From IMG/VR virus record IMGVR_UViG_3300042314_001189, positions 1-64,000 of that record: a stretch of DNA of 64,000 nucleotides. One strand, written 5' to 3'. Positions 1 to 64,000 of this stretch are shown in pieces (positions within the stretch are counted from its first letter, which is position 1; each line of letters begins with the position of its first letter). The notes under the pieces are model-generated. The model was not told where the DNA came from and did not search any database. It saw only the letters and a list, made by a program, of their open reading frames with translations. A program made the position numbers and the translations under genes. Source of the stretch: a virus.

Positions 1-686
1 GCTGTGTCCCATTTTTTACCGTCAACAATAGTTGTGTCGTTGCAAAAAACGTTTATCTCACGTTCCCAGTTAATCTTGGTTGATGAGGTTGTTACGATTA
101 GAATCTTTTCAGCACCACTTTCCAATGCAGCAATAATTGATTGCATCGATTTACCTAAACCCATATCGTCAGCCAATATACAGCCATTCCTAGATAATAA
201 AAATTTAATACCTTCTTCTTGGTGTTTGTATAAGCTTTTACCATATTTACTTAAAATTTCATTGTATTTATCAAAATTAACATTTACGTTAATTTTTTCA
301 AAATATGGGTCATCGGTTACTTGTGTTTTTGGTATCCAATACATTTTAGATTCTTTTTGGTTCTGTTTTAGTTTACCGTAAACATGAAAAGTTTTTTCGG
401 TGTCAGCCAAAATAAATTCGATTAGTATTTTTTCTGGAACAAAAGATAATTCATCTATTTTCTTTAATTCTTCTCCTAAATAAGGTGTTATGCCGATTAC
501 TCTGTTTATGTATTGTGGTTCTCGGTTGTGGTTGTCTAATATGTATTTTGATTGGTTGTCTGTAAGAGCCAATTTCTTGTTTTTCAAGTATTCACCTTTC
601 AATTTTCTTAGATATGGGTTTATACCCTCGTAGTTTTCTAAGAGCGAAATAGCTGAGTGTCCTTTTATATCGTTAATATTTATCAA
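1..686 (-). CDS. SNF2-family DNA helicase/ATPase, N-terminal part (runs off window)
   Basis: The reading frame is open on the minus strand from about position 749 to the window edge. It contains a Walker A motif of SNF2 type (ADDMGLGKS, around 155-180), preceded by the Q-motif-like YKHQEEGIKFLL and followed by a motif Ia-like ILIVTTSS strand. This is the nucleotide-binding lobe of a superfamily 2 helicase or translocase that remodels DNA or recombination/replication intermediates. T4 UvsW plays a comparable role, but the DDMGLGKS form is SNF2-like, not UvsW-like. There is no ATG near the 5' end. A well-formed host-type promoter lies at 719-749, so the TTG at 686 is the first plausible start downstream of it; a TTG at 749 would lie inside the promoter. 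The C-terminal lobe is outside the window. Confidence 0.8.
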   Translation of the reverse strand, partial: MININDIKGHSAISLLENYEGINPYLRKLKGEYLKNKKLALTDNQSKYILDNHNREPQYINRVIGITPYLGEELKKIDELSFVPEKILIEFILADTEKTFHVYGKLKQNQKESKMYWIPKTQVTDDPYFEKINVNVNFDKYNEILSKYGKSLYKHQEEGIKFLLSRNGCILADDMGLGKSMQSIIAALESGAEKILIVTTSSTKINWEREINVFCNDTTIVDGKKWDT

Positions 687-718
687 TTCAATTCTTTTTA
701 ATCCAGGATAATTATATT

Positions 719-749
719 CAAATATAATAAAATAATAGATAAAAATCAA
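719..749 (-). promoter_or_regulatory. Bacteroidota-type promoter for the helicase gene
   Basis: Read on the minus strand: TTG (749-747), 20 bp spacer, TATATTTG (726-719). This matches the -33/-7 consensus of the Bacteroidota housekeeping sigma factor. Expected transcript start is near 714, giving a leader of about 28 nt to the TTG at 686. Confidence 0.6.
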
Positions 750-779
750 GTCTTATCCAATTATTATGCAAAAGATAAA

Positions 780-787
780 TATTTATA
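780..787 (+). promoter_or_regulatory. Putative late promoter motif TATTTATA
   Basis: The motif ends 9 nt before the ATG of the gp14-like neck gene. It is one of about 19 copies that sit upstream of structural genes in this window. Together with the minus-strand promoter at 719-749 it makes the 687-796 gap a divergent control region. Confidence 0.5.
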
Positions 788-796
788 TTAAAAGCC

Positions 797-1318
797 ATGA
801 ATAATAACAAAATAACACCGATAACAAGAATAAACAAGTTTTTTTCTGAAGAAGATTTTAACTTGGAGATTTCTATGGGTAGAGAGGCGATAGAAGGTGA
901 TGGTAATTTTACAATTATTTTATATCGTGTTGATAGAGAGGCATCTGCGTCAGACAATTTATATGGTGAGGCACCAAAGGACGGGATTAAATATTTTGCA
1001 CCAGTTGAATTAAAGGTTGTTCCGATAATGGATGAAGCTGAAAACAAAGCTTACAACGGAAATGGTACTTTAAGATATTTGCAAGACGGTAGATTTACTT
1101 TTGGTATTTATGATGCTCAATTGATAGAGGCCGAAGCGCAAATTAGTTACGGTGACTACATTGGATATCCAGTTACAGAAACTGAAATAAGGTATTTTAG
1201 TGTTGTAAATGATGGTGTTAAAAATTACGATAACAAACACACAATAATGGGGTATAAAGGTGCATTCAGAACAGTAGTTTGCGCACCAATAGACGCTAGT
1301 GAATTTAGAGGTGTATAA
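797..1318 (+). CDS. Neck / head-completion protein, T4 gp14-like
   Basis: 173 residues. The central stretch (residues 38-60), with an LYRVDRE strand followed by DNLYGEAPK, resembles the 'YYVPRE...D.IFGED' block of T4 gp14. The C-terminal half has the 'GDYIGYPVTETEIRYFSV' pattern matching gp14's 'GD.IYFP....FEI..V'. Proteins of this family close the portal after DNA packaging and provide the tail docking site. Position supports the call: the next gene is gp15-like, as in the T4 order 13-14-15. The protein is shorter than T4 gp14 (256 residues). The likely alternative is another head-tail connector such as gp13. Family assignment rests on motif resemblance only. Confidence 0.55.
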   Translation: MNNNKITPITRINKFFSEEDFNLEISMGREAIEGDGNFTIILYRVDREASASDNLYGEAPKDGIKYFAPVELKVVPIMDEAENKAYNGNGTLRYLQDGRFTFGIYDAQLIEAEAQISYGDYIGYPVTETEIRYFSVVNDGVKNYDNKHTIMGYKGAFRTVVCAPIDASEFRGV

Positions 1319-1337
1319 AATAAAAAAAGTATAGAGT

Positions 1338-2393
1338 ATGGCAATGCCAAAAGGATATATGACCAACATTAACATAAAACCAGGTAAAATTGGTTTTCCT
1401 AGAAGACAAGAAATATTGGATGATATTTCTGATAGGGGGACTTTTTTGCCTAGAGGTGTGTTAGAAGAAGATATGGACCAAACTTTTTTGGAGTTTTTAA
1501 CTTCAGATGAAAGAATGTCCTTATCTATCGATGGTCAAAAGGTTCCAGTTTTGTTTTTGACTATTCAGAGATGGACTGAGTTCAGTAAAACTTGGCAGTT
1601 TTCTGATAAATTTAAAAACGTAGAAATACCTTTTATTACAGTGGTTAGAAAACCAGATATCCAACAAGGTCAAAACCAAGCTGGGCTTTGGAATATACCA
1701 GTAAGTAGAACATACACGTACATGAAGGTTCCTACATGGGATGGTGTTAGAAGAGGTGTTGATTTATACAAGATTCCACAACCGACATCTGTTGATTTGA
1801 CGTATGAAGTTAGGTTGTTTACAAATAGAATGAAAGATTTGAATAAGTTTAACAGATTAATTCAAAGAGCTTTTCAATCTAGACAATGTTACATTAACGT
1901 AAACGGTCACCCAATGCCTTTACATTTAGAATCTATCGGTGACGAGAGTAATATCGATGATTTCGAAAACAGAAGATTTTATGTTCAACTTTTTGAGATG
2001 AAATTGTTAGGTTACATTTTAGATGAAGATGATTTTGAAATAGTACCAACTATTAACAGAAACGTAATTGCTATTGAGTTAGACGAAGAAAGAATTTACA
2101 ATAACATTGTGTTTGAACCATTGACTGTTGGTAATACGGCCACTTTTAGTTTTATATTTAAAGCTGGTGCTGATACCACATTTTCTTTTCGTTCAGCTTA
2201 TGACGTTACGTTTACACAAATTGCTGAAATTGTTGGTACAACTAGAGTAGTTATAAGTATAAACGGTGTCGGTGTTTTTGATGGTACGATATTAACATCA
2301 CCATTGATTATCCATGCTAACGACAACGTTACAATAAGAGTATATAAAAACCCTTTGGTTATTGGGTCGTTTAAATTAATAGGTAGTGTATAA
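1338..2393 (+). CDS. Tail terminator / sheath stabiliser, T4 gp15-like
   Basis: 351 residues. Residues about 150-235 contain YEVRLFTNRMKDLNKFNR followed by a long run ending in FYVQLFEMKLLGYILDEDD. T4 gp15 has a corresponding 'YELSIFTRYEDDMFQIVEQ...' segment followed by 'WSLTFEVNGWMYPP'. Gp15 caps the sheath and tube end and connects to the neck. Residues 250-351 form an extra beta-rich C-terminal domain (for example NVIAIELDEERIYNN) not found in T4 gp15, so the gene may be a fusion with a decoration or fibre-binding domain. It starts 19 nt after the neck gene and its stop overlaps the next ATG (TAATG), indicating translational coupling. Confidence 0.6.
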   Translation: MAMPKGYMTNINIKPGKIGFPRRQEILDDISDRGTFLPRGVLEEDMDQTFLEFLTSDERMSLSIDGQKVPVLFLTIQRWTEFSKTWQFSDKFKNVEIPFITVVRKPDIQQGQNQAGLWNIPVSRTYTYMKVPTWDGVRRGVDLYKIPQPTSVDLTYEVRLFTNRMKDLNKFNRLIQRAFQSRQCYINVNGHPMPLHLESIGDESNIDDFENRRFYVQLFEMKLLGYILDEDDFEIVPTINRNVIAIELDEERIYNNIVFEPLTVGNTATFSFIFKAGADTTFSFRSAYDVTFTQIAEIVGTTRVVISINGVGVFDGTILTSPLIIHANDNVTIRVYKNPLVIGSFKLIGSV

Positions 2394-2800
2394 TGAATCA
2401 AGAAAATCAATATAGACCTCTTTATCATTCAGACATAAACGAAACGTTTATCATTGAACCTTTATTAACAACTGGTGAAACATTGACAGCTTGTACTCAT
2501 GTTGTTACAAACGAGGTTATTAGTTGTAGTGGTGATTCAAGGATACAATTGTCTAGTGGACAAACAATTTTTAACACTAGTATTGTTCCAGATGTTGACA
2601 CAACAATAGATGTTGGTAAACCACTGAAAAGATTTAGAAACATAAACACAGTTAGTGGAACATCAAGTGTTTGGACTTCAACCGTAAAAGTTACAACACC
2701 CATGTTGGATTTAGGAGTAGATTCTTTGGGTAATGGTAGACAGATAACAGCTAATAACTCAGTAATACAAAATGACACACTTTTAGGTGGTGTTTATTAA
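2393..2800 (+). CDS. Small fibre-like virion protein
   Basis: 135 residues with no membrane segment or signal peptide. The middle contains the phrase VGKPLKRFRNINTVSGTSS, a form common in phage fibre shafts and tips ('DIGSSSKRWRNIY..'), and the rest is Thr/Ser/Val-rich beta sequence. The ATG overlaps the stop of the gp15-like gene, so the two are translated from one message. Probably a small tail or neck fibre subunit. The function is inferred from composition and the fibre genes that follow. Confidence 0.45.
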   Translation: MNQENQYRPLYHSDINETFIIEPLLTTGETLTACTHVVTNEVISCSGDSRIQLSSGQTIFNTSIVPDVDTTIDVGKPLKRFRNINTVSGTSSVWTSTVKVTTPMLDLGVDSLGNGRQITANNSVIQNDTLLGGVY

Positions 2801-2818
2801 CAATTAGAAAAACTAACA

Positions 2819-2826
2819 TATTTATA
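2819..2826 (+). promoter_or_regulatory. Putative late promoter motif TATTTATA
   Basis: Lies in the 39-nt gap between two fibre genes, 13 nt before the ATG at 2840. Confidence 0.45.
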
Positions 2827-2839
2827 TAAAAAGAAAAAA

Positions 2840-4021
2840 ATGGCAAATAGATTTACAACATACGTATTAAAAAATAGCGATATTGTTAACAGACCTTTAC
2901 CGTCTGGGTTATTAAAAGGTGAACCAATTGTAAATACTGCTGAAGGTATCATGTATTTTTCTGGTGTTACAACTTCAACACCAGAATGGGTTACTGGTTC
3001 AACGGCTGGGGTTTTTGAGGTTGGTTCCAATCTTTACAATTTAAAAATTAGAAACCAAATAACATCGTATAGCGGTGTTACAAACTTGGCTGGGAAATTC
3101 CTTTCTGGTACTACTAGTGGGTTTGTTTTGGCTGATGTTACAAGTATACAAGGTGTTGATTCTTATGTTACTGGTGGTACATTCAGTAATAATACTTTAA
3201 CACTTAGACTTAATGAAGGTAAACCAAACGTACCAGTTACTGGTTTTACAGATTATTACACAACTGGTGCTACTCTTATTGGTAGTGTAGCTTATTTTAA
3301 GAGAAATGATGATTTGAGTGGGTATACTTTAGATTTATCAAGTTTTTCCCCTTCTGGTGATACATATGTAACTGGATTTACATATACATCAGCAACAAAC
3401 ACAATTTATTTACGTCAAAATCAAGGACAAGCAGAAAGAAGTATATACATTGATAGTCTTAGTGGTTTATCGTTAACTAACTTAACTTCTGGTAGAGTTG
3501 TTTATGTTGGTTCTGGTGGTGCTTTGACTGATGAAGCTGGATTTACTTACGATGCTGGAACAAATACGTTATCAGTTCCTTCAGATGGTGCTGTAAGTGT
3601 TGGTACTGGTGGTTTGAATGTTGCTGGTAGTGCGGTTATTCAAGGTGATTTAACTGTATTTGGTTCAGCAATTTCCGCTTTTACTAGCCAACTATATGTT
3701 GAAGACCCTAACATTACGCTTAACTATAACCCAACTGGAAATACAACAGCAACTTCTTTGGGTGCTGGTTGGACGATTCAAGACGGAAATGGTGTAAACG
3801 GTGGTAATGTTAATTTAGACATCAGAAGTATGGATACTCTTACTGGGTTGACTGCTAGTCAAGTTCCAAGTATTGCAGAATATACAGCATCTACTGGTTA
3901 TGCAAACAGAGGTTTTGTAACTCAATTGAATGACATCGTAATTAGAAGCACAAACATAACAACGCCAAATGGTGTTAGAGTGTTAGCAGAATTCGATATT
4001 TTAGATGGTGGCACATACTAA
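2840..4021 (+). CDS. Tail fibre protein 1
   Basis: 393 residues, rich in Gly, Thr, Ser and short beta strands (repeated GGT, TGF and SG elements), typical of a trimeric fibre shaft. The first 45 residues (MANRFTTYVLK...GEPIVNTAEG) align with the N-terminus of the larger fibre encoded at 4151, so both probably bind the same kind of attachment site. Residues 245-300 (FTYDAGTNTLSVPSDG, then GGLNVAGSAVIQGDL) are a known style of fibre beta-helix or shaft repeat. The ATG follows a purine-rich leader without Shine-Dalgarno. A strong terminator directly follows the gene. Confidence 0.7.
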   Translation: MANRFTTYVLKNSDIVNRPLPSGLLKGEPIVNTAEGIMYFSGVTTSTPEWVTGSTAGVFEVGSNLYNLKIRNQITSYSGVTNLAGKFLSGTTSGFVLADVTSIQGVDSYVTGGTFSNNTLTLRLNEGKPNVPVTGFTDYYTTGATLIGSVAYFKRNDDLSGYTLDLSSFSPSGDTYVTGFTYTSATNTIYLRQNQGQAERSIYIDSLSGLSLTNLTSGRVVYVGSGGALTDEAGFTYDAGTNTLSVPSDGAVSVGTGGLNVAGSAVIQGDLTVFGSAISAFTSQLYVEDPNITLNYNPTGNTTATSLGAGWTIQDGNGVNGGNVNLDIRSMDTLTGLTASQVPSIAEYTASTGYANRGFVTQLNDIVIRSTNITTPNGVRVLAEFDILDGGTY

Positions 4022-4050
4022 AGATTTACTTTAAAAATACAATAATTATA

Positions 4051-4083
4051 ATATGCACAATTCAACGATTGTGCATATTTATT
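4051..4083 (+). terminator. Intrinsic terminator after fibre 1
   Basis: Perfect 11-bp stem, ATATGCACAAT (4051-4061) against ATTGTGCATAT (4068-4078), with loop TCAACG, followed by a T-rich tail. Confidence 0.8.
4076..4083 (+). promoter_or_regulatory. Possible late promoter motif TATTTATT
   Basis: The motif overlaps the 3' arm and T-tail of the terminator at 4051-4083 and lies 67 nt before the ATG at 4151. The overlap makes it less certain than other copies. Confidence 0.3.
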
Positions 4084-4150
4084 TTATATCGGTTACATAA
4101 TCGATTTGGATAAAATAACTCTATATAGAGCTTTGAAATAAACCATAGAT

Positions 4151-6946
4151 ATGGCAAATAGAAAAAATACGTTATTACTTAAACGTTCAAATGTTGCTGG
4201 GAAAATTCCAGCATCTGGCGACCTTTTGTTGGGAGAGCTAGCAATAAACACAGCGGATGCTATTTTATACGCATCTGGTACAACATCAAATACAATTTTA
4301 CCGATAGGTTGGGACCGAGTGTCTAGAACTGGTGATACCATGACTGGTACGTTAAATGTACCAACAATATCTGCAACAACTTATCTGAATCTACCAACAA
4401 CAACATTTACTGGTGGTACAGTAAGTGGTGGTACTGTTTTCTTAAACGGTGTTACTGCAAATACTATATCAAATGTTGATTACATAAATTTTAAAACATC
4501 ACCATCTGTTCCAAATCCAACTGGTGGTACATTATATTTTGACTCAAATGAAAACGCATTGTCATATAAACCTTTGACTAATCAAAATGACGTTACAGTA
4601 AATTTAGGACAAGAAAGTTTAATTAGAATTTATAATAATTTAGGTTATCAAATCAATAATGGACAAGTTTTACACATAACTGGTTCAACTGGTGGTATTC
4701 CAACAGTTGCTTTGGCAAATGCTTCAAAATTAGGTGTAACGTTTACTGATAGTTTAGCTCAAACTTCTGGTGTCGCAACGCATGACATACCAAGTGGTCA
4801 ATATGGTTTTATGACTAATTTTGGTGTGGTAAGGGATTTGAACACGACAGCTTTTACGACTGGACAAGAAGTGTTTTTATCTGATACTGTTGATGGTGGG
4901 TTAACTAACGACCCAAACAATATAGCATTCACATCAAGAATCTCAACAGTAGGTTATTGTTTGGAATCAAACGCAACCACTGGTAAAATACTTGTAGTAA
5001 TCACAAACGAAAACCCACTCCAAAGTTTAACACAGCAAGAGATTAACGTACTTTTAGGTAACACAGTATCAACTGGTGCTTATTTTTATACTGGTGCAAC
5101 AACCGCATCAACAACAACCATAAATGTATCACCAATGAGAGGTTGGATTGTTTATAATACAGGTCCAACATATGCAACAAACCCATTGGTTTTAAATATC
5201 TATTATAGTGGTGGTACAAATTTACCAGTTACGGGTTTAACTAGTTCATTTGATACTTATTTATTGGTTAATAGTGGTGGTACACTATATCAAACAAATA
5301 CATACCCAACACCACAAGAAAGAAGACAAAATATATTTTTAGGTAGAGTTGTTCACCCAAATAAAACAACAATACTTAATATTGAACAAAGTGTTGATTA
5401 TGACGTTTCACCGTTATCATCACTTCGTGATTTATGGGTCCCTATAAAAATTATTAATGAAGGTGTGGTGCCAAGTCCTAATGGTGCTACTTTAACATTT
5501 AAAACCTCATCTGGTACTTTTTGGGGTAATGGTATAGGTTTTCCAACGGATGAATTAAATCCTAATGCAATTACAGTTCCAGGATATCTTCCAGCTTCTT
5601 TTTATTATACAACACAAACTGGTGGAACATTTACAGCGACAACCACAACTGTTGATACATTAAATTATGATGTTAATGGTGTGATAACAAATGTACCTGG
5701 AGCTGGTAACTATACGACACAAAGAATTTATATGTCTCAAAGTGGTGTCATTAGATTACAATACGGACAAAATTTTTATTCAACATTGGCAAAGGCAATT
5801 GCCGCAATACCAAGCGAAACTTTTGTAGTTAACCCAGATAACTCAATTGATTGTATATTGATTGGTTTATTAACTGTAAAAGATGGTATTAGTGATTTAA
5901 GTAATGTCGATGATGCTGTATTTACCTTTGTTTCAAAATTTGGTGAGGTGTTAGGTGGTACCGCTGGTATATCAACAACAACATTACAACAAGCATATGA
6001 TAATTCAGTAAACCCAGAAATTGTTACTAATTCTACATTAAACGGTGTACAATTTAAAGGTGGTACTGGTAATGATAATGATAAAAATATCATAATAGAA
6101 ACTAATAGTGGGACAGAAACTGGTTATTGGTTGGCTAATGGTGGTTTGTTAGCCAGTAATCTTACAGCAACAACAATATCCGCAACAACATTAACAACAC
6201 CATCATTTACCGCAAACACAAATGGACTGGTTGCAAGTACTGTTAAAGGTGTTTATGTTTCACCATATGTTACAGTAGGAGCAGCATATACAGCAACAAC
6301 AGCAAATTCAACAATCGAAATAAGTGGTGGTACATTTACATTGACATTATATACAGCTGTTGGTAATAGTGGTAGAACTATTTATATCAAAAATTCTGGT
6401 AGTGGGATTGTTACAGTAGATGCTAACGCTTCAGAAACAATCGATGGGCAATTAATAAGACCGTTAGGTACATTTGAAGATTTACTGTTGCAATCAAATG
6501 GTGCTAACTGGGTTATTTTAAATAGAAAACCAGTTGTTATGCAATTTTCACATGATTCCCAATCGGTAATAACACCAGCAGATGCGACTACATATTATAT
6601 TGGTAATTTCACTGTGGCTGACCCAGCAACTACTTCTGGTGCTACTAGACAAGTTATTGCTTTGTCATCTGGTTGGGTGAGAAGTGCTACTTTGATGATT
6701 TCAGTTGCTGGTACGTTAGCTTCCGCTCAAAATAGCACATTTTCTTTGAAAAATGTTACAACTGGTGCTGATTCCATCATTTCTTCAACAGTTGCACATA
6801 CATCAGCGGCTCAATTACTGTCATTTACATTAGCAACACCTATGTTAGTCACAAAAGGTGATTTGTTACAAATAAATTGGAGAACGCCAACTTGGGGAAC
6901 GAACCCAAGTTCTGTTAGACAATATTTAACCGCATTAATCGAATAA
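4151..6946 (+). CDS. Tail fibre protein 2 (large)
   Basis: 931 residues. The N-terminal 'SGDLLLGELAINTADA' is a classic phage fibre attachment motif and is paralogous to fibre 1. Residues 57-65 carry the GDTMTGTL fibre repeat. The shaft is Gly/Thr-rich with many TGGT and SGGT turns. Residues about 690-790 (AAYTATTANSTIEISGGT...GRTIYIKNSGSGI) form a fibre beta domain seen before C-terminal tips. The last 140 residues form a compact beta domain that is probably the receptor-binding head. It probably works with fibre 1 and the accessory protein at 6958 in adsorption. Host range is not deducible. Confidence 0.75.
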   Translation: MANRKNTLLLKRSNVAGKIPASGDLLLGELAINTADAILYASGTTSNTILPIGWDRVSRTGDTMTGTLNVPTISATTYLNLPTTTFTGGTVSGGTVFLNGVTANTISNVDYINFKTSPSVPNPTGGTLYFDSNENALSYKPLTNQNDVTVNLGQESLIRIYNNLGYQINNGQVLHITGSTGGIPTVALANASKLGVTFTDSLAQTSGVATHDIPSGQYGFMTNFGVVRDLNTTAFTTGQEVFLSDTVDGGLTNDPNNIAFTSRISTVGYCLESNATTGKILVVITNENPLQSLTQQEINVLLGNTVSTGAYFYTGATTASTTTINVSPMRGWIVYNTGPTYATNPLVLNIYYSGGTNLPVTGLTSSFDTYLLVNSGGTLYQTNTYPTPQERRQNIFLGRVVHPNKTTILNIEQSVDYDVSPLSSLRDLWVPIKIINEGVVPSPNGATLTFKTSSGTFWGNGIGFPTDELNPNAITVPGYLPASFYYTTQTGGTFTATTTTVDTLNYDVNGVITNVPGAGNYTTQRIYMSQSGVIRLQYGQNFYSTLAKAIAAIPSETFVVNPDNSIDCILIGLLTVKDGISDLSNVDDAVFTFVSKFGEVLGGTAGISTTTLQQAYDNSVNPEIVTNSTLNGVQFKGGTGNDNDKNIIIETNSGTETGYWLANGGLLASNLTATTISATTLTTPSFTANTNGLVASTVKGVYVSPYVTVGAAYTATTANSTIEISGGTFTLTLYTAVGNSGRTIYIKNSGSGIVTVDANASETIDGQLIRPLGTFEDLLLQSNGANWVILNRKPVVMQFSHDSQSVITPADATTYYIGNFTVADPATTSGATRQVIALSSGWVRSATLMISVAGTLASAQNSTFSLKNVTTGADSIISSTVAHTSAAQLLSFTLATPMLVTKGDLLQINWRTPTWGTNPSSVRQYLTALIE

Positions 6947-6949
6947 AAA

Positions 6950-6957
6950 TATTTATC
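6950..6957 (+). promoter_or_regulatory. TATTTATC motif abutting the ATG at 6958
   Basis: The motif ends immediately before the start codon. If used as a promoter the transcript would be leaderless or start inside the gene, so co-transcription with fibre 2 (11-nt gap) is the simpler reading. Confidence 0.25.
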
Positions 6958-7395
6958 ATGATTTTAGGAAAATACAAAATAGAAGATTACATCGTTACAA
7001 TAAATGGTGTTGATGAAACCAGACAAAAGGTTACGTATTACAATATTGAAGGTGAGGAAGTTTCAGTTACTAGGTTTAATGGTAATTACGATGAGATTGA
7101 TTCAAATTATTTAAGTTTTGACGATGTACCTTTAAAAGTAACTAGGTGGCAATTTAGAACACAGTTGGCTTTCATGCCTTCTACAGACCCTAATTTTGAT
7201 AACCTAAGAGATTTGGTTTCATATATGATAACTCAAATGAGTGGTAATGAAAAAGTAAAAGCAGAAGAGGCTTGGACTAGTGCTAACTATATTAGCAAAT
7301 ATTCACCGTTGGTTTTATCTATGGCGCAAGCTTTAGGTTTAAGTGGTTCAGATGTTGACCAGATTTTCATTGAAGCGTACAAGATAGAAATTTAA
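6958..7395 (+). CDS. Fibre-associated small tail protein
   Basis: 145 residues. The C-terminal 95 residues follow the pattern of a widespread small protein found just after phage fibre genes: 'VTRWQFRTQLAF' helix, a central helix with 'AEEAWTSANYISKYSPLVLSMAQALGLS', and 'DVDQIFIEA' at the end. Known relatives end in 'W..A..F.R.HPLV..LA.ALGLTD.Q+D.LF..A'. The N-terminal 45 residues are a separate beta segment. It sits 11 nt after fibre 2 and is likely co-translated. Role inferred as fibre accessory or assembly; no biochemical activity is evident. Its stop codon overlaps the stop of the convergent minus-strand gene. Confidence 0.5.
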   Translation: MILGKYKIEDYIVTINGVDETRQKVTYYNIEGEEVSVTRFNGNYDEIDSNYLSFDDVPLKVTRWQFRTQLAFMPSTDPNFDNLRDLVSYMITQMSGNEKVKAEEAWTSANYISKYSPLVLSMAQALGLSGSDVDQIFIEAYKIEI

Positions 7396-7550
7396 TTTAT
7401 CTCATCACCATAGATATCTTTTTTGGGTGTACATTTTTCTTTGATTAATTTTTCAACAAAAGAAAACATTTTCAAACCGTTACTTTCACAATATTTCTTT
7501 AAAAGCTCATGTGTTGCTGGTGTTATTTTTATGTTTTTATCCCTTTTCAT
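7392..7550 (-). CDS. 52-residue RHH-like (ribbon-helix-helix) protein
   Basis: Minus-strand ORF: ATG at 7550-7548, TAA at 7394-7392. The protein starts with a basic strand-like NIKITPATHELLKKYC, followed by a helix MFSFVEKLIKEKC. This strand-helix-helix layout, with 'I.I....HE.LK.Y...NG..M..FVE.LI', is that of small Arc/CopG-type DNA-binding proteins. A palindromic repeat cluster covers its promoter (7568-7598), as expected of an autoregulator. The gene lies alone between a fibre accessory gene and the sheath gene, in opposite orientation. It could instead be another small helical protein. Confidence 0.6.
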   Translation of the reverse strand: MKRDKNIKITPATHELLKKYCESNGLKMFSFVEKLIKEKCTPKKDIYGDEIN

Positions 7551-7567
7551 TCATTGATTTTACTATA

Positions 7568-7598
7568 AGTATGACAAAAGTATGATAAAATTCATACT
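7568..7598. promoter_or_regulatory. Operator-like repeat cluster AGTATGA x2 plus TCATACT
   Basis: Two direct copies of AGTATGA (7568-7574 and 7579-7585), spaced 11 bp, are followed by the inverted copy TCATACT (7592-7598). The second and third form a perfect 7-bp palindrome. Spacing of one helical turn and overlap with a promoter fit an operator for a small dimeric regulator such as the adjacent RHH-like protein. Confidence 0.55.
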
Positions 7599-7605
7599 AA
7601 ATTAA
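7575..7605 (-). promoter_or_regulatory. Host-type promoter for the RHH-like gene
   Basis: On the minus strand TACTTTTG lies at 7582-7575. The upstream element 20 bp away reads TTA (7605-7603) instead of TTG. Predicted start near 7571 leaves about 20 nt before the ATG. The -7 element is embedded in the operator repeats. Confidence 0.5.
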
Positions 7606-7646
7606 ATATATCTTTTTAAATGCGACTACTTTTGAAAAAAACACAA

Positions 7647-7654
7647 TATTTATA
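7647..7654 (+). promoter_or_regulatory. Putative late promoter motif TATTTATA for tail sheath
   Basis: Lies 46 nt upstream of the sheath ATG at 7701. A TACTTTTG (7627-7634) just upstream resembles a host -7 element but lacks a TTG partner at the right distance. Confidence 0.5.
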
Positions 7655-7700
7655 ATAAAGAAAACCATAAAGTAAATAACATAAAACAAAAAAGAACATT

Positions 7701-10544
7701 ATGTCAACAAAAGTATTCGTAAGTCCTGGGGTGTATACATCTGAAAAAGACTTAACATTTATAACACGTCAAGTAGGTGTTACAACACTAGGTTTAGTTG
7801 GTGAGACAACAATCGGTCCAGCTTTCCAACCTATTTTTGTAAGCAACTATGGAGAGTTTCAATCTTTCTTTGGTGGACAAAACGCTACAAAAATAAAAGA
7901 TACTGGAGCACCTAAATATGAATTACCATATATTGCTAAATCATACTTATCACAATCTAACCAATTATTCGTTACCAGAGTATTAGGATTTTCTGGTTAT
8001 GATGCTGGTTTATCTTGGGGTATCACGTTGGATGCAGCTATAGATTTATCTACAACTGCAACAACATCAACAACATCATATGACCCTTTGCTTACGTATA
8101 CGGCTACATCAGCTAATACAAACGTAACTTTGGTTAGTGCTGACCCATTGCTTCAAGCACTTATCGATAATGGTGACCTAGATAGTACTTTAGCAAGTCT
8201 TTCTAATTTATCAGTTTCTGGTACTTTAGATATTATAGACGCTACTCAAAAAACTGGTACAGTATTTAGTGGTCTTAATACGACTTTAGTGGTTACCGCT
8301 AAAGGTACTACTGGTGCTGGTGCTTTCATTACTGGTACGACATCTGGTGTTAGTGTACATTTTTCTGGTACTGGTTATTCTGATGTTGAAAACCAATTAG
8401 TAGCGTTGTTACGTTCTAGAGGTGGTATCAATTTAGATACTCAATTACCAGCGTTTGAGGTTACTGGTGCAACTGGTGTTGTATTTGACCCTACGCAAAC
8501 TGGCGCAACTGAAGATTCTTTAGGTGATTTTGCATTGACTGGTGTATCTACTATTCAAGGTGCGTTTAACTACGTTATGTCTTTAGATAGAACTAAGAAA
8601 AATTACTTACCAAGAGTTTTAGGTAGAACAGTATCTGATGGTAACACAGCTTTGTTCGCTGAAGAATTCTTTAACGTTATGTTTGAAAACTTAAACGATG
8701 CTAGCAAAATTAGAGGTATCAGACAATCGGTTGTTAATTATGGTCAACAATATAGTGATTATTTACAAGAATTCAAACCAGCTGTAACTCCTTACGTTGT
8801 ATCTGAGTTACGTGGTACTAAATTATTAAGATTGTTTAGATTGTGGACTATCTCTGATGGTAACGCAGCTAACGAACAATTTAAAATTTCAATTAGAAAC
8901 ATTAAATTAGATACAAAAGAATTTGACGTGGTTGTTAGAGCTTATTTCGATACAGATGCTCAGCCAACAGTATTAGAAACATTCGCTAAATGTACGATGG
9001 ACCCAACATCTAACAACTATGTTGCTAGAAGAATTGGTACGTTAGATGGTATATATCCTTCTAAATCTTCATATGTACTTATTGAAATGGATGATTCTTC
9101 TGATACATCAGATGCTTTCCCATCTGGTTTCATTGGATTCCCAGTTAGAAATTATCAATTAAATTCAAACGCTACGGTTGTTGAACCTAAATTGACTTAT
9201 AAAACAGAATATGGTGCGTTTGAAAACAAACGTAAATATTACTTAGGTCTTTCTGAGACAGTAGGTATTGATTCAGACTTCTTTGATTACAAAGGTGTTC
9301 CTCAAACTACTACCCCAGATATGTGGACTGGTTTAACTAAAGGTTTCCACATGGATATCGATGCTACTGGTGCAACTATCGACAATGTATCAGTTGTTAT
9401 TAACTCTTCTGGTGGTACTTATAACCCTACATTCTTGTTTGACACGGGTGACTGGCAATTTAGAACTGAGTCTGGTTTGCTTAATGGACCATACGAAAAA
9501 GTATACGCTCGTAAATTTACATTTGTACCTTACGGTGGTTATGATGGTTGGGATATCTACAGAACTAGAAGAACTAATTTAGATAGTTTCTTAATCAACG
9601 GTACTTTAGGTTCTAAAGGTTTATTGAGTGGTGCTTTCCAAAACAGAACACTTACAAATGGTGATAACGGTATCAATTCAGATTACTACGCATATTTGGA
9701 AGCTATCTGGACATTTAGAAATCCAGAAGCTGTAAACATTAACGTGTTTGCTACACCTGGTATTGATAACTTTGATAACAGTAACTTGATTGAAGCTACA
9801 ATCGATATGGTTGAGCAAGATAGAGCTGACTCTTTATACATTATGACAACTCCAGATACTGATGGTGGTGGAGATGTGTTAGGTGTTGAGGACGTAACTG
9901 ATTTCTTAGATGGTATGTACGATAGTAACTATTCTTGTACTTACTGGCCTTGGATTCAAGTTAATGATACTGAAAACAATGTCTATATCTTCATGCCGCC
10001 AACAAGAGACGTGGTAAGAAACATTGCATTGACAGATAACATTGCATTCCCATGGTTCGCAGTTGCTGGTATCCAAAGAGGTGATGTGGATGCGATTCAA
10101 GCTCGTAAAAAACTTACACTTTCAGAAAGAGATGTGTTATACGAAAACAGAATCAACCCAATCGCTACTTTCACAACTGATGGTATCAAAATCTGGGGTA
10201 ACAAAACTCTTCAAGTTAAAGACTCTGCACTTAACAGAATCAACGTTAGAAGATTACTATTACAAGCAAGAAAACTTATTTCTGCTGTTGCTATCAGATT
10301 GTTATTTGAACAAAATGATAACGTGGTAAGAAATCAATTCTTAGCCCTTGTTAACCCAATCTTGGATAACATTAGAGCTCAAAGAGGTTTAACTGATTTC
10401 CGTGTGGTTCTATCAAACGACCCAGAAGAAATCGACAGAAACCAATTGACTGGTCAAATATTCTTGAAACCAACAAGAGCATTAGAGTTCATCCAATTAG
10501 AATTCGTGATTATGAACACTGGTGCGTCATTCGACAACATCTAA
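7701..10544 (+). CDS. gp18: Contractile tail sheath protein (T4 gp18-like)
   Basis: 947 residues against 659 in T4. The N-terminus VFVSPGVYTSEKDLTF is the standard sheath arm. The C-terminal domain (residues about 845-945) has the typical 'RRLLLQARKLISAVAIRLLFE' helix followed by LVNPILDNIRAQRGL and 'GQIFLKPTRALEFIQLEFVI', the strand that joins the sheath mesh. The extra length lies in inserted, outward-facing domains (about residues 110-270 and 420-640), rich in Thr/Gly. The protein forms the contracting outer cylinder around the tail tube. The gene is preceded by a late motif and followed by a strong terminator, consistent with high-level single-gene expression. Confidence 0.93.
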   Translation: MSTKVFVSPGVYTSEKDLTFITRQVGVTTLGLVGETTIGPAFQPIFVSNYGEFQSFFGGQNATKIKDTGAPKYELPYIAKSYLSQSNQLFVTRVLGFSGYDAGLSWGITLDAAIDLSTTATTSTTSYDPLLTYTATSANTNVTLVSADPLLQALIDNGDLDSTLASLSNLSVSGTLDIIDATQKTGTVFSGLNTTLVVTAKGTTGAGAFITGTTSGVSVHFSGTGYSDVENQLVALLRSRGGINLDTQLPAFEVTGATGVVFDPTQTGATEDSLGDFALTGVSTIQGAFNYVMSLDRTKKNYLPRVLGRTVSDGNTALFAEEFFNVMFENLNDASKIRGIRQSVVNYGQQYSDYLQEFKPAVTPYVVSELRGTKLLRLFRLWTISDGNAANEQFKISIRNIKLDTKEFDVVVRAYFDTDAQPTVLETFAKCTMDPTSNNYVARRIGTLDGIYPSKSSYVLIEMDDSSDTSDAFPSGFIGFPVRNYQLNSNATVVEPKLTYKTEYGAFENKRKYYLGLSETVGIDSDFFDYKGVPQTTTPDMWTGLTKGFHMDIDATGATIDNVSVVINSSGGTYNPTFLFDTGDWQFRTESGLLNGPYEKVYARKFTFVPYGGYDGWDIYRTRRTNLDSFLINGTLGSKGLLSGAFQNRTLTNGDNGINSDYYAYLEAIWTFRNPEAVNINVFATPGIDNFDNSNLIEATIDMVEQDRADSLYIMTTPDTDGGGDVLGVEDVTDFLDGMYDSNYSCTYWPWIQVNDTENNVYIFMPPTRDVVRNIALTDNIAFPWFAVAGIQRGDVDAIQARKKLTLSERDVLYENRINPIATFTTDGIKIWGNKTLQVKDSALNRINVRRLLLQARKLISAVAIRLLFEQNDNVVRNQFLALVNPILDNIRAQRGLTDFRVVLSNDPEEIDRNQLTGQIFLKPTRALEFIQLEFVIMNTGASFDNI

Positions 10545-10570
10545 TAAACGAATAAATATTAAGCAGAAAG

Positions 10571-10592
10571 GCCCTCATATGAGGGCTTTTTT
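10571..10592 (+). terminator. Intrinsic terminator after tail sheath
   Basis: The perfect palindrome GCCCTCATATGAGGGC (10571-10586) is followed by six T residues. Confidence 0.9.
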
Positions 10593-10604
10593 GTTTATTG
10601 TAGA

Positions 10605-10612
10605 TATTTATG
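10605..10612 (+). promoter_or_regulatory. Putative late promoter motif TATTTATG
   Basis: The motif overlaps a possible upstream ATG at 10610. This argues that translation of the next gene starts at 10625, 12 nt downstream. Confidence 0.45.
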
Positions 10613-10624
10613 ATTAAAAGTATT

Positions 10625-11779
10625 ATGAAAAAACTTAAAATAACCAAAGAACAATACGATAGATTAGTCCTTACCGAACAAAAGGTTAGAACTAACGTTT
10701 ATGTTGACGGTATTTTGACTGAAGATATAAATAATAAAGCAGAACTTTTAGATGAAGGTTTAAAAGACATCCTTTTGGGTGTTTCCATGCTTATAGGTTT
10801 GAATTTAAGTGGTCAGAACAAAGACATTGGTGACAAAGCTTTGAATAATGCTAATATATTGAAACAAATAGAGGCAACGTTAGAAGATAAGAGTAAAACG
10901 CAAGAATTGATTGATGCAATGAAAGCTAAAGGTATAAAAGACCCTTCGGCTATGTTGGCTACAAACGCTGAAAAAATAATCGATAGATACAACGAAATAT
11001 CTGACGATAAAGATATAAACATCAAACTAGGTGTTGTTGCTGTAAATAATTTAAAATCGTTAGAGAGTAAATTAAAACAAGGTTACGCTGTTAAGTCAGC
11101 TGAAATGTCAACAGATACAATAAAAGGTGTTCAAGAAACTAAAATAGTTGTTGTTAAAGATACGCTAAGTATTGATTTGGATAACATGCAGAATATGTTT
11201 GTAACTGGTGGGTACCAACTATCAGAAGATGGTAAAAAAGCTATAAAAGACGCTATTGAATCAGTTACTTCACAAGGTGGTAAAATCATAAGTGTTGAGA
11301 TTGAGTCTTCTACTGATGCTGAAAAAATGGCTAGTCTAAGCACAAAAGAAGACCCTACTGGAAATATAGAATTAGCTAATTTGAGAAGTCAAAGTGTTAA
11401 TGATATTGTTGGTGGTTTGGTTTCTGGTGCTGAAGTTACAACTAGAGAGATTCCTAACAATGGTTCTGAAGTTGTTAGTCCAGAAATGTTTAAAAAAGCA
11501 GCTAATAATAAAGAGGAATTGTTAAAACTTAGAAACAAAACATCTGAATTCCGTTATGTTAAATTAAACATTGTGGCTGAGTTTACAACTGAATCAACAG
11601 ACCCAGAACCTAAACCAGATGTGATAATCAAAAAATATAGATTTGAAGTAGTGAAGATGTACGAGACATCTTCAACTGGTAAAAAACTTGGTGGTGATGG
11701 GCTTAAATTTAAACATAAAAAGTTTAAATGTAAAAAACAAAAAGACAAGTCTATTGTTGCTAAATGTTTTACTTTTTAA
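10625..11779 (+). CDS. Probable internal head-type protein with OmpA-like C-terminal domain
   Basis: 384 residues from the ATG at 10625. An in-frame ATG at 10610 adds five residues but lies in the promoter motif. The first 18 residues, MKKLKITKEQYDRLVLTE, end in L-T-E, the form (L/I-x-E) cut by T4-type prohead proteases. They resemble the N-termini of the proteins at 13494, 16087 and 32962. Residues about 195-320 follow the OmpA/MotB peptidoglycan-binding pattern (YQLSEDGKKAIKDAIES, then an ISVEIESSTDA strand, then ELANLRSQSVNDIV). The C-terminus is very basic (KFKHKKFKCKKQKDKS). I infer a packaged or virion-associated protein; the substrate is unknown. Convergent with, and overlapping by 4 nt, the CAP-domain gene. 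Confidence 0.5.
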   Translation: MKKLKITKEQYDRLVLTEQKVRTNVYVDGILTEDINNKAELLDEGLKDILLGVSMLIGLNLSGQNKDIGDKALNNANILKQIEATLEDKSKTQELIDAMKAKGIKDPSAMLATNAEKIIDRYNEISDDKDINIKLGVVAVNNLKSLESKLKQGYAVKSAEMSTDTIKGVQETKIVVVKDTLSIDLDNMQNMFVTGGYQLSEDGKKAIKDAIESVTSQGGKIISVEIESSTDAEKMASLSTKEDPTGNIELANLRSQSVNDIVGGLVSGAEVTTREIPNNGSEVVSPEMFKKAANNKEELLKLRNKTSEFRYVKLNIVAEFTTESTDPEPKPDVIIKKYRFEVVKMYETSSTGKKLGGDGLKFKHKKFKCKKQKDKSIVAKCFTF

Positions 11780-12321
11780 TCAAAGTTAATCACACAATAA
11801 AAATCAACTAAATAATGACTTTTGATGTTTTTAAAGGTCACTGTTTTCCCATTTATTACAACCTCGTTTGATTTAAACGTTATGTTTTTAATTACCGTTT
11901 CAAAACCAACATTTTTGTAATCACCTAACAATATTTTTTTATGTTTTGGTGATTTATCAAACATGTACAAGCAGTATAACTTAACGTATTTAACGACTTC
12001 TGTTTCTGTTTTAGGTTCTTCGTATTCCATACCCATAACCGACTCAACAAAAACAAAAAACTCTAATTTGCTATCAACAGTGGATGGTAAATGTTCACCC
12101 ATGGTTGCAATTTCAGATGTTTTGTGTGAGTGACTTAAACTATCGTCAGTGATTATTTTATTTGTTTGTTCAACAGATATTTTTGTTAAATCACTAGACA
12201 ACACCAAAGATGTTTTGCCAAGTTGTTTTCTGTACTGGTTGATATAACCAAGCATTTCGGTATCTTGTCCAAAAACGTTAGACAAGTTTAAAAAACAAAT
12301 TATATATAATAATACTTTCAT
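11776..12321 (-). CDS. Secreted CAP/SCP-domain protein
   Basis: 181 residues. Residues 1-19 are a signal peptide: Lys at position 2, a hydrophobic core LLYIICFLNL, and NVFGQ before the predicted cut. There is no lipobox cysteine. The mature part matches the bacterial CAP (SCP/PR1) fold: YINQYRKQLGKTSLVLSSDL, then SLSHSHKTSEIATMGEHL with a candidate active-site His and Glu, then SPKHKKILLGDYKNVGF. Bacterial CAP proteins are exported; functions are mostly unknown. Orientation opposite to the late genes and its own host-type promoter (12326-12356) mark it as a separately expressed accessory gene, active in the infected cell rather than in the virion. It may modify the host surface. Confidence 0.7.
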   Translation of the reverse strand: MKVLLYIICFLNLSNVFGQDTEMLGYINQYRKQLGKTSLVLSSDLTKISVEQTNKIITDDSLSHSHKTSEIATMGEHLPSTVDSKLEFFVFVESVMGMEYEEPKTETEVVKYVKLYCLYMFDKSPKHKKILLGDYKNVGFETVIKNITFKSNEVVINGKTVTFKNIKSHYLVDFYCVINFD

Positions 12322-12325
12322 GAAA

Positions 12326-12356
12326 CAAAGGTAATAATAAAAAATTACATTACCAA
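12326..12356 (-). promoter_or_regulatory. Host-type promoter for the CAP gene
   Basis: Minus strand: TTG (12356-12354), 20 bp, TACCTTTG (12333-12326). Only 4 nt separate the -7 element from the ATG at 12321, so the message should have almost no leader. Confidence 0.65.
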
Positions 12357-12658
12357 ATAATTTCGTATTTTTTTTCTAATAAATCGTAAATTAAATGTAT
12401 AATTTCTGGTATACCGTAGTTACTTCTCCATTCTGCATCAGTTTTAGAAACCTCGTCAACTCTATCTGAATACATTTTATAGAAATCTTGAACACAAATT
12501 TTTGGTTTGATATCGTTTTTTGTTAGAATACCAAAAACAATACCACATACTTCTTCACCAGTAAAATATGTTTTCCATTCACATTCATCAGCTATTTCGT
12601 TAACTATTTTGGTGTATTGCCTTAATAATTTTTTTTCTGTTATTTTAATTTTACCCAT
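12350..12658 (-). CDS. Hypothetical protein (102 aa)
   Basis: I do not recognise this protein. It is a mixed helical, soluble sequence without signal peptide or membrane segment, starting MGKIKITEKKLLRQYTKIVN and ending in two predicted helices (PEIIHLIYDLLEKKYEIIW). Four cysteines (one in ADECEW, one in EEVCG, one in KICVQ) are not in a metal-site arrangement. It is transcribed divergently from the tail tube gene from a clear host-type promoter and lies 28 nt upstream of the CAP gene, whose own promoter overlaps its 3' end. Probably an early accessory protein. Confidence 0.65.
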   Translation of the reverse strand: MGKIKITEKKLLRQYTKIVNEIADECEWKTYFTGEEVCGIVFGILTKNDIKPKICVQDFYKMYSDRVDEVSKTDAEWRSNYGIPEIIHLIYDLLEKKYEIIW

Positions 12659-12677
12659 AGTTAAAACTTCTTTTATG

Positions 12678-12708
12678 CAAAAGTACTAAAATTTTTTGTG
12701 AAAAACAA
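12678..12708 (-). promoter_or_regulatory. Host-type promoter for the 102-aa gene
   Basis: Minus strand: TTG (12708-12706), 20 bp, TACTTTTG (12685-12678), followed by C. Leader to the ATG at 12658 is about 15 nt. Confidence 0.65.
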
Positions 12709-12728
12709 ATTTATTCTCGTGAACCATA

Positions 12729-12736
12729 TATTTATA
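12729..12736 (+). promoter_or_regulatory. Putative late promoter motif TATTTATA (distal copy)
   Basis: First of two copies ahead of the tail tube gene, 90 nt before its ATG. Confidence 0.35.
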
Positions 12737-12783
12737 GGAAAGCGGAAAATAATATTTTTTTTTGAAAAAAATAAATTTTCCAA

Positions 12784-12791
12784 TATTTATA
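12784..12791 (+). promoter_or_regulatory. Putative late promoter motif TATTTATA (proximal copy)
   Basis: Second copy, 35 nt before the tail tube ATG at 12827. Doubling may reflect the need for high tube-protein expression. Confidence 0.5.
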
Positions 12792-12826
12792 ATTAAATAA
12801 GAACAAATTTTTAAAACAAATACGAC

Positions 12827-13315
12827 ATGGCTGATTTATTAATGAAAATGCCCCTACCTTACGAGCCTAAGAAAAAGAATCGTTGGTTAATCACTTTCCC
12901 AGCAGATTTAGGTATCCAACAATGGTGGTTATCTTCTGCTTCTAGACCTTCAATCACACAAAACGAAGTTGAGATTCCTTTCCTTAACACATCTACTTGG
13001 GTAATAGGTAGATTTACTTGGGAAGCAATTGACGTAACTTTCCGTGACCCGATTGGTCCTTCTGCTGCACAAGCAATTATGGAGTGGGTTCGTCTACACT
13101 CAGAATCTATTACTGGTCGTCAAGGTTACGCAGCTGGTTACAAACGTCCAGTTGAACTTGAGATGCTTGACCCAACTGGTGTTGTTATCGAGAAATGGTT
13201 ACTTGATGGTACCATGTTAACAAACGTTGGATTTGGTGACTTATCAATGGATGATGATGGTATCGCTGAAATCACTGCTACATTACGTTTTGACAGAGCA
13301 ATCTTATTATTCTAA
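12827..13315 (+). CDS. gp19: Tail tube protein (T4 gp19-like)
   Basis: 162 residues, exactly the T4 gp19 size class. The pattern is typical of the family: an N-terminal PYEPKKKNRWLITFP strand, 'SASRPSITQNEVEIPFLNT', 'WEAIDVTFRDPIGPSAAQAIMEW', and the closing 'DDGIAEITATLRFDRAIL'. It stacks as hexamers to form the inner tail channel. It is separated from the sheath gene by the internal-type protein and two minus-strand genes, unlike T4 where 18 and 19 adjoin. Codon use is enriched in C-ending codons (TTC, ATC, CGT) compared with neighbours, as in the sheath gene, which fits high expression. Confidence 0.93.
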   Translation: MADLLMKMPLPYEPKKKNRWLITFPADLGIQQWWLSSASRPSITQNEVEIPFLNTSTWVIGRFTWEAIDVTFRDPIGPSAAQAIMEWVRLHSESITGRQGYAAGYKRPVELEMLDPTGVVIEKWLLDGTMLTNVGFGDLSMDDDGIAEITATLRFDRAILLF

Positions 13316-13321
13316 TTAATA

Positions 13322-13435
13322 ATGGCAAAGGCTAAAAAAGAAGGTAAACCTAAAAAAAATAGGGGTAACTTAGTTAAGCGTTTGAAACTTATTAGTAAGA
13401 ATCGTGAACTACTAAAGAAATACGAAAATAATTAA
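13322..13435 (+). CDS. Small basic protein (37 aa)
   Basis: ATG at 13322, TAA at 13433-13435, 6 nt after the tail tube stop. The sequence starts MAKAKKEGKPKKNRGN and continues LVKRLKLISKNRELLKKYE. About 16 of 37 residues are Lys or Arg, with no hydrophobic core, so it is probably a nucleic-acid-binding or packaged peptide. It shares the tube transcript and ends just before a strong terminator. Good codon structure and the tight position argue that it is real; the function is unknown. Confidence 0.65.
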   Translation: MAKAKKEGKPKKNRGNLVKRLKLISKNRELLKKYENN

Positions 13436-13440
13436 CATTA

Positions 13441-13464
13441 AAACCTAGGGAACTAGGTTTTTTT
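13441..13464 (+). terminator. Intrinsic terminator after tail tube/basic peptide unit
   Basis: AAACCTAG (13441-13448), loop GGAA, CTAGGTTT (13453-13460), then TTTT. Confidence 0.85.
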
Positions 13465-13475
13465 GTTTTATTTAA

Positions 13476-13483
13476 TATTTATA
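13476..13483 (+). promoter_or_regulatory. Putative late promoter motif TATTTATA
   Basis: 10 nt before the ATG at 13494, just downstream of a terminator, so a new transcript must begin here. Confidence 0.5.
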
Positions 13484-13493
13484 AATAAAGATT

Positions 13494-14336
13494 ATGAGAA
13501 AATTAGATAAATTTAAAAACCTTAAAAAAGCTAATTCATTAGTTGAACAAAGATATTTGAAAACAAAAGGGTTGTTATCTGAAAACATTAACGAAGACCC
13601 TATTGGTGGTGGATATCTTGGTGATATTGGTTTTGTTCCTGGTAAAAAAGAGTTACAAATGGTTAAGGGTGAAGTTGAGGATTTAAAACCTAATTTCACA
13701 ATTAATTACAACGCATTAAAAGTTATGGATTTAGATTTAGAGATAACTTATGATTTAGAAGATAAAACATACGATGTTAGAAATTCTATAAATGGTAAGT
13801 ATTACGCCAACAATATAACATACACTCAGTGTGTTGATTGTGAATTTAGAACGCCAGAAGAAGTTGTTAAGTTTATCAGACGTAAAGCTGAACGTGGAGA
13901 TGTTAGATTCATGCCTCAACAAAATGAAAACGTTAAGGAAGCTGATTTAAACACATATAGAGCTAGTTTACAAAATACTGGTAACTATCCATGGACGATT
14001 TATTTAGGTAACAAAGAAAAAGGTGAGGTTGACAAAGCACAAAACGCTAAAGATTCTGAAGAATTTAAAAACGAATTCAAACAAGGTTACGCTGGACAAA
14101 CAATCGAAACAACTAACGGAACATATACTTTTTCTGATATAAAATATAAAAATAATTATGGTAATTATGATTTATTATTCACAAAACCTAAAGGTGAAAA
14201 TGATTGGTCTGATAAAACTCTTTGGATAACATATGACCCAACAAATGGTTATTATGTTGATAATTACTATGGTGTCGAATTATCGGATGCTGATTCGGAA
14301 GAAAAAGTAATAGAAATGCTAAGCTACAATAAATAA
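13494..14336 (+). CDS. Probable internal head-type protein (280 aa)
   Basis: I do not recognise a family. The first 18 residues, MRKLDKFKNLKKANSLVE, are basic and end in L-V-E. A second L-S-E lies at residues 28-30 (KTKGLLSE). Both fit the L/I-x-E rule of T4-type prohead protease cleavage. The remainder is soluble, Tyr/Asn/Asp-rich and beta-biased, with a Cys pair (QCVDCEF, about residues 112-115). It has its own promoter motif and terminator, so it is a single-gene late unit. I infer a protein targeted into the prohead and trimmed there; a tail-associated role is possible. Confidence 0.5.
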   Translation: MRKLDKFKNLKKANSLVEQRYLKTKGLLSENINEDPIGGGYLGDIGFVPGKKELQMVKGEVEDLKPNFTINYNALKVMDLDLEITYDLEDKTYDVRNSINGKYYANNITYTQCVDCEFRTPEEVVKFIRRKAERGDVRFMPQQNENVKEADLNTYRASLQNTGNYPWTIYLGNKEKGEVDKAQNAKDSEEFKNEFKQGYAGQTIETTNGTYTFSDIKYKNNYGNYDLLFTKPKGENDWSDKTLWITYDPTNGYYVDNYYGVELSDADSEEKVIEMLSYNK

Positions 14337-14343
14337 CAAAAAG

Positions 14344-14366
14344 CCACTCGAAAGGGTGGTTTTTTT
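14344..14366 (+). terminator. Intrinsic terminator
   Basis: CCACTC (14344-14349), loop GAAA, GGGTGG (14354-14359; one T-G wobble), then seven T residues. The GAAA tetraloop adds stability. Confidence 0.85.
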
Positions 14367-14406
14367 ATTTTATTACATTCTATTTACAAAAAAAATTGTT
14401 TTTCTA

Positions 14407-14414
14407 TATTTATC
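14407..14414 (+). promoter_or_regulatory. Putative late promoter motif TATTTATC
   Basis: 36 nt before the ATG at 14451. Confidence 0.5.
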
Positions 14415-14450
14415 TTAAAGTTATAATATTAAAAACAAATTAGTTTTAAC

Positions 14451-15755
14451 ATGGAGAAAAAACCTAATGTTTTCCCTAAAAGGGAAACAACAAACACCCC
14501 AGTAATGACCGAAGAACAAAGACTTGCAGCTTTTGAAGCTGAAAAGGCTATGGCTACAAACGAAATATACAATACAGCTGTGGCACCAGAAGATACACCT
14601 CAAGGTCATATGAGTGCTGTTGAGATGATGAGATATAGAACTCAACAACAATTACAACAAAGAGAAGAAATGGGTATTGTTCAAGACGCTGCTTTAGCTG
14701 AAAAAACAACTACTAGAGTTTATCAAGACCAAAACCAAACGAAAAACGAAGAACAAATGAGGCTTCGTGACGAACAACTAAGAAAAAATATGGAACAAAC
14801 CCAAAGGTTTCAGCAATTAACTGAAGAAGCTAATAACAGAGTTAATACATATACAAACACTCAAAACAATATGCAACAAGAAACTTATCAAAACAATCAC
14901 CAAAACAATCAACCACCAGTAACACCACCGTCAAAACCACCAGTAAATAATGGTTATGGTGATAGTTACGGTAAAAATCCTTCTAACATCGACCCATATA
15001 TTTTGGAGTTGAGTCAGCCTAACTATAACGCACCTTTTGACGTTATTCCCTTACCTTCTCAAGGTAAACTATACAAAAACAAAAAGAAGAACATTAGATT
15101 GGCTTATATGACAACAGCTGATGAGAATATCCTTACAAGCCCTAACCTTTTGGAGAGCGGTCAGTTTTTAGAGATTCTTATCAATAGAAAGATTTTGGAA
15201 CCAGATTTGAGATATAAAGACCTTACTGTTGGGGATAGAAACGCTATTATGATATGGCTAAGAGCAACTGGTTATGGTGAAATGTATCCAGTGACTCTAT
15301 TAGATGGTAGCCAAGAAGCGTTTGACACTGAAGTTAATTTGAACGACCTTAAAACAAAATATTTAGGTGCTGAACCAGATGAAGATGGTTTATTTAGCTT
15401 TACGTTACCAATTAGTAAGACTGAATTAAAATTTAGATTATTAACATGTGGTGATTTAGATGATATTGACAACATGATTGAACAAGATAATGAAAGAAAA
15501 ATCCCAGTAAACAACTCAACAACTTATAGATTTGAGAAGATGATAGTTGAAGTGAACGGAAATAGAGATAGAACTTATTTAAGAGATTTTGCAAGTTTCA
15601 TGAGGATTGCAGACGCAAAAGCTTTGGATAATTACATTGAACAGATAGAAAGTGGTATCGACTTAAACATAGAGGTAACGACCCCTGGAGGTGGGTCTAT
15701 TGCCACCTTTCTTCCGCTTAACGTCAGCTTTTTTTGGCCTAACTTCAGAGTATAA
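14451..15755 (+). CDS. Baseplate hub / tail assembly protein, T4 gp26-like (frame 0 product)
   Basis: 434 residues. Residues 1-180 are low-complexity, with Gln/Asn/Glu helical stretches (QRLAAFEAEKAM, MRLRDEQLRKNMEQTQ) and a Pro-rich linker. Residues about 185-434 show the gp26-family layout: 'FDVIPLPSQGKLYKNKKKNIRL', 'LESGQFLEILINRKIL', 'DRNAIMIWLRATGYGEMY', and a C-terminus FLPLNVSFFWPNFRV. In T4, gp26 belongs to the hub assembly pathway. The last 65 nt overlap the next ORF in the +1 frame at a run of seven T (15729-15735), located upstream of the tape-measure gene. That is where tail assembly chaperone frameshifts occur in many phages. Confidence 0.65.
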   Translation: MEKKPNVFPKRETTNTPVMTEEQRLAAFEAEKAMATNEIYNTAVAPEDTPQGHMSAVEMMRYRTQQQLQQREEMGIVQDAALAEKTTTRVYQDQNQTKNEEQMRLRDEQLRKNMEQTQRFQQLTEEANNRVNTYTNTQNNMQQETYQNNHQNNQPPVTPPSKPPVNNGYGDSYGKNPSNIDPYILELSQPNYNAPFDVIPLPSQGKLYKNKKKNIRLAYMTTADENILTSPNLLESGQFLEILINRKILEPDLRYKDLTVGDRNAIMIWLRATGYGEMYPVTLLDGSQEAFDTEVNLNDLKTKYLGAEPDEDGLFSFTLPISKTELKFRLLTCGDLDDIDNMIEQDNERKIPVNNSTTYRFEKMIVEVNGNRDRTYLRDFASFMRIADAKALDNYIEQIESGIDLNIEVTTPGGGSIATFLPLNVSFFWPNFRV

Positions 15756-16020
15756 GGCTCCGTTATTAGAAGAAATCTATATTTGTACTCAATATTTAAA
15801 AGGTGTAACCTATAATGATGTGTTATCAATGCCTACTTATGAACGAAGATTCTTTTTAGGTATGTTAACCAAAGATGCTAGAGAAAAACAAGAAGAAGCC
15901 GAAAAATTTAAAGAAGAAGCTAAAGCTAGGTCAAACGGTTCAAAGGGAACTAGAACAACTAGGGTATCTGGTGACGCATTGAAAAACAAAATGAAAACGG
16001 GTGAAATACCAACAACATAA
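15691..16020 (+). CDS. gp51-like / tail chaperone extension, probably reached by frameshift
   Basis: Open in the +1 frame relative to the gp26-like gene. The conserved part starts at EYKAPLLEEIYICTQYLKGV and includes YNDVLSMPTYERRFF, which resembles the 'EE+F.L.Y...F...DVY.MP...RR.F' core of T4-type hub chaperone gp51. A Lys/Glu-rich tail follows. There is no ATG before the core; the only start is GTG at 15691. A +1 (or -2) slip on TTT TTT T at 15729-15735 would instead join frame 0 residue 428 to 94 residues of this frame (GLTSEYK...), giving about 522 residues. Independent GTG initiation or a homopolymer sequencing error are the alternatives. Confidence 0.6.
   Translation: MGLLPPFFRLTSAFFGLTSEYKAPLLEEIYICTQYLKGVTYNDVLSMPTYERRFFLGMLTKDAREKQEEAEKFKEEAKARSNGSKGTRTTRVSGDALKNKMKTGEIPTT
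15729..15735 (+). other. Candidate frameshift site, T7 run
   Basis: Frame 0 reads AGC TTT TTT TGG. Skipping one T (or slipping back two) gives AGC TTT TTT GGC CTA, which leads into the gp51-like frame. A -1 slip would meet TAA two codons later. Confidence 0.5.
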
Positions 16021-16022
16021 TA

Positions 16023-16051
16023 AAATACCCACTTAAATTGTGGGTATTTTT
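16023..16051 (+). terminator. Intrinsic terminator after the gp26/gp51-like pair
   Basis: AAATACCCAC (16023-16032), 7-nt loop, GTGGGTATTT (16040-16049), then a T-rich tail. Confidence 0.85.
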
Positions 16052-16062
16052 GTTTTAAATGA

Positions 16063-16070
16063 TATTTATT
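16063..16070 (+). promoter_or_regulatory. Putative late promoter motif TATTTATT
   Basis: 16 nt before the ATG at 16087, directly after a terminator. Confidence 0.45.
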
Positions 16071-16086
16071 AACAAACATCGAAATA

Positions 16087-17523
16087 ATGAATAAAAAATT
16101 AATCATATCTGAAACTCAATACGAAAAGCTAAGATTCTTTATTCTTGAAACGTCATTTGATAAATTGGCAAAAAATGTCATCAAGGATGGTGACACTATC
16201 AAGATAAACGCTAACAATGAAGTTTTAAGTTTTAAAGTTATTGATAGTATAACTGGACAAGTTTATATGGAAAATATAGACAAGGGTACACCATACTTTG
16301 GAAAATTAGTATTCATTAGTTTTACATCATTTAATGATAGTAAATTAGATTTAAGAGTTGCTAATGATACACAAAAAACAGAAAAACCAATCAATTCTTC
16401 AAATTGGGCTAAATTAACATTAAAAAACATTGAAAAAATAGATGTCTATAGAGGTGATAATTTGATAGACTCAACATCTGATACTAAAACACAAGAACCA
16501 GAAGAGAAAAAAGATGATGCTGAACAAAACCTATCTGATGAAGCAATCGACAATATTAACGATTTAATGAGATTGATGTTGGATGGACTTGATGATGGTA
16601 AAGGGTTAACACTCGTAATGTCAAACAACGAACAAGTAAAATTATGTTGTCAATCAGCATCAAATGGTACTTTTATTTTAGAACCTATTGGTGAATCATC
16701 GATAGAATTATTATCAAAATTTGATAGTATAACTATCAAAATAATACCAGTTGATGATGAAGATGTTGATACTGATTTGCTAACAGCAAACAAAGAACTT
16801 TGGTCAACAACAGATAATGGTCAAACTGTTAATATAGTTGTGGAAGGGCGTTCTGGTGATAAAACAGAAACTTTTAAAATAACTGGTGTTTCAGATTTAA
16901 AAATTACCCAAACATGTTCTTCTGAGCTAGATAATGATGATGAAGAGGGTGAAGATTATGACGCTGAAAAAGTTTTAAAAATGGTCTTATCGGACCCAGA
17001 CTTAAAAGCGGCTTTTTATAAACAACCAACATTTTGGCAAGCATTTAAAGCTGAGTTAACTGGAAAAGAAGCGACTGGTAAGGGTATTATACCAACATTA
17101 GATTTAATCGCTAGATATATGGATAAAAAATTAACCGATAAATTAGGTGATGGTTTTAAGAAAAAAGGTAGTGTATCATTTATACCTTTAGAGTCTGTAT
17201 CGATTCCATATACAAATAAAAAAGGTGGTAGAGAATACTTTGAACTTAAAAAAGACATTAAGTATGAAGGTGAATTTGCGGTAATAGTTAAAGGGTTTTC
17301 TTATGAAGATGTTGAAAACCGTGATTACCAAGTTTTAGAAAATTTATCAAAAGGTTTTAGAATAATTGTTAAAGAAAAAACAGAAACACCTAACGTGTTT
17401 ATCTGTGATGTTGAAAAGCTTTATAGTGTTAAAAATGAACCTAAACGTGCCAAAGAAGAAGACGTTCAAATACGTTTGATGGATTCTAACGGTTATAAAT
17501 CAGACAAACAAGAAAAAAAGTAA
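16087..17523 (+). CDS. Probable internal head-type protein (478 aa)
   Basis: No family recognised. The first 21 residues include KKLIISETQYEKLRF and end in I-L-E; the I-S-x-x-Q-Y-x-K/R-L core repeats the I-T-x-x-Q-Y-x-R-L of the protein at 10625. Residues 25-120 are a small beta-rich domain. An acidic linker (EEKKDDAEQ, then DDEEGEDYDAEK) separates it from a C-terminal domain (about residues 300-478) with VLKMVLSDPDLKAAFYKQPTF and strand-rich sequence. Soluble, no signal peptide. It ends 6 nt before the tape-measure ATG, so the two are co-transcribed. A tail-tip or packaged role is possible. Confidence 0.45.
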   Translation: MNKKLIISETQYEKLRFFILETSFDKLAKNVIKDGDTIKINANNEVLSFKVIDSITGQVYMENIDKGTPYFGKLVFISFTSFNDSKLDLRVANDTQKTEKPINSSNWAKLTLKNIEKIDVYRGDNLIDSTSDTKTQEPEEKKDDAEQNLSDEAIDNINDLMRLMLDGLDDGKGLTLVMSNNEQVKLCCQSASNGTFILEPIGESSIELLSKFDSITIKIIPVDDEDVDTDLLTANKELWSTTDNGQTVNIVVEGRSGDKTETFKITGVSDLKITQTCSSELDNDDEEGEDYDAEKVLKMVLSDPDLKAAFYKQPTFWQAFKAELTGKEATGKGIIPTLDLIARYMDKKLTDKLGDGFKKKGSVSFIPLESVSIPYTNKKGGREYFELKKDIKYEGEFAVIVKGFSYEDVENRDYQVLENLSKGFRIIVKEKTETPNVFICDVEKLYSVKNEPKRAKEEDVQIRLMDSNGYKSDKQEKK

Positions 17524-17529
17524 CATAGT

Positions 17530-20304
17530 ATGGCAAAAAGTAAAAAAGACGAAGCTGAAGAAGCGTTAAGGTTATTAAAAGAACAAGCTAGACTTCAAAA
17601 AGAGATTAGTACTAGTTATGATGCTTATATCGAAGGTGTTAAGAAGTACAAGGCTATTCAAGAAACTGTCAATAATAACATTGAAATAGAAAAAAAATTA
17701 CAAGACAATTTAGATAAGAATAGGTCTAAAATGTCAGCTGAAGAAATTAAGGCTGAAGAACTTAAACTTAAAATCTTAAAAGAACAAACTGAAGAGATGA
17801 AAAAACAAGGGCAGACTATGGAATCTGCTCTTAAATCAGTTAATGTTAAAAGTTTGGCTGGTGCTAAATTGTTGGCAAAATCAGCAAAAGGTTTAAGTGA
17901 TGCACTAGCTAGTTTACCAAACGTTGTTGAAAGGGCTTATGGTAAACTTAAAGGATTAGGGTTATTTGATTTGGATAAAGCGATGAAACAATCAGCTTTA
18001 TCTATGGGTGTTTTAAGCAAGGAAAGTGTTGGTTTTAGAAACAACATTAAAACTGTTGCTAAAGAAACTCAAATGATTGGTGTTGGTATTGAAAAACTAT
18101 CTCAGTTATCATCAGCATATAGTGATAATCTTGGTAGAAACGTAATGCTAAGCAAAGAGGGTCTTAAAGCCATGGGTGAAATGGTTGCGGCTACTCAATT
18201 GGGTGTTGAAGGTACTGCTCAAATGGCTGCCGATATGGAGCTTCAAGGTGTTTCAGCTGAAAAAACTGGTAAATTCATAGAGCAAACCATGAATGACTCC
18301 CATAGAATGGGGTTAAACGCTAGTAAGGTTCTAAAGAATATTACTGGTAACATGAAAATGTTAAACCGTTACAATTTTAAAGATGGTACAAAAGGTTTAG
18401 AAAAAATGGCTATGTTGGTTACAAAATTAGGTGTTGATATGGAGTTTGCGTCTGGTTTTGCTGATAAGCTTTGGGATGTTGAAGGTGCGGTTGATTTGTC
18501 AGCACAATTACAAGTTATGGGTGGCGCATGGGCAAACATGGCCGACCCATTCCATTTGATGTATATGGCACGTAACGATATGGAAGGGTTGACCGAGGAA
18601 ATTGGAAACGCAGCTGCTCAGTCTGTTAAATTTAATGAAAGGACTGGTGAATTTGATATGGCGGCAAAAGAAATGCACAAATTAAAAATTATTGCAGAAC
18701 AAACTGGTATGTCTTATGATGATTTGGTTACCGCTGGTAAAAATGCCAAAAAATTTAGTATGATTAAATCACAAATAAGATTTGATGTTGGTGGTGGTGA
18801 AGAAGGTAAGGCTTTGCAAGATTACTTGACAAACAAAGCTCTTTTCCAAGATGGTAAAGCGTATATTCAAGTAAAAGGTGAGAAAAAACTTATTAGTACA
18901 TTGACTGACCAAGATAAGAAAATCTTAAAAGCCGAAATGGAAGAAAAGAAAAGCATGAAAGAAAGAGCTGAAGAAGCTAGAACTTTTGATGAGGCACTTA
19001 CTAATTTGATTAACCAATTAAAAATTTATTTATTACCATTAATAGAAAAATTAAGCGACCCTAAAGATGGTTTAATTAAAAAGCTAGACACGTTAGCTGC
19101 TGATTTTAATAAACCTGGTGGTTGGGGTGATAAGATAGAATATTTTGCTGGTAAAATTGGTGAGTTTATAACAGCTGTTGGTGGTTGGATTATCGAACAC
19201 CCTAAATTAACCGCTGGATTATTATTGTTTAGTAAAGCCGTTCCTTTGGTTAGTGCAGCCTTTAAATTATTTGGTGGGGTTTGGGACACAATTAAATGGT
19301 TTAAAAACGGTGTTGCATTAGGTGAAGGGTTTAACACGGTTGCGTCTGCTGGTGGTGGCGGTGGCGGTGGCGGTGGTGACATAATGGATGAATTATCTGG
19401 TGGTAGAGGTAAAAGTAGAGGTTTTAATTTAAAAAGAACATTTCAAGCTTTTAAGAAAGGCGGTTTTAAAGGTGGTTTTAAGTCATTAGGTAGACAAGCA
19501 ATGAGTTATTTTAAACCAGCTGGTAAGACAGCTAGTGCTGCTGGTAAAACAGCTAAAGTTGCTGGTAAAACAGCTAGTTGGGGTAGTAAAGCAATGAATG
19601 TTGCTGGTAAAGGTTTGAATTTGGGTGGTAAAGTTGTTTCTAAATTTGCTAAGGTCTTAGCACCTTTAGAAGTTTTAAAAGACCAATTTGATTTCTTTAG
19701 TAGTAAAAGTATGAGAAAAACTGGTGCTGCTGGTTGGTTCGAATCGTTGGGTGGGTCTGGTATGAGTTTGATTGATTGGATTCCTGGTGTTAATCAGTTG
19801 ACGGAAGCCGTTGGTATTGGTGTTAATAATATGAACACCGATAACTTGGCAAATGCAAGAGCTGTTTACAGAAGCAAATACCCAAGCGCACCAACAATAT
19901 TACCAAACAAAGTGTTATTTAAAGACATTAGAAAAAATCCAAAAGATTACCCAGATGATGTTGTTGAAGATGCTGAAGACGTAACCGCTGAAGATTTGGA
20001 AGATGGTATTATTAGACCTGGACGTGGAAGACATGTTATTAAGAATGAATACGGTAAAACATGGATTACAAAAAGCGGTGACGGCCTTGCTGTATCACCA
20101 AACATAAGTCAAACTGGTGGTGGTGGAACAATGAGACATGAATTCGGTTCATTGAATATTTCTGGAAACATAACCGTTAATATTCCAGGAGCGTCATCAC
20201 TAACTGTTGAATTAACAAAAGATGAGACATTCCGTAGACACATTACAAGAATGGTACAAGAAGAAGCGGTAAAACAGTTGAATCAAGGTAAACCTAAACC
20301 ATAA
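17530..20304 (+). CDS. Tail tape-measure protein
   Basis: 924 residues. Residues 1-110 form strongly heptad-like coiled coil (KEQARLQKEIS, EIEKKLQDNLDKNRSKM). Residues 110-510 are long alpha-helical sequence with Met/Ala/Gly repeats. Residues about 545-590 are hydrophobic (GEFITAVGGWII, LTAGLLLFSKAVPLVSAAFKLFGG), and a nine-glycine linker follows near residue 612. Next comes a Lys/Ala/Gly repeat (AGKTASAAGKTAKVAGKTAS, about 665-685). The protein fills the tail tube, sets its length and is ejected into the host envelope. At roughly 0.15-0.16 nm per residue it predicts a tail of about 140 nm, longer than T4 (590-residue gp29). Its place after the chaperone genes is canonical. Confidence 0.88.
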   Translation: MAKSKKDEAEEALRLLKEQARLQKEISTSYDAYIEGVKKYKAIQETVNNNIEIEKKLQDNLDKNRSKMSAEEIKAEELKLKILKEQTEEMKKQGQTMESALKSVNVKSLAGAKLLAKSAKGLSDALASLPNVVERAYGKLKGLGLFDLDKAMKQSALSMGVLSKESVGFRNNIKTVAKETQMIGVGIEKLSQLSSAYSDNLGRNVMLSKEGLKAMGEMVAATQLGVEGTAQMAADMELQGVSAEKTGKFIEQTMNDSHRMGLNASKVLKNITGNMKMLNRYNFKDGTKGLEKMAMLVTKLGVDMEFASGFADKLWDVEGAVDLSAQLQVMGGAWANMADPFHLMYMARNDMEGLTEEIGNAAAQSVKFNERTGEFDMAAKEMHKLKIIAEQTGMSYDDLVTAGKNAKKFSMIKSQIRFDVGGGEEGKALQDYLTNKALFQDGKAYIQVKGEKKLISTLTDQDKKILKAEMEEKKSMKERAEEARTFDEALTNLINQLKIYLLPLIEKLSDPKDGLIKKLDTLAADFNKPGGWGDKIEYFAGKIGEFITAVGGWIIEHPKLTAGLLLFSKAVPLVSAAFKLFGGVWDTIKWFKNGVALGEGFNTVASAGGGGGGGGGDIMDELSGGRGKSRGFNLKRTFQAFKKGGFKGGFKSLGRQAMSYFKPAGKTASAAGKTAKVAGKTASWGSKAMNVAGKGLNLGGKVVSKFAKVLAPLEVLKDQFDFFSSKSMRKTGAAGWFESLGGSGMSLIDWIPGVNQLTEAVGIGVNNMNTDNLANARAVYRSKYPSAPTILPNKVLFKDIRKNPKDYPDDVVEDAEDVTAEDLEDGIIRPGRGRHVIKNEYGKTWITKSGDGLAVSPNISQTGGGGTMRHEFGSLNISGNITVNIPGASSLTVELTKDETFRRHITRMVQEEAVKQLNQGKPKP

Positions 20305-20360
20305 TATTAAGTTGATAATCAGATAATTAAAACTTTTTTAAAAAAAATTTGTTTAAAAAC

Positions 20361-20391
20361 TTGTTTTTGTGGTAAAAAAACTGTACATTTG
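20361..20391 (+). promoter_or_regulatory. Host-type promoter of the candidate small RNA
   Basis: TTG (20361-20363), 20 bp, TACATTTG (20384-20391) followed by C. Predicted transcript start about 20396. It points into a region without a protein gene. Confidence 0.65.
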
Positions 20392-20395
20392 CATT

Positions 20396-20541
20396 ATTAT
20401 AAAATAATATAAATAATTATTAATAAATAAATTAAATACAAATATACTATGTTTTTAGGAAATATTGTATAAATATTAAAAATATTTTTTTCTTAAAAAC
20501 ATTAATTAAAATTTAAAGGCACTATCTGTGCCTTTTTTTAT
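20396..20541 (+). ncRNA. Candidate phage small RNA (about 145 nt)
   Basis: The 313-nt gap 20305-20617 holds no credible protein gene. A host-type promoter (20361-20391) and an intrinsic terminator (20515-20541) bracket a very AT-rich transcript. The only ORF in it is a 7-codon ATG...TAA at 20450-20473. The final protein gene (20618) lies beyond the terminator and has its own late motif (20593). The arrangement fits a free-standing small RNA expressed by host polymerase; the alternatives are a leader with attenuator or a tiny peptide gene. Exact ends are inferred from the signals, not observed. Confidence 0.45.
20515..20541 (+). terminator. Intrinsic terminator of the small-RNA unit
   Basis: AAAGGCAC (20515-20522), loop TATCT, GTGCCTTT (20528-20535), then more T. 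It may also stop tape-measure read-through. Confidence 0.88.
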
Positions 20542-20592
20542 TTATTGAAGTCGGTAATAACATTTATTTTATCAAAATTTATAGTACAATAG

Positions 20593-20600
20593 TATTTATA
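20593..20600 (+). promoter_or_regulatory. Putative late promoter motif TATTTATA
   Basis: 17 nt before the ATG at 20618. Confidence 0.5.
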
Positions 20601-20617
20601 TATAAATCAATGTTATT

Positions 20618-23600
20618 ATGCCTATTTTTTATAATACAGCAGCACCAACACCGACAACTAAAAACACAATAAATAGTGTTACAGTTGGATATGGTATTCG
20701 TGACTTTTTATTAAACTTAAATTTACTACCAACGTCAATGGTACCAGCTGGGTACTCAACAAATACGGCAATAAACGGTAGTCCAAGAGTTGGTGAACCA
20801 GTTTTAAACCTTATGGTTAACTCTGGTGCTAATGTTGTTCCAAATGGTTTACCTTTAGAGACTGAAGGTATTCTTTGGAAGGAATTAATTATTGTTACAA
20901 ATAAATTCAAGAATACTGACTCAACAGCAAATAATTTAAAAAGTGTTGATTATGTTCAAGATATATCCAACACTGATTTTGGAAACGCTGAATGGCCACA
21001 AGGTATTCAACCATACCCAACTTTTGAAAATGCAGATGTTGAAGCGTATGGTATCAAAGGAAAAACAGCAGTTGCTGAATATAGAAAAAAGAATACTATA
21101 AAAAATTTATATTTAGATGCTTCAAAGCAAATAGATATGGCTTCTTTTATTGATTTACAACCTTTAGACATATCTCAACAAATAAAAGGTTATTTAGACA
21201 CATATGGTGGTTTAAATTTAGGTGGTAGTGGTGGTGTTCAAGCTGCAAATGTTATTGGTAGTATAGTAAACGGACAAGGGTTAGGTTTAGCAAAAGGTGG
21301 TGTGGTAACAAACTTTGATGTTAGGTCTTCATTGGCTGGTAGAGTGTTGGGAGCAACTGGTTTAATCAATGATACAAAATTAGGTTTGATTGGTGGTCAA
21401 CAATTAGCGTTGGCTTTAGCCAACAACGCAGCGTTTAATTTACAACAAGACATTTTAGGTGCGCTTAACATTCAAGATAACATATTAAGTTTAGTTAAAG
21501 GAGATGGTTTTGCTGCCTTTCCTAGACCTAACTATACTATTACAATACCAGAAGGTAAAACTGGTAGAATTTTAGATTATACGTCTAAAGTTTTAGGTTT
21601 TACAATACCTAGAAGTTATGTTACAGATGACGGTTCCTTATTTCAATCAGAAAGCGGTGCAGATACATCTAACGTTGATAGAGCAAACGCTTTAATTTTA
21701 ACAACTGGTAAAGGTCAAATACAAGCGTTATTAACAAATGTAAAAGCAAACCAAATAGGTACAAGCGCAGAAGGATACGATAGTCCAAAAAATTCACCAT
21801 TTAGAGTTGGTTATGCACCAGCATACGCTAATAACAAAGGTGAAGTTCAAATAACTGATGGTATTATTTATGCTTTTTATAAAGATGGTAAAACATTAAA
21901 CTTATTCAACAAAGAAGATGGTGTTATTTCTGATTTAACTTATTTGAGAGAAGATAAGGTTGATGGATATGGTTTTCAAAGTCCAGATGATTTTTTCCTT
22001 GAAACTTATCAAGGCAACGGGGTTTCGGATGAGAATAATATAAAAACACCAACATTTTCATGGTCAACAACAAAAGAAGGGTTAACAAATACTGAGTATG
22101 GGGCTACGTTTACCGCAAAAGTTATCCCACAAAGTGAAGAAACCAAGAAAAGTTTATTGGTTAAAACACAAAAACTTTTCAACAGTAAAGGTATGAAAAA
22201 TATCGTATCTAGAAAAGGTGAAATGTCTAAATTCTCAACACAAATACAAACAGCAAATGGATATGGTTTTTCAAAAGGTAATGCTGTTTTAAGCAAAGCT
22301 AGTTTTAATTTAGGGACTGGTAGAGTTGAGAGTTCTTTTAAAGAACCAGAAGATGCATATTGTAGAGCATGGACAACATATTCTAGATATGATACTATTG
22401 CTGGTGGACCAAATGAAGATAGAGCTGGTTTAGTTAGAAATGATGCGTTGTATTTAGGTACTGGTGAAAATTCTGTACCGTTTAGAAATATTGTACAAAA
22501 TTCGGTGTTGGAAGACACTGGTTTTGTTAAAATAGTTCCATATAGAACTGATTTTGATAAAGCTAAAGATGCTATTAGTGTTGATTCTAAAAGATATATG
22601 TTATCTATTGAAAATTTAGCGTGGCATGATAAAAGAGATATGTTACCTAAAGGAGAATTGGGTCCAGGTGATTTAATAACTGGTAAAAAAGGTAGAATCA
22701 TGTGGTTTCCACCTTATGATATTCAATTTAGCGAATCAACCAGTGTTGAATGGGAAACTAATAAATTTATTGGTAGAGGTGAACCAATATACACATACAA
22801 TAATACTGAAAGAACTGGTAACTTATCATTTAAGATAATTGTTGACCATTCAACATATACAAACACATTTAGAGACCCAAATGGTCCAGATGACCATTAT
22901 GTTGCTTCTTTTATGGCTGGTTGTATTGAACCAAGCAGTATTTGGACTGATAAATTTACTAGTTCTCAAAGTAGTCAAATTGTTAGTAAAGAAAACAGAA
23001 TACCACAAAAGAAACAAGACCCAAAAGAGCCGCCAATGCCAGAAGTTATGTTTGTTTATTTTGCAAACGATAACACTATTTTAATTAAAGGTTATGAAAA
23101 TGGTTTAAGCGGTTCAACTAGTGCAGACACAATAAACTATGAGGTTAACCCTAGTGGTGACGGTTTTGGTATTGGGGCGTACCCAGCTGGTCTTACAAAA
23201 GAATATTACGATAAAAAAATACCAAATTCAGCAACATCAACTTGGCCAGATACCAACAACTATGGATTAAACTATAGTAAAAATAGTAAATTAACTAAAG
23301 AATCAAAAGTTGGTGACGCTGTTTTTAGGGGTATTTACTCTCCAGGTTATTTTGATTCTTTAGCTCAATACCTTAAAACTGAGTGTAAGTTTTGTAACGC
23401 TACTGTTTCTGGTTACGCCAGTGGTCAAGGAACTGCTGAGGTCAATGAAAAATTATCTAAATTGAGGGCTGATGCTATTATTGAATTTTATATTAAAGAG
23501 TTAGTTGCTAGAGGTGTAGATTCAGAAGCTAACTTAACAAAAAGATTTAAAGTTGGTAAATTTATGGAGCTAGGTGCTGTAGGGTCCGCATACAATGTAG

Positions 23601-25069
23601 TATACGAAGGTAAAAAATATCCAGTTAAGAAAGCTGATAGTGGGTGTATTATTTGTGTAAATAAAGACAAAAAAACTGTAAAAGTTAGGAATATTATCTG
23701 TCCAGTTGACCAATTAGGATGTAAGCAAGATAGAAAAGCTGAAATTGTTTGGGCGTTTGATAAAGATGCTGCATTGGCCGCTGTTGAACAACCAGCGGAT
23801 AAAATTGAGATAACAAATGAAACAATAACAACAACAATAAAACAAAAATTCTATAATGAAACAATGTTTTTTGATAAGTTGTTAAAAACCGATTCATTTA
23901 TTTTTGATAAATTTAGAGAAAAGATAAAATATTTTCACCCAGCTTTTCACTCAACAACACCAGAAGGTTTAAACTCTAGATTGACATTTTTACAACAATG
24001 TACTAGACAAGGTTCTACCGATAATAAGAACACTAATAATTTAGCATTTGGTAGACCGCCAGTTTGTATTTTAAGAATCGGGGATTTTTACCACACTAAA
24101 ATTGTTATGGATAGTGTTAGTTTTGAGTACGAACCATTGGTTTGGGATTTAAACCCAGAAGGTATTGGTGTACAACCTATGATTGCTAATGTATCTATAT
24201 CATTCAAATTTTTAGGTGGTGAATCGATGTATGGTCCTTTGAACAAACTTCAAAATGCGTTATCATTTAACTATTTCGCAAACACGCAAGTTTATGAAGC
24301 TAGAGCTGATTATATTTCACAAGAAAGACAAACTAATACAACTGTTTCAGTTACAGACACACCAGGAAAAAAAGCAGAAGATGGCAGTAGTGAAAGATAT
24401 GATGTAACGGTTACAGCTCAAAGAATAAGTCCAACTGGTTTTTATTATAATAATGGTCGTGAAAGTATTGACCCAGAAATTAGCACTGTATCAACAACAG
24501 TAGCACCAGTGGCAAGCCCAGATAACCAAATAAAAGGAAATGAAAACGCAAACAGTGGAACAGCAAATCAGACTGAACCAGCAACAACTGGAACAACTGA
24601 ACCTAAACTAACTGGTATTAAATTTATTTCGGTTAACGAATCACAAACGCTTTTAAACAGTACTGGCATTAAAAATTCAATATTATTAAAAATGAATAGT
24701 GAAAACATTATAACTGGTGGTTTTATAGTAGAAAATATAGTAAAACCTTATGTTGAAAAAGGTATTAAAATAACTTTAAAGGGTATTGATTTACCTTCTT
24801 TAACTACTGGGTTAATTAAAAATGATTTTTATTATGAAGAAATTGTAAAATTTGAAGATGATGGTGACACATATAAAGGTATATCAGCATTGGTTAGTAA
24901 TGGTTACAAAATAGGTAAGTCTGATACTGATGATACACTATTGGATATACCAAATGGTTACTACACATTAAGCGTGTTAGAACAAACTAATATTGTAGCA
25001 AAAGCAGTAATAATAGTAGGTAAAACAGATGGGTATATATACCCACTTCCAACTCCTCTTTCAATATAA
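20618..25069 (+). CDS. Baseplate / tail-tube junction protein with OmpA-like domain
   Basis: 1483 residues. Residues about 690-760 (MWFPPYDIQFSES, TSVEWETNKFIGRGEPIYTY, NLSFKIIVDHS) and 1146-1228 (PVCILRIGDFYHTKIVMDSV, VWDLNPEGIGVQPMIANVS, KFLGG) are two halves of the domain type that phages use to cap the tube at the baseplate (T4 gp48/gp54-type and LysM-bearing relatives). Between them (about 897-990) lies an OmpA-like peptidoglycan-binding domain: YFDSLAQYLKTECKF, TVSGYASGQGTAEVNEKLS, KLRADAIIEFYIKEL. The C-terminal 250 residues have a Thr/Ser/Pro-rich linker and a small beta domain. It leads the operon with gp53-like and hub genes (7-nt gap). The wall-binding insertion suggests contact with the host cell wall during tail penetration. 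Confidence 0.65.
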   Translation: MPIFYNTAAPTPTTKNTINSVTVGYGIRDFLLNLNLLPTSMVPAGYSTNTAINGSPRVGEPVLNLMVNSGANVVPNGLPLETEGILWKELIIVTNKFKNTDSTANNLKSVDYVQDISNTDFGNAEWPQGIQPYPTFENADVEAYGIKGKTAVAEYRKKNTIKNLYLDASKQIDMASFIDLQPLDISQQIKGYLDTYGGLNLGGSGGVQAANVIGSIVNGQGLGLAKGGVVTNFDVRSSLAGRVLGATGLINDTKLGLIGGQQLALALANNAAFNLQQDILGALNIQDNILSLVKGDGFAAFPRPNYTITIPEGKTGRILDYTSKVLGFTIPRSYVTDDGSLFQSESGADTSNVDRANALILTTGKGQIQALLTNVKANQIGTSAEGYDSPKNSPFRVGYAPAYANNKGEVQITDGIIYAFYKDGKTLNLFNKEDGVISDLTYLREDKVDGYGFQSPDDFFLETYQGNGVSDENNIKTPTFSWSTTKEGLTNTEYGATFTAKVIPQSEETKKSLLVKTQKLFNSKGMKNIVSRKGEMSKFSTQIQTANGYGFSKGNAVLSKASFNLGTGRVESSFKEPEDAYCRAWTTYSRYDTIAGGPNEDRAGLVRNDALYLGTGENSVPFRNIVQNSVLEDTGFVKIVPYRTDFDKAKDAISVDSKRYMLSIENLAWHDKRDMLPKGELGPGDLITGKKGRIMWFPPYDIQFSESTSVEWETNKFIGRGEPIYTYNNTERTGNLSFKIIVDHSTYTNTFRDPNGPDDHYVASFMAGCIEPSSIWTDKFTSSQSSQIVSKENRIPQKKQDPKEPPMPEVMFVYFANDNTILIKGYENGLSGSTSADTINYEVNPSGDGFGIGAYPAGLTKEYYDKKIPNSATSTWPDTNNYGLNYSKNSKLTKESKVGDAVFRGIYSPGYFDSLAQYLKTECKFCNATVSGYASGQGTAEVNEKLSKLRADAIIEFYIKELVARGVDSEANLTKRFKVGKFMELGAVGSAYNVVYEGKKYPVKKADSGCIICVNKDKKTVKVRNIICPVDQLGCKQDRKAEIVWAFDKDAALAAVEQPADKIEITNETITTTIKQKFYNETMFFDKLLKTDSFIFDKFREKIKYFHPAFHSTTPEGLNSRLTFLQQCTRQGSTDNKNTNNLAFGRPPVCILRIGDFYHTKIVMDSVSFEYEPLVWDLNPEGIGVQPMIANVSISFKFLGGESMYGPLNKLQNALSFNYFANTQVYEARADYISQERQTNTTVSVTDTPGKKAEDGSSERYDVTVTAQRISPTGFYYNNGRESIDPEISTVSTTVAPVASPDNQIKGNENANSGTANQTEPATTGTTEPKLTGIKFISVNESQTLLNSTGIKNSILLKMNSENIITGGFIVENIVKPYVEKGIKITLKGIDLPSLTTGLIKNDFYYEEIVKFEDDGDTYKGISALVSNGYKIGKSDTDDTLLDIPNGYYTLSVLEQTNIVAKAVIIVGKTDGYIYPLPTPLSI

Positions 25070-25076
25070 ATAAATT

Positions 25077-25397
25077 ATGGCAAATTACGTAGATAGATAT
25101 TCAAGCTTTAGAGTTAATTCTGGAATGAAACCACTTCCAGGAATTGTAATACCACAAGCTGACAGCGATTTAACTTATGTTTACAAACAAGGTGTCACTA
25201 GACTTGACAAATTAAGCAACATGTATTATAATAATGCATGGAGTGGATGGATGATTATGGCTGCAAATCCACAATTTGGTGGGTTAGAGTTTAACATACC
25301 AGACATGACATTAATTATAATACCGTACCCTTTTGATAGTGCGGTTAATAGATACACAACAGAAGTGAGAAACAACAAATTATTATATGGCGAGTAA
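25077..25397 (+). CDS. gp53: Baseplate wedge protein, T4 gp53-like
   Basis: 106 residues with the LysM-like layout of gp53-type proteins: 'YKQGVTRLDKLSNMYYNNAW', 'SGWMIMAANPQFGGLEFNIP' and 'MTLIIIPYP'. Here gp53 links wedges to the hub. The sequence begins YVDRYSSFRVNSG, a form common for these small wedge proteins. It lies 7 nt after the junction protein and overlaps the hub gene start by 11 nt, so all three are translationally coupled. Confidence 0.75.
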   Translation: MANYVDRYSSFRVNSGMKPLPGIVIPQADSDLTYVYKQGVTRLDKLSNMYYNNAWSGWMIMAANPQFGGLEFNIPDMTLIIIPYPFDSAVNRYTTEVRNNKLLYGE

Positions 25398-28300
25398 TGA
25401 CGGAAAAATAGGATGTACAACTGGTAGGGCAAAAATAATCGACCCAAACGATTTTAATGGTTTTAACTCAGACTCAAATGTCCCAGTACAACTTGAAGAT
25501 TTGAATATTTCGGTTATTTTAACAACATATAAAAAACCTAGAACAAATCTAACAACAACATCTGATGGTAGTACCTTTGAAAGCTCTAGAGAGTTTCGAG
25601 TTAACTTCATAGAGGGAACAAATTTGGGTGGTAAAAAGGTTTTAACAACAAAATATACTGATTTAACAACTAGCTTTGAAAAAGGGGCTGTTAACGAAGA
25701 AACTTTAGGTATAACAAATATCGACATAGAGTTTAACTCTTCTATGGCACCTATGGTTGCCATAAGTTTTATAGATGTTAGAGGTAGTTCAATTTTTCAG
25801 AACGAAGAAAATATTTTAAATGGTTACAACAAATACAGCGTATTCTTCCAGCTGCCTTATCCTTTATTTGAATTAGAAATAAAAGGTTATTATGGTAAAC
25901 CAGTAAAATACTGTCTACACATGTTGAAGTTCAATTCAAAATTCAACTCACAAACTGGTAATTTTGAGATTACGTGTAATTTTATTGGTTATAGTTACGC
26001 TCTGTTATCAGATACGTTATTGGGTTATTTAAAAGCAATACCATATACAAAAATAGGTGAAGAAAGATATACTGCTTATAATTCAACTAGAAACACACCA
26101 ATTCTGAACTTAAACGAATTGATGAAAAAAATTGACGACATTAATAAGAATTTACCAAAAATTGCTGACTCAGCTCCAGAATCTGTTGAATTTAATTCAA
26201 CTACAACTGCTTTAGATAGGTTAACGTATATAAAAGATACCATGGACACATTTGCCGAATCCATGCCAGAATTAAATACAGATAAAGAAAACCACGACTA
26301 TATTGTTTTTAAAACAATAGATTTAAAAACAAAAGAAAATGAAATAAAAATATACAAAGATGATGTAACAAAATACATTGAATCTGATGAAGATAGTTTT
26401 AATAAATTAAGTGAAACTGATAAACTAGATGTTAAAACTTTTACATCATTAGAATCAAACAATGTTGCTTTAGGTGCTAAAGTATATAAGAGAGTTACAA
26501 AAAAAATGTTTACATCAAATACAGATGCAACGTTGACAACCGCTTTAGGTACACAAAATAATTTAGAAGAAAAAAAACAAAAAATATCTGAGTATCTAAA
26601 AAAAAATTATAGCACAGTTGGTGAAGATGAAAAATTAGATATAATTGATTTTAGTTTACAATATGAAGAACTAAACAAGAAAAAAAACACGACTGAAAAA
26701 GCTAATGAAAGTGCAAAGAAGGCTTTAGCTAAAAAATTTGAAGAGTCCGTTAGAGACACACTAGGTTTTGACCCAACTGTTAGAGAAATAGTTGAAATTT
26801 TTACAGCAGCAATAGAAGTTTTTATTGAAACGATATATGTAGTGTCAACAACAGCTGAAGGTAATTCAGAAAGAACAGAAGAATTGGCTAAAAAATTTAC
26901 AGCTACTGGTTCACAAGGTTTAGAAACCGACATTTATAATGCAAACATAGAATTAAAAAAATTCTTTCCATGGCCAGATTATAGAGAAAAAGATGATGAG
27001 AAAAACACCTATGTTGAAAAATATTTAGGTGCGTCTGGTGTATTGGAATCACCAGAAAAAGTCGATGAACTTGTTTTTATCGAAGATTTATTAAATGCAT
27101 TTAGAAAAGCTAAAAAAATAGAAGATGCGATAGTTGAAAATCAAGACACTGAAACAACAGCTTGGCTAGCATCAAACCCATTGGACAGTATTGTTTTTAG
27201 TGATAAAGAACCATATTCTAGATATGGTGAAGGTGGTGAATTCAAAACTAGAGAAGATTTTGTTAGACTTCTACTTATTAGAGGTATGACATTTTTAGGG
27301 TACTCAAACGACCCAGCCGTTCTCCAACCAGAAGAAATAAAAGCAATGGGTGAGGTTGAAGCAGCAGCGATATTAAGAGGTGTTAAAACGGTTGATACGT
27401 CTAGTGGTACGTTAAAACAATCATTAACAAAAATAACTTTAGATTTTATAAAAGATGTTGAAGGTACTATAAATGGTAATTCTAGAAAAGTAATAGAAAA
27501 AGCTGGGTCTGATTATAAATATACTTACATTTATAACGGAAATGAGTTTAAATTAATACCAGTAAACAAAGGGTTCAATAATGAAAATTGGGGTGACCCA
27601 AACAAAGAATATTTGCAAGTGTTAACTGATTTGATTACAAAAAGAGATGTTGATGAATATTTGTTTTTGACAAATTATAGTGATGATTATACACCAGTTA
27701 CAGCGGCTTCTAAACCAGTAGAAGAATCAAAACAAAGAAAAAATGATGATGGTGGAACATACGTTAAATTTTTTAAAGGAACTGAATTTCCAGCTGCTAA
27801 TGCAACAGTTACACTACCAGAAGGTGTTACTTCAGATAACGTTATGATATTAGAAAATTTAAAAAAAGATGCCGTAACGTTTGATGCTGGTTTTAATTCA
27901 TTTGCTGGTGGTTATGGTGCTCAAGATTTTAGTGTTATGGATTGGGGTAATGAAGATTTAACAGATTTAGCACTTATGTATGTTTTTTATAACGACTACC
28001 AAGTTGATAATAAATTAACTAATATGGGGAGTGGTTTAGCGTATACTAGGAAAAAAAGTGGTGAATTAAAAGGTAAAGACTTAACAACTAGTAAGTTTGA
28101 TTTAAAAACTAGTGGTAATATAACAGTACCAAAAATAGGTGACACTCTAAGGTCATTATACTTAAAAAAAGTAGATAATGAAGACGTTAGATTACATGCA
28201 GACTGGGGTAAAAATAGAATTTTATTTAATAATATCAAAGATGACTCTGTTAGCTACCCTTATGTGGTATTAAAATATGACGAAAATAAACAATTTTCTC

Positions 28301-31300
28301 TTTTTGGTAGTGAACTGTATTATAACCAATCATTTAGAGGTAGGTTTAAAAATTATAACAGAGCTTTATTGTTTTTACATTCATTACCTTTTAATAAAAT
28401 TAAAGAAGATACAGTATTTACCGACAACCCTTTCGGACCAAACGAGATAACACATTTATTTGATTCGAAAGCTGGGTTTGTACACGCACCTAGGTTGTGG
28501 TGTGCATATATTGGTGGTATATTATGGAGACAGTCTGGAGATAAGCCAAAGTATGATGATAGTGGAACAAAAATAATAGGTGGCGGTAGCGGTTCTGATG
28601 ACCCAATAGCATGGAATGTTAATTATGCTGATAACAACAAAGTTAATGTTACCGATACACCAGCTGGTTCTTATTCTTATTTATTTGAAGTACCTAATAA
28701 AAACACACAATATTTACCATCGAATATAGAATTCATCGGTGATTTTGACAACCTTAATGATTATGTGAAAATTAATAAACAATTCGATATATGGCCAAAC
28801 TTACCTAGACAAATAAAAAATGCTTTTAAAAAAACATTTTTTGATTTTGTTAACGGTGAAGATGGAATGACTAGTTTTGATGAAATAAGAAATGAATTAG
28901 AAATATATAACGGAACTGGTGACCAATTCCATAACTATTTAGGTATCATACGCTCTAAAATAAAAGATAAAGACACCAACAACCCATATATTAGTGCCTC
29001 TGACCTTTTAAATTCACAATATCTAAATATAGATGTTATTAAAAATAATTACGAAAGAATGGTTCCGTTATCTGATAAAGATAAAAAATTCTTTATGTTT
29101 TTGGAAATAAAAGATGGTTCAGAAGCTGCAAGTAAATTAAAAACAGCGTTGACTGAAGAATATGTAATTGCGAATAATAGCTATGCTGCATGGGTTGGCT
29201 CTGATGCTGGTCAAGGTCAAATTACAAGAAAACCTATAAAAGTTAGTAGCACAAATTTTGATTTATATTTTAAAAGTCTTGTTGATGCGTTGAAAAAAGA
29301 AGGTGACGATTTTTCACCAACAAAAGAAAAAGAAAATTTAGATATTTCAATATTTGGAACAGCAAACAAAGATTTAATTAGGTTAAATTTATATAGAACG
29401 TGTAAAAACATATATGACAAATGGTTAGGCGGTGCCAATGATGTAAACAAAGTAATGTATCAATGTGGTGGTAGAAGTTCAGTAGACGCTAAACTAGCTT
29501 CAAAATACGAAAATAAAGCTACTAAATTTATTGATAGCTTTAGATTTGTAAGTAGGTCGTTTAGAGATATTGGTGATAAGCTATACATAAACCCTTTACC
29601 AATTAATGATTGGTTAATTGGTAACCCTAATACTAGTTCCTACGATGCAATAAGCTCGTTGTTAGCGGCTAACAATTTTGAGTTTCAAGCTTTGCCTAAT
29701 TTTATAAACTTTAACAATGACGAAACATTAAAAGCAATCTTTAAACCATACAGTTATTACGATAAGCCGATTGAAGAAGGTATATGTGGACCATCATTTG
29801 TCTGTGTATATGTTGGTCAAACATCTAAACATTTAGATTTTAGAGGTGGTGAATACCCTAACGATGGTTTTGATTTGAGGTGTATAAATGGTAGCCCTAG
29901 CACTGAAATACCACCAGATTTTAATGAAGCGTCAAACGATTACGAAGATGCGGTTGGTGCTTTTACAGTAAGGTATAGCCAACAAAACCAAAACATTTTT
30001 AAAGACATAAATTTGGACCAAAGTGAATTTAGTGAAACTGATGAATCATTGCAGATTCAAGACGATATATCACAAAAAGGTGCTGAAAACAATAGAAGTT
30101 TTGTTGGTCAAAACATATACAACGTATATGCTGTTAGAAGTTATTCAGCTGAAATAGAAATGATGGGTAATGCCATGATACAACCAATGATGTATTTTCA
30201 ATTAGATAACATACCTATGTTTCATGGTGCTTATATGGTTACCAGAGTTAAACACTCTATTAAACCAAATAGCATGTCAACAAATTTTAAAGGTGTTAGG
30301 ATTAGATATCCAGAAACACCTTTGATTACAGCTTACGATATTTATATGGATTTAATTTCAACATTAGATACTAGTGGTGCTGGAACTGGAACATTCGGTA
30401 GTGGCGGTAGCGGTGGCGGTGTGAAAGGTACATTTGCACCAATTGTTGTTACATTAATCGAAAATGGTGCCATTAATGGTAAAGTAGAAGCTGGTAATAA
30501 CAAATTGAAACCATTACCTAAAATTGAAGGTGTTGATAACGCAAAATTAAACAATAAAGCGGAAAATCTATTAATACAAGAAGCCGTTGACCCATTTGTC
30601 AAGATGGTTAAAGATTGGATTGGTTGGATGAAACAAAACGGGTTTAAAGGTAATAATGGTTATTATGTTGATATTACTAGTATATTTAGAGATTATGAAA
30701 AACAAGTTCAAATCAAAAAAGAATATGGTTCGGCAGCTGCTGCACCTGGTTCATCTAACCATGGTTGGGCAATTGCGTTAGATTTTCAATTTTATAATAA
30801 AAAAGGTACTAAAATACCTAACACAAAAAACCAATCCCAATATTTTAAATTTGATTCAAACCCAGCAATAAAATGGATTTATGATAATTCATGGAAATAC
30901 GGATGGGTTATGCCGTCTAGTTTGAGAGACGGTAGTGGGTTAGAAGAACACTGGCATATTGAGTATCATGGAACAGCTGCAAAATGTATCATAGAAAAGA
31001 ACCCTACTATCTATGGTTATACTGTTAATATTGATAAAAACGCTAAAATAGATGCATCTGTTAAAAACCCAAAAACAAAAGATGGTAAAGAAGCTGTTTA
31101 CAATAGTTGTGATTATAAATTCATTGAAAAAGCTGGGGATGGAACCGAGGGTGGTGGCGGTGGTAAAGCGGCTTTTGGTTGTAAATCACCTAACTATAGC
31201 TTCCCGTTCCAAGACCCATTACCACCATCAAATAGTTTAACTATTAAAGAAGCTGTAACGATATTGAAAAAATTACCTAGTGGTACTGGAAAAGCTGTTT

Positions 31301-31683
31301 TTGCTATTTTGTGGGCAGAAGCGTCAAAAAATCCAGATAGAACAGCTTTCAAATCAGCTGGTGGGTATAACTATGCTGGTGTACAAACAGATGGTGGTAA
31401 ATGGGGTGCTCCAGGAATTATCGGACAATATTGTAGAGTTGATAGTGGTGGTAATAAAAGAGCGTTTGCTATTTTTGAAAATAATGAAACATTCTTAAAA
31501 TTTATGGCTGATAGGGTTGAAAAGAAAGGGTTTAACGGTAATAATGGTGATGATTGGACAACAACATACATCAATAGTTGGTGGTCACCAGCAGCAAAAG
31601 CAAGCTACACAAAAGGAACCGAAAAATATAATTCTAAACTATCAATTTATAATACGGCAATGAAAAAATGGAATGCTAATTGA
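25387..31683 (+). CDS. Baseplate central hub with D,D-peptidase (VanY-like) and lysozyme-like domains
   Basis: 2098 residues. Residues about 110-220 (MAPMVAISFIDVRGSSIFQ, YPLFELEIKGYYGKPVKYCL) and 1580-1630 (IEMMGNAMIQPMMYFQLDNI, GAYMVTRVKHSI) are gp27-type hub segments, so a large insertion splits the hub fold. After a Gly-rich linker (near 1665-1680) comes a VanY/M15-type zinc D-Ala-D-Ala peptidase: SSNHGWAIALDF (His and Asp ligands, about 1785-1796) and EEHWHIEYH (Glu and His, about 1852). A second Gly linker (GGGGG, near 1917) precedes a C-terminal lysozyme/glucosaminidase-like domain with Glu in LWAEASKNPD (about 1976). It replaces T4 gp5 plus gp27, cutting both peptide and glycan strands at penetration. 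Confidence 0.72.
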   Translation: MASNDGKIGCTTGRAKIIDPNDFNGFNSDSNVPVQLEDLNISVILTTYKKPRTNLTTTSDGSTFESSREFRVNFIEGTNLGGKKVLTTKYTDLTTSFEKGAVNEETLGITNIDIEFNSSMAPMVAISFIDVRGSSIFQNEENILNGYNKYSVFFQLPYPLFELEIKGYYGKPVKYCLHMLKFNSKFNSQTGNFEITCNFIGYSYALLSDTLLGYLKAIPYTKIGEERYTAYNSTRNTPILNLNELMKKIDDINKNLPKIADSAPESVEFNSTTTALDRLTYIKDTMDTFAESMPELNTDKENHDYIVFKTIDLKTKENEIKIYKDDVTKYIESDEDSFNKLSETDKLDVKTFTSLESNNVALGAKVYKRVTKKMFTSNTDATLTTALGTQNNLEEKKQKISEYLKKNYSTVGEDEKLDIIDFSLQYEELNKKKNTTEKANESAKKALAKKFEESVRDTLGFDPTVREIVEIFTAAIEVFIETIYVVSTTAEGNSERTEELAKKFTATGSQGLETDIYNANIELKKFFPWPDYREKDDEKNTYVEKYLGASGVLESPEKVDELVFIEDLLNAFRKAKKIEDAIVENQDTETTAWLASNPLDSIVFSDKEPYSRYGEGGEFKTREDFVRLLLIRGMTFLGYSNDPAVLQPEEIKAMGEVEAAAILRGVKTVDTSSGTLKQSLTKITLDFIKDVEGTINGNSRKVIEKAGSDYKYTYIYNGNEFKLIPVNKGFNNENWGDPNKEYLQVLTDLITKRDVDEYLFLTNYSDDYTPVTAASKPVEESKQRKNDDGGTYVKFFKGTEFPAANATVTLPEGVTSDNVMILENLKKDAVTFDAGFNSFAGGYGAQDFSVMDWGNEDLTDLALMYVFYNDYQVDNKLTNMGSGLAYTRKKSGELKGKDLTTSKFDLKTSGNITVPKIGDTLRSLYLKKVDNEDVRLHADWGKNRILFNNIKDDSVSYPYVVLKYDENKQFSLFGSELYYNQSFRGRFKNYNRALLFLHSLPFNKIKEDTVFTDNPFGPNEITHLFDSKAGFVHAPRLWCAYIGGILWRQSGDKPKYDDSGTKIIGGGSGSDDPIAWNVNYADNNKVNVTDTPAGSYSYLFEVPNKNTQYLPSNIEFIGDFDNLNDYVKINKQFDIWPNLPRQIKNAFKKTFFDFVNGEDGMTSFDEIRNELEIYNGTGDQFHNYLGIIRSKIKDKDTNNPYISASDLLNSQYLNIDVIKNNYERMVPLSDKDKKFFMFLEIKDGSEAASKLKTALTEEYVIANNSYAAWVGSDAGQGQITRKPIKVSSTNFDLYFKSLVDALKKEGDDFSPTKEKENLDISIFGTANKDLIRLNLYRTCKNIYDKWLGGANDVNKVMYQCGGRSSVDAKLASKYENKATKFIDSFRFVSRSFRDIGDKLYINPLPINDWLIGNPNTSSYDAISSLLAANNFEFQALPNFINFNNDETLKAIFKPYSYYDKPIEEGICGPSFVCVYVGQTSKHLDFRGGEYPNDGFDLRCINGSPSTEIPPDFNEASNDYEDAVGAFTVRYSQQNQNIFKDINLDQSEFSETDESLQIQDDISQKGAENNRSFVGQNIYNVYAVRSYSAEIEMMGNAMIQPMMYFQLDNIPMFHGAYMVTRVKHSIKPNSMSTNFKGVRIRYPETPLITAYDIYMDLISTLDTSGAGTGTFGSGGSGGGVKGTFAPIVVTLIENGAINGKVEAGNNKLKPLPKIEGVDNAKLNNKAENLLIQEAVDPFVKMVKDWIGWMKQNGFKGNNGYYVDITSIFRDYEKQVQIKKEYGSAAAAPGSSNHGWAIALDFQFYNKKGTKIPNTKNQSQYFKFDSNPAIKWIYDNSWKYGWVMPSSLRDGSGLEEHWHIEYHGTAAKCIIEKNPTIYGYTVNIDKNAKIDASVKNPKTKDGKEAVYNSCDYKFIEKAGDGTEGGGGGKAAFGCKSPNYSFPFQDPLPPSNSLTIKEAVTILKKLPSGTGKAVFAILWAEASKNPDRTAFKSAGGYNYAGVQTDGGKWGAPGIIGQYCRVDSGGNKRAFAIFENNETFLKFMADRVEKKGFNGNNGDDWTTTYINSWWSPAAKASYTKGTEKYNSKLSIYNTAMKKWNAN

Positions 31684-31710
31684 TATTTTTAAAATTTATT
31701 AGTATATTTG
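31680..31710 (+). promoter_or_regulatory. Host-type promoter for the gene at 31715
   Basis: TTG (31680-31682), 20 bp, TATATTTG (31703-31710). The upstream element overlaps the hub stop codon. The ATG is only 4 nt beyond the -7 element. Confidence 0.7.
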
Positions 31711-31714
31711 CAAC

Positions 31715-32353
31715 ATGATAGTTGCGAACATAGTTTCAAAGAATAAAATAAACGTTTCAGAAGATTTTAACGTAGTTCAATCCATGGATGAAATAATCCA
31801 TGGATTGCCTACATTAATTGTGGGTTTTGACTACATGGATAAACACTACCCAGATTTTAATATTTTGGATAGAAAGATTTCAGAAAACCTATATTGGACT
31901 TTTAAGAAAACAGAACGAAGAGATAAACATGACGAGGATTTAACTTGGTTTATGGTTAATTCTTACAACGACTTGATAAAAGATATTTCATATGTTTTTA
32001 TCGACCCATTACAATACAAGACTAAAGTGCTATGGAAAATTTTAAGAAAAATAAATGAAATTAAAAACATAGTCACTTACGTAAATGGCGATATGGCTTA
32101 CATATATGGCGAAAAATACATATTTGGGGTTGATTTAAGATTGCTAGAATATGTTGGGTTTAAAAAAGATAAGGTAAAACGCATGATTAAATCAAAAAGC
32201 TCAGTCTTTTTGGACCAAAACGAGATACTTATAGAATATAAAAAATACGTTGAAGACTTAGGGTTAAAAGTTAGATACTTACCATATTTATTTTCTATAA
32301 AAAATGAACAAAACAATATTACTAGCAACATTCATCTTCCCAGAGAGAGTTGA
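31715..32353 (+). CDS. Hypothetical protein (212 aa)
   Basis: I recognise no family. It is soluble, with alternating strands and helices (TLIVGFDYMDKHYP, DISYVFIDPLQYKT, VTYVNGDMAYIYGEKY, EYVGFKKDKVKRMI, DEDLTWFMVNSY), which would suit a nucleotide-binding alpha/beta fold, but no P-loop or catalytic motif is visible. Expressed from its own host-type promoter with essentially no leader, probably early. It overlaps the next gene by 50 nt in another frame. Confidence 0.7.
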   Translation: MIVANIVSKNKINVSEDFNVVQSMDEIIHGLPTLIVGFDYMDKHYPDFNILDRKISENLYWTFKKTERRDKHDEDLTWFMVNSYNDLIKDISYVFIDPLQYKTKVLWKILRKINEIKNIVTYVNGDMAYIYGEKYIFGVDLRLLEYVGFKKDKVKRMIKSKSSVFLDQNEILIEYKKYVEDLGLKVRYLPYLFSIKNEQNNITSNIHLPRES

Positions 32354-32705
32354 TTGGTTTCTAAGTTATTTAGAAGCCAAATTTGCTATTACCAAAAATA
32401 AAGTGTTTTGTTATAAGAATCTTGATGACGAATCTAAAGTCATTATGACATTTAAAATAAATGTCCAAAAAGACAAGCCATTAAATCTTAAAAATTTATT
32501 CCCAAGTGCTGTACCAGTACATAAAAAAGGTGATGCTATTTATACAATAAATGCGTTAAATAAATTAATCGAAAAAAACTACCCAGAGTCAGTTGGAAAC
32601 ATAGATTACAAAACTGTGAAAATCAATTGGGAAGAATATCAAAACAAGATGATTTTAATAAATGGTGAAGAACTTACCATTTTTAATATAACTAGGGTTT
32701 TTTAG
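32304..32705 (+). CDS. Hypothetical protein (133 aa)
   Basis: Unrecognised. The start ATG lies 50 nt inside the upstream gene, which is long for this genome but leaves an intact coding frame. An N-terminal hydrophobic stretch (TILLATFIFPERVDWFLSYL) could be an amphipathic helix rather than a signal peptide because charged residues follow immediately. The rest is lysine-rich alpha/beta. Presumably co-transcribed with the 31715 gene from the promoter at 31680. Confidence 0.65.
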   Translation: MNKTILLATFIFPERVDWFLSYLEAKFAITKNKVFCYKNLDDESKVIMTFKINVQKDKPLNLKNLFPSAVPVHKKGDAIYTINALNKLIEKNYPESVGNIDYKTVKINWEEYQNKMILINGEELTIFNITRVF

Positions 32706-32716
32706 TGTTTTACTGA

Positions 32717-32724
32717 TATTTATA
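32717..32724 (+). promoter_or_regulatory. Putative late promoter motif TATTTATA
   Basis: 32 nt before the ATG at 32757. It switches from host-type back to late-type control for the two genes that follow. Confidence 0.5.
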
Positions 32725-32756
32725 TAAAAACATAATACAAATTTAAAAATATAGTT

Positions 32757-32957
32757 ATGGAAAACAACACTTCAAATAAAAATGTTCCTAACCAAAAAGA
32801 TTTAGACAAAGCTTTAGAAGGATATTTGAACACAGAAAACCAAGACCCGAACTTAGATTGTAGTTCTGGTGTTTGTGTTATCAAAGGTGATAAAAGCCTT
32901 ATTGAAAGAATAAACAAAAAAATAATCACCGAAGACGGTAGACAATTATTATTCTAA
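32757..32957 (+). CDS. Small phage protein, possible prohead core component (66 aa)
   Basis: Sequence has an Asn/Gln-rich start (MENNTSNKNVPNQKDLDKAL), a CSSGVCVIKGD hinge with two cysteines, and a helical end LIERINKKIITEDGRQLLF. The ending contains I-T-E, again a possible prohead protease site. It sits 4 nt before the acidic core-like gene and behind a late motif. In T4, small core proteins (gp67, gp68) are encoded near the head genes, so a core role is conceivable, but the evidence is positional. Confidence 0.55.
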   Translation: MENNTSNKNVPNQKDLDKALEGYLNTENQDPNLDCSSGVCVIKGDKSLIERINKKIITEDGRQLLF

Positions 32958-32961
32958 TTAA

Positions 32962-33744
32962 ATGAAAAAAAATAAACTTAATCCAGAATTATTGAAAGAA
33001 GAACTTAAAAAGTTTAGGTTGCTTTCTGAATATGATTTTTATGGTAAAACAACTGAAGATTCAGAATATGAAAAACCATTAGTTTTAGGTGCTGAACTAG
33101 AAGAAGCTGACGAAGAAGAAGCTACTGATGCAATCGCTGCCGACTTAGGTTTAGATGCTGAACAACCAGCTAACGATGCTGAACAACCAGCTAACGATGC
33201 TGAACAACCAGCAACTGACGAAACTGGTGATGACGAACAAACTGGTGAAATACCTAACGAAGAACCAGCGACTGGTGAAGTTCCAGCGGAAGAACCAGTA
33301 GAGGAACCAGTAGAAGATACATCAGATGATGTTGAAATCGATGTTACATCGTTGGTGAAGGGTTCAGAAGATGCTAAAGCTGCTGCTGACAAAGCTACTG
33401 CAAACACAGAAGTTCTTTTACAGAAACTTTCAGACTTAGAATCACGTGTTGCTAGCATGGACAACATAACAAACAAAATCGAAGGTTTAGAACAAGAAAT
33501 AATCAAAAGAAACCCAACACCAGTTGAGAAACTAGAAATGCGTTCATTAAGTTCTTTCCCATACAGTCAAAAATTAACAGATTATTGGGCCGACAAAGAA
33601 GGTGCTTATGACGTTATGGGTAATAAAGACAAAAAAGAAGAATACGTTTTAACACAAGATGATGTTGATTATGGTTATAGTGAACCAGAAGTAAAAAGAA
33701 GTTTTGGTGTCAACCCAGACGATTACGAAGAAGAAGAAATTTAA
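32962..33744 (+). CDS. Acidic, coiled-coil protein; candidate scaffold/core or packaged protein
   Basis: 260 residues. The first 23, basic and leucine-rich (KKNKLNPELLKEELKKF) and ending in L-S-E, look like a capsid-targeting propeptide. Residues 45-125 are extremely acidic and Pro/Ala/Thr-rich, with a three-fold AEQPAND repeat. Residues about 135-180 form a coiled coil (VLLQKLSDLESRVASMDNIT, GLEQEIIKRN). The C-terminus is acidic (DDYEEEEI). Acidic low-complexity plus coiled coil is typical of head scaffold/core proteins that are degraded during maturation. It could also be an internal virion protein. It ends at a strong terminator. Confidence 0.5.
   Translation: MKKNKLNPELLKEELKKFRLLSEYDFYGKTTEDSEYEKPLVLGAELEEADEEEATDAIAADLGLDAEQPANDAEQPANDAEQPATDETGDDEQTGEIPNEEPATGEVPAEEPVEEPVEDTSDDVEIDVTSLVKGSEDAKAAADKATANTEVLLQKLSDLESRVASMDNITNKIEGLEQEIIKRNPTPVEKLEMRSLSSFPYSQKLTDYWADKEGAYDVMGNKDKKEEYVLTQDDVDYGYSEPEVKRSFGVNPDDYEEEEI
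33157..33218 (+). repeat. 21-nt tandem repeat, about three units
   Basis: The unit GCTGAACAACCAGCTAACGA(T) occurs exactly twice (33157-33177 and 33178-33198), then once diverged. It encodes AEQPAND three times within the acidic protein. Confidence 0.9.
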
Positions 33745-33753
33745 CAAATAACT

Positions 33754-33780
33754 AAAAGCCTCAGAAATGGGGCTTTTTTA
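33754..33780 (+). terminator. Intrinsic terminator before the replication block
   Basis: AAAAGCCTC (33754-33762), loop AGAAAT, GGGGCTTTT (33769-33777; one T-G wobble) continuing into T residues. Confidence 0.85.
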
Positions 33781-33808
33781 TTTTTATGAAAAATAAATTG
33801 GTTTTTTG

Positions 33809-33839
33809 TTGTATCATGAGAAATTTGTTAGTATATTTG
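33809..33839 (+). promoter_or_regulatory. Host-type promoter P1 of the SSB gene
   Basis: TTG (33809-33811), 20 bp, TATATTTG (33832-33839). Only a 9-codon ORF follows before P2. Confidence 0.65.
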
Positions 33840-33895
33840 TAGAAATTATGTGGCTAAAATTAATAAAAATACTTTAAAAAAGTTGTCTAAAATAC

Positions 33896-33925
33896 TTGAC
33901 TTTTCAGAGTTTTTTAGTATATTTG
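33896..33925 (+). promoter_or_regulatory. Host-type promoter P2 of the SSB gene
   Basis: TTG (33896-33898), 19 bp, TATATTTG (33918-33925). It shares TTAGTATATTTGTAG with P1, 86 bp upstream. Leader to ATG 33979 about 50 nt, A/T-rich. Confidence 0.7.
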
Positions 33926-33978
33926 TAGTATCAAAAGTTAGTAAATAAATAACATAAATATATAAAACAAAAAGTAAA

Positions 33979-34890
33979 ATGAGTAATGAAAAAAGTGCAT
34001 TGGATGCAATGCTAGCACAGTACGAGAAGAACAACGCTCCTAAGTACGAAAAAAAATCTGAGAAGGTTTATGATTTAAAAAACTACTTTAACACTTACAT
34101 TAAAGAAGGTGTTAAAGCGGCAACTAAAGAAATCAGAATTCTTCCATCTGAAAACGGTTCTCCGTTTGTAGAAGTTCACGGACATAAAGTTCAAGTTGAT
34201 GGTGAGTGGAAAACATTTGCATGTTTAAAACATGAAAAAGGTGAACCATGCCCATTCTGCGAGGCTCGTGAAGCTTTGTTGGCTACTGGTAATGAGTCAG
34301 ACAAAGAATTGGCTAAAAAATACAACGCACGTAAAATGTATGTTGTTAAAGTAATTGACAGAGCTGCTGAAGAAGAAGGTGTTAAGTTCTGGAGATTTAA
34401 CCATGACTACCGTAAAGAAGGAATTTTCGACAAAATCCACGGTGTGTTGACGGCTCTTAAAACAAATAGAGATGTTACTAACCCAGAAACTGGTCGTGAC
34501 TTAGCTATCACAATCCAAAGAAACCAAAACAACATTCCAGTTGTATCAGCTGTTGTTGCATTGGATTCTACACCATTATCTGAAGATGTTGAAAAATCAC
34601 AAGAGTGGTTGGCTGATGCTAGAACATGGGAAGATGTTTATTCTGTTCGTACTTATGACTACTTGGAAATCATTGTTAAAGGTGGTGTTCCAGTGTGGGA
34701 TAAAGAAGAGAAAAAATTTGTTGACAAAGAATCTTTGAAAGCTGACGATAACTCAACTTTGGAAGCTGAATTGACAATGGGAGTTGAAAATGTTAAATCT
34801 AACGTACAAGCTGCGTCTGAAACAACAAAAACAACAACTACTACACAATCGGTTGAGTCTGATGACGAAGAAGACGACCTACCGTTTTAA
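33979..34890 (+). CDS. gp32: Single-stranded DNA-binding protein (T4 gp32-like)
   Basis: 303 residues, the T4 gp32 size. A zinc-finger-like site within the OB-fold reads ACLKHEKGEPCPFCEAREAL (Cys82, His85, Cys91, Cys94). The N-terminal basic region (about 20-35) suits cooperative binding. The C-terminus is acidic and ends DDEEDDLPF, the tail that recruits replication partners. It coats ssDNA in replication and recombination, working with UvsX and the gp41-type helicase encoded just downstream. Codon choice is optimised (many C-ending codons), and two promoters precede it, consistent with the high demand for SSB. Confidence 0.92.
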   Translation: MSNEKSALDAMLAQYEKNNAPKYEKKSEKVYDLKNYFNTYIKEGVKAATKEIRILPSENGSPFVEVHGHKVQVDGEWKTFACLKHEKGEPCPFCEAREALLATGNESDKELAKKYNARKMYVVKVIDRAAEEEGVKFWRFNHDYRKEGIFDKIHGVLTALKTNRDVTNPETGRDLAITIQRNQNNIPVVSAVVALDSTPLSEDVEKSQEWLADARTWEDVYSVRTYDYLEIIVKGGVPVWDKEEKKFVDKESLKADDNSTLEAELTMGVENVKSNVQAASETTKTTTTTQSVESDDEEDDLPF

Positions 34891-34907
34891 TTAGGTTTAA
34901 ACTAAAC

Positions 34908-34936
34908 AAAAAGAGGTGAGGAATTGCCTCTTTTTT
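34908..34936 (+). terminator. Intrinsic terminator after SSB
   Basis: AAAAAGAGG (34908-34916), 10-nt loop, CCTCTTTTTT (34927-34936). It probably attenuates transcription into uvsX. Confidence 0.8.
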
Positions 34937-34970
34937 GTTCTAAAATAACAATTAAGAAAAACAAATTAAA

Positions 34971-36068
34971 ATGGCTAAAAAACCGACAAAGACACCAATC
35001 GATAAAAAAGAATTTAACCTAGAAGATTTTAAAAAAGAACAAGGGTTAGACTTTCAAGTTAAAGAAAAAGATTTAGCATGGATTCCATTATCAGAAGCAT
35101 TTCATGATGCTGTTAAGGTACCTGGAATCCCTATTGGATATTTTACAAGTTTTAGAGGTTATTCAAACACTGGTAAATCAACCGCTATGTATGAAGGTGT
35201 TGCTGGTTGTCAAAAATTAGGTATTTTACCTATTATTTATGAAACAGAAGGTAACTGGAATTGGGAACACGCTAGAAATATTGGTGTGGAATTCGAGGAA
35301 AGAGTAAACGAAGAAACTGGTGAGATTAATTACGTTGGGGATTTCCTTTTTATGCAAGGTGCTGATTTAGTAAAAATGTACTCTTGTTACGACCACCAAC
35401 ATAGCAAAATGGGTACGAAACCATTAAGATATGAACCAGTTGTAGAGGATATTTCATTCCACATGCATTCAATGTTAGATGCGCAACAAGAAGGTAAACT
35501 ACCAAGAGATGTTGCTTTTTACTGGGATTCAGTAGGTTCAATAAATTGTTTCAAAGGTTCTATTTCAAAAACAACGAACAATCAATGGACAGCTGGTGCG
35601 TTAGCAACATGTTTCAAATCACTTATCAATTACAGAATACCAGCTTCTAGACGTGAAGATTCACCATACACAGCTACATTTGCTGTTGTTCAACAAATTT
35701 GGTTAGATAACGAAAACAAAGTTATCAAACATAAAGGTGGTGAAGCGTTCTTTTACTCTCCAAGACTTATTTTCCATTTCGGTGGTATCTTAACACACAG
35801 TACCGAGAAATTAAAAGCAACAATGAATGGTAACGAATATGAGTTTGGTGTTGAAACAAGAATCAGATGCGAAAAGAACCAAGTTAATGGCGTGGTTCAA
35901 AAAGGTAAGTTATGTTCAACACCACATGGTTATGTAAACCCAGATAAAATAACTGAGTATACAAAAGAAAACAAGGAATTTTTCAAATTGCACTTGGACA
36001 CTGAATACGATGATTTTGTCGTAGAAAAAGAAGAAATCGGTTTAAGCAGAGAAGACATGCACGCTTAA
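34971..36068 (+). CDS. uvsX: UvsX/RecA-like recombinase
   Basis: 365 residues. Walker A reads GYSNTGKST (residues 63-71). Walker B is the strand DVAFYWDSVGSI (about 182-193). The segment KGGEAFFYSPRLIFHFGG (about 258-275) corresponds to the L2/KGG region that contacts DNA in UvsX-type proteins. The protein catalyses strand exchange and recombination-dependent replication on SSB-coated DNA. No promoter is visible in the 34-nt leader downstream of the SSB terminator, so expression presumably depends on read-through. Confidence 0.88.
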   Translation: MAKKPTKTPIDKKEFNLEDFKKEQGLDFQVKEKDLAWIPLSEAFHDAVKVPGIPIGYFTSFRGYSNTGKSTAMYEGVAGCQKLGILPIIYETEGNWNWEHARNIGVEFEERVNEETGEINYVGDFLFMQGADLVKMYSCYDHQHSKMGTKPLRYEPVVEDISFHMHSMLDAQQEGKLPRDVAFYWDSVGSINCFKGSISKTTNNQWTAGALATCFKSLINYRIPASRREDSPYTATFAVVQQIWLDNENKVIKHKGGEAFFYSPRLIFHFGGILTHSTEKLKATMNGNEYEFGVETRIRCEKNQVNGVVQKGKLCSTPHGYVNPDKITEYTKENKEFFKLHLDTEYDDFVVEKEEIGLSREDMHA

Positions 36069-36096
36069 CCTAGTACTAACTATTAACTTATAAAAT

Positions 36097-37149
36097 GTGA
36101 ATAAAAGACCACCAAGAAACGGTGATACTGTTCAAAAAATTCAAAATACACTACTGGTAGATGGCAATGCCCTTTTTAAAAGGGCATTTGCTGGTGCCAA
36201 AGATGAGTATAATTCAAAAGGTGAACACATAGGTGGTGTTTACCAATTTCTCACACTATTGCGTAAATTGTTAACTGAAGACCTATACCATAGAGTTTAT
36301 GTTTTTTGGGATGGTAATTTCAGTGGAAAACTACGTTATGACATTTACGAACCGTATAAAAGTGGTAGAGGTAAAGATTACAAAAACGGAACTCACCCTA
36401 TAGATGAAGAAGAGATAAAACAGCGTAAGCTTATCTGGGAATACTTAAATGAGTTATACGTAAGACAATTAAAACATGAAGTTATTGAAGGTGATGATTT
36501 TATTGCCTATTATTGTCTAACAAAAAAACAAAACGAAAAAGTCACTATCTGCACTAACGATAGGGATATGGCGCAACTAATAAGCGAAGATGTAAGGATT
36601 TATTTCTTGGACTTAAAAAATTATGTTGATAATTCTAATTTTATTTCGTACTTTTGCTATAAATTAGAAAACGCAGCCCTTATAAAGACTATGATTGGCG
36701 ATAACAGCGATACTATAAAAGGAATCAAAGGTTTAGGGGTGAAAACGTTATTAACACTGTTTCCAGAATTAACTGAAAGAGAATTAAATATTAACGAAAT
36801 TATAAGTATTGCAAAAGAAAAACAAGAAGAAAGATTAAAAAACAAACAAAAACCTCTAGCCGTTTTGGATAACATTATAAATTCGGTAACTGAAGGTGTA
36901 CAAGGTAAAAGAGTTTATGAGATAAACGACATGCTTGTCAACCTTAAAAGACCGATGTTAACTGAAGATGGTATTAGAGAGTTAGAACAATTGATTGATG
37001 GTACTTTAGACTCATCGGGTAGAGATATCAAAAAAGTTCTTATATACATGGAAAGAGATGGGTTAGATAAATCAATAGGTGAGGTTAGATATCCAGAATA
37101 TCTAATACCATTTAAAAAACTTATTGACAGAGAGAAATTAATTTTTTAA
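36097..37149 (+). CDS. 5'-3' exonuclease / T4 RNase H-like flap nuclease
   Basis: About 350 residues from a GTG start at 36097 (the ATG at 36095 is followed at once by TGA). Conserved PIN/FEN features are visible: LLVDGNALFKRAF with the first metal Asp (about residue 23), VYVFWDGNFSGKLRYDIYEP, HEVIEGDDFIAYY (acidic pair), VTICTNDRDMAQLI, and the helix-hairpin-helix region GDNSDTIKGIKGLGVKTLL (about 202-220). The family removes RNA primers and flaps from lagging-strand fragments. It lies 28 nt after uvsX in the replication block. Confidence 0.85.
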   Translation: MNKRPPRNGDTVQKIQNTLLVDGNALFKRAFAGAKDEYNSKGEHIGGVYQFLTLLRKLLTEDLYHRVYVFWDGNFSGKLRYDIYEPYKSGRGKDYKNGTHPIDEEEIKQRKLIWEYLNELYVRQLKHEVIEGDDFIAYYCLTKKQNEKVTICTNDRDMAQLISEDVRIYFLDLKNYVDNSNFISYFCYKLENAALIKTMIGDNSDTIKGIKGLGVKTLLTLFPELTERELNINEIISIAKEKQEERLKNKQKPLAVLDNIINSVTEGVQGKRVYEINDMLVNLKRPMLTEDGIRELEQLIDGTLDSSGRDIKKVLIYMERDGLDKSIGEVRYPEYLIPFKKLIDREKLIF

Positions 37150-37171
37150 CAAAACAAAAAAAAAACAAAAA

Positions 37172-37660
37172 ATGAGTACCGAAACTGAAAAAACAGCTAA
37201 AAAAATTGAAGAACAAAGATTTGAATTTATTCTTTACATTAATGACCATATCATTTGTCAGAGATATTTCAATATTAGAGATTTCAATGAGGATTCTCTT
37301 AATTCACTTGAATTAAAAGAATTGATGGACAACATTGTTGGGATGAACAATGGGCAATATGGTTCTTTGGGTATTATACCTAGATACCTACAAAACAAGT
37401 CTAAAGACTATCTTTGGGATAACTACAACCCATATTTCACGCAAAAAGAAGAAACAACAAAAAACATTTTTGAAAAATTAGACAATTTTCAATTTGAAAT
37501 TAAAGTTGATAAAAATTCAGTTGCAAAAAGTGAGTTCTGTGGTAACTATTTTCCACCAAAGGTTAGATACGCTGTGGACGTTAGAGAAATTATCCCGTCA
37601 ATAATGTCTGAAATCAGACATTCATTGAGTCAAAAAAATTATAACTTGGTTGGTGCATAA
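37172..37660 (+). CDS. Conserved-looking phage protein of unknown function (162 aa)
   Basis: Begins MSTETEKTAKKIEEQRFEFI and continues LYINDHIICQRYFNIRDFNE, SLNSLELKELMDNIVG, IIPRYLQNKSKDYLWDNYNP. Recurring 'ICQRYFN' and 'LW..YNP' phrases seem familiar from other myophage replication regions, but I cannot name a function. Soluble, no catalytic motif. The last 60 residues (FCGNYFPPKVRYAVDVREII) are strand-helix. Preceded by a very A-rich leader. Its stop codon lies in the loop of a perfect hairpin (37641-37673). Confidence 0.75.
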   Translation: MSTETEKTAKKIEEQRFEFILYINDHIICQRYFNIRDFNEDSLNSLELKELMDNIVGMNNGQYGSLGIIPRYLQNKSKDYLWDNYNPYFTQKEETTKNIFEKLDNFQFEIKVDKNSVAKSEFCGNYFPPKVRYAVDVREIIPSIMSEIRHSLSQKNYNLVGA

Positions 37661-37683
37661 TCGACCAAGTTATTATATTTATT
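37641..37683 (+). terminator. Hairpin containing the 37172 gene's stop codon
   Basis: ATAACTTGGT (37641-37650) pairs perfectly with ACCAAGTTAT (37664-37673); a T/A-rich tail follows. The loop carries TAA. The tail lacks a continuous T run, so termination may be partial. Confidence 0.5.
37676..37683 (+). promoter_or_regulatory. TATTTATT motif before the helicase gene
   Basis: 34 nt before the ATG at 37718. The only late-type motif within the replication block, so it may be chance. Confidence 0.3.
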
Positions 37684-37717
37684 ATAACAAACAGTTTTTA
37701 AAAACAGAAAGAAAAGA

Positions 37718-39148
37718 ATGGCAAAAATAGACAAAAATAGTTTAGGGTATCTAGGGTACGATTATCAATTAAGATTAATAGCGCAAATATTAACAGACAG
37801 AAAATTCGCCAGCTCAATTATAGACATTGTTGACCCTAATTATTTTGAAGACCCATATTTAAGGGTTGTTGCTGCCACAATTAAAGACGCTGCCAAAAAG
37901 GATGATATTATACCAGATGTTGGCAGTTTAGAGTTTAGATTATTAGAAGATGTAACCGATGATATACAAAGAAAGTATGTCATCGGTCAACTTCGTAAGA
38001 TAAAGGAAGCTGATTTGAACGATACGCTTAAAGTACAAGATATCGCAATGAAGTTTTGCAAGCAACAAGAATTAAAAAAATCGGTAAATGAAATTACCAA
38101 AATCATAAATAAAGGAAACATCGATGATTATGAACAATGTGAGGCTATATTAAGAAAAGCTTTAGAACATGGTGATAACAAAGATGATGGGATTAGTGTT
38201 TTCGACAACATTGATAGCGTATTGGAAGATGACTTTAGAAAACCAATACGAACTGGTATAAAGGGTTTAGATGATGTTATGGATGGTGGGTTATCCAAAA
38301 CAGAATTAGCTGTTATATTGGCACCTTTTGGTGTTGGTAAAACAACTATGATGACAAAAATTGCCAACACCGCAATCAGTGATGGTAAAAAAGTTTTACA
38401 AATATTTTTCGAAGATAACCCAAAAGTTATCCAAAGAAAACATTTATCTTGTTGGTCTGGTTACGATTTGAATAGTTTATCTCTACATAAAGACGAACTT
38501 ATTCAAATGACAAAAGAGTGGGAGGAAGGCATGAAAGGTAAAGGTCAATTAATACTTAAAAAGTTTTCTAGTGACGGAACCACTATCCCAGTAATTAGAC
38601 AATATATTAGAAAGTTGATTGCTCAAGGTTTCAGACCAGATATTGTTTTGCTAGATTATATTGATTGTGTTGAACCATCTAGAAAATTTGATGATGTTAA
38701 TGTTGGTGAAGGTAGCGTTATGCGACAGTTCGAAACCATGTTATCAGAATTAGATATTGCTGGTTGGACAGCCATTCAAGGAAACAGAAGTTCAATTAAA
38801 GCAGATGTGGTTGAGGCCGACCAAATGGGTGGTTCAATCAAGAAAGCTCAAATTGCGCATTTTGTTGTATCAATAGCAAAAACACTCGACCAAAAAGAGG
38901 CTGGAACAGCTACTATGGCTATTCTTAAATCTCGTTTTGGTAAATCTGGATTAATATTCGAAGATATTAGATTTGATAATGCAACAATTCAAATCGATAT
39001 GGGCCAAAACAATGGCGCAAGAACGCATAGTGAGCACAAGCAAGGAAAAGAAGTTGCTGGACAGCAAAGAGTCAACACTGTTTTAGAAGCAGCGAAACAA
39101 AGAAACGCTGTATTGAATGCGTTAACAACGCCAAAAATAGACGAATAA
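37718..39148 (+). CDS. gp41: Replicative DNA helicase, DnaB/T4 gp41-type
   Basis: 476 residues. N-terminal helical domain (1-150), then linker and RecA-like motor. Walker A is APFGVGKTTM (202-211), preceded by the 'TGIKGLDDVMDGGLSKTELAV' strand-turn typical of gp41/DnaB. The H1a-like FFEDNPKVIQRKH follows. Walker B is PDIVLLDYIDCVEP, and there is a QGNRSS sensor-like segment followed by a DQMGGSIKKAQIAHFVVSI region. It is the hexameric 5'-3' helicase at the fork and cooperates with SSB and a primase not seen in this window. Confidence 0.88.
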   Translation: MAKIDKNSLGYLGYDYQLRLIAQILTDRKFASSIIDIVDPNYFEDPYLRVVAATIKDAAKKDDIIPDVGSLEFRLLEDVTDDIQRKYVIGQLRKIKEADLNDTLKVQDIAMKFCKQQELKKSVNEITKIINKGNIDDYEQCEAILRKALEHGDNKDDGISVFDNIDSVLEDDFRKPIRTGIKGLDDVMDGGLSKTELAVILAPFGVGKTTMMTKIANTAISDGKKVLQIFFEDNPKVIQRKHLSCWSGYDLNSLSLHKDELIQMTKEWEEGMKGKGQLILKKFSSDGTTIPVIRQYIRKLIAQGFRPDIVLLDYIDCVEPSRKFDDVNVGEGSVMRQFETMLSELDIAGWTAIQGNRSSIKADVVEADQMGGSIKKAQIAHFVVSIAKTLDQKEAGTATMAILKSRFGKSGLIFEDIRFDNATIQIDMGQNNGARTHSEHKQGKEVAGQQRVNTVLEAAKQRNAVLNALTTPKIDE

Positions 39149-39173
39149 AAATTAAAATTAAGATTTAAGAGAG

Positions 39174-40127
39174 ATGTATTTAAAAGATAAGACATTAAAA
39201 AAAAGGTATTCTATTTTCCCAATCGTTCATAACGATTTGTGGCAGATGTACAAAAAAGCCGAAGCTCAAACATGGGTTGCCGAAGAACCAGATTTATCAA
39301 AAGATAGATTTGACGAATTAAAAGATAACGAAAAAACTTACTTGAAAAACATTTTAGCGTTTTTCGCTATTTCTGATGGTTTAGTTATTGATAACCTAGC
39401 TACAAACTTTTTAAATGAAGTTGAAATTCTAGAAGCTCAATATTTTTACGGTCACCAAACGTTTATTGAACAAGTACATGCAAATGGTTATTCTTTGTTA
39501 ATCGAAACGTATATAAAAAATCTATTGGAAAGAGAAGAGTTATTCAATTCTATGGAAACAAACCCAGCTGTTGGTAAAAAAGCAGCATGGGCTGAAAATT
39601 GGATTCAACACCCTTCATTTGGTCATAGATTAGTTGCGTTTGCATGTGTTGAAGGTATTTCATTTGCTAGTGTATTCTCTGGTGTGTTTTGGTTTAGAAG
39701 TAGAAACAAGATGCCTGGATTGGGTGCTATGAATGAACTTATTTTGAGAGACGAAACATTCCATTATGAATTTGCACTTAACCTTTATAAAAATTATTTG
39801 AAAGATGACTACAAACTTTCAAAAGAAGAATTGCGAAACATTATATTAGGGTGTTATGAGGCTGAAAAAGTTTTTGTTGAGGAAAGTATGCCAGATGGGT
39901 TACAAGGGTTAACAAAAGAAGATATGGTTAAATACGTACAATATGTTACAGATGTTGTGTTGAACGATTTTGGTTGTGAAACAGAATTCAAAGTAAGTAA
40001 TCCATTAGAATACATGTCTAGAATTGGTTTATCATCTAAAAATAATTTCTTTGAAAAAAGAGAGGGTGAATACACTAGAGTTGAAATACCAACAACTATG
40101 GATGGTATTTTTGATGAAGAATTTTAA
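39174..40127 (+). CDS. nrdB: Class I ribonucleotide reductase, beta (radical) subunit
   Basis: 317 residues. Diiron and radical site residues are visible: acidic ligand in WVAEEPDLSKD (about 35-44), FIEQVHANGYSLLIETY with Glu99 and His102 as ligands and Tyr106 at the position of the radical tyrosine, GISFASVFSG preceded by Glu, and LRDETFHYEFALNLY with the final Glu and His. It generates the radical used by NrdA to make deoxynucleotides for phage DNA. Encoded just upstream of nrdA (22-nt gap). Confidence 0.93.
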   Translation: MYLKDKTLKKRYSIFPIVHNDLWQMYKKAEAQTWVAEEPDLSKDRFDELKDNEKTYLKNILAFFAISDGLVIDNLATNFLNEVEILEAQYFYGHQTFIEQVHANGYSLLIETYIKNLLEREELFNSMETNPAVGKKAAWAENWIQHPSFGHRLVAFACVEGISFASVFSGVFWFRSRNKMPGLGAMNELILRDETFHYEFALNLYKNYLKDDYKLSKEELRNIILGCYEAEKVFVEESMPDGLQGLTKEDMVKYVQYVTDVVLNDFGCETEFKVSNPLEYMSRIGLSSKNNFFEKREGEYTRVEIPTTMDGIFDEEF

Positions 40128-40149
40128 TAATTAAAATAAACAGATAAAA

Positions 40150-42306
40150 ATGAGAATACTTAAAAGAGATAAATCAACACAAGCTTTCACACCTAACAAA
40201 ATATTAACAAGAATAAAAACACAAGCCAAAGGCTTGAAAGTGGATTCGGATATTTTGTTTCAAGAAGTGATTCCTTTGATTAGTGATAATATAACGACAA
40301 CAGAGATTGATGAAATAATTGCGTTTAAGGCCGCTGATAAAATCATTCAACATCCAGATTATTCATTATTGGGTGGTAGAATTTTATTAAGTCGACAATC
40401 TAAATTAATAAACAAAGAATTACAACCAGTAGATTTAACCTATGACTTCTTTGCTGCGACAACTTTCTTGTCAAAATACTCAATGAAAGACGATAAAAAA
40501 ACACCTATCGAATTACCATCATGTATGTATGAAAGAGTTGCGAAACATTTGCATGGTGAAAATGAATCTGACAAATTAGAATTGTTAGAAGAACTTAAAT
40601 CTAAAAGAGGTAACTTTGCAACACCAACATACACAAACGCTGGTATTGAAAAAAGAGGTGGTATGATTAGTTGTAATCTAACACACTTGGAAGAAGACTC
40701 GTTTGACGGTATTGAAAATACTCTTTCTAAGATATCTTCAGCGTCAAAAGAAGGTTCTGGTATCGGATTACTGATTGACCCATTAAGAAGCAAGGAAAGT
40801 GTTGTTGAATCGTTTCAAGGAAACGCTGGTGGTGTTGTTAGATTGGCTGACATGGTTCAATCAAAAATGAGGTTCTATAAACAAGGTTCACGTTCTGGTA
40901 GCTGCGCATTATATTTGTCATTGTGGCATAAAGATATTATTGATTTCTTAGATTTAACATTACCTATTGGTGACGAACAATTAAGAACTCGTGATTTGTT
41001 TACATCTGTAATCGTGAACGACTTGTTTATGCAAAAATTAGAGAAGGGTGAAGATTGGTATTTGTTCTGTCCTAATGACATTAAAAAAGCTGGGTTAAAA
41101 CCACTTTACAATCTACATGGTGCGCAATTTAATGCTGAGTATGAAAAAGCCGTTTCTTTAGGTATTGGTAAAAAGGTTAACCCTAAAGACATTTTTGACT
41201 CGATAATTAAATCACAAGTTGAAAGCGGTAGACCTTATGTGATGTTTAAAGACAACGCAAACAAAAGAAACATGCAGAGCAATATCGGACCAATTAAACA
41301 ATCTAATTTGTGTATAGAGGTAATGCAAGCTTCAAAACCTAAATATACACCACAATGTACTTTAGCCTCAGTTAACTTAGCAGAACACGATAATCTAGAA
41401 ACAATAGCTAAAACAACAAAAGTTTTGGTTAAAGCACTGAACAGAGTAATCGAAACGAACAAATGGAGTGATGATTGGAGTAAAAAAGCTGGTGTTGACC
41501 AAAGAGCTTTGGCTATTGGTGTTGCTGGATTGGCTGATTTTTTCGCTAAGAAAAAAATATCTTTTGAAAGCGAAGAAGCTAAAAAATGGAATAAAGACAT
41601 TTTTGAAACAATGTATAAAGCTGCTGTTACCGAATCAATGGAATTGGCTATTGAACAAGGTATCAATTATCCAGCTTGGGAAGGTAGTCCATATTCTAAA
41701 GGTGAAACATATATCGAAGGATGGTCACCACTACCAGAGGGGCAACCAATCCCAATGCTTAATAGCTTATTGTTAGGTCTTATGCCAACAGCGTCTTCAG
41801 CTATTTTATTAGGTGTTTTTGAATCGTTTGAACCAGTTACATCTAATTTATTTACTAGAAGAGTTGGTCAAGGTGAATTTTTGATTGTAAACAAATACTT
41901 GGTAAATGAATTGATTGATAACGATTTATGGGATTCTGAAATGGTTGATAAAATCATAAAAAATAAAGGTAGTGTTCAAAATATTGTTGAAATACCAGAA
42001 GACATTAGATACAGATATAAAGACGTTTGGGAAATATCGCAAAAAGTATTGTTAGATTTATCTATAATCAGAAATAAATTTGTAGACCAATCACAATCAT
42101 TGAATGTTTACCATTCAGATGCTAAATACGGTAAAATAGCTAGTGCGCTCATGTATGCTTGGAAAGGTGGTTTAAAAACTGGTGTTTACTACACTAGAAC
42201 CAAATCAAAATTGGATGCAAACGCTAAATTAGCTAGCACACAGTTAGTCACAACGGTTGAAAAACCAAAAGACAGTCAATTTGAATGTTTTGGGTGTTCA
42301 GCTTAA
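40150..42306 (+). CDS. nrdA: Class I ribonucleotide reductase, alpha (catalytic) subunit
   Basis: 718 residues. N-terminal ATP-cone (1-90: LKRDKSTQAFTPNKILTRIK). The catalytic barrel shows GMISCNLTHLEEDSFDGI with the active-site Cys near 174, and IKQSNLCIEVMQ with the Asn/Cys/Glu triad near 387-391. The second redox cysteine lies in TPQCTLASVNLAE. The C-terminus FECFGCSA provides the Cys pair reduced by thioredoxin or glutaredoxin. It converts ribonucleotides to deoxyribonucleotides with NrdB. The ATP-cone appears intact, so allosteric activity control is likely retained. Ends at a strong terminator. Confidence 0.95.
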   Translation: MRILKRDKSTQAFTPNKILTRIKTQAKGLKVDSDILFQEVIPLISDNITTTEIDEIIAFKAADKIIQHPDYSLLGGRILLSRQSKLINKELQPVDLTYDFFAATTFLSKYSMKDDKKTPIELPSCMYERVAKHLHGENESDKLELLEELKSKRGNFATPTYTNAGIEKRGGMISCNLTHLEEDSFDGIENTLSKISSASKEGSGIGLLIDPLRSKESVVESFQGNAGGVVRLADMVQSKMRFYKQGSRSGSCALYLSLWHKDIIDFLDLTLPIGDEQLRTRDLFTSVIVNDLFMQKLEKGEDWYLFCPNDIKKAGLKPLYNLHGAQFNAEYEKAVSLGIGKKVNPKDIFDSIIKSQVESGRPYVMFKDNANKRNMQSNIGPIKQSNLCIEVMQASKPKYTPQCTLASVNLAEHDNLETIAKTTKVLVKALNRVIETNKWSDDWSKKAGVDQRALAIGVAGLADFFAKKKISFESEEAKKWNKDIFETMYKAAVTESMELAIEQGINYPAWEGSPYSKGETYIEGWSPLPEGQPIPMLNSLLLGLMPTASSAILLGVFESFEPVTSNLFTRRVGQGEFLIVNKYLVNELIDNDLWDSEMVDKIIKNKGSVQNIVEIPEDIRYRYKDVWEISQKVLLDLSIIRNKFVDQSQSLNVYHSDAKYGKIASALMYAWKGGLKTGVYYTRTKSKLDANAKLASTQLVTTVEKPKDSQFECFGCSA

Positions 42307-42324
42307 AAGATAAGTAAAAAAAAT

Positions 42325-42350
42325 AAAGGGGTCATATGACCCCTTTTTTT
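42325..42350 (+). terminator. Intrinsic terminator after nrdA
   Basis: AAAGGGGTCAT against ATGACCCCTTT (perfect palindrome 42325-42346), followed by T residues. It closes the replication block. Confidence 0.9.
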
Positions 42351-42387
42351 ATTTACCATATTTACTTATAAAAATAATTTATTATCA

Positions 42388-42395
42388 TATTTATC
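42388..42395 (+). promoter_or_regulatory. Putative late promoter motif TATTTATC
   Basis: 14 nt before the gp25 ATG at 42410, between the nrdA terminator and the baseplate operon. Confidence 0.55.
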
Positions 42396-42409
42396 TAATA
42401 AACGATTTT

Positions 42410-42796
42410 ATGGCAAACGGAAAATATATTAACATAAACTATCCTTTCAAAGATAGTAAAAAGGGTTTTTTCTTAGATTTAACAGAACAAGACAATCAAG
42501 CGATAAAAGCTGACCTTTTACACTTAATTTTAACTAGAAGAGGGCAAAGACTTTACAACCCAGATTTTGGTACTGACTTGCTTAGATTTATCTTTGAACC
42601 AAACGATGCTTTGACCCTTCAAGGTGTTAAAGACGAGATAACAACTGTTGTAAAAAAATTTTTACCTAAATTACAATTAAACGAAATTATAATAGAGCAA
42701 TCACCAGAAAGTGAATATGCGGCTGTTGTAACAATAAGCTATGTAATAACTGATGACGTTTTTACAACATCAGATGTAGTAGTTATTAAAATATAA
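42410..42796 (+). CDS. gp25: Baseplate wedge protein gp25-like
   Basis: 128 residues, the T4 gp25 size. The family core is clear: AIKADLLHLILTRRGQRLYN followed by PDFGTDLLRFIFEPND, and an alternating C-terminal sheet (AAVVTISYVI). It forms the wedge core with gp6 and starts sheath polymerisation. First gene of a long late operon, 9 nt before gp6. Confidence 0.92.
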   Translation: MANGKYININYPFKDSKKGFFLDLTEQDNQAIKADLLHLILTRRGQRLYNPDFGTDLLRFIFEPNDALTLQGVKDEITTVVKKFLPKLQLNEIIIEQSPESEYAAVVTISYVITDDVFTTSDVVVIKI

Positions 42797-42805
42797 AACA
42801 AAAAT

Positions 42806-44623
42806 ATGGCACAAGAAGTTAATTATTCATCACGAAATTTTGCGGATATAAGAACAGACTTAGTTAATTACGTAAGACAATATTATCCAGATATCTTTAA
42901 TGATTTCAATGACGCATCGGTTGGTATGATGCTTTTAGAATTAAATGCTGCGGTTGGTGATATGTTATCATACAACACAGATAGAATGTTTGCTGAAACT
43001 CAAATTGATTACGCAAAAGAAAGGAAATCATTGTTATCTATGGCTAGAACATTCGGTTTAAAAATACCAGGAAAAAGAGCCAGCGCAACCATTGTTGATT
43101 TAAGTATTACATTACCAGTTTTTGGTGACACATTTGACGTTTCATATGCACCAATTATTAAAGCTGGGTCACAAGTTTCTGGTGCTGGAAAAGTTTTTGA
43201 ACTTGTTAGTGATGTAGATTTTTCTAGTCCGTTTACAATTGGCGGTATACCTAATAGGTTAATATTACCAAATTTTAACGCAAATGGGACATTGATAAAT
43301 TATACACTAATCAAAAGAGAAATGGTTACAAACGGTTTTTCAAAAATTCTTAAAAGGGTTATAACAACATCTGACGTAAGACCATTTTTAGAGGTTATAT
43401 TACCAGATGATAACGTATTATCTGTCGATTCAATCATAACATTACCAGGAACATCATACATTGGTGAACCTAGTTTAGATGAATTTTTAAATATAGACAA
43501 TAGATGGTTTGAAGTTGATGCTTTGGCCGAAGATAAAGTTTTCATTGAGGATAACACAAGAACTAGTGATAACTCTGGTATAAAACCAGGAAAATGGATT
43601 TCAGTAAGTAAAAAATTCATAAGGGAATACACAGATTTAGGTTTTACAAAAATAACATTTGGTGCTGGTACTCAAGACATAAGCAGCTTATGTGATTTCG
43701 ACACCAACAAAGCATTGGTCAACCAAATAGGTAATTTTATAAACAATATGTCGTTGGGTGTTATACCAACAGCCAACACAACTATGTTTATCAAATATAG
43801 AGTAGGTGGTGGTGCTGATAGTAATTTAGGACCCAACACGATTAAAGGACTTGGTATTATAAACATGAGTGTAAATGGTCCAGATAGCACTGTAAATCAA
43901 AATGTAAAAAAATCTCTAAAGGTTAATAATCTATTCCCAGCTATCGGTGGTAAAGATTCACCAAGCGTTGAAGAAGTTAGAAACATGGTTAGATACAATT
44001 TTTCATCTCAAAATAGAGCTGTAACAATCAAAGATTATCAAACAAAAATTGCGCAAATACCTGGAAAATTTGGAGCACCATTTAGAAATGGTATTTTTGA
44101 GGAACAAAATAAAATAAAAATGTATGTTTTAAGTTTGGACCAAAACGGTTCGTTAACAAACCAAACGACAACAACATTAAAAGAAAATATAAGCAACTAT
44201 TTGGCCGACTTTAGAATGCTTAATGATTATGTTCAAATAACTGATGGAAGAATCATTAACATATCTTTTGAAATTGATTTATATATTGATAAAAAAGCAC
44301 CGCAATCACAAGTAATTTCACAAGTTATAAATGAGGTTAAAAATTATTTTGATGTTAACAAATTTGAAATGGGTCAAGATATATACATTTCAAATTTAAT
44401 TGAAACAATAAATAATATTGGCGGTGTCTTGAATTTAGTTGGATTGAGGGTTTATAATAAAGTTGGTGGTGGTTATAGTTTAAATGAAACATCACAACCA
44501 TATTTTGATATAACAACTGGACAAATAGACATCTCCGAAGATAACACATTATTCGGTGAACCAACTTCTATGTATGAGATAAAATACCCAACAAAAGATA
44601 TTCTAGTTAGGGTTAGACAATAA
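42806..44623 (+). CDS. gp6: Baseplate wedge protein gp6-like (gpJ family)
   Basis: 605 residues (T4 gp6: 660). The N-terminus NYSSRNFADIRTDLVNYVRQ, then DASVGMMLLELNAAVGDMLS and YNTDRMFAETQIDYAKERKS, is the diagnostic gp6/gpJ helix bundle. The C-terminal part has NMVRYNFSSQNRAVTIKDYQ and alternating alpha/beta modules of gpJ-type. It makes the ring joining baseplate wedges. Followed by a 65-nt gap and then a small membrane protein. Confidence 0.9.
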   Translation: MAQEVNYSSRNFADIRTDLVNYVRQYYPDIFNDFNDASVGMMLLELNAAVGDMLSYNTDRMFAETQIDYAKERKSLLSMARTFGLKIPGKRASATIVDLSITLPVFGDTFDVSYAPIIKAGSQVSGAGKVFELVSDVDFSSPFTIGGIPNRLILPNFNANGTLINYTLIKREMVTNGFSKILKRVITTSDVRPFLEVILPDDNVLSVDSIITLPGTSYIGEPSLDEFLNIDNRWFEVDALAEDKVFIEDNTRTSDNSGIKPGKWISVSKKFIREYTDLGFTKITFGAGTQDISSLCDFDTNKALVNQIGNFINNMSLGVIPTANTTMFIKYRVGGGADSNLGPNTIKGLGIINMSVNGPDSTVNQNVKKSLKVNNLFPAIGGKDSPSVEEVRNMVRYNFSSQNRAVTIKDYQTKIAQIPGKFGAPFRNGIFEEQNKIKMYVLSLDQNGSLTNQTTTTLKENISNYLADFRMLNDYVQITDGRIINISFEIDLYIDKKAPQSQVISQVINEVKNYFDVNKFEMGQDIYISNLIETINNIGGVLNLVGLRVYNKVGGGYSLNETSQPYFDITTGQIDISEDNTLFGEPTSMYEIKYPTKDILVRVRQ

Positions 44624-44627
44624 CATT

Positions 44628-44635
44628 TATTTATT
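44628..44635 (+). promoter_or_regulatory. Putative late promoter motif TATTTATT
   Basis: 53 nt before the ATG at 44689. A weak host-like TATACTTG (44649-44656) lies between but lacks a TTG partner. Confidence 0.35.
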
Positions 44636-44688
44636 TCTAAATAATCGTTATACTTGTAGAAATAAAAAGTTATTAAAAACAAAGAAAA

Positions 44689-45069
44689 ATGGGATGCAAT
44701 TGTAAAACTGGTGGGACACCTAATCCAAACTTTAAATCAAACAATAATGATTCTGGGGTGAATCCTAGACATAAGAATTTATCTTCTTTTTTAGGTTATA
44801 CAGCTAAACTAATTGGTTTTTTTGTTGGCCTTTTATTATTACCGTTAATAAACGTAGCCATTGTTTGGTTTATGTTTAACACATTGGTTTTAACGAAAGA
44901 AGTAGATGTAAGAGGGTTATTTTCCAGATTAACAAAAACAAAAAAGTTTAAATCATTAGTGAAAGACGAAGATGATGAGGACGAAGATGACGATGACGAT
45001 TATGAAAATTTAACTGAGGATGATTTGATAATGGTTGATGTCGAAGATATAACACCTAAGAGCAAATAA
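44689..45069 (+). CDS. Small membrane protein with cysteine-rich N-terminus and acidic tail
   Basis: 126 residues. N-terminus MGCNCKTGG. Residues about 37-70 (LIGFFVGLLLLPLINVAIVW continuing to FMFNTLVL) are one long or two short membrane segments. Residues 85-126 are extremely acidic (DEDDEDEDDDDDYEN). Unknown function. It lies 5 nt before the 1492-residue protein that also has hydrophobic segments, so the two may act together at a membrane. The MGCNC start could be a metal-binding or acylation site; neither is shown. Confidence 0.7.
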   Translation: MGCNCKTGGTPNPNFKSNNNDSGVNPRHKNLSSFLGYTAKLIGFFVGLLLLPLINVAIVWFMFNTLVLTKEVDVRGLFSRLTKTKKFKSLVKDEDDEDEDDDDDYENLTEDDLIMVDVEDITPKSK

Positions 45070-45074
45070 ATTTT

Positions 45075-48000
45075 ATGTCAGAAACAGTAAGAATAAGGAC
45101 AAAACCAAATGGTTCAGACAAATACCTTAAAGTAAAATTAGACCAAGAATTTGATTTCATTGAAGTTCTTTCAATGAAAATAACACAAGAAGAGGCGTAT
45201 AGAAACTTCTGTTCTGATTATGGTGTAATTGTAGGTAGAGTAATCATCAACAGTGGCTTTGGTTTACCAAACGCCAGAGTTAGTGTATTTATACCAATTG
45301 ATGATGTTGATAAAAATGACCCACAAATAAAAGGGTTATATCCTTATTCTATTGTTTCTGATAAAGATAGTGATGGTATTAGATACAATCTATTACCTAA
45401 ATCAAGTGAAACCAATAACGAATGTTTTACACCAATAGGTACATTTCCAAACAAAAGAGAAATATTGGATAATGATGAATTATTAGGTGTTTATTGCAAA
45501 TATTACAAGTTCACAACAACAACAAATAATGCTGGTGATTTTATGATATTTGGTGTGCCACTAGGCACATATACCGTACACGTGGATGCTGATATATCAG
45601 ATATCGGTATTGTATCTCAAAGACCATACGATTTAATTAGCCAAGGAACACCACTTAAATTTTTTGATAGTCCTACCAAATATAAAGGTGGTACAAATTT
45701 AGACAAATTAGTTCAAATCAAATCAACAAATTATGGTGTAAACGTACAACCTTTCTGGGGTAGTACTGATAATTGCGAAATAGGCATTACCAGAGCTGAT
45801 ATTGATATGAATTACAATATCAGACCATGTGCTATGTTCATGGGTAGTATTTTTGGTGACCAAGAAAAAAATAGTATAAACAAAAGATGTAGACCCAGAA
45901 AAAAACTAGGTCAGTTATGTGAACAAATAGCTGGCGAAGGTTCTATTGAGATGCTTAGAGAAACTATTGATGGTGGGGTTGAACAGTTTGATGTTGATGG
46001 TGGTCGATTAATAGACGAAGATGGAACATGGGCGTATCAAATACCTATGAACCTAGATTACGTTGTTACTGATGAGTTCGGTAACCTAATACCATCTGAT
46101 GATGAAACAAAAGGAATACCAACTAGAGCAAGTGTAAGGTTTAAAATAGGGATGGACAATACTGGTGGTGAAGGTAGGCTTAGAACAAGAGCCAAATATT
46201 TAGTACCTAATAATCCTAATTCTGTTTCTGAAATAGATTACACATTCAATGAAACAACAAAGAAAACTAGTTTTAGAAGTTTATATTGGAACAAAATATA
46301 CAGCGTTACCAACTTTATACCTAGATATCAAACATCTGACAATAAAAAAACAAGAGCGTTTACAGCTATAAAAGATGTCGATGGTTGTGCTGGTGATAAG
46401 ACAACGTTTCCTTTTAATAAAGTTAATACTGATTTTAGCCCTATATTTTTCATCATTTGTTTAATCATAAAAATAATTGCATTTTTAATTTATATTATGA
46501 ATGCGTTTTTAATTAAATTAGTAAACATAATCATAGGTGTTTTGAATGCTATTCTAAAAGTGATATGTAACATAATTTTTAGCATAGGTAAATTCATTAA
46601 TAAGATACCATTTGTCAGTGTAAATGTATGTAATTGGTGTATTGGTAATGGTTGTTGTAATTGTAGTGATATCTTAGGTTATATACCTTGTATTTGGGTA
46701 CAATGTCCCTTTGACGCTGATGCTGGGACTGGCTTGTATGCACCTGGTTGTAAGGAAACTGATAAAGGGTTTGAAGCGGTTAAAACAAACACTGGGTATT
46801 ACCCAACTTTTTACCCTGGTGATGATTTTGACCATCCAGATAAATTTGGTGATGCAGCTGGTTTAGATAAATGTGTCGCTGCTGTACTTGCTGAGAGCTT
46901 AGGTATATTCCAATTTGATTTTTACAATGATTGGGTAAATGGTACCTTATATGGTTATTTATTAAAATATAAAAGAAAGAGAAGAAAATCTGAGAGATTC
47001 TGTGAATATGATTGTGATGATTTCTTCAGCCAAGGTGGTGTAGATGGAAACAAAAATAATAACCCAGATAACAATTGTAGAACAAATTATTTGTTTGATA
47101 GTTGTTATAACGGTGGTGATGACTCACAAGATGAATTAAAATCTAGAGGTGGTGTTAGGGAAGGTTTGATAAAAAAGATTGACACTTTCCAAAATGGTAA
47201 AAAAATAAATGAAGAGTTTTTCTATGCCGCATCCCTTCATGATGCATCAGCAAAATTATTTGCAACTGATATTATTTGCATGGGTTCGGTTTTTGATTGT
47301 GATTGGCAAGGAATACCAAAGGTTCAATCATTATTGATACCTACAACATATAAAATACCACCAATTGTAGTTGAATTGACAGACGATAACCAAACTGTTG
47401 AAACAACTGGTATGATTGGTACTGGTGGTAGTTTACAAGGCTTGTTTTTTGAAGTTGATTGTATTGGTTTACATTCAGATTACAGTCAATGCTTAAATAT
47501 TAGACATTTATCTGAGTTTGGTGTTGATTTAGACCAATTACAGTTTGGCGCACCCTCAGCTTCATACCCTAATGGGGCACCGATTTATGCTGATAATAAC
47601 ATAGGTATAAAAGATATTGACGAAAACGGTGGTATTTGGTTTAGAGATGTGTATTACGAATTAAACAAAATCCCTAATCAAAATTCGTTTACGTTAGTGC
47701 CTTTTACAACCAGCTTTAACCTTAACGATGCCGCAACTTATTCGTTCTCAAACAATACTGATAACGGTGTTAACTATTCTAGTTTTAGAGGTTACCCTAG
47801 CGGTTCTGAGTCACAATTTACACAACCTAAACACTCGTATTTTTTCTACTTTGGTATTCTACCAGGAAAAGGTGCTTTAGAAAAATTAAACCAAAGATTT
47901 TTTACAAGATGTTTACCAGTAACTGAAAAAGAATTTAACGTTCTTGCTACATCACAATCAGCAACGGGGTCAAACCCTACTGGTTCGATAACGTTTAGTG

Positions 48001-49553
48001 TGGTTTCTGGTACAGCACCTTTCACATACACGATTAGTGGACCAAATGGATACAATAGTACTGGAACAATAGCTGCTCCACCAGCACCACAAACAGTTAC
48101 TATAACTAATTTACCAGTTGGTACTTATACAATACAAGTTGTAGATGCAAATGGAAATGTTGTAACCCAAAACACAACAATAGATGGACCACCAGCCTTA
48201 TATGCAACGGCTTCTGTTACTAAATTATGTAGTTCAGCTAGTGTTCAAGACGGTGAAATTACAATAACTAGTATAGGCGGTGGAACTGGCGTTTGGACTT
48301 ATCAATTGTTAAGAAGCAACGGTTCCGTAGCAAAACCAGTAACATCGATTTCTACCTCACCATTGATAATAACTGGTCTAGGTGCTGACACTGGTTCTGA
48401 TGGTTTAACACCACCGAATTTTGGTTATAAATTATTGGTTAGTGATGGTATAACAACAGTCACAATTACTGATTTGGTTTTAAACGGACCAACACCAGTT
48501 GTTTTAAGTGTTTTAACTCAGACACCTACAACATGTTGGGAATCAGCAGATGGCACATTCAACATAGGTCTTACTGGTGGTCAAGGTCCTTACACAAATA
48601 CAATAACTGGTCCAGCTGGTTTCCCATCTACAAATGGTTTATCAGTAAACGATGCGATTAGAGGTACATATACGATTACAACAGTTGATAATTACGGAAC
48701 AACAGATACACTATCTGTAATAGTACCTAGTTTAAATGTACAGATGATTGCATCAATGGCACCAACTGCTCAATTAAATAAACAATGTGACCCTAACAAT
48801 TATATTGTACCGTTTTACGTTACTGCTGGTGCAACTGCTGGACCAATAAAAATACAATACAATGTTGATGACAACACTGGTAGTGGTTTAGATTTAATTT
48901 GGAATGATGTTATATTAACATATGTTAATGCTTCAACACCTATGTTTGTTACAATACCAAACCCTAGCGGTGGGTTAAATAGCGGTATTAAAATAAGGAT
49001 GAAATCACCAGATGGTTTATGTTTTAGTAATATTTTATCAATTAATAAAGCTAGTATTGAATTACCTATCAACACATTATCGATAAATACAACTGGAATA
49101 AACAACGCTCAACAATGTAATCCAAACCTTGTATCGTTTAAATTTAATGTTAGTCATTTACAAGCTGGCTCAACAGCACGTCTACCTTATACGTTTGTTT
49201 ATCAAGTAAATGGTGGTCCAACAAACACTGTATCGATAACAACTAACCAACAATTGATAAACGCAACAATGCCGTCTATATCATCTAGTGCGGTTATAAC
49301 TTATACAATAACTGATAATAAAGGTTGTGTGGCTAGTGGAACATTACCAACAATAACAATGCCTACACAAGCATTAACTGCTTATTGGACATATAATACT
49401 AGTGTAACACCTAACACAAAATCACTAGTGATTAACGGTGGTTTAGCACCATATTCAACAGCACCAGCTGTAAACTCACTTAAATCAGCGATTCAAACAG
49501 TTAGTGTTAGTGATAACGTTGGTTGTACATTCATCACACCTTCTAGTACTTAA
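45075..49553 (+). CDS. Large baseplate/tail protein with membrane segments and SprB-like repeats
   Basis: 1492 residues. The N-terminal part (about 40-190) holds carboxypeptidase-regulatory-like beta sequence (GVIVGRVIINSGFGLPNARV, FMIFGVPLGTYTVHVDADIS). Residues about 454-516 are strongly hydrophobic (FFIICLIIKIIAFLIYIMNA, IIIGVLNAILKVICNIIF), followed by a cysteine-rich patch (NWCIGNGCCNCSDIL). Residues about 955-1220 contain repeats of SprB/PKD type: SGTAPFTYTISGPNGYNSTG with NLPVGTYTIQVVDANGNVVT, and TGGQGPYTNTITGPAGF with RGTYTITTVDNYGT. The last 270 residues are further Ig-like strands. Its place after gp6 is where T4 encodes gp7. Membrane segments in a virion protein are unusual and suggest envelope insertion. 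Function inferred. Confidence 0.6.
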   Translation: MSETVRIRTKPNGSDKYLKVKLDQEFDFIEVLSMKITQEEAYRNFCSDYGVIVGRVIINSGFGLPNARVSVFIPIDDVDKNDPQIKGLYPYSIVSDKDSDGIRYNLLPKSSETNNECFTPIGTFPNKREILDNDELLGVYCKYYKFTTTTNNAGDFMIFGVPLGTYTVHVDADISDIGIVSQRPYDLISQGTPLKFFDSPTKYKGGTNLDKLVQIKSTNYGVNVQPFWGSTDNCEIGITRADIDMNYNIRPCAMFMGSIFGDQEKNSINKRCRPRKKLGQLCEQIAGEGSIEMLRETIDGGVEQFDVDGGRLIDEDGTWAYQIPMNLDYVVTDEFGNLIPSDDETKGIPTRASVRFKIGMDNTGGEGRLRTRAKYLVPNNPNSVSEIDYTFNETTKKTSFRSLYWNKIYSVTNFIPRYQTSDNKKTRAFTAIKDVDGCAGDKTTFPFNKVNTDFSPIFFIICLIIKIIAFLIYIMNAFLIKLVNIIIGVLNAILKVICNIIFSIGKFINKIPFVSVNVCNWCIGNGCCNCSDILGYIPCIWVQCPFDADAGTGLYAPGCKETDKGFEAVKTNTGYYPTFYPGDDFDHPDKFGDAAGLDKCVAAVLAESLGIFQFDFYNDWVNGTLYGYLLKYKRKRRKSERFCEYDCDDFFSQGGVDGNKNNNPDNNCRTNYLFDSCYNGGDDSQDELKSRGGVREGLIKKIDTFQNGKKINEEFFYAASLHDASAKLFATDIICMGSVFDCDWQGIPKVQSLLIPTTYKIPPIVVELTDDNQTVETTGMIGTGGSLQGLFFEVDCIGLHSDYSQCLNIRHLSEFGVDLDQLQFGAPSASYPNGAPIYADNNIGIKDIDENGGIWFRDVYYELNKIPNQNSFTLVPFTTSFNLNDAATYSFSNNTDNGVNYSSFRGYPSGSESQFTQPKHSYFFYFGILPGKGALEKLNQRFFTRCLPVTEKEFNVLATSQSATGSNPTGSITFSVVSGTAPFTYTISGPNGYNSTGTIAAPPAPQTVTITNLPVGTYTIQVVDANGNVVTQNTTIDGPPALYATASVTKLCSSASVQDGEITITSIGGGTGVWTYQLLRSNGSVAKPVTSISTSPLIITGLGADTGSDGLTPPNFGYKLLVSDGITTVTITDLVLNGPTPVVLSVLTQTPTTCWESADGTFNIGLTGGQGPYTNTITGPAGFPSTNGLSVNDAIRGTYTITTVDNYGTTDTLSVIVPSLNVQMIASMAPTAQLNKQCDPNNYIVPFYVTAGATAGPIKIQYNVDDNTGSGLDLIWNDVILTYVNASTPMFVTIPNPSGGLNSGIKIRMKSPDGLCFSNILSINKASIELPINTLSINTTGINNAQQCNPNLVSFKFNVSHLQAGSTARLPYTFVYQVNGGPTNTVSITTNQQLINATMPSISSSAVITYTITDNKGCVASGTLPTITMPTQALTAYWTYNTSVTPNTKSLVINGGLAPYSTAPAVNSLKSAIQTVSVSDNVGCTFITPSST

Positions 49554-49561
49554 TTAATAAC

Positions 49562-51367
49562 ATGGAAAGAACACAACAAAGATTAAATAAAGAAAAATCT
49601 GCATTATCAGTAAACACTGACACTACTTTAAAAATCAACATTGAAAATAGTCAAAGACTATTACCAACAAATGAAATTAATAAAATAGTTAATGTTGCTG
49701 AAAGATTTAATATTGAAAGACAAAGATGTAAATATTATCGTATTATTGGTACGATGAACACAACAATGTCAAACGTTTTATTTAATCTAAAAAATTCTGC
49801 CATGTCTGACAAGTATACATGGTCTTGGTTTAATTCTTTAGACTTTCTAGACACTTCATACCCAAAAGACAACGATATCATTGATGATACCGATTTGACA
49901 TACCCAGCGTCCTTAAAAACAAACTTAAAAGAAAAAGATGGTTGGTTTGGTTGCTATGACCCAGATATTGCAAAAGCTGCTTTATGTAATTATTTTGACA
50001 TGGAGCCAAAGAGAGAAAGATTTTATTTTACACCAGACATCATGCCATATATGGGTAACGCAAATTCCCAACCAGTGAAAAATTGGGAATTAACCATTAC
50101 GTACCCAAAAGAAATGGATAAAGCACATAATTTTGTAAACGGTGGTCTATTAATAACTGAAGCGGTTAGTGCGACAATAGCAACAAGACCAATGACAGCT
50201 ATTGGTATGTCATGCATGCATAATTTAAAAATAGGTGATGTTGTTAGGGTAACTGGAACAACTGGTTATGATGGTGACCATGTTGTTGTTAGAACTGGAT
50301 TAGATAATGGTGATTTTAAAGAATATTACTTTGTTATAGATAAACCAAATACTGGTGTCTTAGGTGCAAATTCTAGGATGAAAAGACTTGTAAACAACAT
50401 TGAATCAGAGTATTATTTTAGAATATTTAGAAAAATAAAAACTAGAGTGGCACCACTAATTGAAACGGATGATTACGAAGCTTACCGTGTTGGTTTTAGT
50501 GAAAACTTCTTTAACGATTCAATAATTCAGTTTGTTTTTAATGAAGATATAGATGTTACTGAATTAACAGATAACCTAGGCAGACCATTAAGTGAACTTT
50601 ACTTAACTATTATCAAAACAAATAGCAACAATTTATTTACAAATGTTTCATCTGGTTTTGAAACACCATATGCATCTAGACTAAATAATAGTAACACTAT
50701 AAGTTATTTAAGAAATATTCCTACGATACATAAAATACATAATGGTGGTTCATTACCATTTCCAACACACACACCATTGGAAAACGATATTAACATAAAC
50801 AACAATAATAATATCACAAACAATAATGATTTTTATGGTGATTTGGTAGAGTACAATATTAATGAATTAACTGAAGTAGTATTGGCTAACATCCAACACA
50901 GATTTAACACAGTAAATAGAGAAACAAACCCATCTTTAACATATGTTTCAGATAGAGGGACACCGCTTAACCCATCGTTTATAACAAAAACGATTACAAT
51001 GGGCCCAAGACAAGAAGGTTATTATTATCAACCACATCATTTAATTAAAATAAGAGAATTTTCTACTTATATCGAACAAGGTGATGAATTTACGGAAGGT
51101 ATACCTAGCTACGCAACAGATTTAGGTGATGGTAGAATAATATGGAGAGATTTACTAGACATAGGTTTCAACGAAAGTGATGAAAAACCATTGGATTATC
51201 CATTTTTAAATGGCTCTCATTACATGTATCAAAACTATTGTTTTACGGTTAGAAGACAAGACCCATTCGGTGTTTGGAATTTATATTACAGCAAATTCCC
51301 AGAAGACCCAGTTGGTGATAGAATAACAGATAAATTTAAAACCAATACAGAAGAAGATGTTTGCTAA
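49562..51367 (+). CDS. Virion structural protein (baseplate region)
   Basis: 601 residues, unrecognised. Helical start (RTQQRLNKEKSALSV, NEINKIVNVAERFNIERQRC), then beta-rich sequence with SWFNSLDFLDTSYP, DVVRVTGTTGYDGDHVVVRT and an Asn-run linker (DININNNNNITNNNDF, about 415-430). No signal peptide or membrane segment. It lies 8 nt downstream of the large membrane-segment protein and overlaps the next gene by 11 nt, so it is part of the same baseplate-periphery set; T4 has gp8 at the equivalent place, but I see no convincing sequence match. Confidence 0.6.
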   Translation: MERTQQRLNKEKSALSVNTDTTLKINIENSQRLLPTNEINKIVNVAERFNIERQRCKYYRIIGTMNTTMSNVLFNLKNSAMSDKYTWSWFNSLDFLDTSYPKDNDIIDDTDLTYPASLKTNLKEKDGWFGCYDPDIAKAALCNYFDMEPKRERFYFTPDIMPYMGNANSQPVKNWELTITYPKEMDKAHNFVNGGLLITEAVSATIATRPMTAIGMSCMHNLKIGDVVRVTGTTGYDGDHVVVRTGLDNGDFKEYYFVIDKPNTGVLGANSRMKRLVNNIESEYYFRIFRKIKTRVAPLIETDDYEAYRVGFSENFFNDSIIQFVFNEDIDVTELTDNLGRPLSELYLTIIKTNSNNLFTNVSSGFETPYASRLNNSNTISYLRNIPTIHKIHNGGSLPFPTHTPLENDININNNNNITNNNDFYGDLVEYNINELTEVVLANIQHRFNTVNRETNPSLTYVSDRGTPLNPSFITKTITMGPRQEGYYYQPHHLIKIREFSTYIEQGDEFTEGIPSYATDLGDGRIIWRDLLDIGFNESDEKPLDYPFLNGSHYMYQNYCFTVRRQDPFGVWNLYYSKFPEDPVGDRITDKFKTNTEEDVC

Positions 51368-52205
51368 TAAAGTTAAAATCAACATGTCAACAATACCTTC
51401 TGGCGCAACTGGTACAACGATTACAGTTCCAATTAACATGACGTTTCAGAATGTTGATAATGCGGAATTGATAGACAGAGTATTTGTTGAAACAGAAGTG
51501 GAGAATGCTATTAACCCAATCATAGATTATGAAAAAGTTAGGTTCCTACCTTTGGATTTACAAGGCACATATATTGATAAAATCATTTACGATGTTTACT
51601 TGTTAAACCCTACACAAAATTATGTAGGGTTTTATGGTAATATTGGGTTTACTGATGATGATATAAAATTTAGAAAAGAATCTTTTAAACAAACATTTTT
51701 AAGGTTGAGTTTTTATGATACCGATAATCCATTAACACAATCATTGGTTAGTTTTTTAACATTGTATTCTGAACTAAATTCTTCTGATTTACAACAACCA
51801 GGTCCAGGTATAATACCAGGCACCCCAAAACCAGCAAATCAAATACCCGTTAACTTTGTTGTTGAAAGTCCTTTGTTGAACCCTATGGGTTCTGCTGAAG
51901 GATATCACTTATATGATTACAAAAGTGAGTTAAATATAGGTGAGTCAAAGTATTTATATATGAGAGCAACGCTAGCAAATGCTAAAACGGGTAAAATTGT
52001 TAATTTAATGGTTAAAAATGTGGCACAGCCAATTGATAAACTAGTGCATGAACTTTACACTAGATACAAAATGGTTAGAACGGCTACTGGTTATTATTAT
52101 GAAATAGACAATACCTACCAAGGAAATGGCATTTCTGGTCAAAATAACGTAACATACAACACAAACACGTCTGTTGTAAAACTTTATGAAATAAATGCCA
52201 CATAA
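51357..52205 (+). CDS. Virion structural protein (282 aa)
   Basis: Unrecognised. The ATG at 51357 overlaps the previous gene by 11 nt; an alternative ATG at 51384 (MSTIPSGATGTTITVPINM) would avoid overlap. Beta-rich with a Pro-rich linker (QQPGPGIIPGTPKPANQIP, about 147-165), which suggests two domains. Its stop overlaps the next ATG (TAATG). Confidence 0.6.
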   Translation: MFANKVKINMSTIPSGATGTTITVPINMTFQNVDNAELIDRVFVETEVENAINPIIDYEKVRFLPLDLQGTYIDKIIYDVYLLNPTQNYVGFYGNIGFTDDDIKFRKESFKQTFLRLSFYDTDNPLTQSLVSFLTLYSELNSSDLQQPGPGIIPGTPKPANQIPVNFVVESPLLNPMGSAEGYHLYDYKSELNIGESKYLYMRATLANAKTGKIVNLMVKNVAQPIDKLVHELYTRYKMVRTATGYYYEIDNTYQGNGISGQNNVTYNTNTSVVKLYEINAT

Positions 52206-53086
52206 TGGAAGTCATTAAAAGAAAAATATTACTAGAAAACAGTATTGATAGAAGCAGTGAAAATAAAAATTGGGGTACGTTAACAGCGACAACTTTTTAT
52301 TTAAAAGTTTTGATAACTCAAAACGTTGATGATATGGGTTTGTTTACAGATTCTGAATTTATCGTAAAAGATAAAGTTTCAACACCAGCTGACTATACAA
52401 TATTAAAGGATAAATTAACAACACTAGGTCTTTTATTCCCATTTATGACTGGTGCAACTGGCCCTACATTTACAACAAACAATACACCAGAAACATTATG
52501 GAAAGTTTTAAGGTATCCGATAAATACGGTGTCAAATTACTACAATTTTAGTAATATTGTTATTACTGGTGCCACAGATAGTAGAATTGAAGATGTTAGG
52601 TCATATGCTGCAATCAACCCTTTTAGAACAAATTTTAACGTTAACACTGAAACATATACAAACTACAACAACGTAACAGTAAACGGTGTTGATAGAATCA
52701 AATCAATGTCCGACCCTAAAATCTATGTTTTTGATACACCAAATGACACTAATTTAGGGACAAATAACCAAGTTTATGGGTTACAATTCATGGACTATAG
52801 CGGTGTCACAAGACAAATATTGGTTGAGGATGAAATCACTGTAGTACCTTTAACAACTTACCGATACATAGGCGAAGGATTTAATGAAACAAATATTTCA
52901 TTATCGGGATTGACCAAAGAAGAATATTTATTTGGTATAATTTCTCCACCAGAAGTTCAAAACGATGTATTTATAGATAGAGGTATAACAACTGTTATGG
53001 ATAGGCATTTAAAGCTCTCTGAAATAAGAAATATAAAAGAGTTAGAAAACTACGGAAACGGATATTATAAACTAAATAAACAATAA
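52205..53086 (+). CDS. Virion structural protein (293 aa)
   Basis: Unrecognised. Soluble, Asn/Thr/Tyr-rich beta sequence (TLTATTFYLKVLITQNVDDM, NYYNFSNIVITGAT, YIGEGFNETNISLSG), with a helical C-terminus (RHLKLSEIRNIKELENY). Coupled at both ends by overlapping stop/start codons, so its ratio to neighbours is probably fixed by translation. A wedge or fibre-connector role is inferred from position. Confidence 0.6.
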   Translation: MEVIKRKILLENSIDRSSENKNWGTLTATTFYLKVLITQNVDDMGLFTDSEFIVKDKVSTPADYTILKDKLTTLGLLFPFMTGATGPTFTTNNTPETLWKVLRYPINTVSNYYNFSNIVITGATDSRIEDVRSYAAINPFRTNFNVNTETYTNYNNVTVNGVDRIKSMSDPKIYVFDTPNDTNLGTNNQVYGLQFMDYSGVTRQILVEDEITVVPLTTYRYIGEGFNETNISLSGLTKEEYLFGIISPPEVQNDVFIDRGITTVMDRHLKLSEIRNIKELENYGNGYYKLNKQ

Positions 53087-53226
53087 TGACAGAAAAAGAA
53101 AAAGAATATAATAAGAAGTGGTTACTTTCATACCATTTGTTATTACCTTTAGATGAAATAAATAAATTAAATGACCATGAAATTAACATCATGGTCAATT
53201 TTATAAATAATAAGTTAAAAAGTTAA
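53086..53226 (+). CDS. Small protein (46 aa)
   Basis: ATG at 53086 overlaps the preceding stop (TAATG); TAA at 53224-53226; the next gene starts 3 nt later. Sequence MTEKEKEYNKKWLLSYHLLL, then PLDEINKLNDHEINIMVNFI and a basic end. Helical, amphipathic. It fills an otherwise unexplained gap with coupling on both sides, which argues that it is translated. Unknown function; possibly an assembly chaperone for adjacent baseplate proteins. Confidence 0.6.
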   Translation: MTEKEKEYNKKWLLSYHLLLPLDEINKLNDHEINIMVNFINNKLKS

Positions 53227-53229
53227 GAT

Positions 53230-54153
53230 ATGGCAACAGGAACATACGGAATAGTAAGACCAGCAGATATTTCCCCAGATGATGTGGAGATTTTTTATCA
53301 TTTTACACCATCTAGAGATAAAGCTGGTGATGCTGGACTAACAAAATTAGACCCAAATATAGTTTTAAAGAAAATCGATAACCCTAACAAAGTTCAATCG
53401 AATGTAACTGGATTTGAAGTTTTTGGTGGGATGTATACACTTACATTACCAGTTGCCAATTTTAGTACAAAAGGTTTTTATACAATTATTATAAAACCAG
53501 TTGAAATTAGAACCAAAATAGTTGATGTTGGTGTGTTATCATCATATCCAGATATCAAAGGTTTATTGTTTGATATAGCTAGCGTTCCTACAAATTTTTC
53601 AAATAGATTTGAAAACAACGGATTGGTTGGTTATAGAATTGAATATTTGGACACAACAACATCTAGACCAGACGCAAAAGTTAATAACTTTTTCAGAGTC
53701 ATCACATCAAATAACAGAGCTGAGCCAGTAAACCAAAATTTAACGAACACAAATCAAAAAGCTATCAGATATAGGTTCAACGATAATTCAAGTTTAACTT
53801 TTTGTACTGTTTCACCAGCATCTGCACCAAATGTCAAACCAAATGCGTTGCCGTTTATCGGACAACCTAACCAAGAAATAATTATCACAAATACTTTCTT
53901 CAACCCTATAATGATAGAAGTTGAAATGGTTGAACATGATGTTGAAACACTTGCATTTGCAATCTTTGGTAATCAGACTAAGAGTCTTGAAGATGGTATT
54001 TACACAATATACAACTTTAATAATGATATTTATAAACAATACAATTTATACGAAATAAAAGACCAGTTTACTGGTAAATCATTGTTTGAGGTTAGAGAAC
54101 AAAGAACAGCGATTGATTTTAGTAAAACTTTTAATAATATAACAACAATCTAA
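53230..54153 (+). CDS. Virion structural protein (307 aa)
   Basis: Unrecognised. Starts MATGTYGIVRPADISPDDVE. Beta-rich (FGGMYTLTLPVANFSTKGFY, IIIKPVEIRTKIVDVGVL), no membrane segment. About 8 nt upstream of the 910-residue baseplate-type protein and 3 nt after the 46-residue gene. 'GIVRPADI' openings occur in baseplate periphery proteins of other myophages as far as I recall, but this is weak. Confidence 0.6.
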   Translation: MATGTYGIVRPADISPDDVEIFYHFTPSRDKAGDAGLTKLDPNIVLKKIDNPNKVQSNVTGFEVFGGMYTLTLPVANFSTKGFYTIIIKPVEIRTKIVDVGVLSSYPDIKGLLFDIASVPTNFSNRFENNGLVGYRIEYLDTTTSRPDAKVNNFFRVITSNNRAEPVNQNLTNTNQKAIRYRFNDNSSLTFCTVSPASAPNVKPNALPFIGQPNQEIIITNTFFNPIMIEVEMVEHDVETLAFAIFGNQTKSLEDGIYTIYNFNNDIYKQYNLYEIKDQFTGKSLFEVREQRTAIDFSKTFNNITTI

Positions 54154-54160
54154 TTTTTAA

Positions 54161-56893
54161 ATGGCAAAAAAGATAAAAGTAGCTGGGTATTCACAGAAAA
54201 TTTCATACGATGGAAACATTGAATACAGAGATTTTAGTCCAGATTTAGTAGGGTTACAACTGGCAAGTGATGGTGGTACCCCATTGTTTACAATGGGTAA
54301 TTTTGCTATTACGACCAACTTAGACCCAAAATTAGATAAAAATTATATTACTGGTAAATTTTCTGATTTTTTCACACTAGATAAATTAGACTTAACAGTT
54401 GAGCAATCAGTAAAACTTTTAGAAAATAACGCAAGTGTGTTTTTAAATTTAGATGAATCTAAATTAAAAAACTATGCGTTATTTGGTTCTATGGTTGAAT
54501 ACTTTAGGGTTACGCTAGAAGAAATAATATCTAAATGGCCAGCCGCTTTATATATTACACCTACAACTTTTTTTGATAATCAGTTTATTAACGGTTTTAC
54601 ATTTGAAGATTACACTTACGATTTTATAACCAATGAATCTAGTTTTAAGTTAAACACTACGTTCATCAACAATAAATTTAAGATAAATTATTTAGCCAAC
54701 GGAACGATTTCAGATTCCTTCAATCAAGAAAATGATTTAAGGAATTTAACGGTAAACTATAAATCATACGCTATCTTGGTAAATAGCACAGAATATGACC
54801 TTATTGGTTTCACTGGTTCTACATATGAACAAGCTGATTATGTTTATTTTAAAGTAAAAGGTGATGTTTTTTCTGGTGCAACAACTGGAGCTTACTTATA
54901 CTACCATATTAAACCTAACAAAACTATTGAAAATACATTTTTCAATAGTTTAAATGGATTACATGAATATTTGTTGAATAGGTACACACTACCATTATAC
55001 ACAGCTACATTTAACTTCCCAGTTAGAACACAAAGCGGTATTTTATTGTATTCATCCAAATCTGTTAAATGGCCAGTAACTGACGGTTATAATATAGATT
55101 TTGACACTACAGAATATATAAATTACGCAACAGAACTATTCGATTTATCAACAAACTATGATTTAAACGAAACAGATTTGATGACTAGATTTTTGGTTTC
55201 TGAGTCGATATCAGCTTTTGATACAACACCAGTACGTTTGGCTGAAGTTCATCAAGACACAACAACTGGTCAAAAAGTTAATAAAACACTTAAAATATAT
55301 GGTAGGTCTTTTGATGATATAAATCAGTTTATACAAGGTATTTCTTTTGCACATGTCGTAACATACAATAGACAAGACAACGTTCCAGATGCATATTTAA
55401 AAGATTTGGCAAGAGTTTTAGGTTGGGACTTGGTTTCTTCTGTTATTGAGAATAATCTTTTGGCTAATTATGTTGAAACTGATAGTTCAAATTACGCTGG
55501 TCAACCAGTTGGTTTAACAGCAGCACAAGCAGATATTGAACTATGGAGAAGAATAATTTTGAACTCACCATGGATTTGGAAATCTAAAGGTGCTAGAAAA
55601 TCAATAGAGTTCCTTTTAAACTTTATTGGAACACCAATGGGGTTGGTTACTTTTAATGAATACATCTATAGAGCCAAAGCACCTATAGATATTGATTTAT
55701 TTTTAGATGTGTTAGACTTAAATAGTCTAGATGCTGATTTATCATTATACGCTGTTGACAATGATGGTTACCCAAAAACATTACCAGAAACTCCAGATAT
55801 GTATTTCCAAAACTATGGTCTTTGGTATAGAGAAACTGGTGGTACTGGTGCAACAATAGATATAACTAGTGGTAACAACCCACACGTTGGACCTTACGAT
55901 GGGGGTTCTAAATATATAAATCAATTTAGAACACTTATACCTAATTTCACACCAGTAACTGTAACAGCGTCAACAGCTGTTACATCTGAAAGAAACTTAT
56001 TCTTGAATTATTCGCTAGGTGAAATAACAAACTATACTGGTGATACATATGTTGAAGTTGTTAATGAAGATGGTTCTGATTTAGGTGATTGTATTGTTTA
56101 CGAGACAGAAATAATCAAAGACCCAATGCCAGAGGATATTTTAACACCATGTGGGTGCCCATGTGAAGGTGAAGATGAGTCTTTGAGTATTTGTGTTAAA
56201 AAAACAGACCCAAAACCAGTAAAACCATGTGAAACATTGGCAAACCCACCAAAAAACGATACAACTTTGGGTTTATATGTGTTTAATGTTAATAAATACG
56301 ATATCAACGGTAATCTAATCAATGGTATCACTAATAAAACTGCTTTTATTGATAAAGAATGTTGTAGTTATTTAGGTGGAAAATCTACATATGCCGATTC
56401 AATTTATCAAGGTGCAATACCTTCAAATCCAAAATTAGTAACTAGTGGTTTTGTTTGTTGTACAACAGAAAGATGTGGTTGTAACGTTACTTGTAATTGG
56501 GTCATAACTAAAGACCCAATATATTTACCACAAGGCTCACCAACAGCTACACCTTACTTAAACTTTGTAACCCTATATGGTTCTGGTATAAATAAGGTTG
56601 TTGTTTCAGATGCATCGGCTTGTCCACAAAAAACGGTTGCGGTTCCAAATATAACAGACCCTTATACTGGTGAAGTTGGTATTGGTTGTAAGTTAACACA
56701 AGAATTGATAGATGACTCAAATTCATATGATGAATTATACAACTATTATCAATTTAAAGCAAATAATTTCAACGGGGTCGAGATAGTTGTTGGTGATTTT
56801 AAAATTGGTTGTTGTGAATTAACATTTGAGACATATTTGAAGTATGCTGAAGCAATTGGGTTAACACAATCTGGCCCAACAGCTTTAGCATAA
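54161..56893 (+). CDS. Baseplate protein with gpI-like module and cysteine-rich C-terminal region
   Basis: 910 residues. The N-terminal third is Asn/Phe/Thr beta sequence. Residues about 400-490 read PDAYLKDLARVLGWDLVSSV, ELWRRIILNSPWIWKSKGAR, KSIEFLLNFIGTPMGL; this follows the P2 gpI pattern ('LA..LG.D....R..+.....+KGT..A+..LL..+G') that pairs with gpJ/gp6 in wedges. Residues about 660-780 have clustered cysteines (PCGCPCEGEDES, ECCSYLGG, VCCTTERCGCNVTC). The end has CCELTFETYLKYAEAIGL, echoed in the next protein. It may be the true gp7-like wedge partner. Confidence 0.6.
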   Translation: MAKKIKVAGYSQKISYDGNIEYRDFSPDLVGLQLASDGGTPLFTMGNFAITTNLDPKLDKNYITGKFSDFFTLDKLDLTVEQSVKLLENNASVFLNLDESKLKNYALFGSMVEYFRVTLEEIISKWPAALYITPTTFFDNQFINGFTFEDYTYDFITNESSFKLNTTFINNKFKINYLANGTISDSFNQENDLRNLTVNYKSYAILVNSTEYDLIGFTGSTYEQADYVYFKVKGDVFSGATTGAYLYYHIKPNKTIENTFFNSLNGLHEYLLNRYTLPLYTATFNFPVRTQSGILLYSSKSVKWPVTDGYNIDFDTTEYINYATELFDLSTNYDLNETDLMTRFLVSESISAFDTTPVRLAEVHQDTTTGQKVNKTLKIYGRSFDDINQFIQGISFAHVVTYNRQDNVPDAYLKDLARVLGWDLVSSVIENNLLANYVETDSSNYAGQPVGLTAAQADIELWRRIILNSPWIWKSKGARKSIEFLLNFIGTPMGLVTFNEYIYRAKAPIDIDLFLDVLDLNSLDADLSLYAVDNDGYPKTLPETPDMYFQNYGLWYRETGGTGATIDITSGNNPHVGPYDGGSKYINQFRTLIPNFTPVTVTASTAVTSERNLFLNYSLGEITNYTGDTYVEVVNEDGSDLGDCIVYETEIIKDPMPEDILTPCGCPCEGEDESLSICVKKTDPKPVKPCETLANPPKNDTTLGLYVFNVNKYDINGNLINGITNKTAFIDKECCSYLGGKSTYADSIYQGAIPSNPKLVTSGFVCCTTERCGCNVTCNWVITKDPIYLPQGSPTATPYLNFVTLYGSGINKVVVSDASACPQKTVAVPNITDPYTGEVGIGCKLTQELIDDSNSYDELYNYYQFKANNFNGVEIVVGDFKIGCCELTFETYLKYAEAIGLTQSGPTALA

Positions 56894-56945
56894 ACAACTA
56901 CATATAAAGTAATAAAATAGAAAATAATAATATAAAAATAAAAAA

Positions 56946-59678
56946 ATGGCAGATTCTAAGACTACAACATTTGGTGATGAAATATGTACAGTATTGTTAA
57001 GAAATATTGCTAATTCAATCAAAAAAGATGACGCAACTAATAGTTCTGCGTATTACCAACAATATGGTACACTAAATGGTTATACACCGTCACAACAAAC
57101 TGTGGTGTTAAATCAAAATGGTGATATCAACGTTTTTTTGGTATACAACGGACAAAACCAACCTATAGAATTGGGTAGTTATTGTTGTAAAACAATGATT
57201 CCAAAACTAATAACATCAGCTAGCCAATACTTTCCAAATGTAACTAGTGGTGATATATATTGGGATGATAACACACAAAAATGTAGATGGAAAACTTCAT
57301 CTAACGGTAACGATTGCGTTATAGATACCTTTAAAATAGTCTTAAACCCAGTTGGTAATGATGGAAGCCTTTTCAATACTGAAAGTGGTGAAAAAGAATG
57401 TAGTTTGACTGTTGATTTTAATTATCTTTTTAAATTAGAATGTGAAAATCTTGCTGATATATTAAACCCAACGATACCAGTAAATGTTGACCAACAAACA
57501 CTGGATGAAATAAAAAAATTAGAAGCGGAACTTTCAAATTTAGAAGCGGAGTGTGAATCAATAACGAGCAAACTTGAATTAACTATTTCAGAATATGAGA
57601 AAAGTTATTATTCAATGGTTTGTGATAATGTTTCTGTTGAAGATTTTTTAAAATACGCAGAAGCGGTTGGTTACGAAGGAAAAGCTGAACCAGTAAGACA
57701 AATTGTGTCTACAAAGAGTATTGCCACAGCAAAAACTGCGTTTGGAAAGACTGGTTTTGGCGGTACACCATTCGCTTTTCCAGCTTTAAGTAATAGCTCA
57801 ATTATAATAAACGCAAATACTAGTGTAACAATTTGTATTAACGAAGAAAACGGTGGGTTAACTGTGTTACAGAACTTACTAGGTTTAGATAAATACCAAA
57901 GGTTTTTAGACGGTGACCCAACATCTTATACGTGTTCTAACGTAATAGAAATGGTTGTTTTAAGTTACGAATCTATTCAAAATGGTGATTTAGAATTGGT
58001 GTTTGAATGTACAACACCTTTTGGTTTTAAAACACGATTAAAAAAAGAGATTGAAATTTTAACCAAATTATCAAAAGAATGTGATGATAAAGTAACCGCA
58101 TTAGAAACACAAATAAATACATTAAAAAGCGATAATGAGTTAAACACCGCTATTTGTTCTACACCATCTCAAGTATTAGAAACGCTTGATGTATCTATGA
58201 CCATTGATGTTATAGAATCAAATGGTACTTTAAGTACAGTATATGAATTTAATTTATTCCCTTCTATTGGTAGTGGTAACTTGTACACATACTTAAAAAA
58301 TCACCCAACAGATAGTGGTTTTTATATTTGTGGTGAACCTAAACAAACAGAAACATTTGCTAGTGGTTGTACAGTAATTAAATACCAAAAAACTGAGCTA
58401 AGCGGCTCAATCGAACCAGTTCTTAGCAATTGTGCACCACAAGACCCAAGCGATTTTTACTGTAACGTTCAATCTTGTATGCCAGTTAAAGATAATATAT
58501 TGGAATCGTTGTTCACCCAATCTAGTTTTACAAATAGTGTGGATGATTTAAAATCTTTTAGAGATTCTTTATCTCAAACTATTTTAGCTTCTAAATGGTT
58601 AAATTACACAACTGAAATAACAGACCCAGATATTATATCAAAAATAGAAGATAAAAAAATAACTTTATCGATAAAAATAAACAACACATGTTCAAATATA
58701 TGTGTTTTAGTTGATAATTTAAAATTAAATAAGATTTGTATTGACGGTGAAGCAAAAACTATTAAGGTTGATAAATCACCTGGTTTTGAATTGGAAAGAA
58801 TTATTGATAATAAAAAATCATGGATTAAAAATACAACACCAGTTAGTAGAACTTTTGACATAAAAAATAATCTAGGTGACAATAGAATTAGACAAACAGA
58901 GTACAACGTAAATGACGAAAGATTAGTCATAAACACAAAAGAAATTGATTTAGATATCAATTTGGCTAGTGCTGTTGAACACGATGTTTGGTGCTATGTT
59001 GTTGACAATCCATGTTTATTGACTGGGGTAACATGTGAAGATGTATTCACAATAGACTCACCATGTTGCCAAACTGGAACAACGTGTGGGGATAATCAAA
59101 TTGATTTTGATTATTTGTTAACTAGTTCGTTATCAACTGTTGATACTGTTGAAGAATTTGAAAATTTAATTTTATCTGAATTGATAGACGCTAAAGATAG
59201 AAAAACATTATCTGGATATCCAACTCTTAGAGCATTATATGATAGGTATTTGAATAGTACAAAATATTGTGGAACCGAAAGTTCAAAATACACATACGCA
59301 ACAATGGAACAATTTGCTGCTTTGGTTGGTGATTATTGGACAGACATTATTGAACAAGTTGTACCAGCAACAACAATATGGGGTAGTGTAAAAATTTATA
59401 GCAACACAATATTTGACCAACAAAAGTTTAAATACAAAAATGGTAGTTTGTTTATATGTGATGATTATGCTGCTGAAAGTATTGCTTTTGATTTAACCGT
59501 TGGCGTTGATAAAACAACAATAAGTAGTGGGGGTACATTACAACCAAACACAAAGGTTCAGAAATGTACTGGTGTTTATTTAAAACAAATAAATGCTTCT
59601 TCAGAATTTATTGGAACAGTAACAATTACTGAAGGTTCTGTAAAATCAGATAGTGATGGTGAAATTAGATTGAAGTAA
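56946..59678 (+). CDS. Large cysteine-containing virion protein (910 aa)
   Basis: Unrecognised. N-terminal globular part, then a coiled coil (LDEIKKLEAELSNLEAECES, about 190-215), then SVEDFLKYAEAVGY (about 225-240), which matches the end of the previous protein. A second coiled coil lies near 370-400 (LSKECDDKVTALETQINTLK). Many cysteines occur in pairs (YCCKTM, SPCCQTGTTCGD). C-terminal 120 residues are beta-rich. The leader is A-rich with no promoter motif in the 52-nt gap. Probably part of the baseplate periphery. Confidence 0.6.
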   Translation: MADSKTTTFGDEICTVLLRNIANSIKKDDATNSSAYYQQYGTLNGYTPSQQTVVLNQNGDINVFLVYNGQNQPIELGSYCCKTMIPKLITSASQYFPNVTSGDIYWDDNTQKCRWKTSSNGNDCVIDTFKIVLNPVGNDGSLFNTESGEKECSLTVDFNYLFKLECENLADILNPTIPVNVDQQTLDEIKKLEAELSNLEAECESITSKLELTISEYEKSYYSMVCDNVSVEDFLKYAEAVGYEGKAEPVRQIVSTKSIATAKTAFGKTGFGGTPFAFPALSNSSIIINANTSVTICINEENGGLTVLQNLLGLDKYQRFLDGDPTSYTCSNVIEMVVLSYESIQNGDLELVFECTTPFGFKTRLKKEIEILTKLSKECDDKVTALETQINTLKSDNELNTAICSTPSQVLETLDVSMTIDVIESNGTLSTVYEFNLFPSIGSGNLYTYLKNHPTDSGFYICGEPKQTETFASGCTVIKYQKTELSGSIEPVLSNCAPQDPSDFYCNVQSCMPVKDNILESLFTQSSFTNSVDDLKSFRDSLSQTILASKWLNYTTEITDPDIISKIEDKKITLSIKINNTCSNICVLVDNLKLNKICIDGEAKTIKVDKSPGFELERIIDNKKSWIKNTTPVSRTFDIKNNLGDNRIRQTEYNVNDERLVINTKEIDLDINLASAVEHDVWCYVVDNPCLLTGVTCEDVFTIDSPCCQTGTTCGDNQIDFDYLLTSSLSTVDTVEEFENLILSELIDAKDRKTLSGYPTLRALYDRYLNSTKYCGTESSKYTYATMEQFAALVGDYWTDIIEQVVPATTIWGSVKIYSNTIFDQQKFKYKNGSLFICDDYAAESIAFDLTVGVDKTTISSGGTLQPNTKVQKCTGVYLKQINASSEFIGTVTITEGSVKSDSDGEIRLK

Positions 59679-59692
59679 TTAAAAGAGAAATA

Positions 59693-59700
59693 TATTTATA
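59693..59700 (+). promoter_or_regulatory. TATTTATA motif before the gene at 59704
   Basis: Ends 3 nt before the ATG at 59704, too close for a leader of normal length if it is a promoter. Confidence 0.3.
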
Positions 59701-59703
59701 GAT

Positions 59704-59946
59704 ATGCCACAATTATTAAAAAAAGTAGAAGGAGAAATATTGACACATGTAATAGGTGATGTTCGATTCGTCACTAGTGTTTCTGGTCAAATACAACAAG
59801 AAGATTTCATTAATCTTAATGGGTTTGTCGCATATCTTCAAAATTTATCCAGAACAGAATTTACCGCTGCTTTACTTAAACCAATGGAGTTTGGTTTAAA
59901 AAATGAAAATAACATTGAAACAATAACGTTAGATATAAGCTACTAA
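59704..59946 (+). CDS. Small virion-associated protein (80 aa)
   Basis: Unrecognised. A strand-rich start (KKVEGEILTHVIGDVRFVTS) and a helix (FINLNGFVAYLQNLSRTEFT) followed by a strand. Its stop overlaps the next ATG (TAATG), coupling it to the fibre-like protein at 59946, for which it may be a chaperone or adaptor. Confidence 0.6.
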   Translation: MPQLLKKVEGEILTHVIGDVRFVTSVSGQIQQEDFINLNGFVAYLQNLSRTEFTAALLKPMEFGLKNENNIETITLDISY

Positions 59947-61376
59947 TGAGATACCAAGATAGAATATACATACAAAACCAGAATTCAGCCGTTAGGAATA
60001 GAACATATACCAACGTAAATATGAGTTCTGATTTTTGTGTTTTTAACAGCCCATTATTTAACGTTAGTGGTGCGACTAAAATAGATTGTACTGGTACAAC
60101 AACTGGTGGGACATACGTTATATCTGCATCCACACAAACAATTCCGTTAACTTTTCAATTCACGGCAAACACTAGTTCATTTGTAGATACAAACGCAAAC
60201 TTTAACTTTCAAATATACAAGTATGACCAAAGTTTAAATGGGTTTGCCACGATACCAGTTTATAAGTCTGAAATATTAAGTTATTCAGCATTTAGTGCTA
60301 CAAACGAAACAACACAATATGTTCCAACAAGTGGGTTGACAATGGATGGTGACTATCTAATTAAAGGTTATTATCAATTTAGTGCGTGTACAGACTTCAT
60401 GAAAAGATTGGGTAAAGGTATTGATACCGTGAACTATATAAGCGGTTCTGAATATGGTATTTATGATAAAAGTTTGGATTATTACTTTGTTTCAATAAGA
60501 CAAGCAGAAAAACCTACATTTACAAACAACACTAGCAACTCTACATTAACAAACAGACTAATTCAAACAACATTACTACCACCAGCTGGTATAAAGGAAG
60601 TTGTAATTCCTAGTAATGTTCTTGGTGACTTTGTTATGACTTTAAATGGGTTGGTTTTAGCTAATAACCTAGATTATACATTTAGTGGCAGTATTGTAAG
60701 TTTAAGTGGTGAAACATATACTGATGATATAATAACATTTATTTATACGTCAGATGGTGGTAACAATTTAATTGGTGACAATATTGATATATCAGCACCG
60801 ATTATCAGTGGGGTGACAGACGCAGAAGGTTCTAATCTGGTCTACTTCAACACCTCAACACAAAAATACGAAATATACACGTCAGTACCACCATCACAAG
60901 GCAACGTTGTTGTGGTGATGTTAAACGGTATAACATTGGCAAATGGTATAGATTATTACCAATCTATATCAAATAGTAAAAGAATAATATTAGAAGGTTC
61001 GTTACTTGTTGGAGATATTATAACTATGGTTTATTTCCCAGCGATAAATACAGTAAATGGGTTAAATACTAGCACACCAGTTGTTACATGGACAGTAACA
61101 ACACCGCCAGACAAGGTTAATGGTTTCTTTTCACTAGAAGTTAGTACTGGTAATACATTTACAAGCTTCTATTATAGTGGTAAAACAGACTATTTTGTCG
61201 GTTCGACATATTATGCTGATAATTTTACAGCTAGTGGTACTGTTGGTACAAAATTATATTATAGAGTAAAAAATGAAAAGAATTATGAGACATTATGTGG
61301 TAATTATATCACTACAATAGCATATAGCGAAGTTATTCCTATTGTTATTCAAACTAATTCCATAAATTCGTACTAA
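59946..61376 (+). CDS. Fibre-like virion protein with internal repeat
   Basis: 476 residues. Two copies of a fibre module are visible: VMTLNGLVLANNLDYTFSGS ... DIITFIYTSD (about 229-270) and VVMLNGITLANGIDYYQSIS ... DIITMVYFPA (about 321-365). This 'V.LNG..L..G.DY......I.L......GD.I...Y' module is a recurrent component of phage tail fibres. The N-terminus has Asn/Thr-rich strands, and the C-terminal 100 residues are a separate beta domain. Coupled to the 80-residue protein. Confidence 0.65.
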   Translation: MRYQDRIYIQNQNSAVRNRTYTNVNMSSDFCVFNSPLFNVSGATKIDCTGTTTGGTYVISASTQTIPLTFQFTANTSSFVDTNANFNFQIYKYDQSLNGFATIPVYKSEILSYSAFSATNETTQYVPTSGLTMDGDYLIKGYYQFSACTDFMKRLGKGIDTVNYISGSEYGIYDKSLDYYFVSIRQAEKPTFTNNTSNSTLTNRLIQTTLLPPAGIKEVVIPSNVLGDFVMTLNGLVLANNLDYTFSGSIVSLSGETYTDDIITFIYTSDGGNNLIGDNIDISAPIISGVTDAEGSNLVYFNTSTQKYEIYTSVPPSQGNVVVVMLNGITLANGIDYYQSISNSKRIILEGSLLVGDIITMVYFPAINTVNGLNTSTPVVTWTVTTPPDKVNGFFSLEVSTGNTFTSFYYSGKTDYFVGSTYYADNFTASGTVGTKLYYRVKNEKNYETLCGNYITTIAYSEVIPIVIQTNSINSY

Positions 61377-61393
61377 TATTATTTACTATTGTA

Positions 61394-61401
61394 TATTTAT
61401 A
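61394..61401 (+). promoter_or_regulatory. Putative late promoter motif TATTTATA (distal copy)
   Basis: 31 nt before the ATG at 61433; a second copy lies 20 nt downstream. Confidence 0.45.
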
Positions 61402-61420
61402 ACTAAAATAAAGAAAAAGA

Positions 61421-61428
61421 TATTTATA
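61421..61428 (+). promoter_or_regulatory. TATTTATA motif (proximal copy)
   Basis: 4 nt before the ATG at 61433, so less likely to be functional than the distal copy. Confidence 0.3.
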
Positions 61429-61432
61429 AAAT

Positions 61433-63604
61433 ATGAGTTACATAATTAAAAGCACAAGTCCGTTTGTCAACATAAAATTGACAGAAAAAGGTAGAGAACA
61501 ATTAGCACAAGGTAAACTTAACTTTTCCTTCTGGGCTATTGGGGATTCTGAAATAAATTACACCAGAGAAGCCATTGTTGATAACGCAACATCAGTTGGC
61601 GACCCAACATTGACAGCTACAACGGTTGTTTTTAAACCGTTTGACAAGCAGCCAAACTTGAAATCATTCATTTATCCTTTAACATCAAACGAAATTTATC
61701 AACCAGTAAACGCTTCAGTTATCAATGTTGTTAAAGCTGTTGTTAATAACGAAGCTCAAGAAAGAGGTTTTTTCAGCGGCACAAGTTATAACACATTAAC
61801 TGGTTTGACATATTGTGCTTATAATGAATATGTTTCTGACACAACACCAGGCGCATCTAGATATGACGGTTCAAACATTATTTCAGTTAGTAGTAGTGCT
61901 TTTACAATTGGAGATTTTGTATTGATTAAAATTGGTGATTATTCAACTGGTGCTTTAACTCAAAACGACAACACAGTAGCTTTGCCAAATCTTTGGTATA
62001 AAATACAAGCGTTGACAGCTGGTACAACATCAATCATAGAATTAGATAGAAATTTACCTAATTTGAACGGTACTTGGACTGGTTATTCTCAGATTTTCAT
62101 CTACAAAGGCGGTGAAGTTTATAACTCTTTTGGTTATGATAACTCTACAGCGTATTGGGATAGTGGAACATTATCTTTTGATTCTTCTAGCAATATCACA
62201 TGTAACGATGTTCCAGTTTGGAATATGAACAATGTTTGGTGTGAGAGTTTGGCTGGTATTACTGGTCTAACAACAACAAATCTGTATGAAGGATATACTA
62301 AGTTTGGTTCATTCCCTTATTTAGGTACTAAAAACCCATACTTAGAATTTGTATGTAAAACAACTGCTGATACCGAAACTTCTTTGGCGTTTAGCTGTAC
62401 TGGTCCAGGTCAAAGTTACCTAGACGATGTATCAAAATCTATCTCTATTTTACATTACACAAACAATACTATCTCTAATCTTTACGGTGAGTTCTTCTAT
62501 ACTGATGCCGCAAACAACAAATATTTATCGTTGTTTATTCCAGATTTAATGTACCACAGAAGAAACGGTAGTACTGGTAGTGGAACAACAATGGGTATGA
62601 GATTTATCGCTACGGGTTCAACATTCACAACTAATCAAGACATCGAATACATTGAATTGATTGAAGACCCAGCAATGGTTGCTTCAGCATCAACTTCTGT
62701 AGCTGTTGGTAGAGTCTACCCACAACTAAAAACAGTTGTATTCTATAATGACGAAATAGTTTCTGCTTTATCATATAAATCTAACAGAAACTGGACATTA
62801 CCAGAACTATCAGCAACATTGGCAGCACCAAGCGGTGGTACATCTACTGGTATTCTAAATACACAACAAACAATGTATTTAACATATGTGTTAGACAACG
62901 TTGGTCAAAGCGGTTATACTTCTTCTTTACCTTGTCAAACATACATTAAAATAACAAACAACACTTCATCAGCTAAAGACGTTTCGTTTAAAATAACTGA
63001 AACAGACATGCTTCCATACATGAGAAAGATTGAAAGTGCTGGTTATGATGGATTAGGTTTTTATGCGTATAACTTTAAATTGTTATATCAAATTGTAACC
63101 GACTCTATGGACCGTCCAGACCCAGGTGCTTGGAAAGAGTATGACTTTACATCAACAGCTATTACAACAAATGCTGGTGAAACAATCGACCCTAAATTGC
63201 TAGAAAACCAAAATCCAGCTATTAATGGGTTTGTTTTAGACGTGTTAAAAGATGTGAGTGCGACAACATTTAATTTAATTTCACTATTAAACTTACCACC
63301 AACAGTTTCACCAGAGAAATTACAATTTGGTGATGAAAGATTCTTCTACGGAAACCTTTCAACATATATTGGTGCAACAATATACAAAACAATCTTCGAC
63401 ATTAGAGTTAATAGTAGTCAATTTAACGCTACAACTAACCCAACTAGAAGTTCAGATACAACAGTAAATCCACCAAACATAAAAATAAGTGAGGTTGGTA
63501 TTTATGACACAGACAAAAACTTAGTCTGCATTGGTAAACTTAGCACACCAGTTGCTTTAACCAATGGGAACACAATAATGCTTGAATTATCAATGGATTT
63601 CTAA
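61433..63604 (+). CDS. Fibre/baseplate tip protein with 'LTEKGR...GDSE' N-terminal domain
   Basis: 723 residues. N-terminus FVNIKLTEKGREQLAQGKLN and FSFWAIGDSEINYTRE is a recognisable phage fibre/tip attachment domain, shared with the next gene. The rest is Thr/Ser/Asn-rich beta sequence. The C-terminal part has 'KISEVGIYDTDKNLVCIGKL', a phrase typical of the tail-fibre domain family that follows 'S.VG+YD...N.+.+..+S.P'. The protein probably connects to or forms long fibres. Codon use is mildly optimised (many C-ending codons), suggesting high copy number. Confidence 0.65.
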   Translation: MSYIIKSTSPFVNIKLTEKGREQLAQGKLNFSFWAIGDSEINYTREAIVDNATSVGDPTLTATTVVFKPFDKQPNLKSFIYPLTSNEIYQPVNASVINVVKAVVNNEAQERGFFSGTSYNTLTGLTYCAYNEYVSDTTPGASRYDGSNIISVSSSAFTIGDFVLIKIGDYSTGALTQNDNTVALPNLWYKIQALTAGTTSIIELDRNLPNLNGTWTGYSQIFIYKGGEVYNSFGYDNSTAYWDSGTLSFDSSSNITCNDVPVWNMNNVWCESLAGITGLTTTNLYEGYTKFGSFPYLGTKNPYLEFVCKTTADTETSLAFSCTGPGQSYLDDVSKSISILHYTNNTISNLYGEFFYTDAANNKYLSLFIPDLMYHRRNGSTGSGTTMGMRFIATGSTFTTNQDIEYIELIEDPAMVASASTSVAVGRVYPQLKTVVFYNDEIVSALSYKSNRNWTLPELSATLAAPSGGTSTGILNTQQTMYLTYVLDNVGQSGYTSSLPCQTYIKITNNTSSAKDVSFKITETDMLPYMRKIESAGYDGLGFYAYNFKLLYQIVTDSMDRPDPGAWKEYDFTSTAITTNAGETIDPKLLENQNPAINGFVLDVLKDVSATTFNLISLLNLPPTVSPEKLQFGDERFFYGNLSTYIGATIYKTIFDIRVNSSQFNATTNPTRSSDTTVNPPNIKISEVGIYDTDKNLVCIGKLSTPVALTNGNTIMLELSMDF

Positions 63605-63605
63605 A

Positions 63606-64000
63606 ATGGGATATAATAGTACTGCAACGACACTTACACTTACAGCTAAATTAACACCAATAGGTAGACAAAAGCTTGTATCAACAAATAACGCATTAAT
63701 CAAAACTTTTAGTTTAGGTGATTCGGATGCGAACTACTTTATTGACTTAACATTGGGAACTGGACAAGTTCCTGGTGAGGGTGGTAATATTGGGTTCAAC
63801 AACACTGTTAGTAATAGCACAGCTAGAAACCTAAATTTAGCAACGTATCTTATCGTAAATTCAAGTGGTTCGATTAGAAAAAGTGTATCACAACAATCAA
63901 CAACTGTTTTAACTGAAACACAGCCATTAGGTTTTAAAACCATTTCTGGTTCTAGTTTAACAATAAATGGGGTTGATAGAAACAACGCAACAACAGACCC
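63606..64000 (+). CDS. Paralogous fibre/tip protein (5' part, cut by window)
   Basis: ATG at 63606, one nt after the previous stop; open to the window end (131 codons). Residues 10-45, with LTAKLTPIGRQKLVS and KTFSLGDSDANYF, align with the N-terminal domain of the 61433 protein (K-L-T-x-x-G-R-x-x-L, then GDS-x-x-N-Y). The remainder is Ser/Thr/Asn-rich. The two consecutive genes probably arose by duplication of an attachment domain fused to different shafts. Confidence 0.7.
   Translation, partial: MGYNSTATTLTLTAKLTPIGRQKLVSTNNALIKTFSLGDSDANYFIDLTLGTGQVPGEGGNIGFNNTVSNSTARNLNLATYLIVNSSGSIRKSVSQQSTTVLTETQPLGFKTISGSSLTINGVDRNNATTD

Follow-up and report, generated by a model that had tools for sequence, protein, structure and literature searches.

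The gp9 protein of the short-tailed phage phi29 carries hydrophobic helices that exit the tail knob and assemble into a barrel whose outer surface is hydrophobic (PMC6542822). For phages with contractile tails, the passage of DNA through the envelope into the cytoplasm has been described as essentially unknown even for T4 (PMC11054660). Contractile machines that stay in the cell can be linked to membranes through their baseplates. Thylakoid contractile injection systems are anchored by the Cis13 membrane helix together with a baseplate extension of Cis12, the removal of which frees the particles (PMC8894136), and a baseplate site mediates inner-membrane attachment of the T6SSiv of Bacteroidota (PMC8894135). 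In T4, the wedge protein gp7 has a GenBank record noting a "predicted integral membrane domain" and reaches a hydropathy peak of 2.07 at residues 879-907 of 1032, yet gp7 chains occur in solved baseplate entries; a membrane-like score is therefore possible in a wedge protein. Wedge proteins of the gp6 and gp7 types form helical core bundles (PMC10457771).

Gene neighbourhood, architecture and distribution of the 1492-aa protein

We analysed a window of 64,000 nucleotides, positions 1 to 64,000 of IMG/VR record IMGVR_UViG_3300042314_001189. The record is a virus contig of 137,444 bases. The gene under study and its surroundings are as follows.

7701..10544, plus strand: contractile sheath protein (context)
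12827..13315, plus strand: tail tube protein (context)
42410..42796, plus strand: gp25-like baseplate protein, 128 aa
42806..44623, plus strand: gp6 / Baseplate_J-like wedge protein, 605 aa
44689..45069, plus strand: small partner gene, 126 aa, between gp6 and the 1492-aa gene
45075..49553, plus strand: gene of the studied protein, 1492 aa, an exact open reading frame
49562..51367, plus strand: conserved downstream neighbour, 601 aa, with homologues in 138 fetched loci

The initial annotation placed this gene inside a baseplate operon, and synteny bears this out: gp25-like and gp6-like genes lie immediately 5', in the order gp25, gp6, small 126-aa gene, 1492-aa gene, and the sheath and tube genes stand elsewhere in the window. 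The window further encodes a hub-like protein (14451-15755), along with replication and nucleotide genes of T4 type. We infer that the 1492-aa product is a virion protein; its carriers are uncultured, contractile-tailed phages, probably of Bacteroidota. Two 910-aa genes 3' of the locus were considered as paralogues and ruled out. The protein itself divides into five parts.

45075..46430, plus strand: N-terminal conserved core, residues 1-452 (column identity, AlphaFold2 model)
46440..46601, plus strand: hydrophobic helix, residues 456-509 (hydropathy, model, conserved polar stripe)
46602..46907, plus strand: cysteine-rich part of the insert, residues 510-611
46908..47918, plus strand: second half of the core, residues 612-948 (FDFYNDW ... 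NSYYFYFG)
47919..49550, plus strand: variable C-terminal region, residues 949-1492, with SprB-type Ig repeats (Pfam SprB; Ig/FN3 structure matches)

Across 49 non-redundant relatives, mean column identity is 73-82% over residues 1-420, 60% over residues 451-480 and 23-54% beyond residue 960; judged from its sequences, the family is a conserved core with an exchangeable C-terminal end. Ten cysteines are invariant in the same set (C272, C462, C544, C600, C643, C647, C668, C742, C796 and C946), so that the cysteine cluster noticed at the outset is present. An AlphaFold2 model of residues 1-1125, built from an alignment of 48 sequences (mean pLDDT 82.9), contains Ig-like sandwiches from residue 954 onward, and a Foldseek comparison of the model of the 1492-aa protein with the PDB returned FN3/Ig-type matches only. 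Sub-threshold Pfam matches and Foldseek point to a prealbumin/CarboxypepD-like domain at about residues 49-173 of the N-terminal core. The Pfam model CarboxypepD_reg (PF13620), for which the initial annotation had proposed a search, scores 16.9 bits, below its cut-off of 32.3, and reaches E<=0.01 in just 8 of 25 diverse relatives, although the core of a helix-less relative (L168, described below) gives weak Foldseek matches, local only, to prealbumin-like pilin domains. No global match of the core fold to known structures was found with Foldseek, only Ig/FN3 and prealbumin/pilin-like domains.

A scan of IMG/VR with the window protein found 172 relatives, and a scan with a broader alignment at least 595 matching stretches. 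Of six matching loci in GTDB bins, one encodes a bacterial repeat protein from Zobellia; the remaining five belong to the family, come from gut or rumen bins and probably lie on phage contigs. The cultured-phage records of INPHARED hold no match to the window protein or to rumen, helix-less or marine relatives; PHROG holds no family matching the window protein at E<=1, with weak hits only for rumen relatives; and PDB profile searches yielded no solved homologue. Among viral structural models, the sole full-length match is A0A8S5LA66 (Myoviridae sp. ctPuP5, BFVD; 31% identity, E=5e-79), an uncharacterised and unannotated member of the same family from a metagenome assembly. Gut and rumen relatives have long C-terminal regions that differ from that of the window protein. 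This is thus a large uncharacterised family outside PHROGs, with no cultured or solved member found.

The hydrophobic insert and the adjoining small gene

The hydrophobic segment reported in the initial annotation at about residues 454-516 is confirmed both by hydropathy and by the model. The peak at residue 457, a 19-residue Kyte-Doolittle mean of 3.03, exceeds those of all other genes among the 39 examined in the window. The runner-up (2.65) lies in the adjoining 5' gene at 44689-45069, and the third reaches merely 1.86. AlphaFold2 predicts a single continuous helix of 54 residues, 456-509, with pLDDT near 92 as far as residue 490 and falling to 50-67 around residues 500-530. The position of the helix is constant from freshwater relatives of 40-60% identity to rumen relatives of about 35% identity, against which C462 and N476 remain invariant; the hydrophobic stretch at this site measures about 20 to 120 residues in relatives with an intact region, five variants excepted. 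One side of the helix bears a conserved polar stripe (K466, N476, N484, N491, K495, K506 and N509), and the remainder is almost wholly hydrophobic. Mean hydropathy along residues 456-509 follows a 99-degree period that was matched by 0 of 5000 column shuffles; for the sub-stretch 456-495 the same periodicity was reached in 1 of 5000 (overall p<=0.0002). This inside-out pattern is the reverse of that in a water-soluble amphipathic helix and would be expected of an oligomeric membrane helix.

The five variants, L121, L168, L152, L188 and L189, have lost the helix or retain a weak remnant. The elements that flank the helix and cysteine-rich part in relatives are linked by only 11 residues in L121 and by 34 in L168. 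Both L121 and L168 have lost cysteines 539, 544, 559 and 600 along with the helix, and C643 and C742 are among those retained. The AlphaFold2 model of L168 (775 aa) has a pTM of 0.83 and an unchanged strand pattern, and in place of the long helix it shows just two short ones. Because this helix-less protein still folds confidently in AlphaFold2, the helix appears to be an insert and not part of the structural core. Burial in a globular core, which had been raised at the outset as the outcome that would count against a membrane segment, is likewise contradicted for the monomer by the five natural variants. The helix and cysteine-rich insert is, in these models, dispensable for the monomer fold; burial within an oligomer is a separate matter.

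The small gene 5' of the family gene encodes a protein that starts with MGCNCK, has a membrane segment at about residues 33-69 and ends in an acidic tail, the latter a trait of the freshwater group. Most relatives have a small gene in the same place between gp6 and the family gene, with the N-terminal motif M-[GSA]-C-x-C-K and a hydrophobic segment. The product resembles a membrane protein, and nothing in it points to a receptor role. Similar P-x-x-N motifs raised the possibility of a common origin of its membrane segment and the large helix, but this was rejected: hhalign gave a probability of 0.7%, and the ungapped score did not leave the range of the shuffled null. Homology of the neighbour genes to T4 gp7 was rejected as well.

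Helix and small gene occur together in 67 of 87 dereplicated rows (67 of the 84 helix-bearing rows). A further 17 rows have the helix and lack the small gene, 14 of them forming one marine clade in which the hydrophobic insert is often longer, and three rows have neither the small gene nor more than a weak helix. Before dereplication, the small gene is absent from all five helix-poor loci, which have no room for it, as the start of the family gene lies no more than 40 bp from the gp6 stop. The chance that all three helix-poor rows would lack the small gene is about 0.01, unadjusted. These rows represent few independent events, so the association suggested by the sequences is no stronger than suggestive. 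L121 and L168 are 76% identical and both nested in the main group with helix and small gene (L121 with a bootstrap of 94 and an SH-aLRT of only 68), and probably record a single joint loss of helix and small gene; L150, the sister of L152, has the helix and lacks the small gene; and L188 sits on a very long branch. Taken together, family-wide conservation, significant inside-out amphipathicity and the accompanying small membrane-protein gene strengthen the initial proposal that the segment is a membrane segment.

Possible roles of the insert

We favour, tentatively and at somewhat less than an even chance, a membrane-inserting module in which the insert works with the small partner, probably at entry. 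The core (residues 1-452 and 612-948) would sit in the baseplate near gp6, the helix-plus-cysteine insert (about residues 456-611) would be the membrane-active module, and the variable SprB-like Ig tail would face outward. In the virion, the hydrophobic helices would be kept from exposure, presumably because they and the small CxC membrane protein bundle together. At infection they would be released and insert into a host membrane as a bundle, with the Asn/Lys stripe inward and the hydrophobic face toward lipid, and the inserted bundle could form a pore or collar for tube or DNA. In favour of such a module, adjacent genes of the baseplate operon hold the segments that rank first and second in hydrophobicity among the 39 window genes. 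Against it, a helix of 54 residues exceeds the need of a single membrane crossing, T4 gp7 has a membrane-like segment at a comparable operon position and is nevertheless part of solved baseplates, and the 17 helix-bearing rows without the small gene, mostly of one marine clade, manage without the proposed partner. The more specific proposal, that the Asn-striped helix insert and the small CxC protein form a two-gene insertion device that serves a widespread clade in host-membrane passage upon tail contraction, is somewhat unlikely. The channel through the inner membrane after contraction, suggested in the initial annotation, is a guess.

The helix and small protein might instead hold the baseplate at the producing cell's inner membrane during its assembly and go unused at entry. 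Both the Cis13/Cis12 anchor and the inner-membrane attachment of T6SSiv in Bacteroidota are precedents for such a tether, and a membrane-protein-like partner without signs of a receptor role would suit it. Those machines, however, remain cell-bound, and a phage has to come free; the fast-varying SprB-like C-terminal tail suggests exposure on the released particle; and PDB profile searches revealed no homology to the Cis13, Cis12 or T6SSiv proteins. We consider an assembly tether unlikely.

Equally doubtful, in our view, is that the helices pack against each other or on gp6 as a hydrophobic core of the baseplate and never meet a membrane. The T4 gp7 segment and the gp6-gp7 helical bundles lend this weight, and the Asn-rich stripes could mediate helix-helix contacts. 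The hydrophobicity here is nonetheless far above that of gp7 (3.03 vs 2.07) and extends over most of the helix surface, and natural variants dispense with the helix, unlike what would be expected of an essential core bundle. Such packing also leaves the adjoining small membrane-protein gene unexplained. Homology to gp7 was not detectable (hhalign probability 0.2%, E=0.31).

The C-terminal repeats and comparison with known systems

The C-terminal repeats were initially likened to those of SprB, an adhesin of gliding flavobacteria, and this likeness is upheld, narrowly in the window protein itself: the SprB repeat (PF13573) scores 29.9 bits against a gathering cut-off of 28 (E=4e-7), and 20 of 25 diverse relatives match at E<=0.01 (best E=1e-25). 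Three gut relatives tested have no SprB match, though core and helix are common to them. Similar repeat segments occur in giant open reading frames of 86 of 150 Flavobacteriaceae genomes, and annotations of other uncultured phages already include SprB repeats. Por_Secre, the type IX sorting domain, has no match in the window protein and one weak hit (E=0.0026) among the 25 relatives. As the best identities to flavobacterial repeats are 33-46%, any capture would be old, and a recent one is not supported. The earlier suggestion of acquisition from, or mimicry of, the host surface is weakly supported: similar repeats in Flavobacteriaceae speak for it, the low identity and the lack of a match in the three gut relatives tested against it. 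That the phage captured the end of a gliding adhesin for surface binding, the hydrophobic stretch being incidental, is highly improbable: the Pfam score and the flavobacterial repeats favour it, but identities are low, the repeats are limited to the last third, the gut relatives share core and helix without them, the sorting domain is not matched, and other uncultured phages have such repeats too. The repeats give the impression of an interchangeable outer end, and their sequences fit an old Bacteroidota repeat serving as outer decoration. SprB of gliding Flavobacteria is alike in having SprB-type repeat units; the phage repeats differ from it in being confined to the variable C-terminal third, in their identity of 33-46% at best and in the lack of a detected type IX sorting domain.

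The conserved 54-residue helix and its tiny membrane-protein partner suggest that these phages bring their own membrane-crossing or membrane-gripping parts, for a step that is still poorly understood in contractile-tailed phages. If insertion of the module takes place at entry, this very large group of uncultured phages would possess a naturally removable, genetically marked device for envelope passage, and its natural variants with and without the helix would lend themselves to testing. Should the module serve as an assembly anchor, phages would have their own counterpart of the membrane-anchored contractile injection systems.

Compared with known systems, the protein resembles T4 gp7 as a long wedge-type protein with a membrane-like segment, encoded directly after gp6 (here with one small gene between); the segment of gp7 lies near the C-terminus and that of the phage protein mid-chain, with peaks of 2.07 and 3.03. 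The 50 best Foldseek matches of either model, lists made up mostly of Ig and pilin domains, do not include the wedge initiator gp7. With Cis13/Cis12 and T6SSiv it would share the linkage of a contractile-machine baseplate to a membrane helix; it differs from those cell-bound injection systems in the mid-chain position of its helix. The pore-forming L loop of phi29 gp9, the nearest working precedent, is a long hydrophobic insert in a tail-tip protein; the protein studied here has a comparable insert, with a tail-tip position suggested by synteny, and its helix shows the inside-out character, hydrophobic outside with a polar stripe of 99-degree period. Phi29 differs in its short tail and in that the phages studied here accompany the helix with a small membrane-protein gene; the gp9 helices form a barrel, as those here may do, and no gp9 chain is among the PDB profile matches. 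On our best reading, the 1492-aa protein would work like the gp9 loop of phi29, the two being unrelated by sequence.

A small membrane protein gene beside the family gene

The gene for the large protein, with its hydrophobic insert and SprB-type repeats, adjoins a conserved small gene for which we found no confident family match.

44689-45069 (+): small membrane protein, with an MGCNCK start and an acidic tail at the C-terminus

We propose that this small protein is a component of the explanation for the large protein. In the marine relatives (loci L149-L167, L183, and L187), the small CxC gene is absent upstream of the family gene. Their hydrophobic insert, frequently far longer, has a Y-P-x-C-x-x-C-x-C motif after it. 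In these relatives, it looks as if the large protein has taken over the role of its small partner.

Variants among the fetched loci

Some baseplate operons contain additional inserted ORFs next to their small gene, at L172:5069-5974, likewise in L185, and at L116:4748-5665; these are roughly 300 aa long and may encode homing endonucleases. At L075:1010-5671, on a contig shared with L107, three ORFs stand in place of one family gene, reflecting either frameshifts or sequencing error. A type IX secretion sorting domain was matched weakly (E=0.0026; alignment A5) in 1 of 25 relatives of the large protein.

Other genes of the phage

Large, structural-looking genes in three regions gave no confident family match.

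20618-25069: structural-looking gene
49562-54153: structural-looking genes
54161-59678: structural-looking genes

The two 910-aa neighbors among these genes were compared as candidate paralogues, and this relationship was ruled out. The 947-aa sheath protein (7701-10544) matches sheath families only in its last third, and its long N-terminal part lies outside these matches. In another region of the same phage, the C-terminal part of a 908-aa protein (L088:13660-16386) resembles anti-restriction proteins (phrog_7245, E=3e-19). Homologues of the 601-aa gene at 49562 are present in 138 fetched loci.
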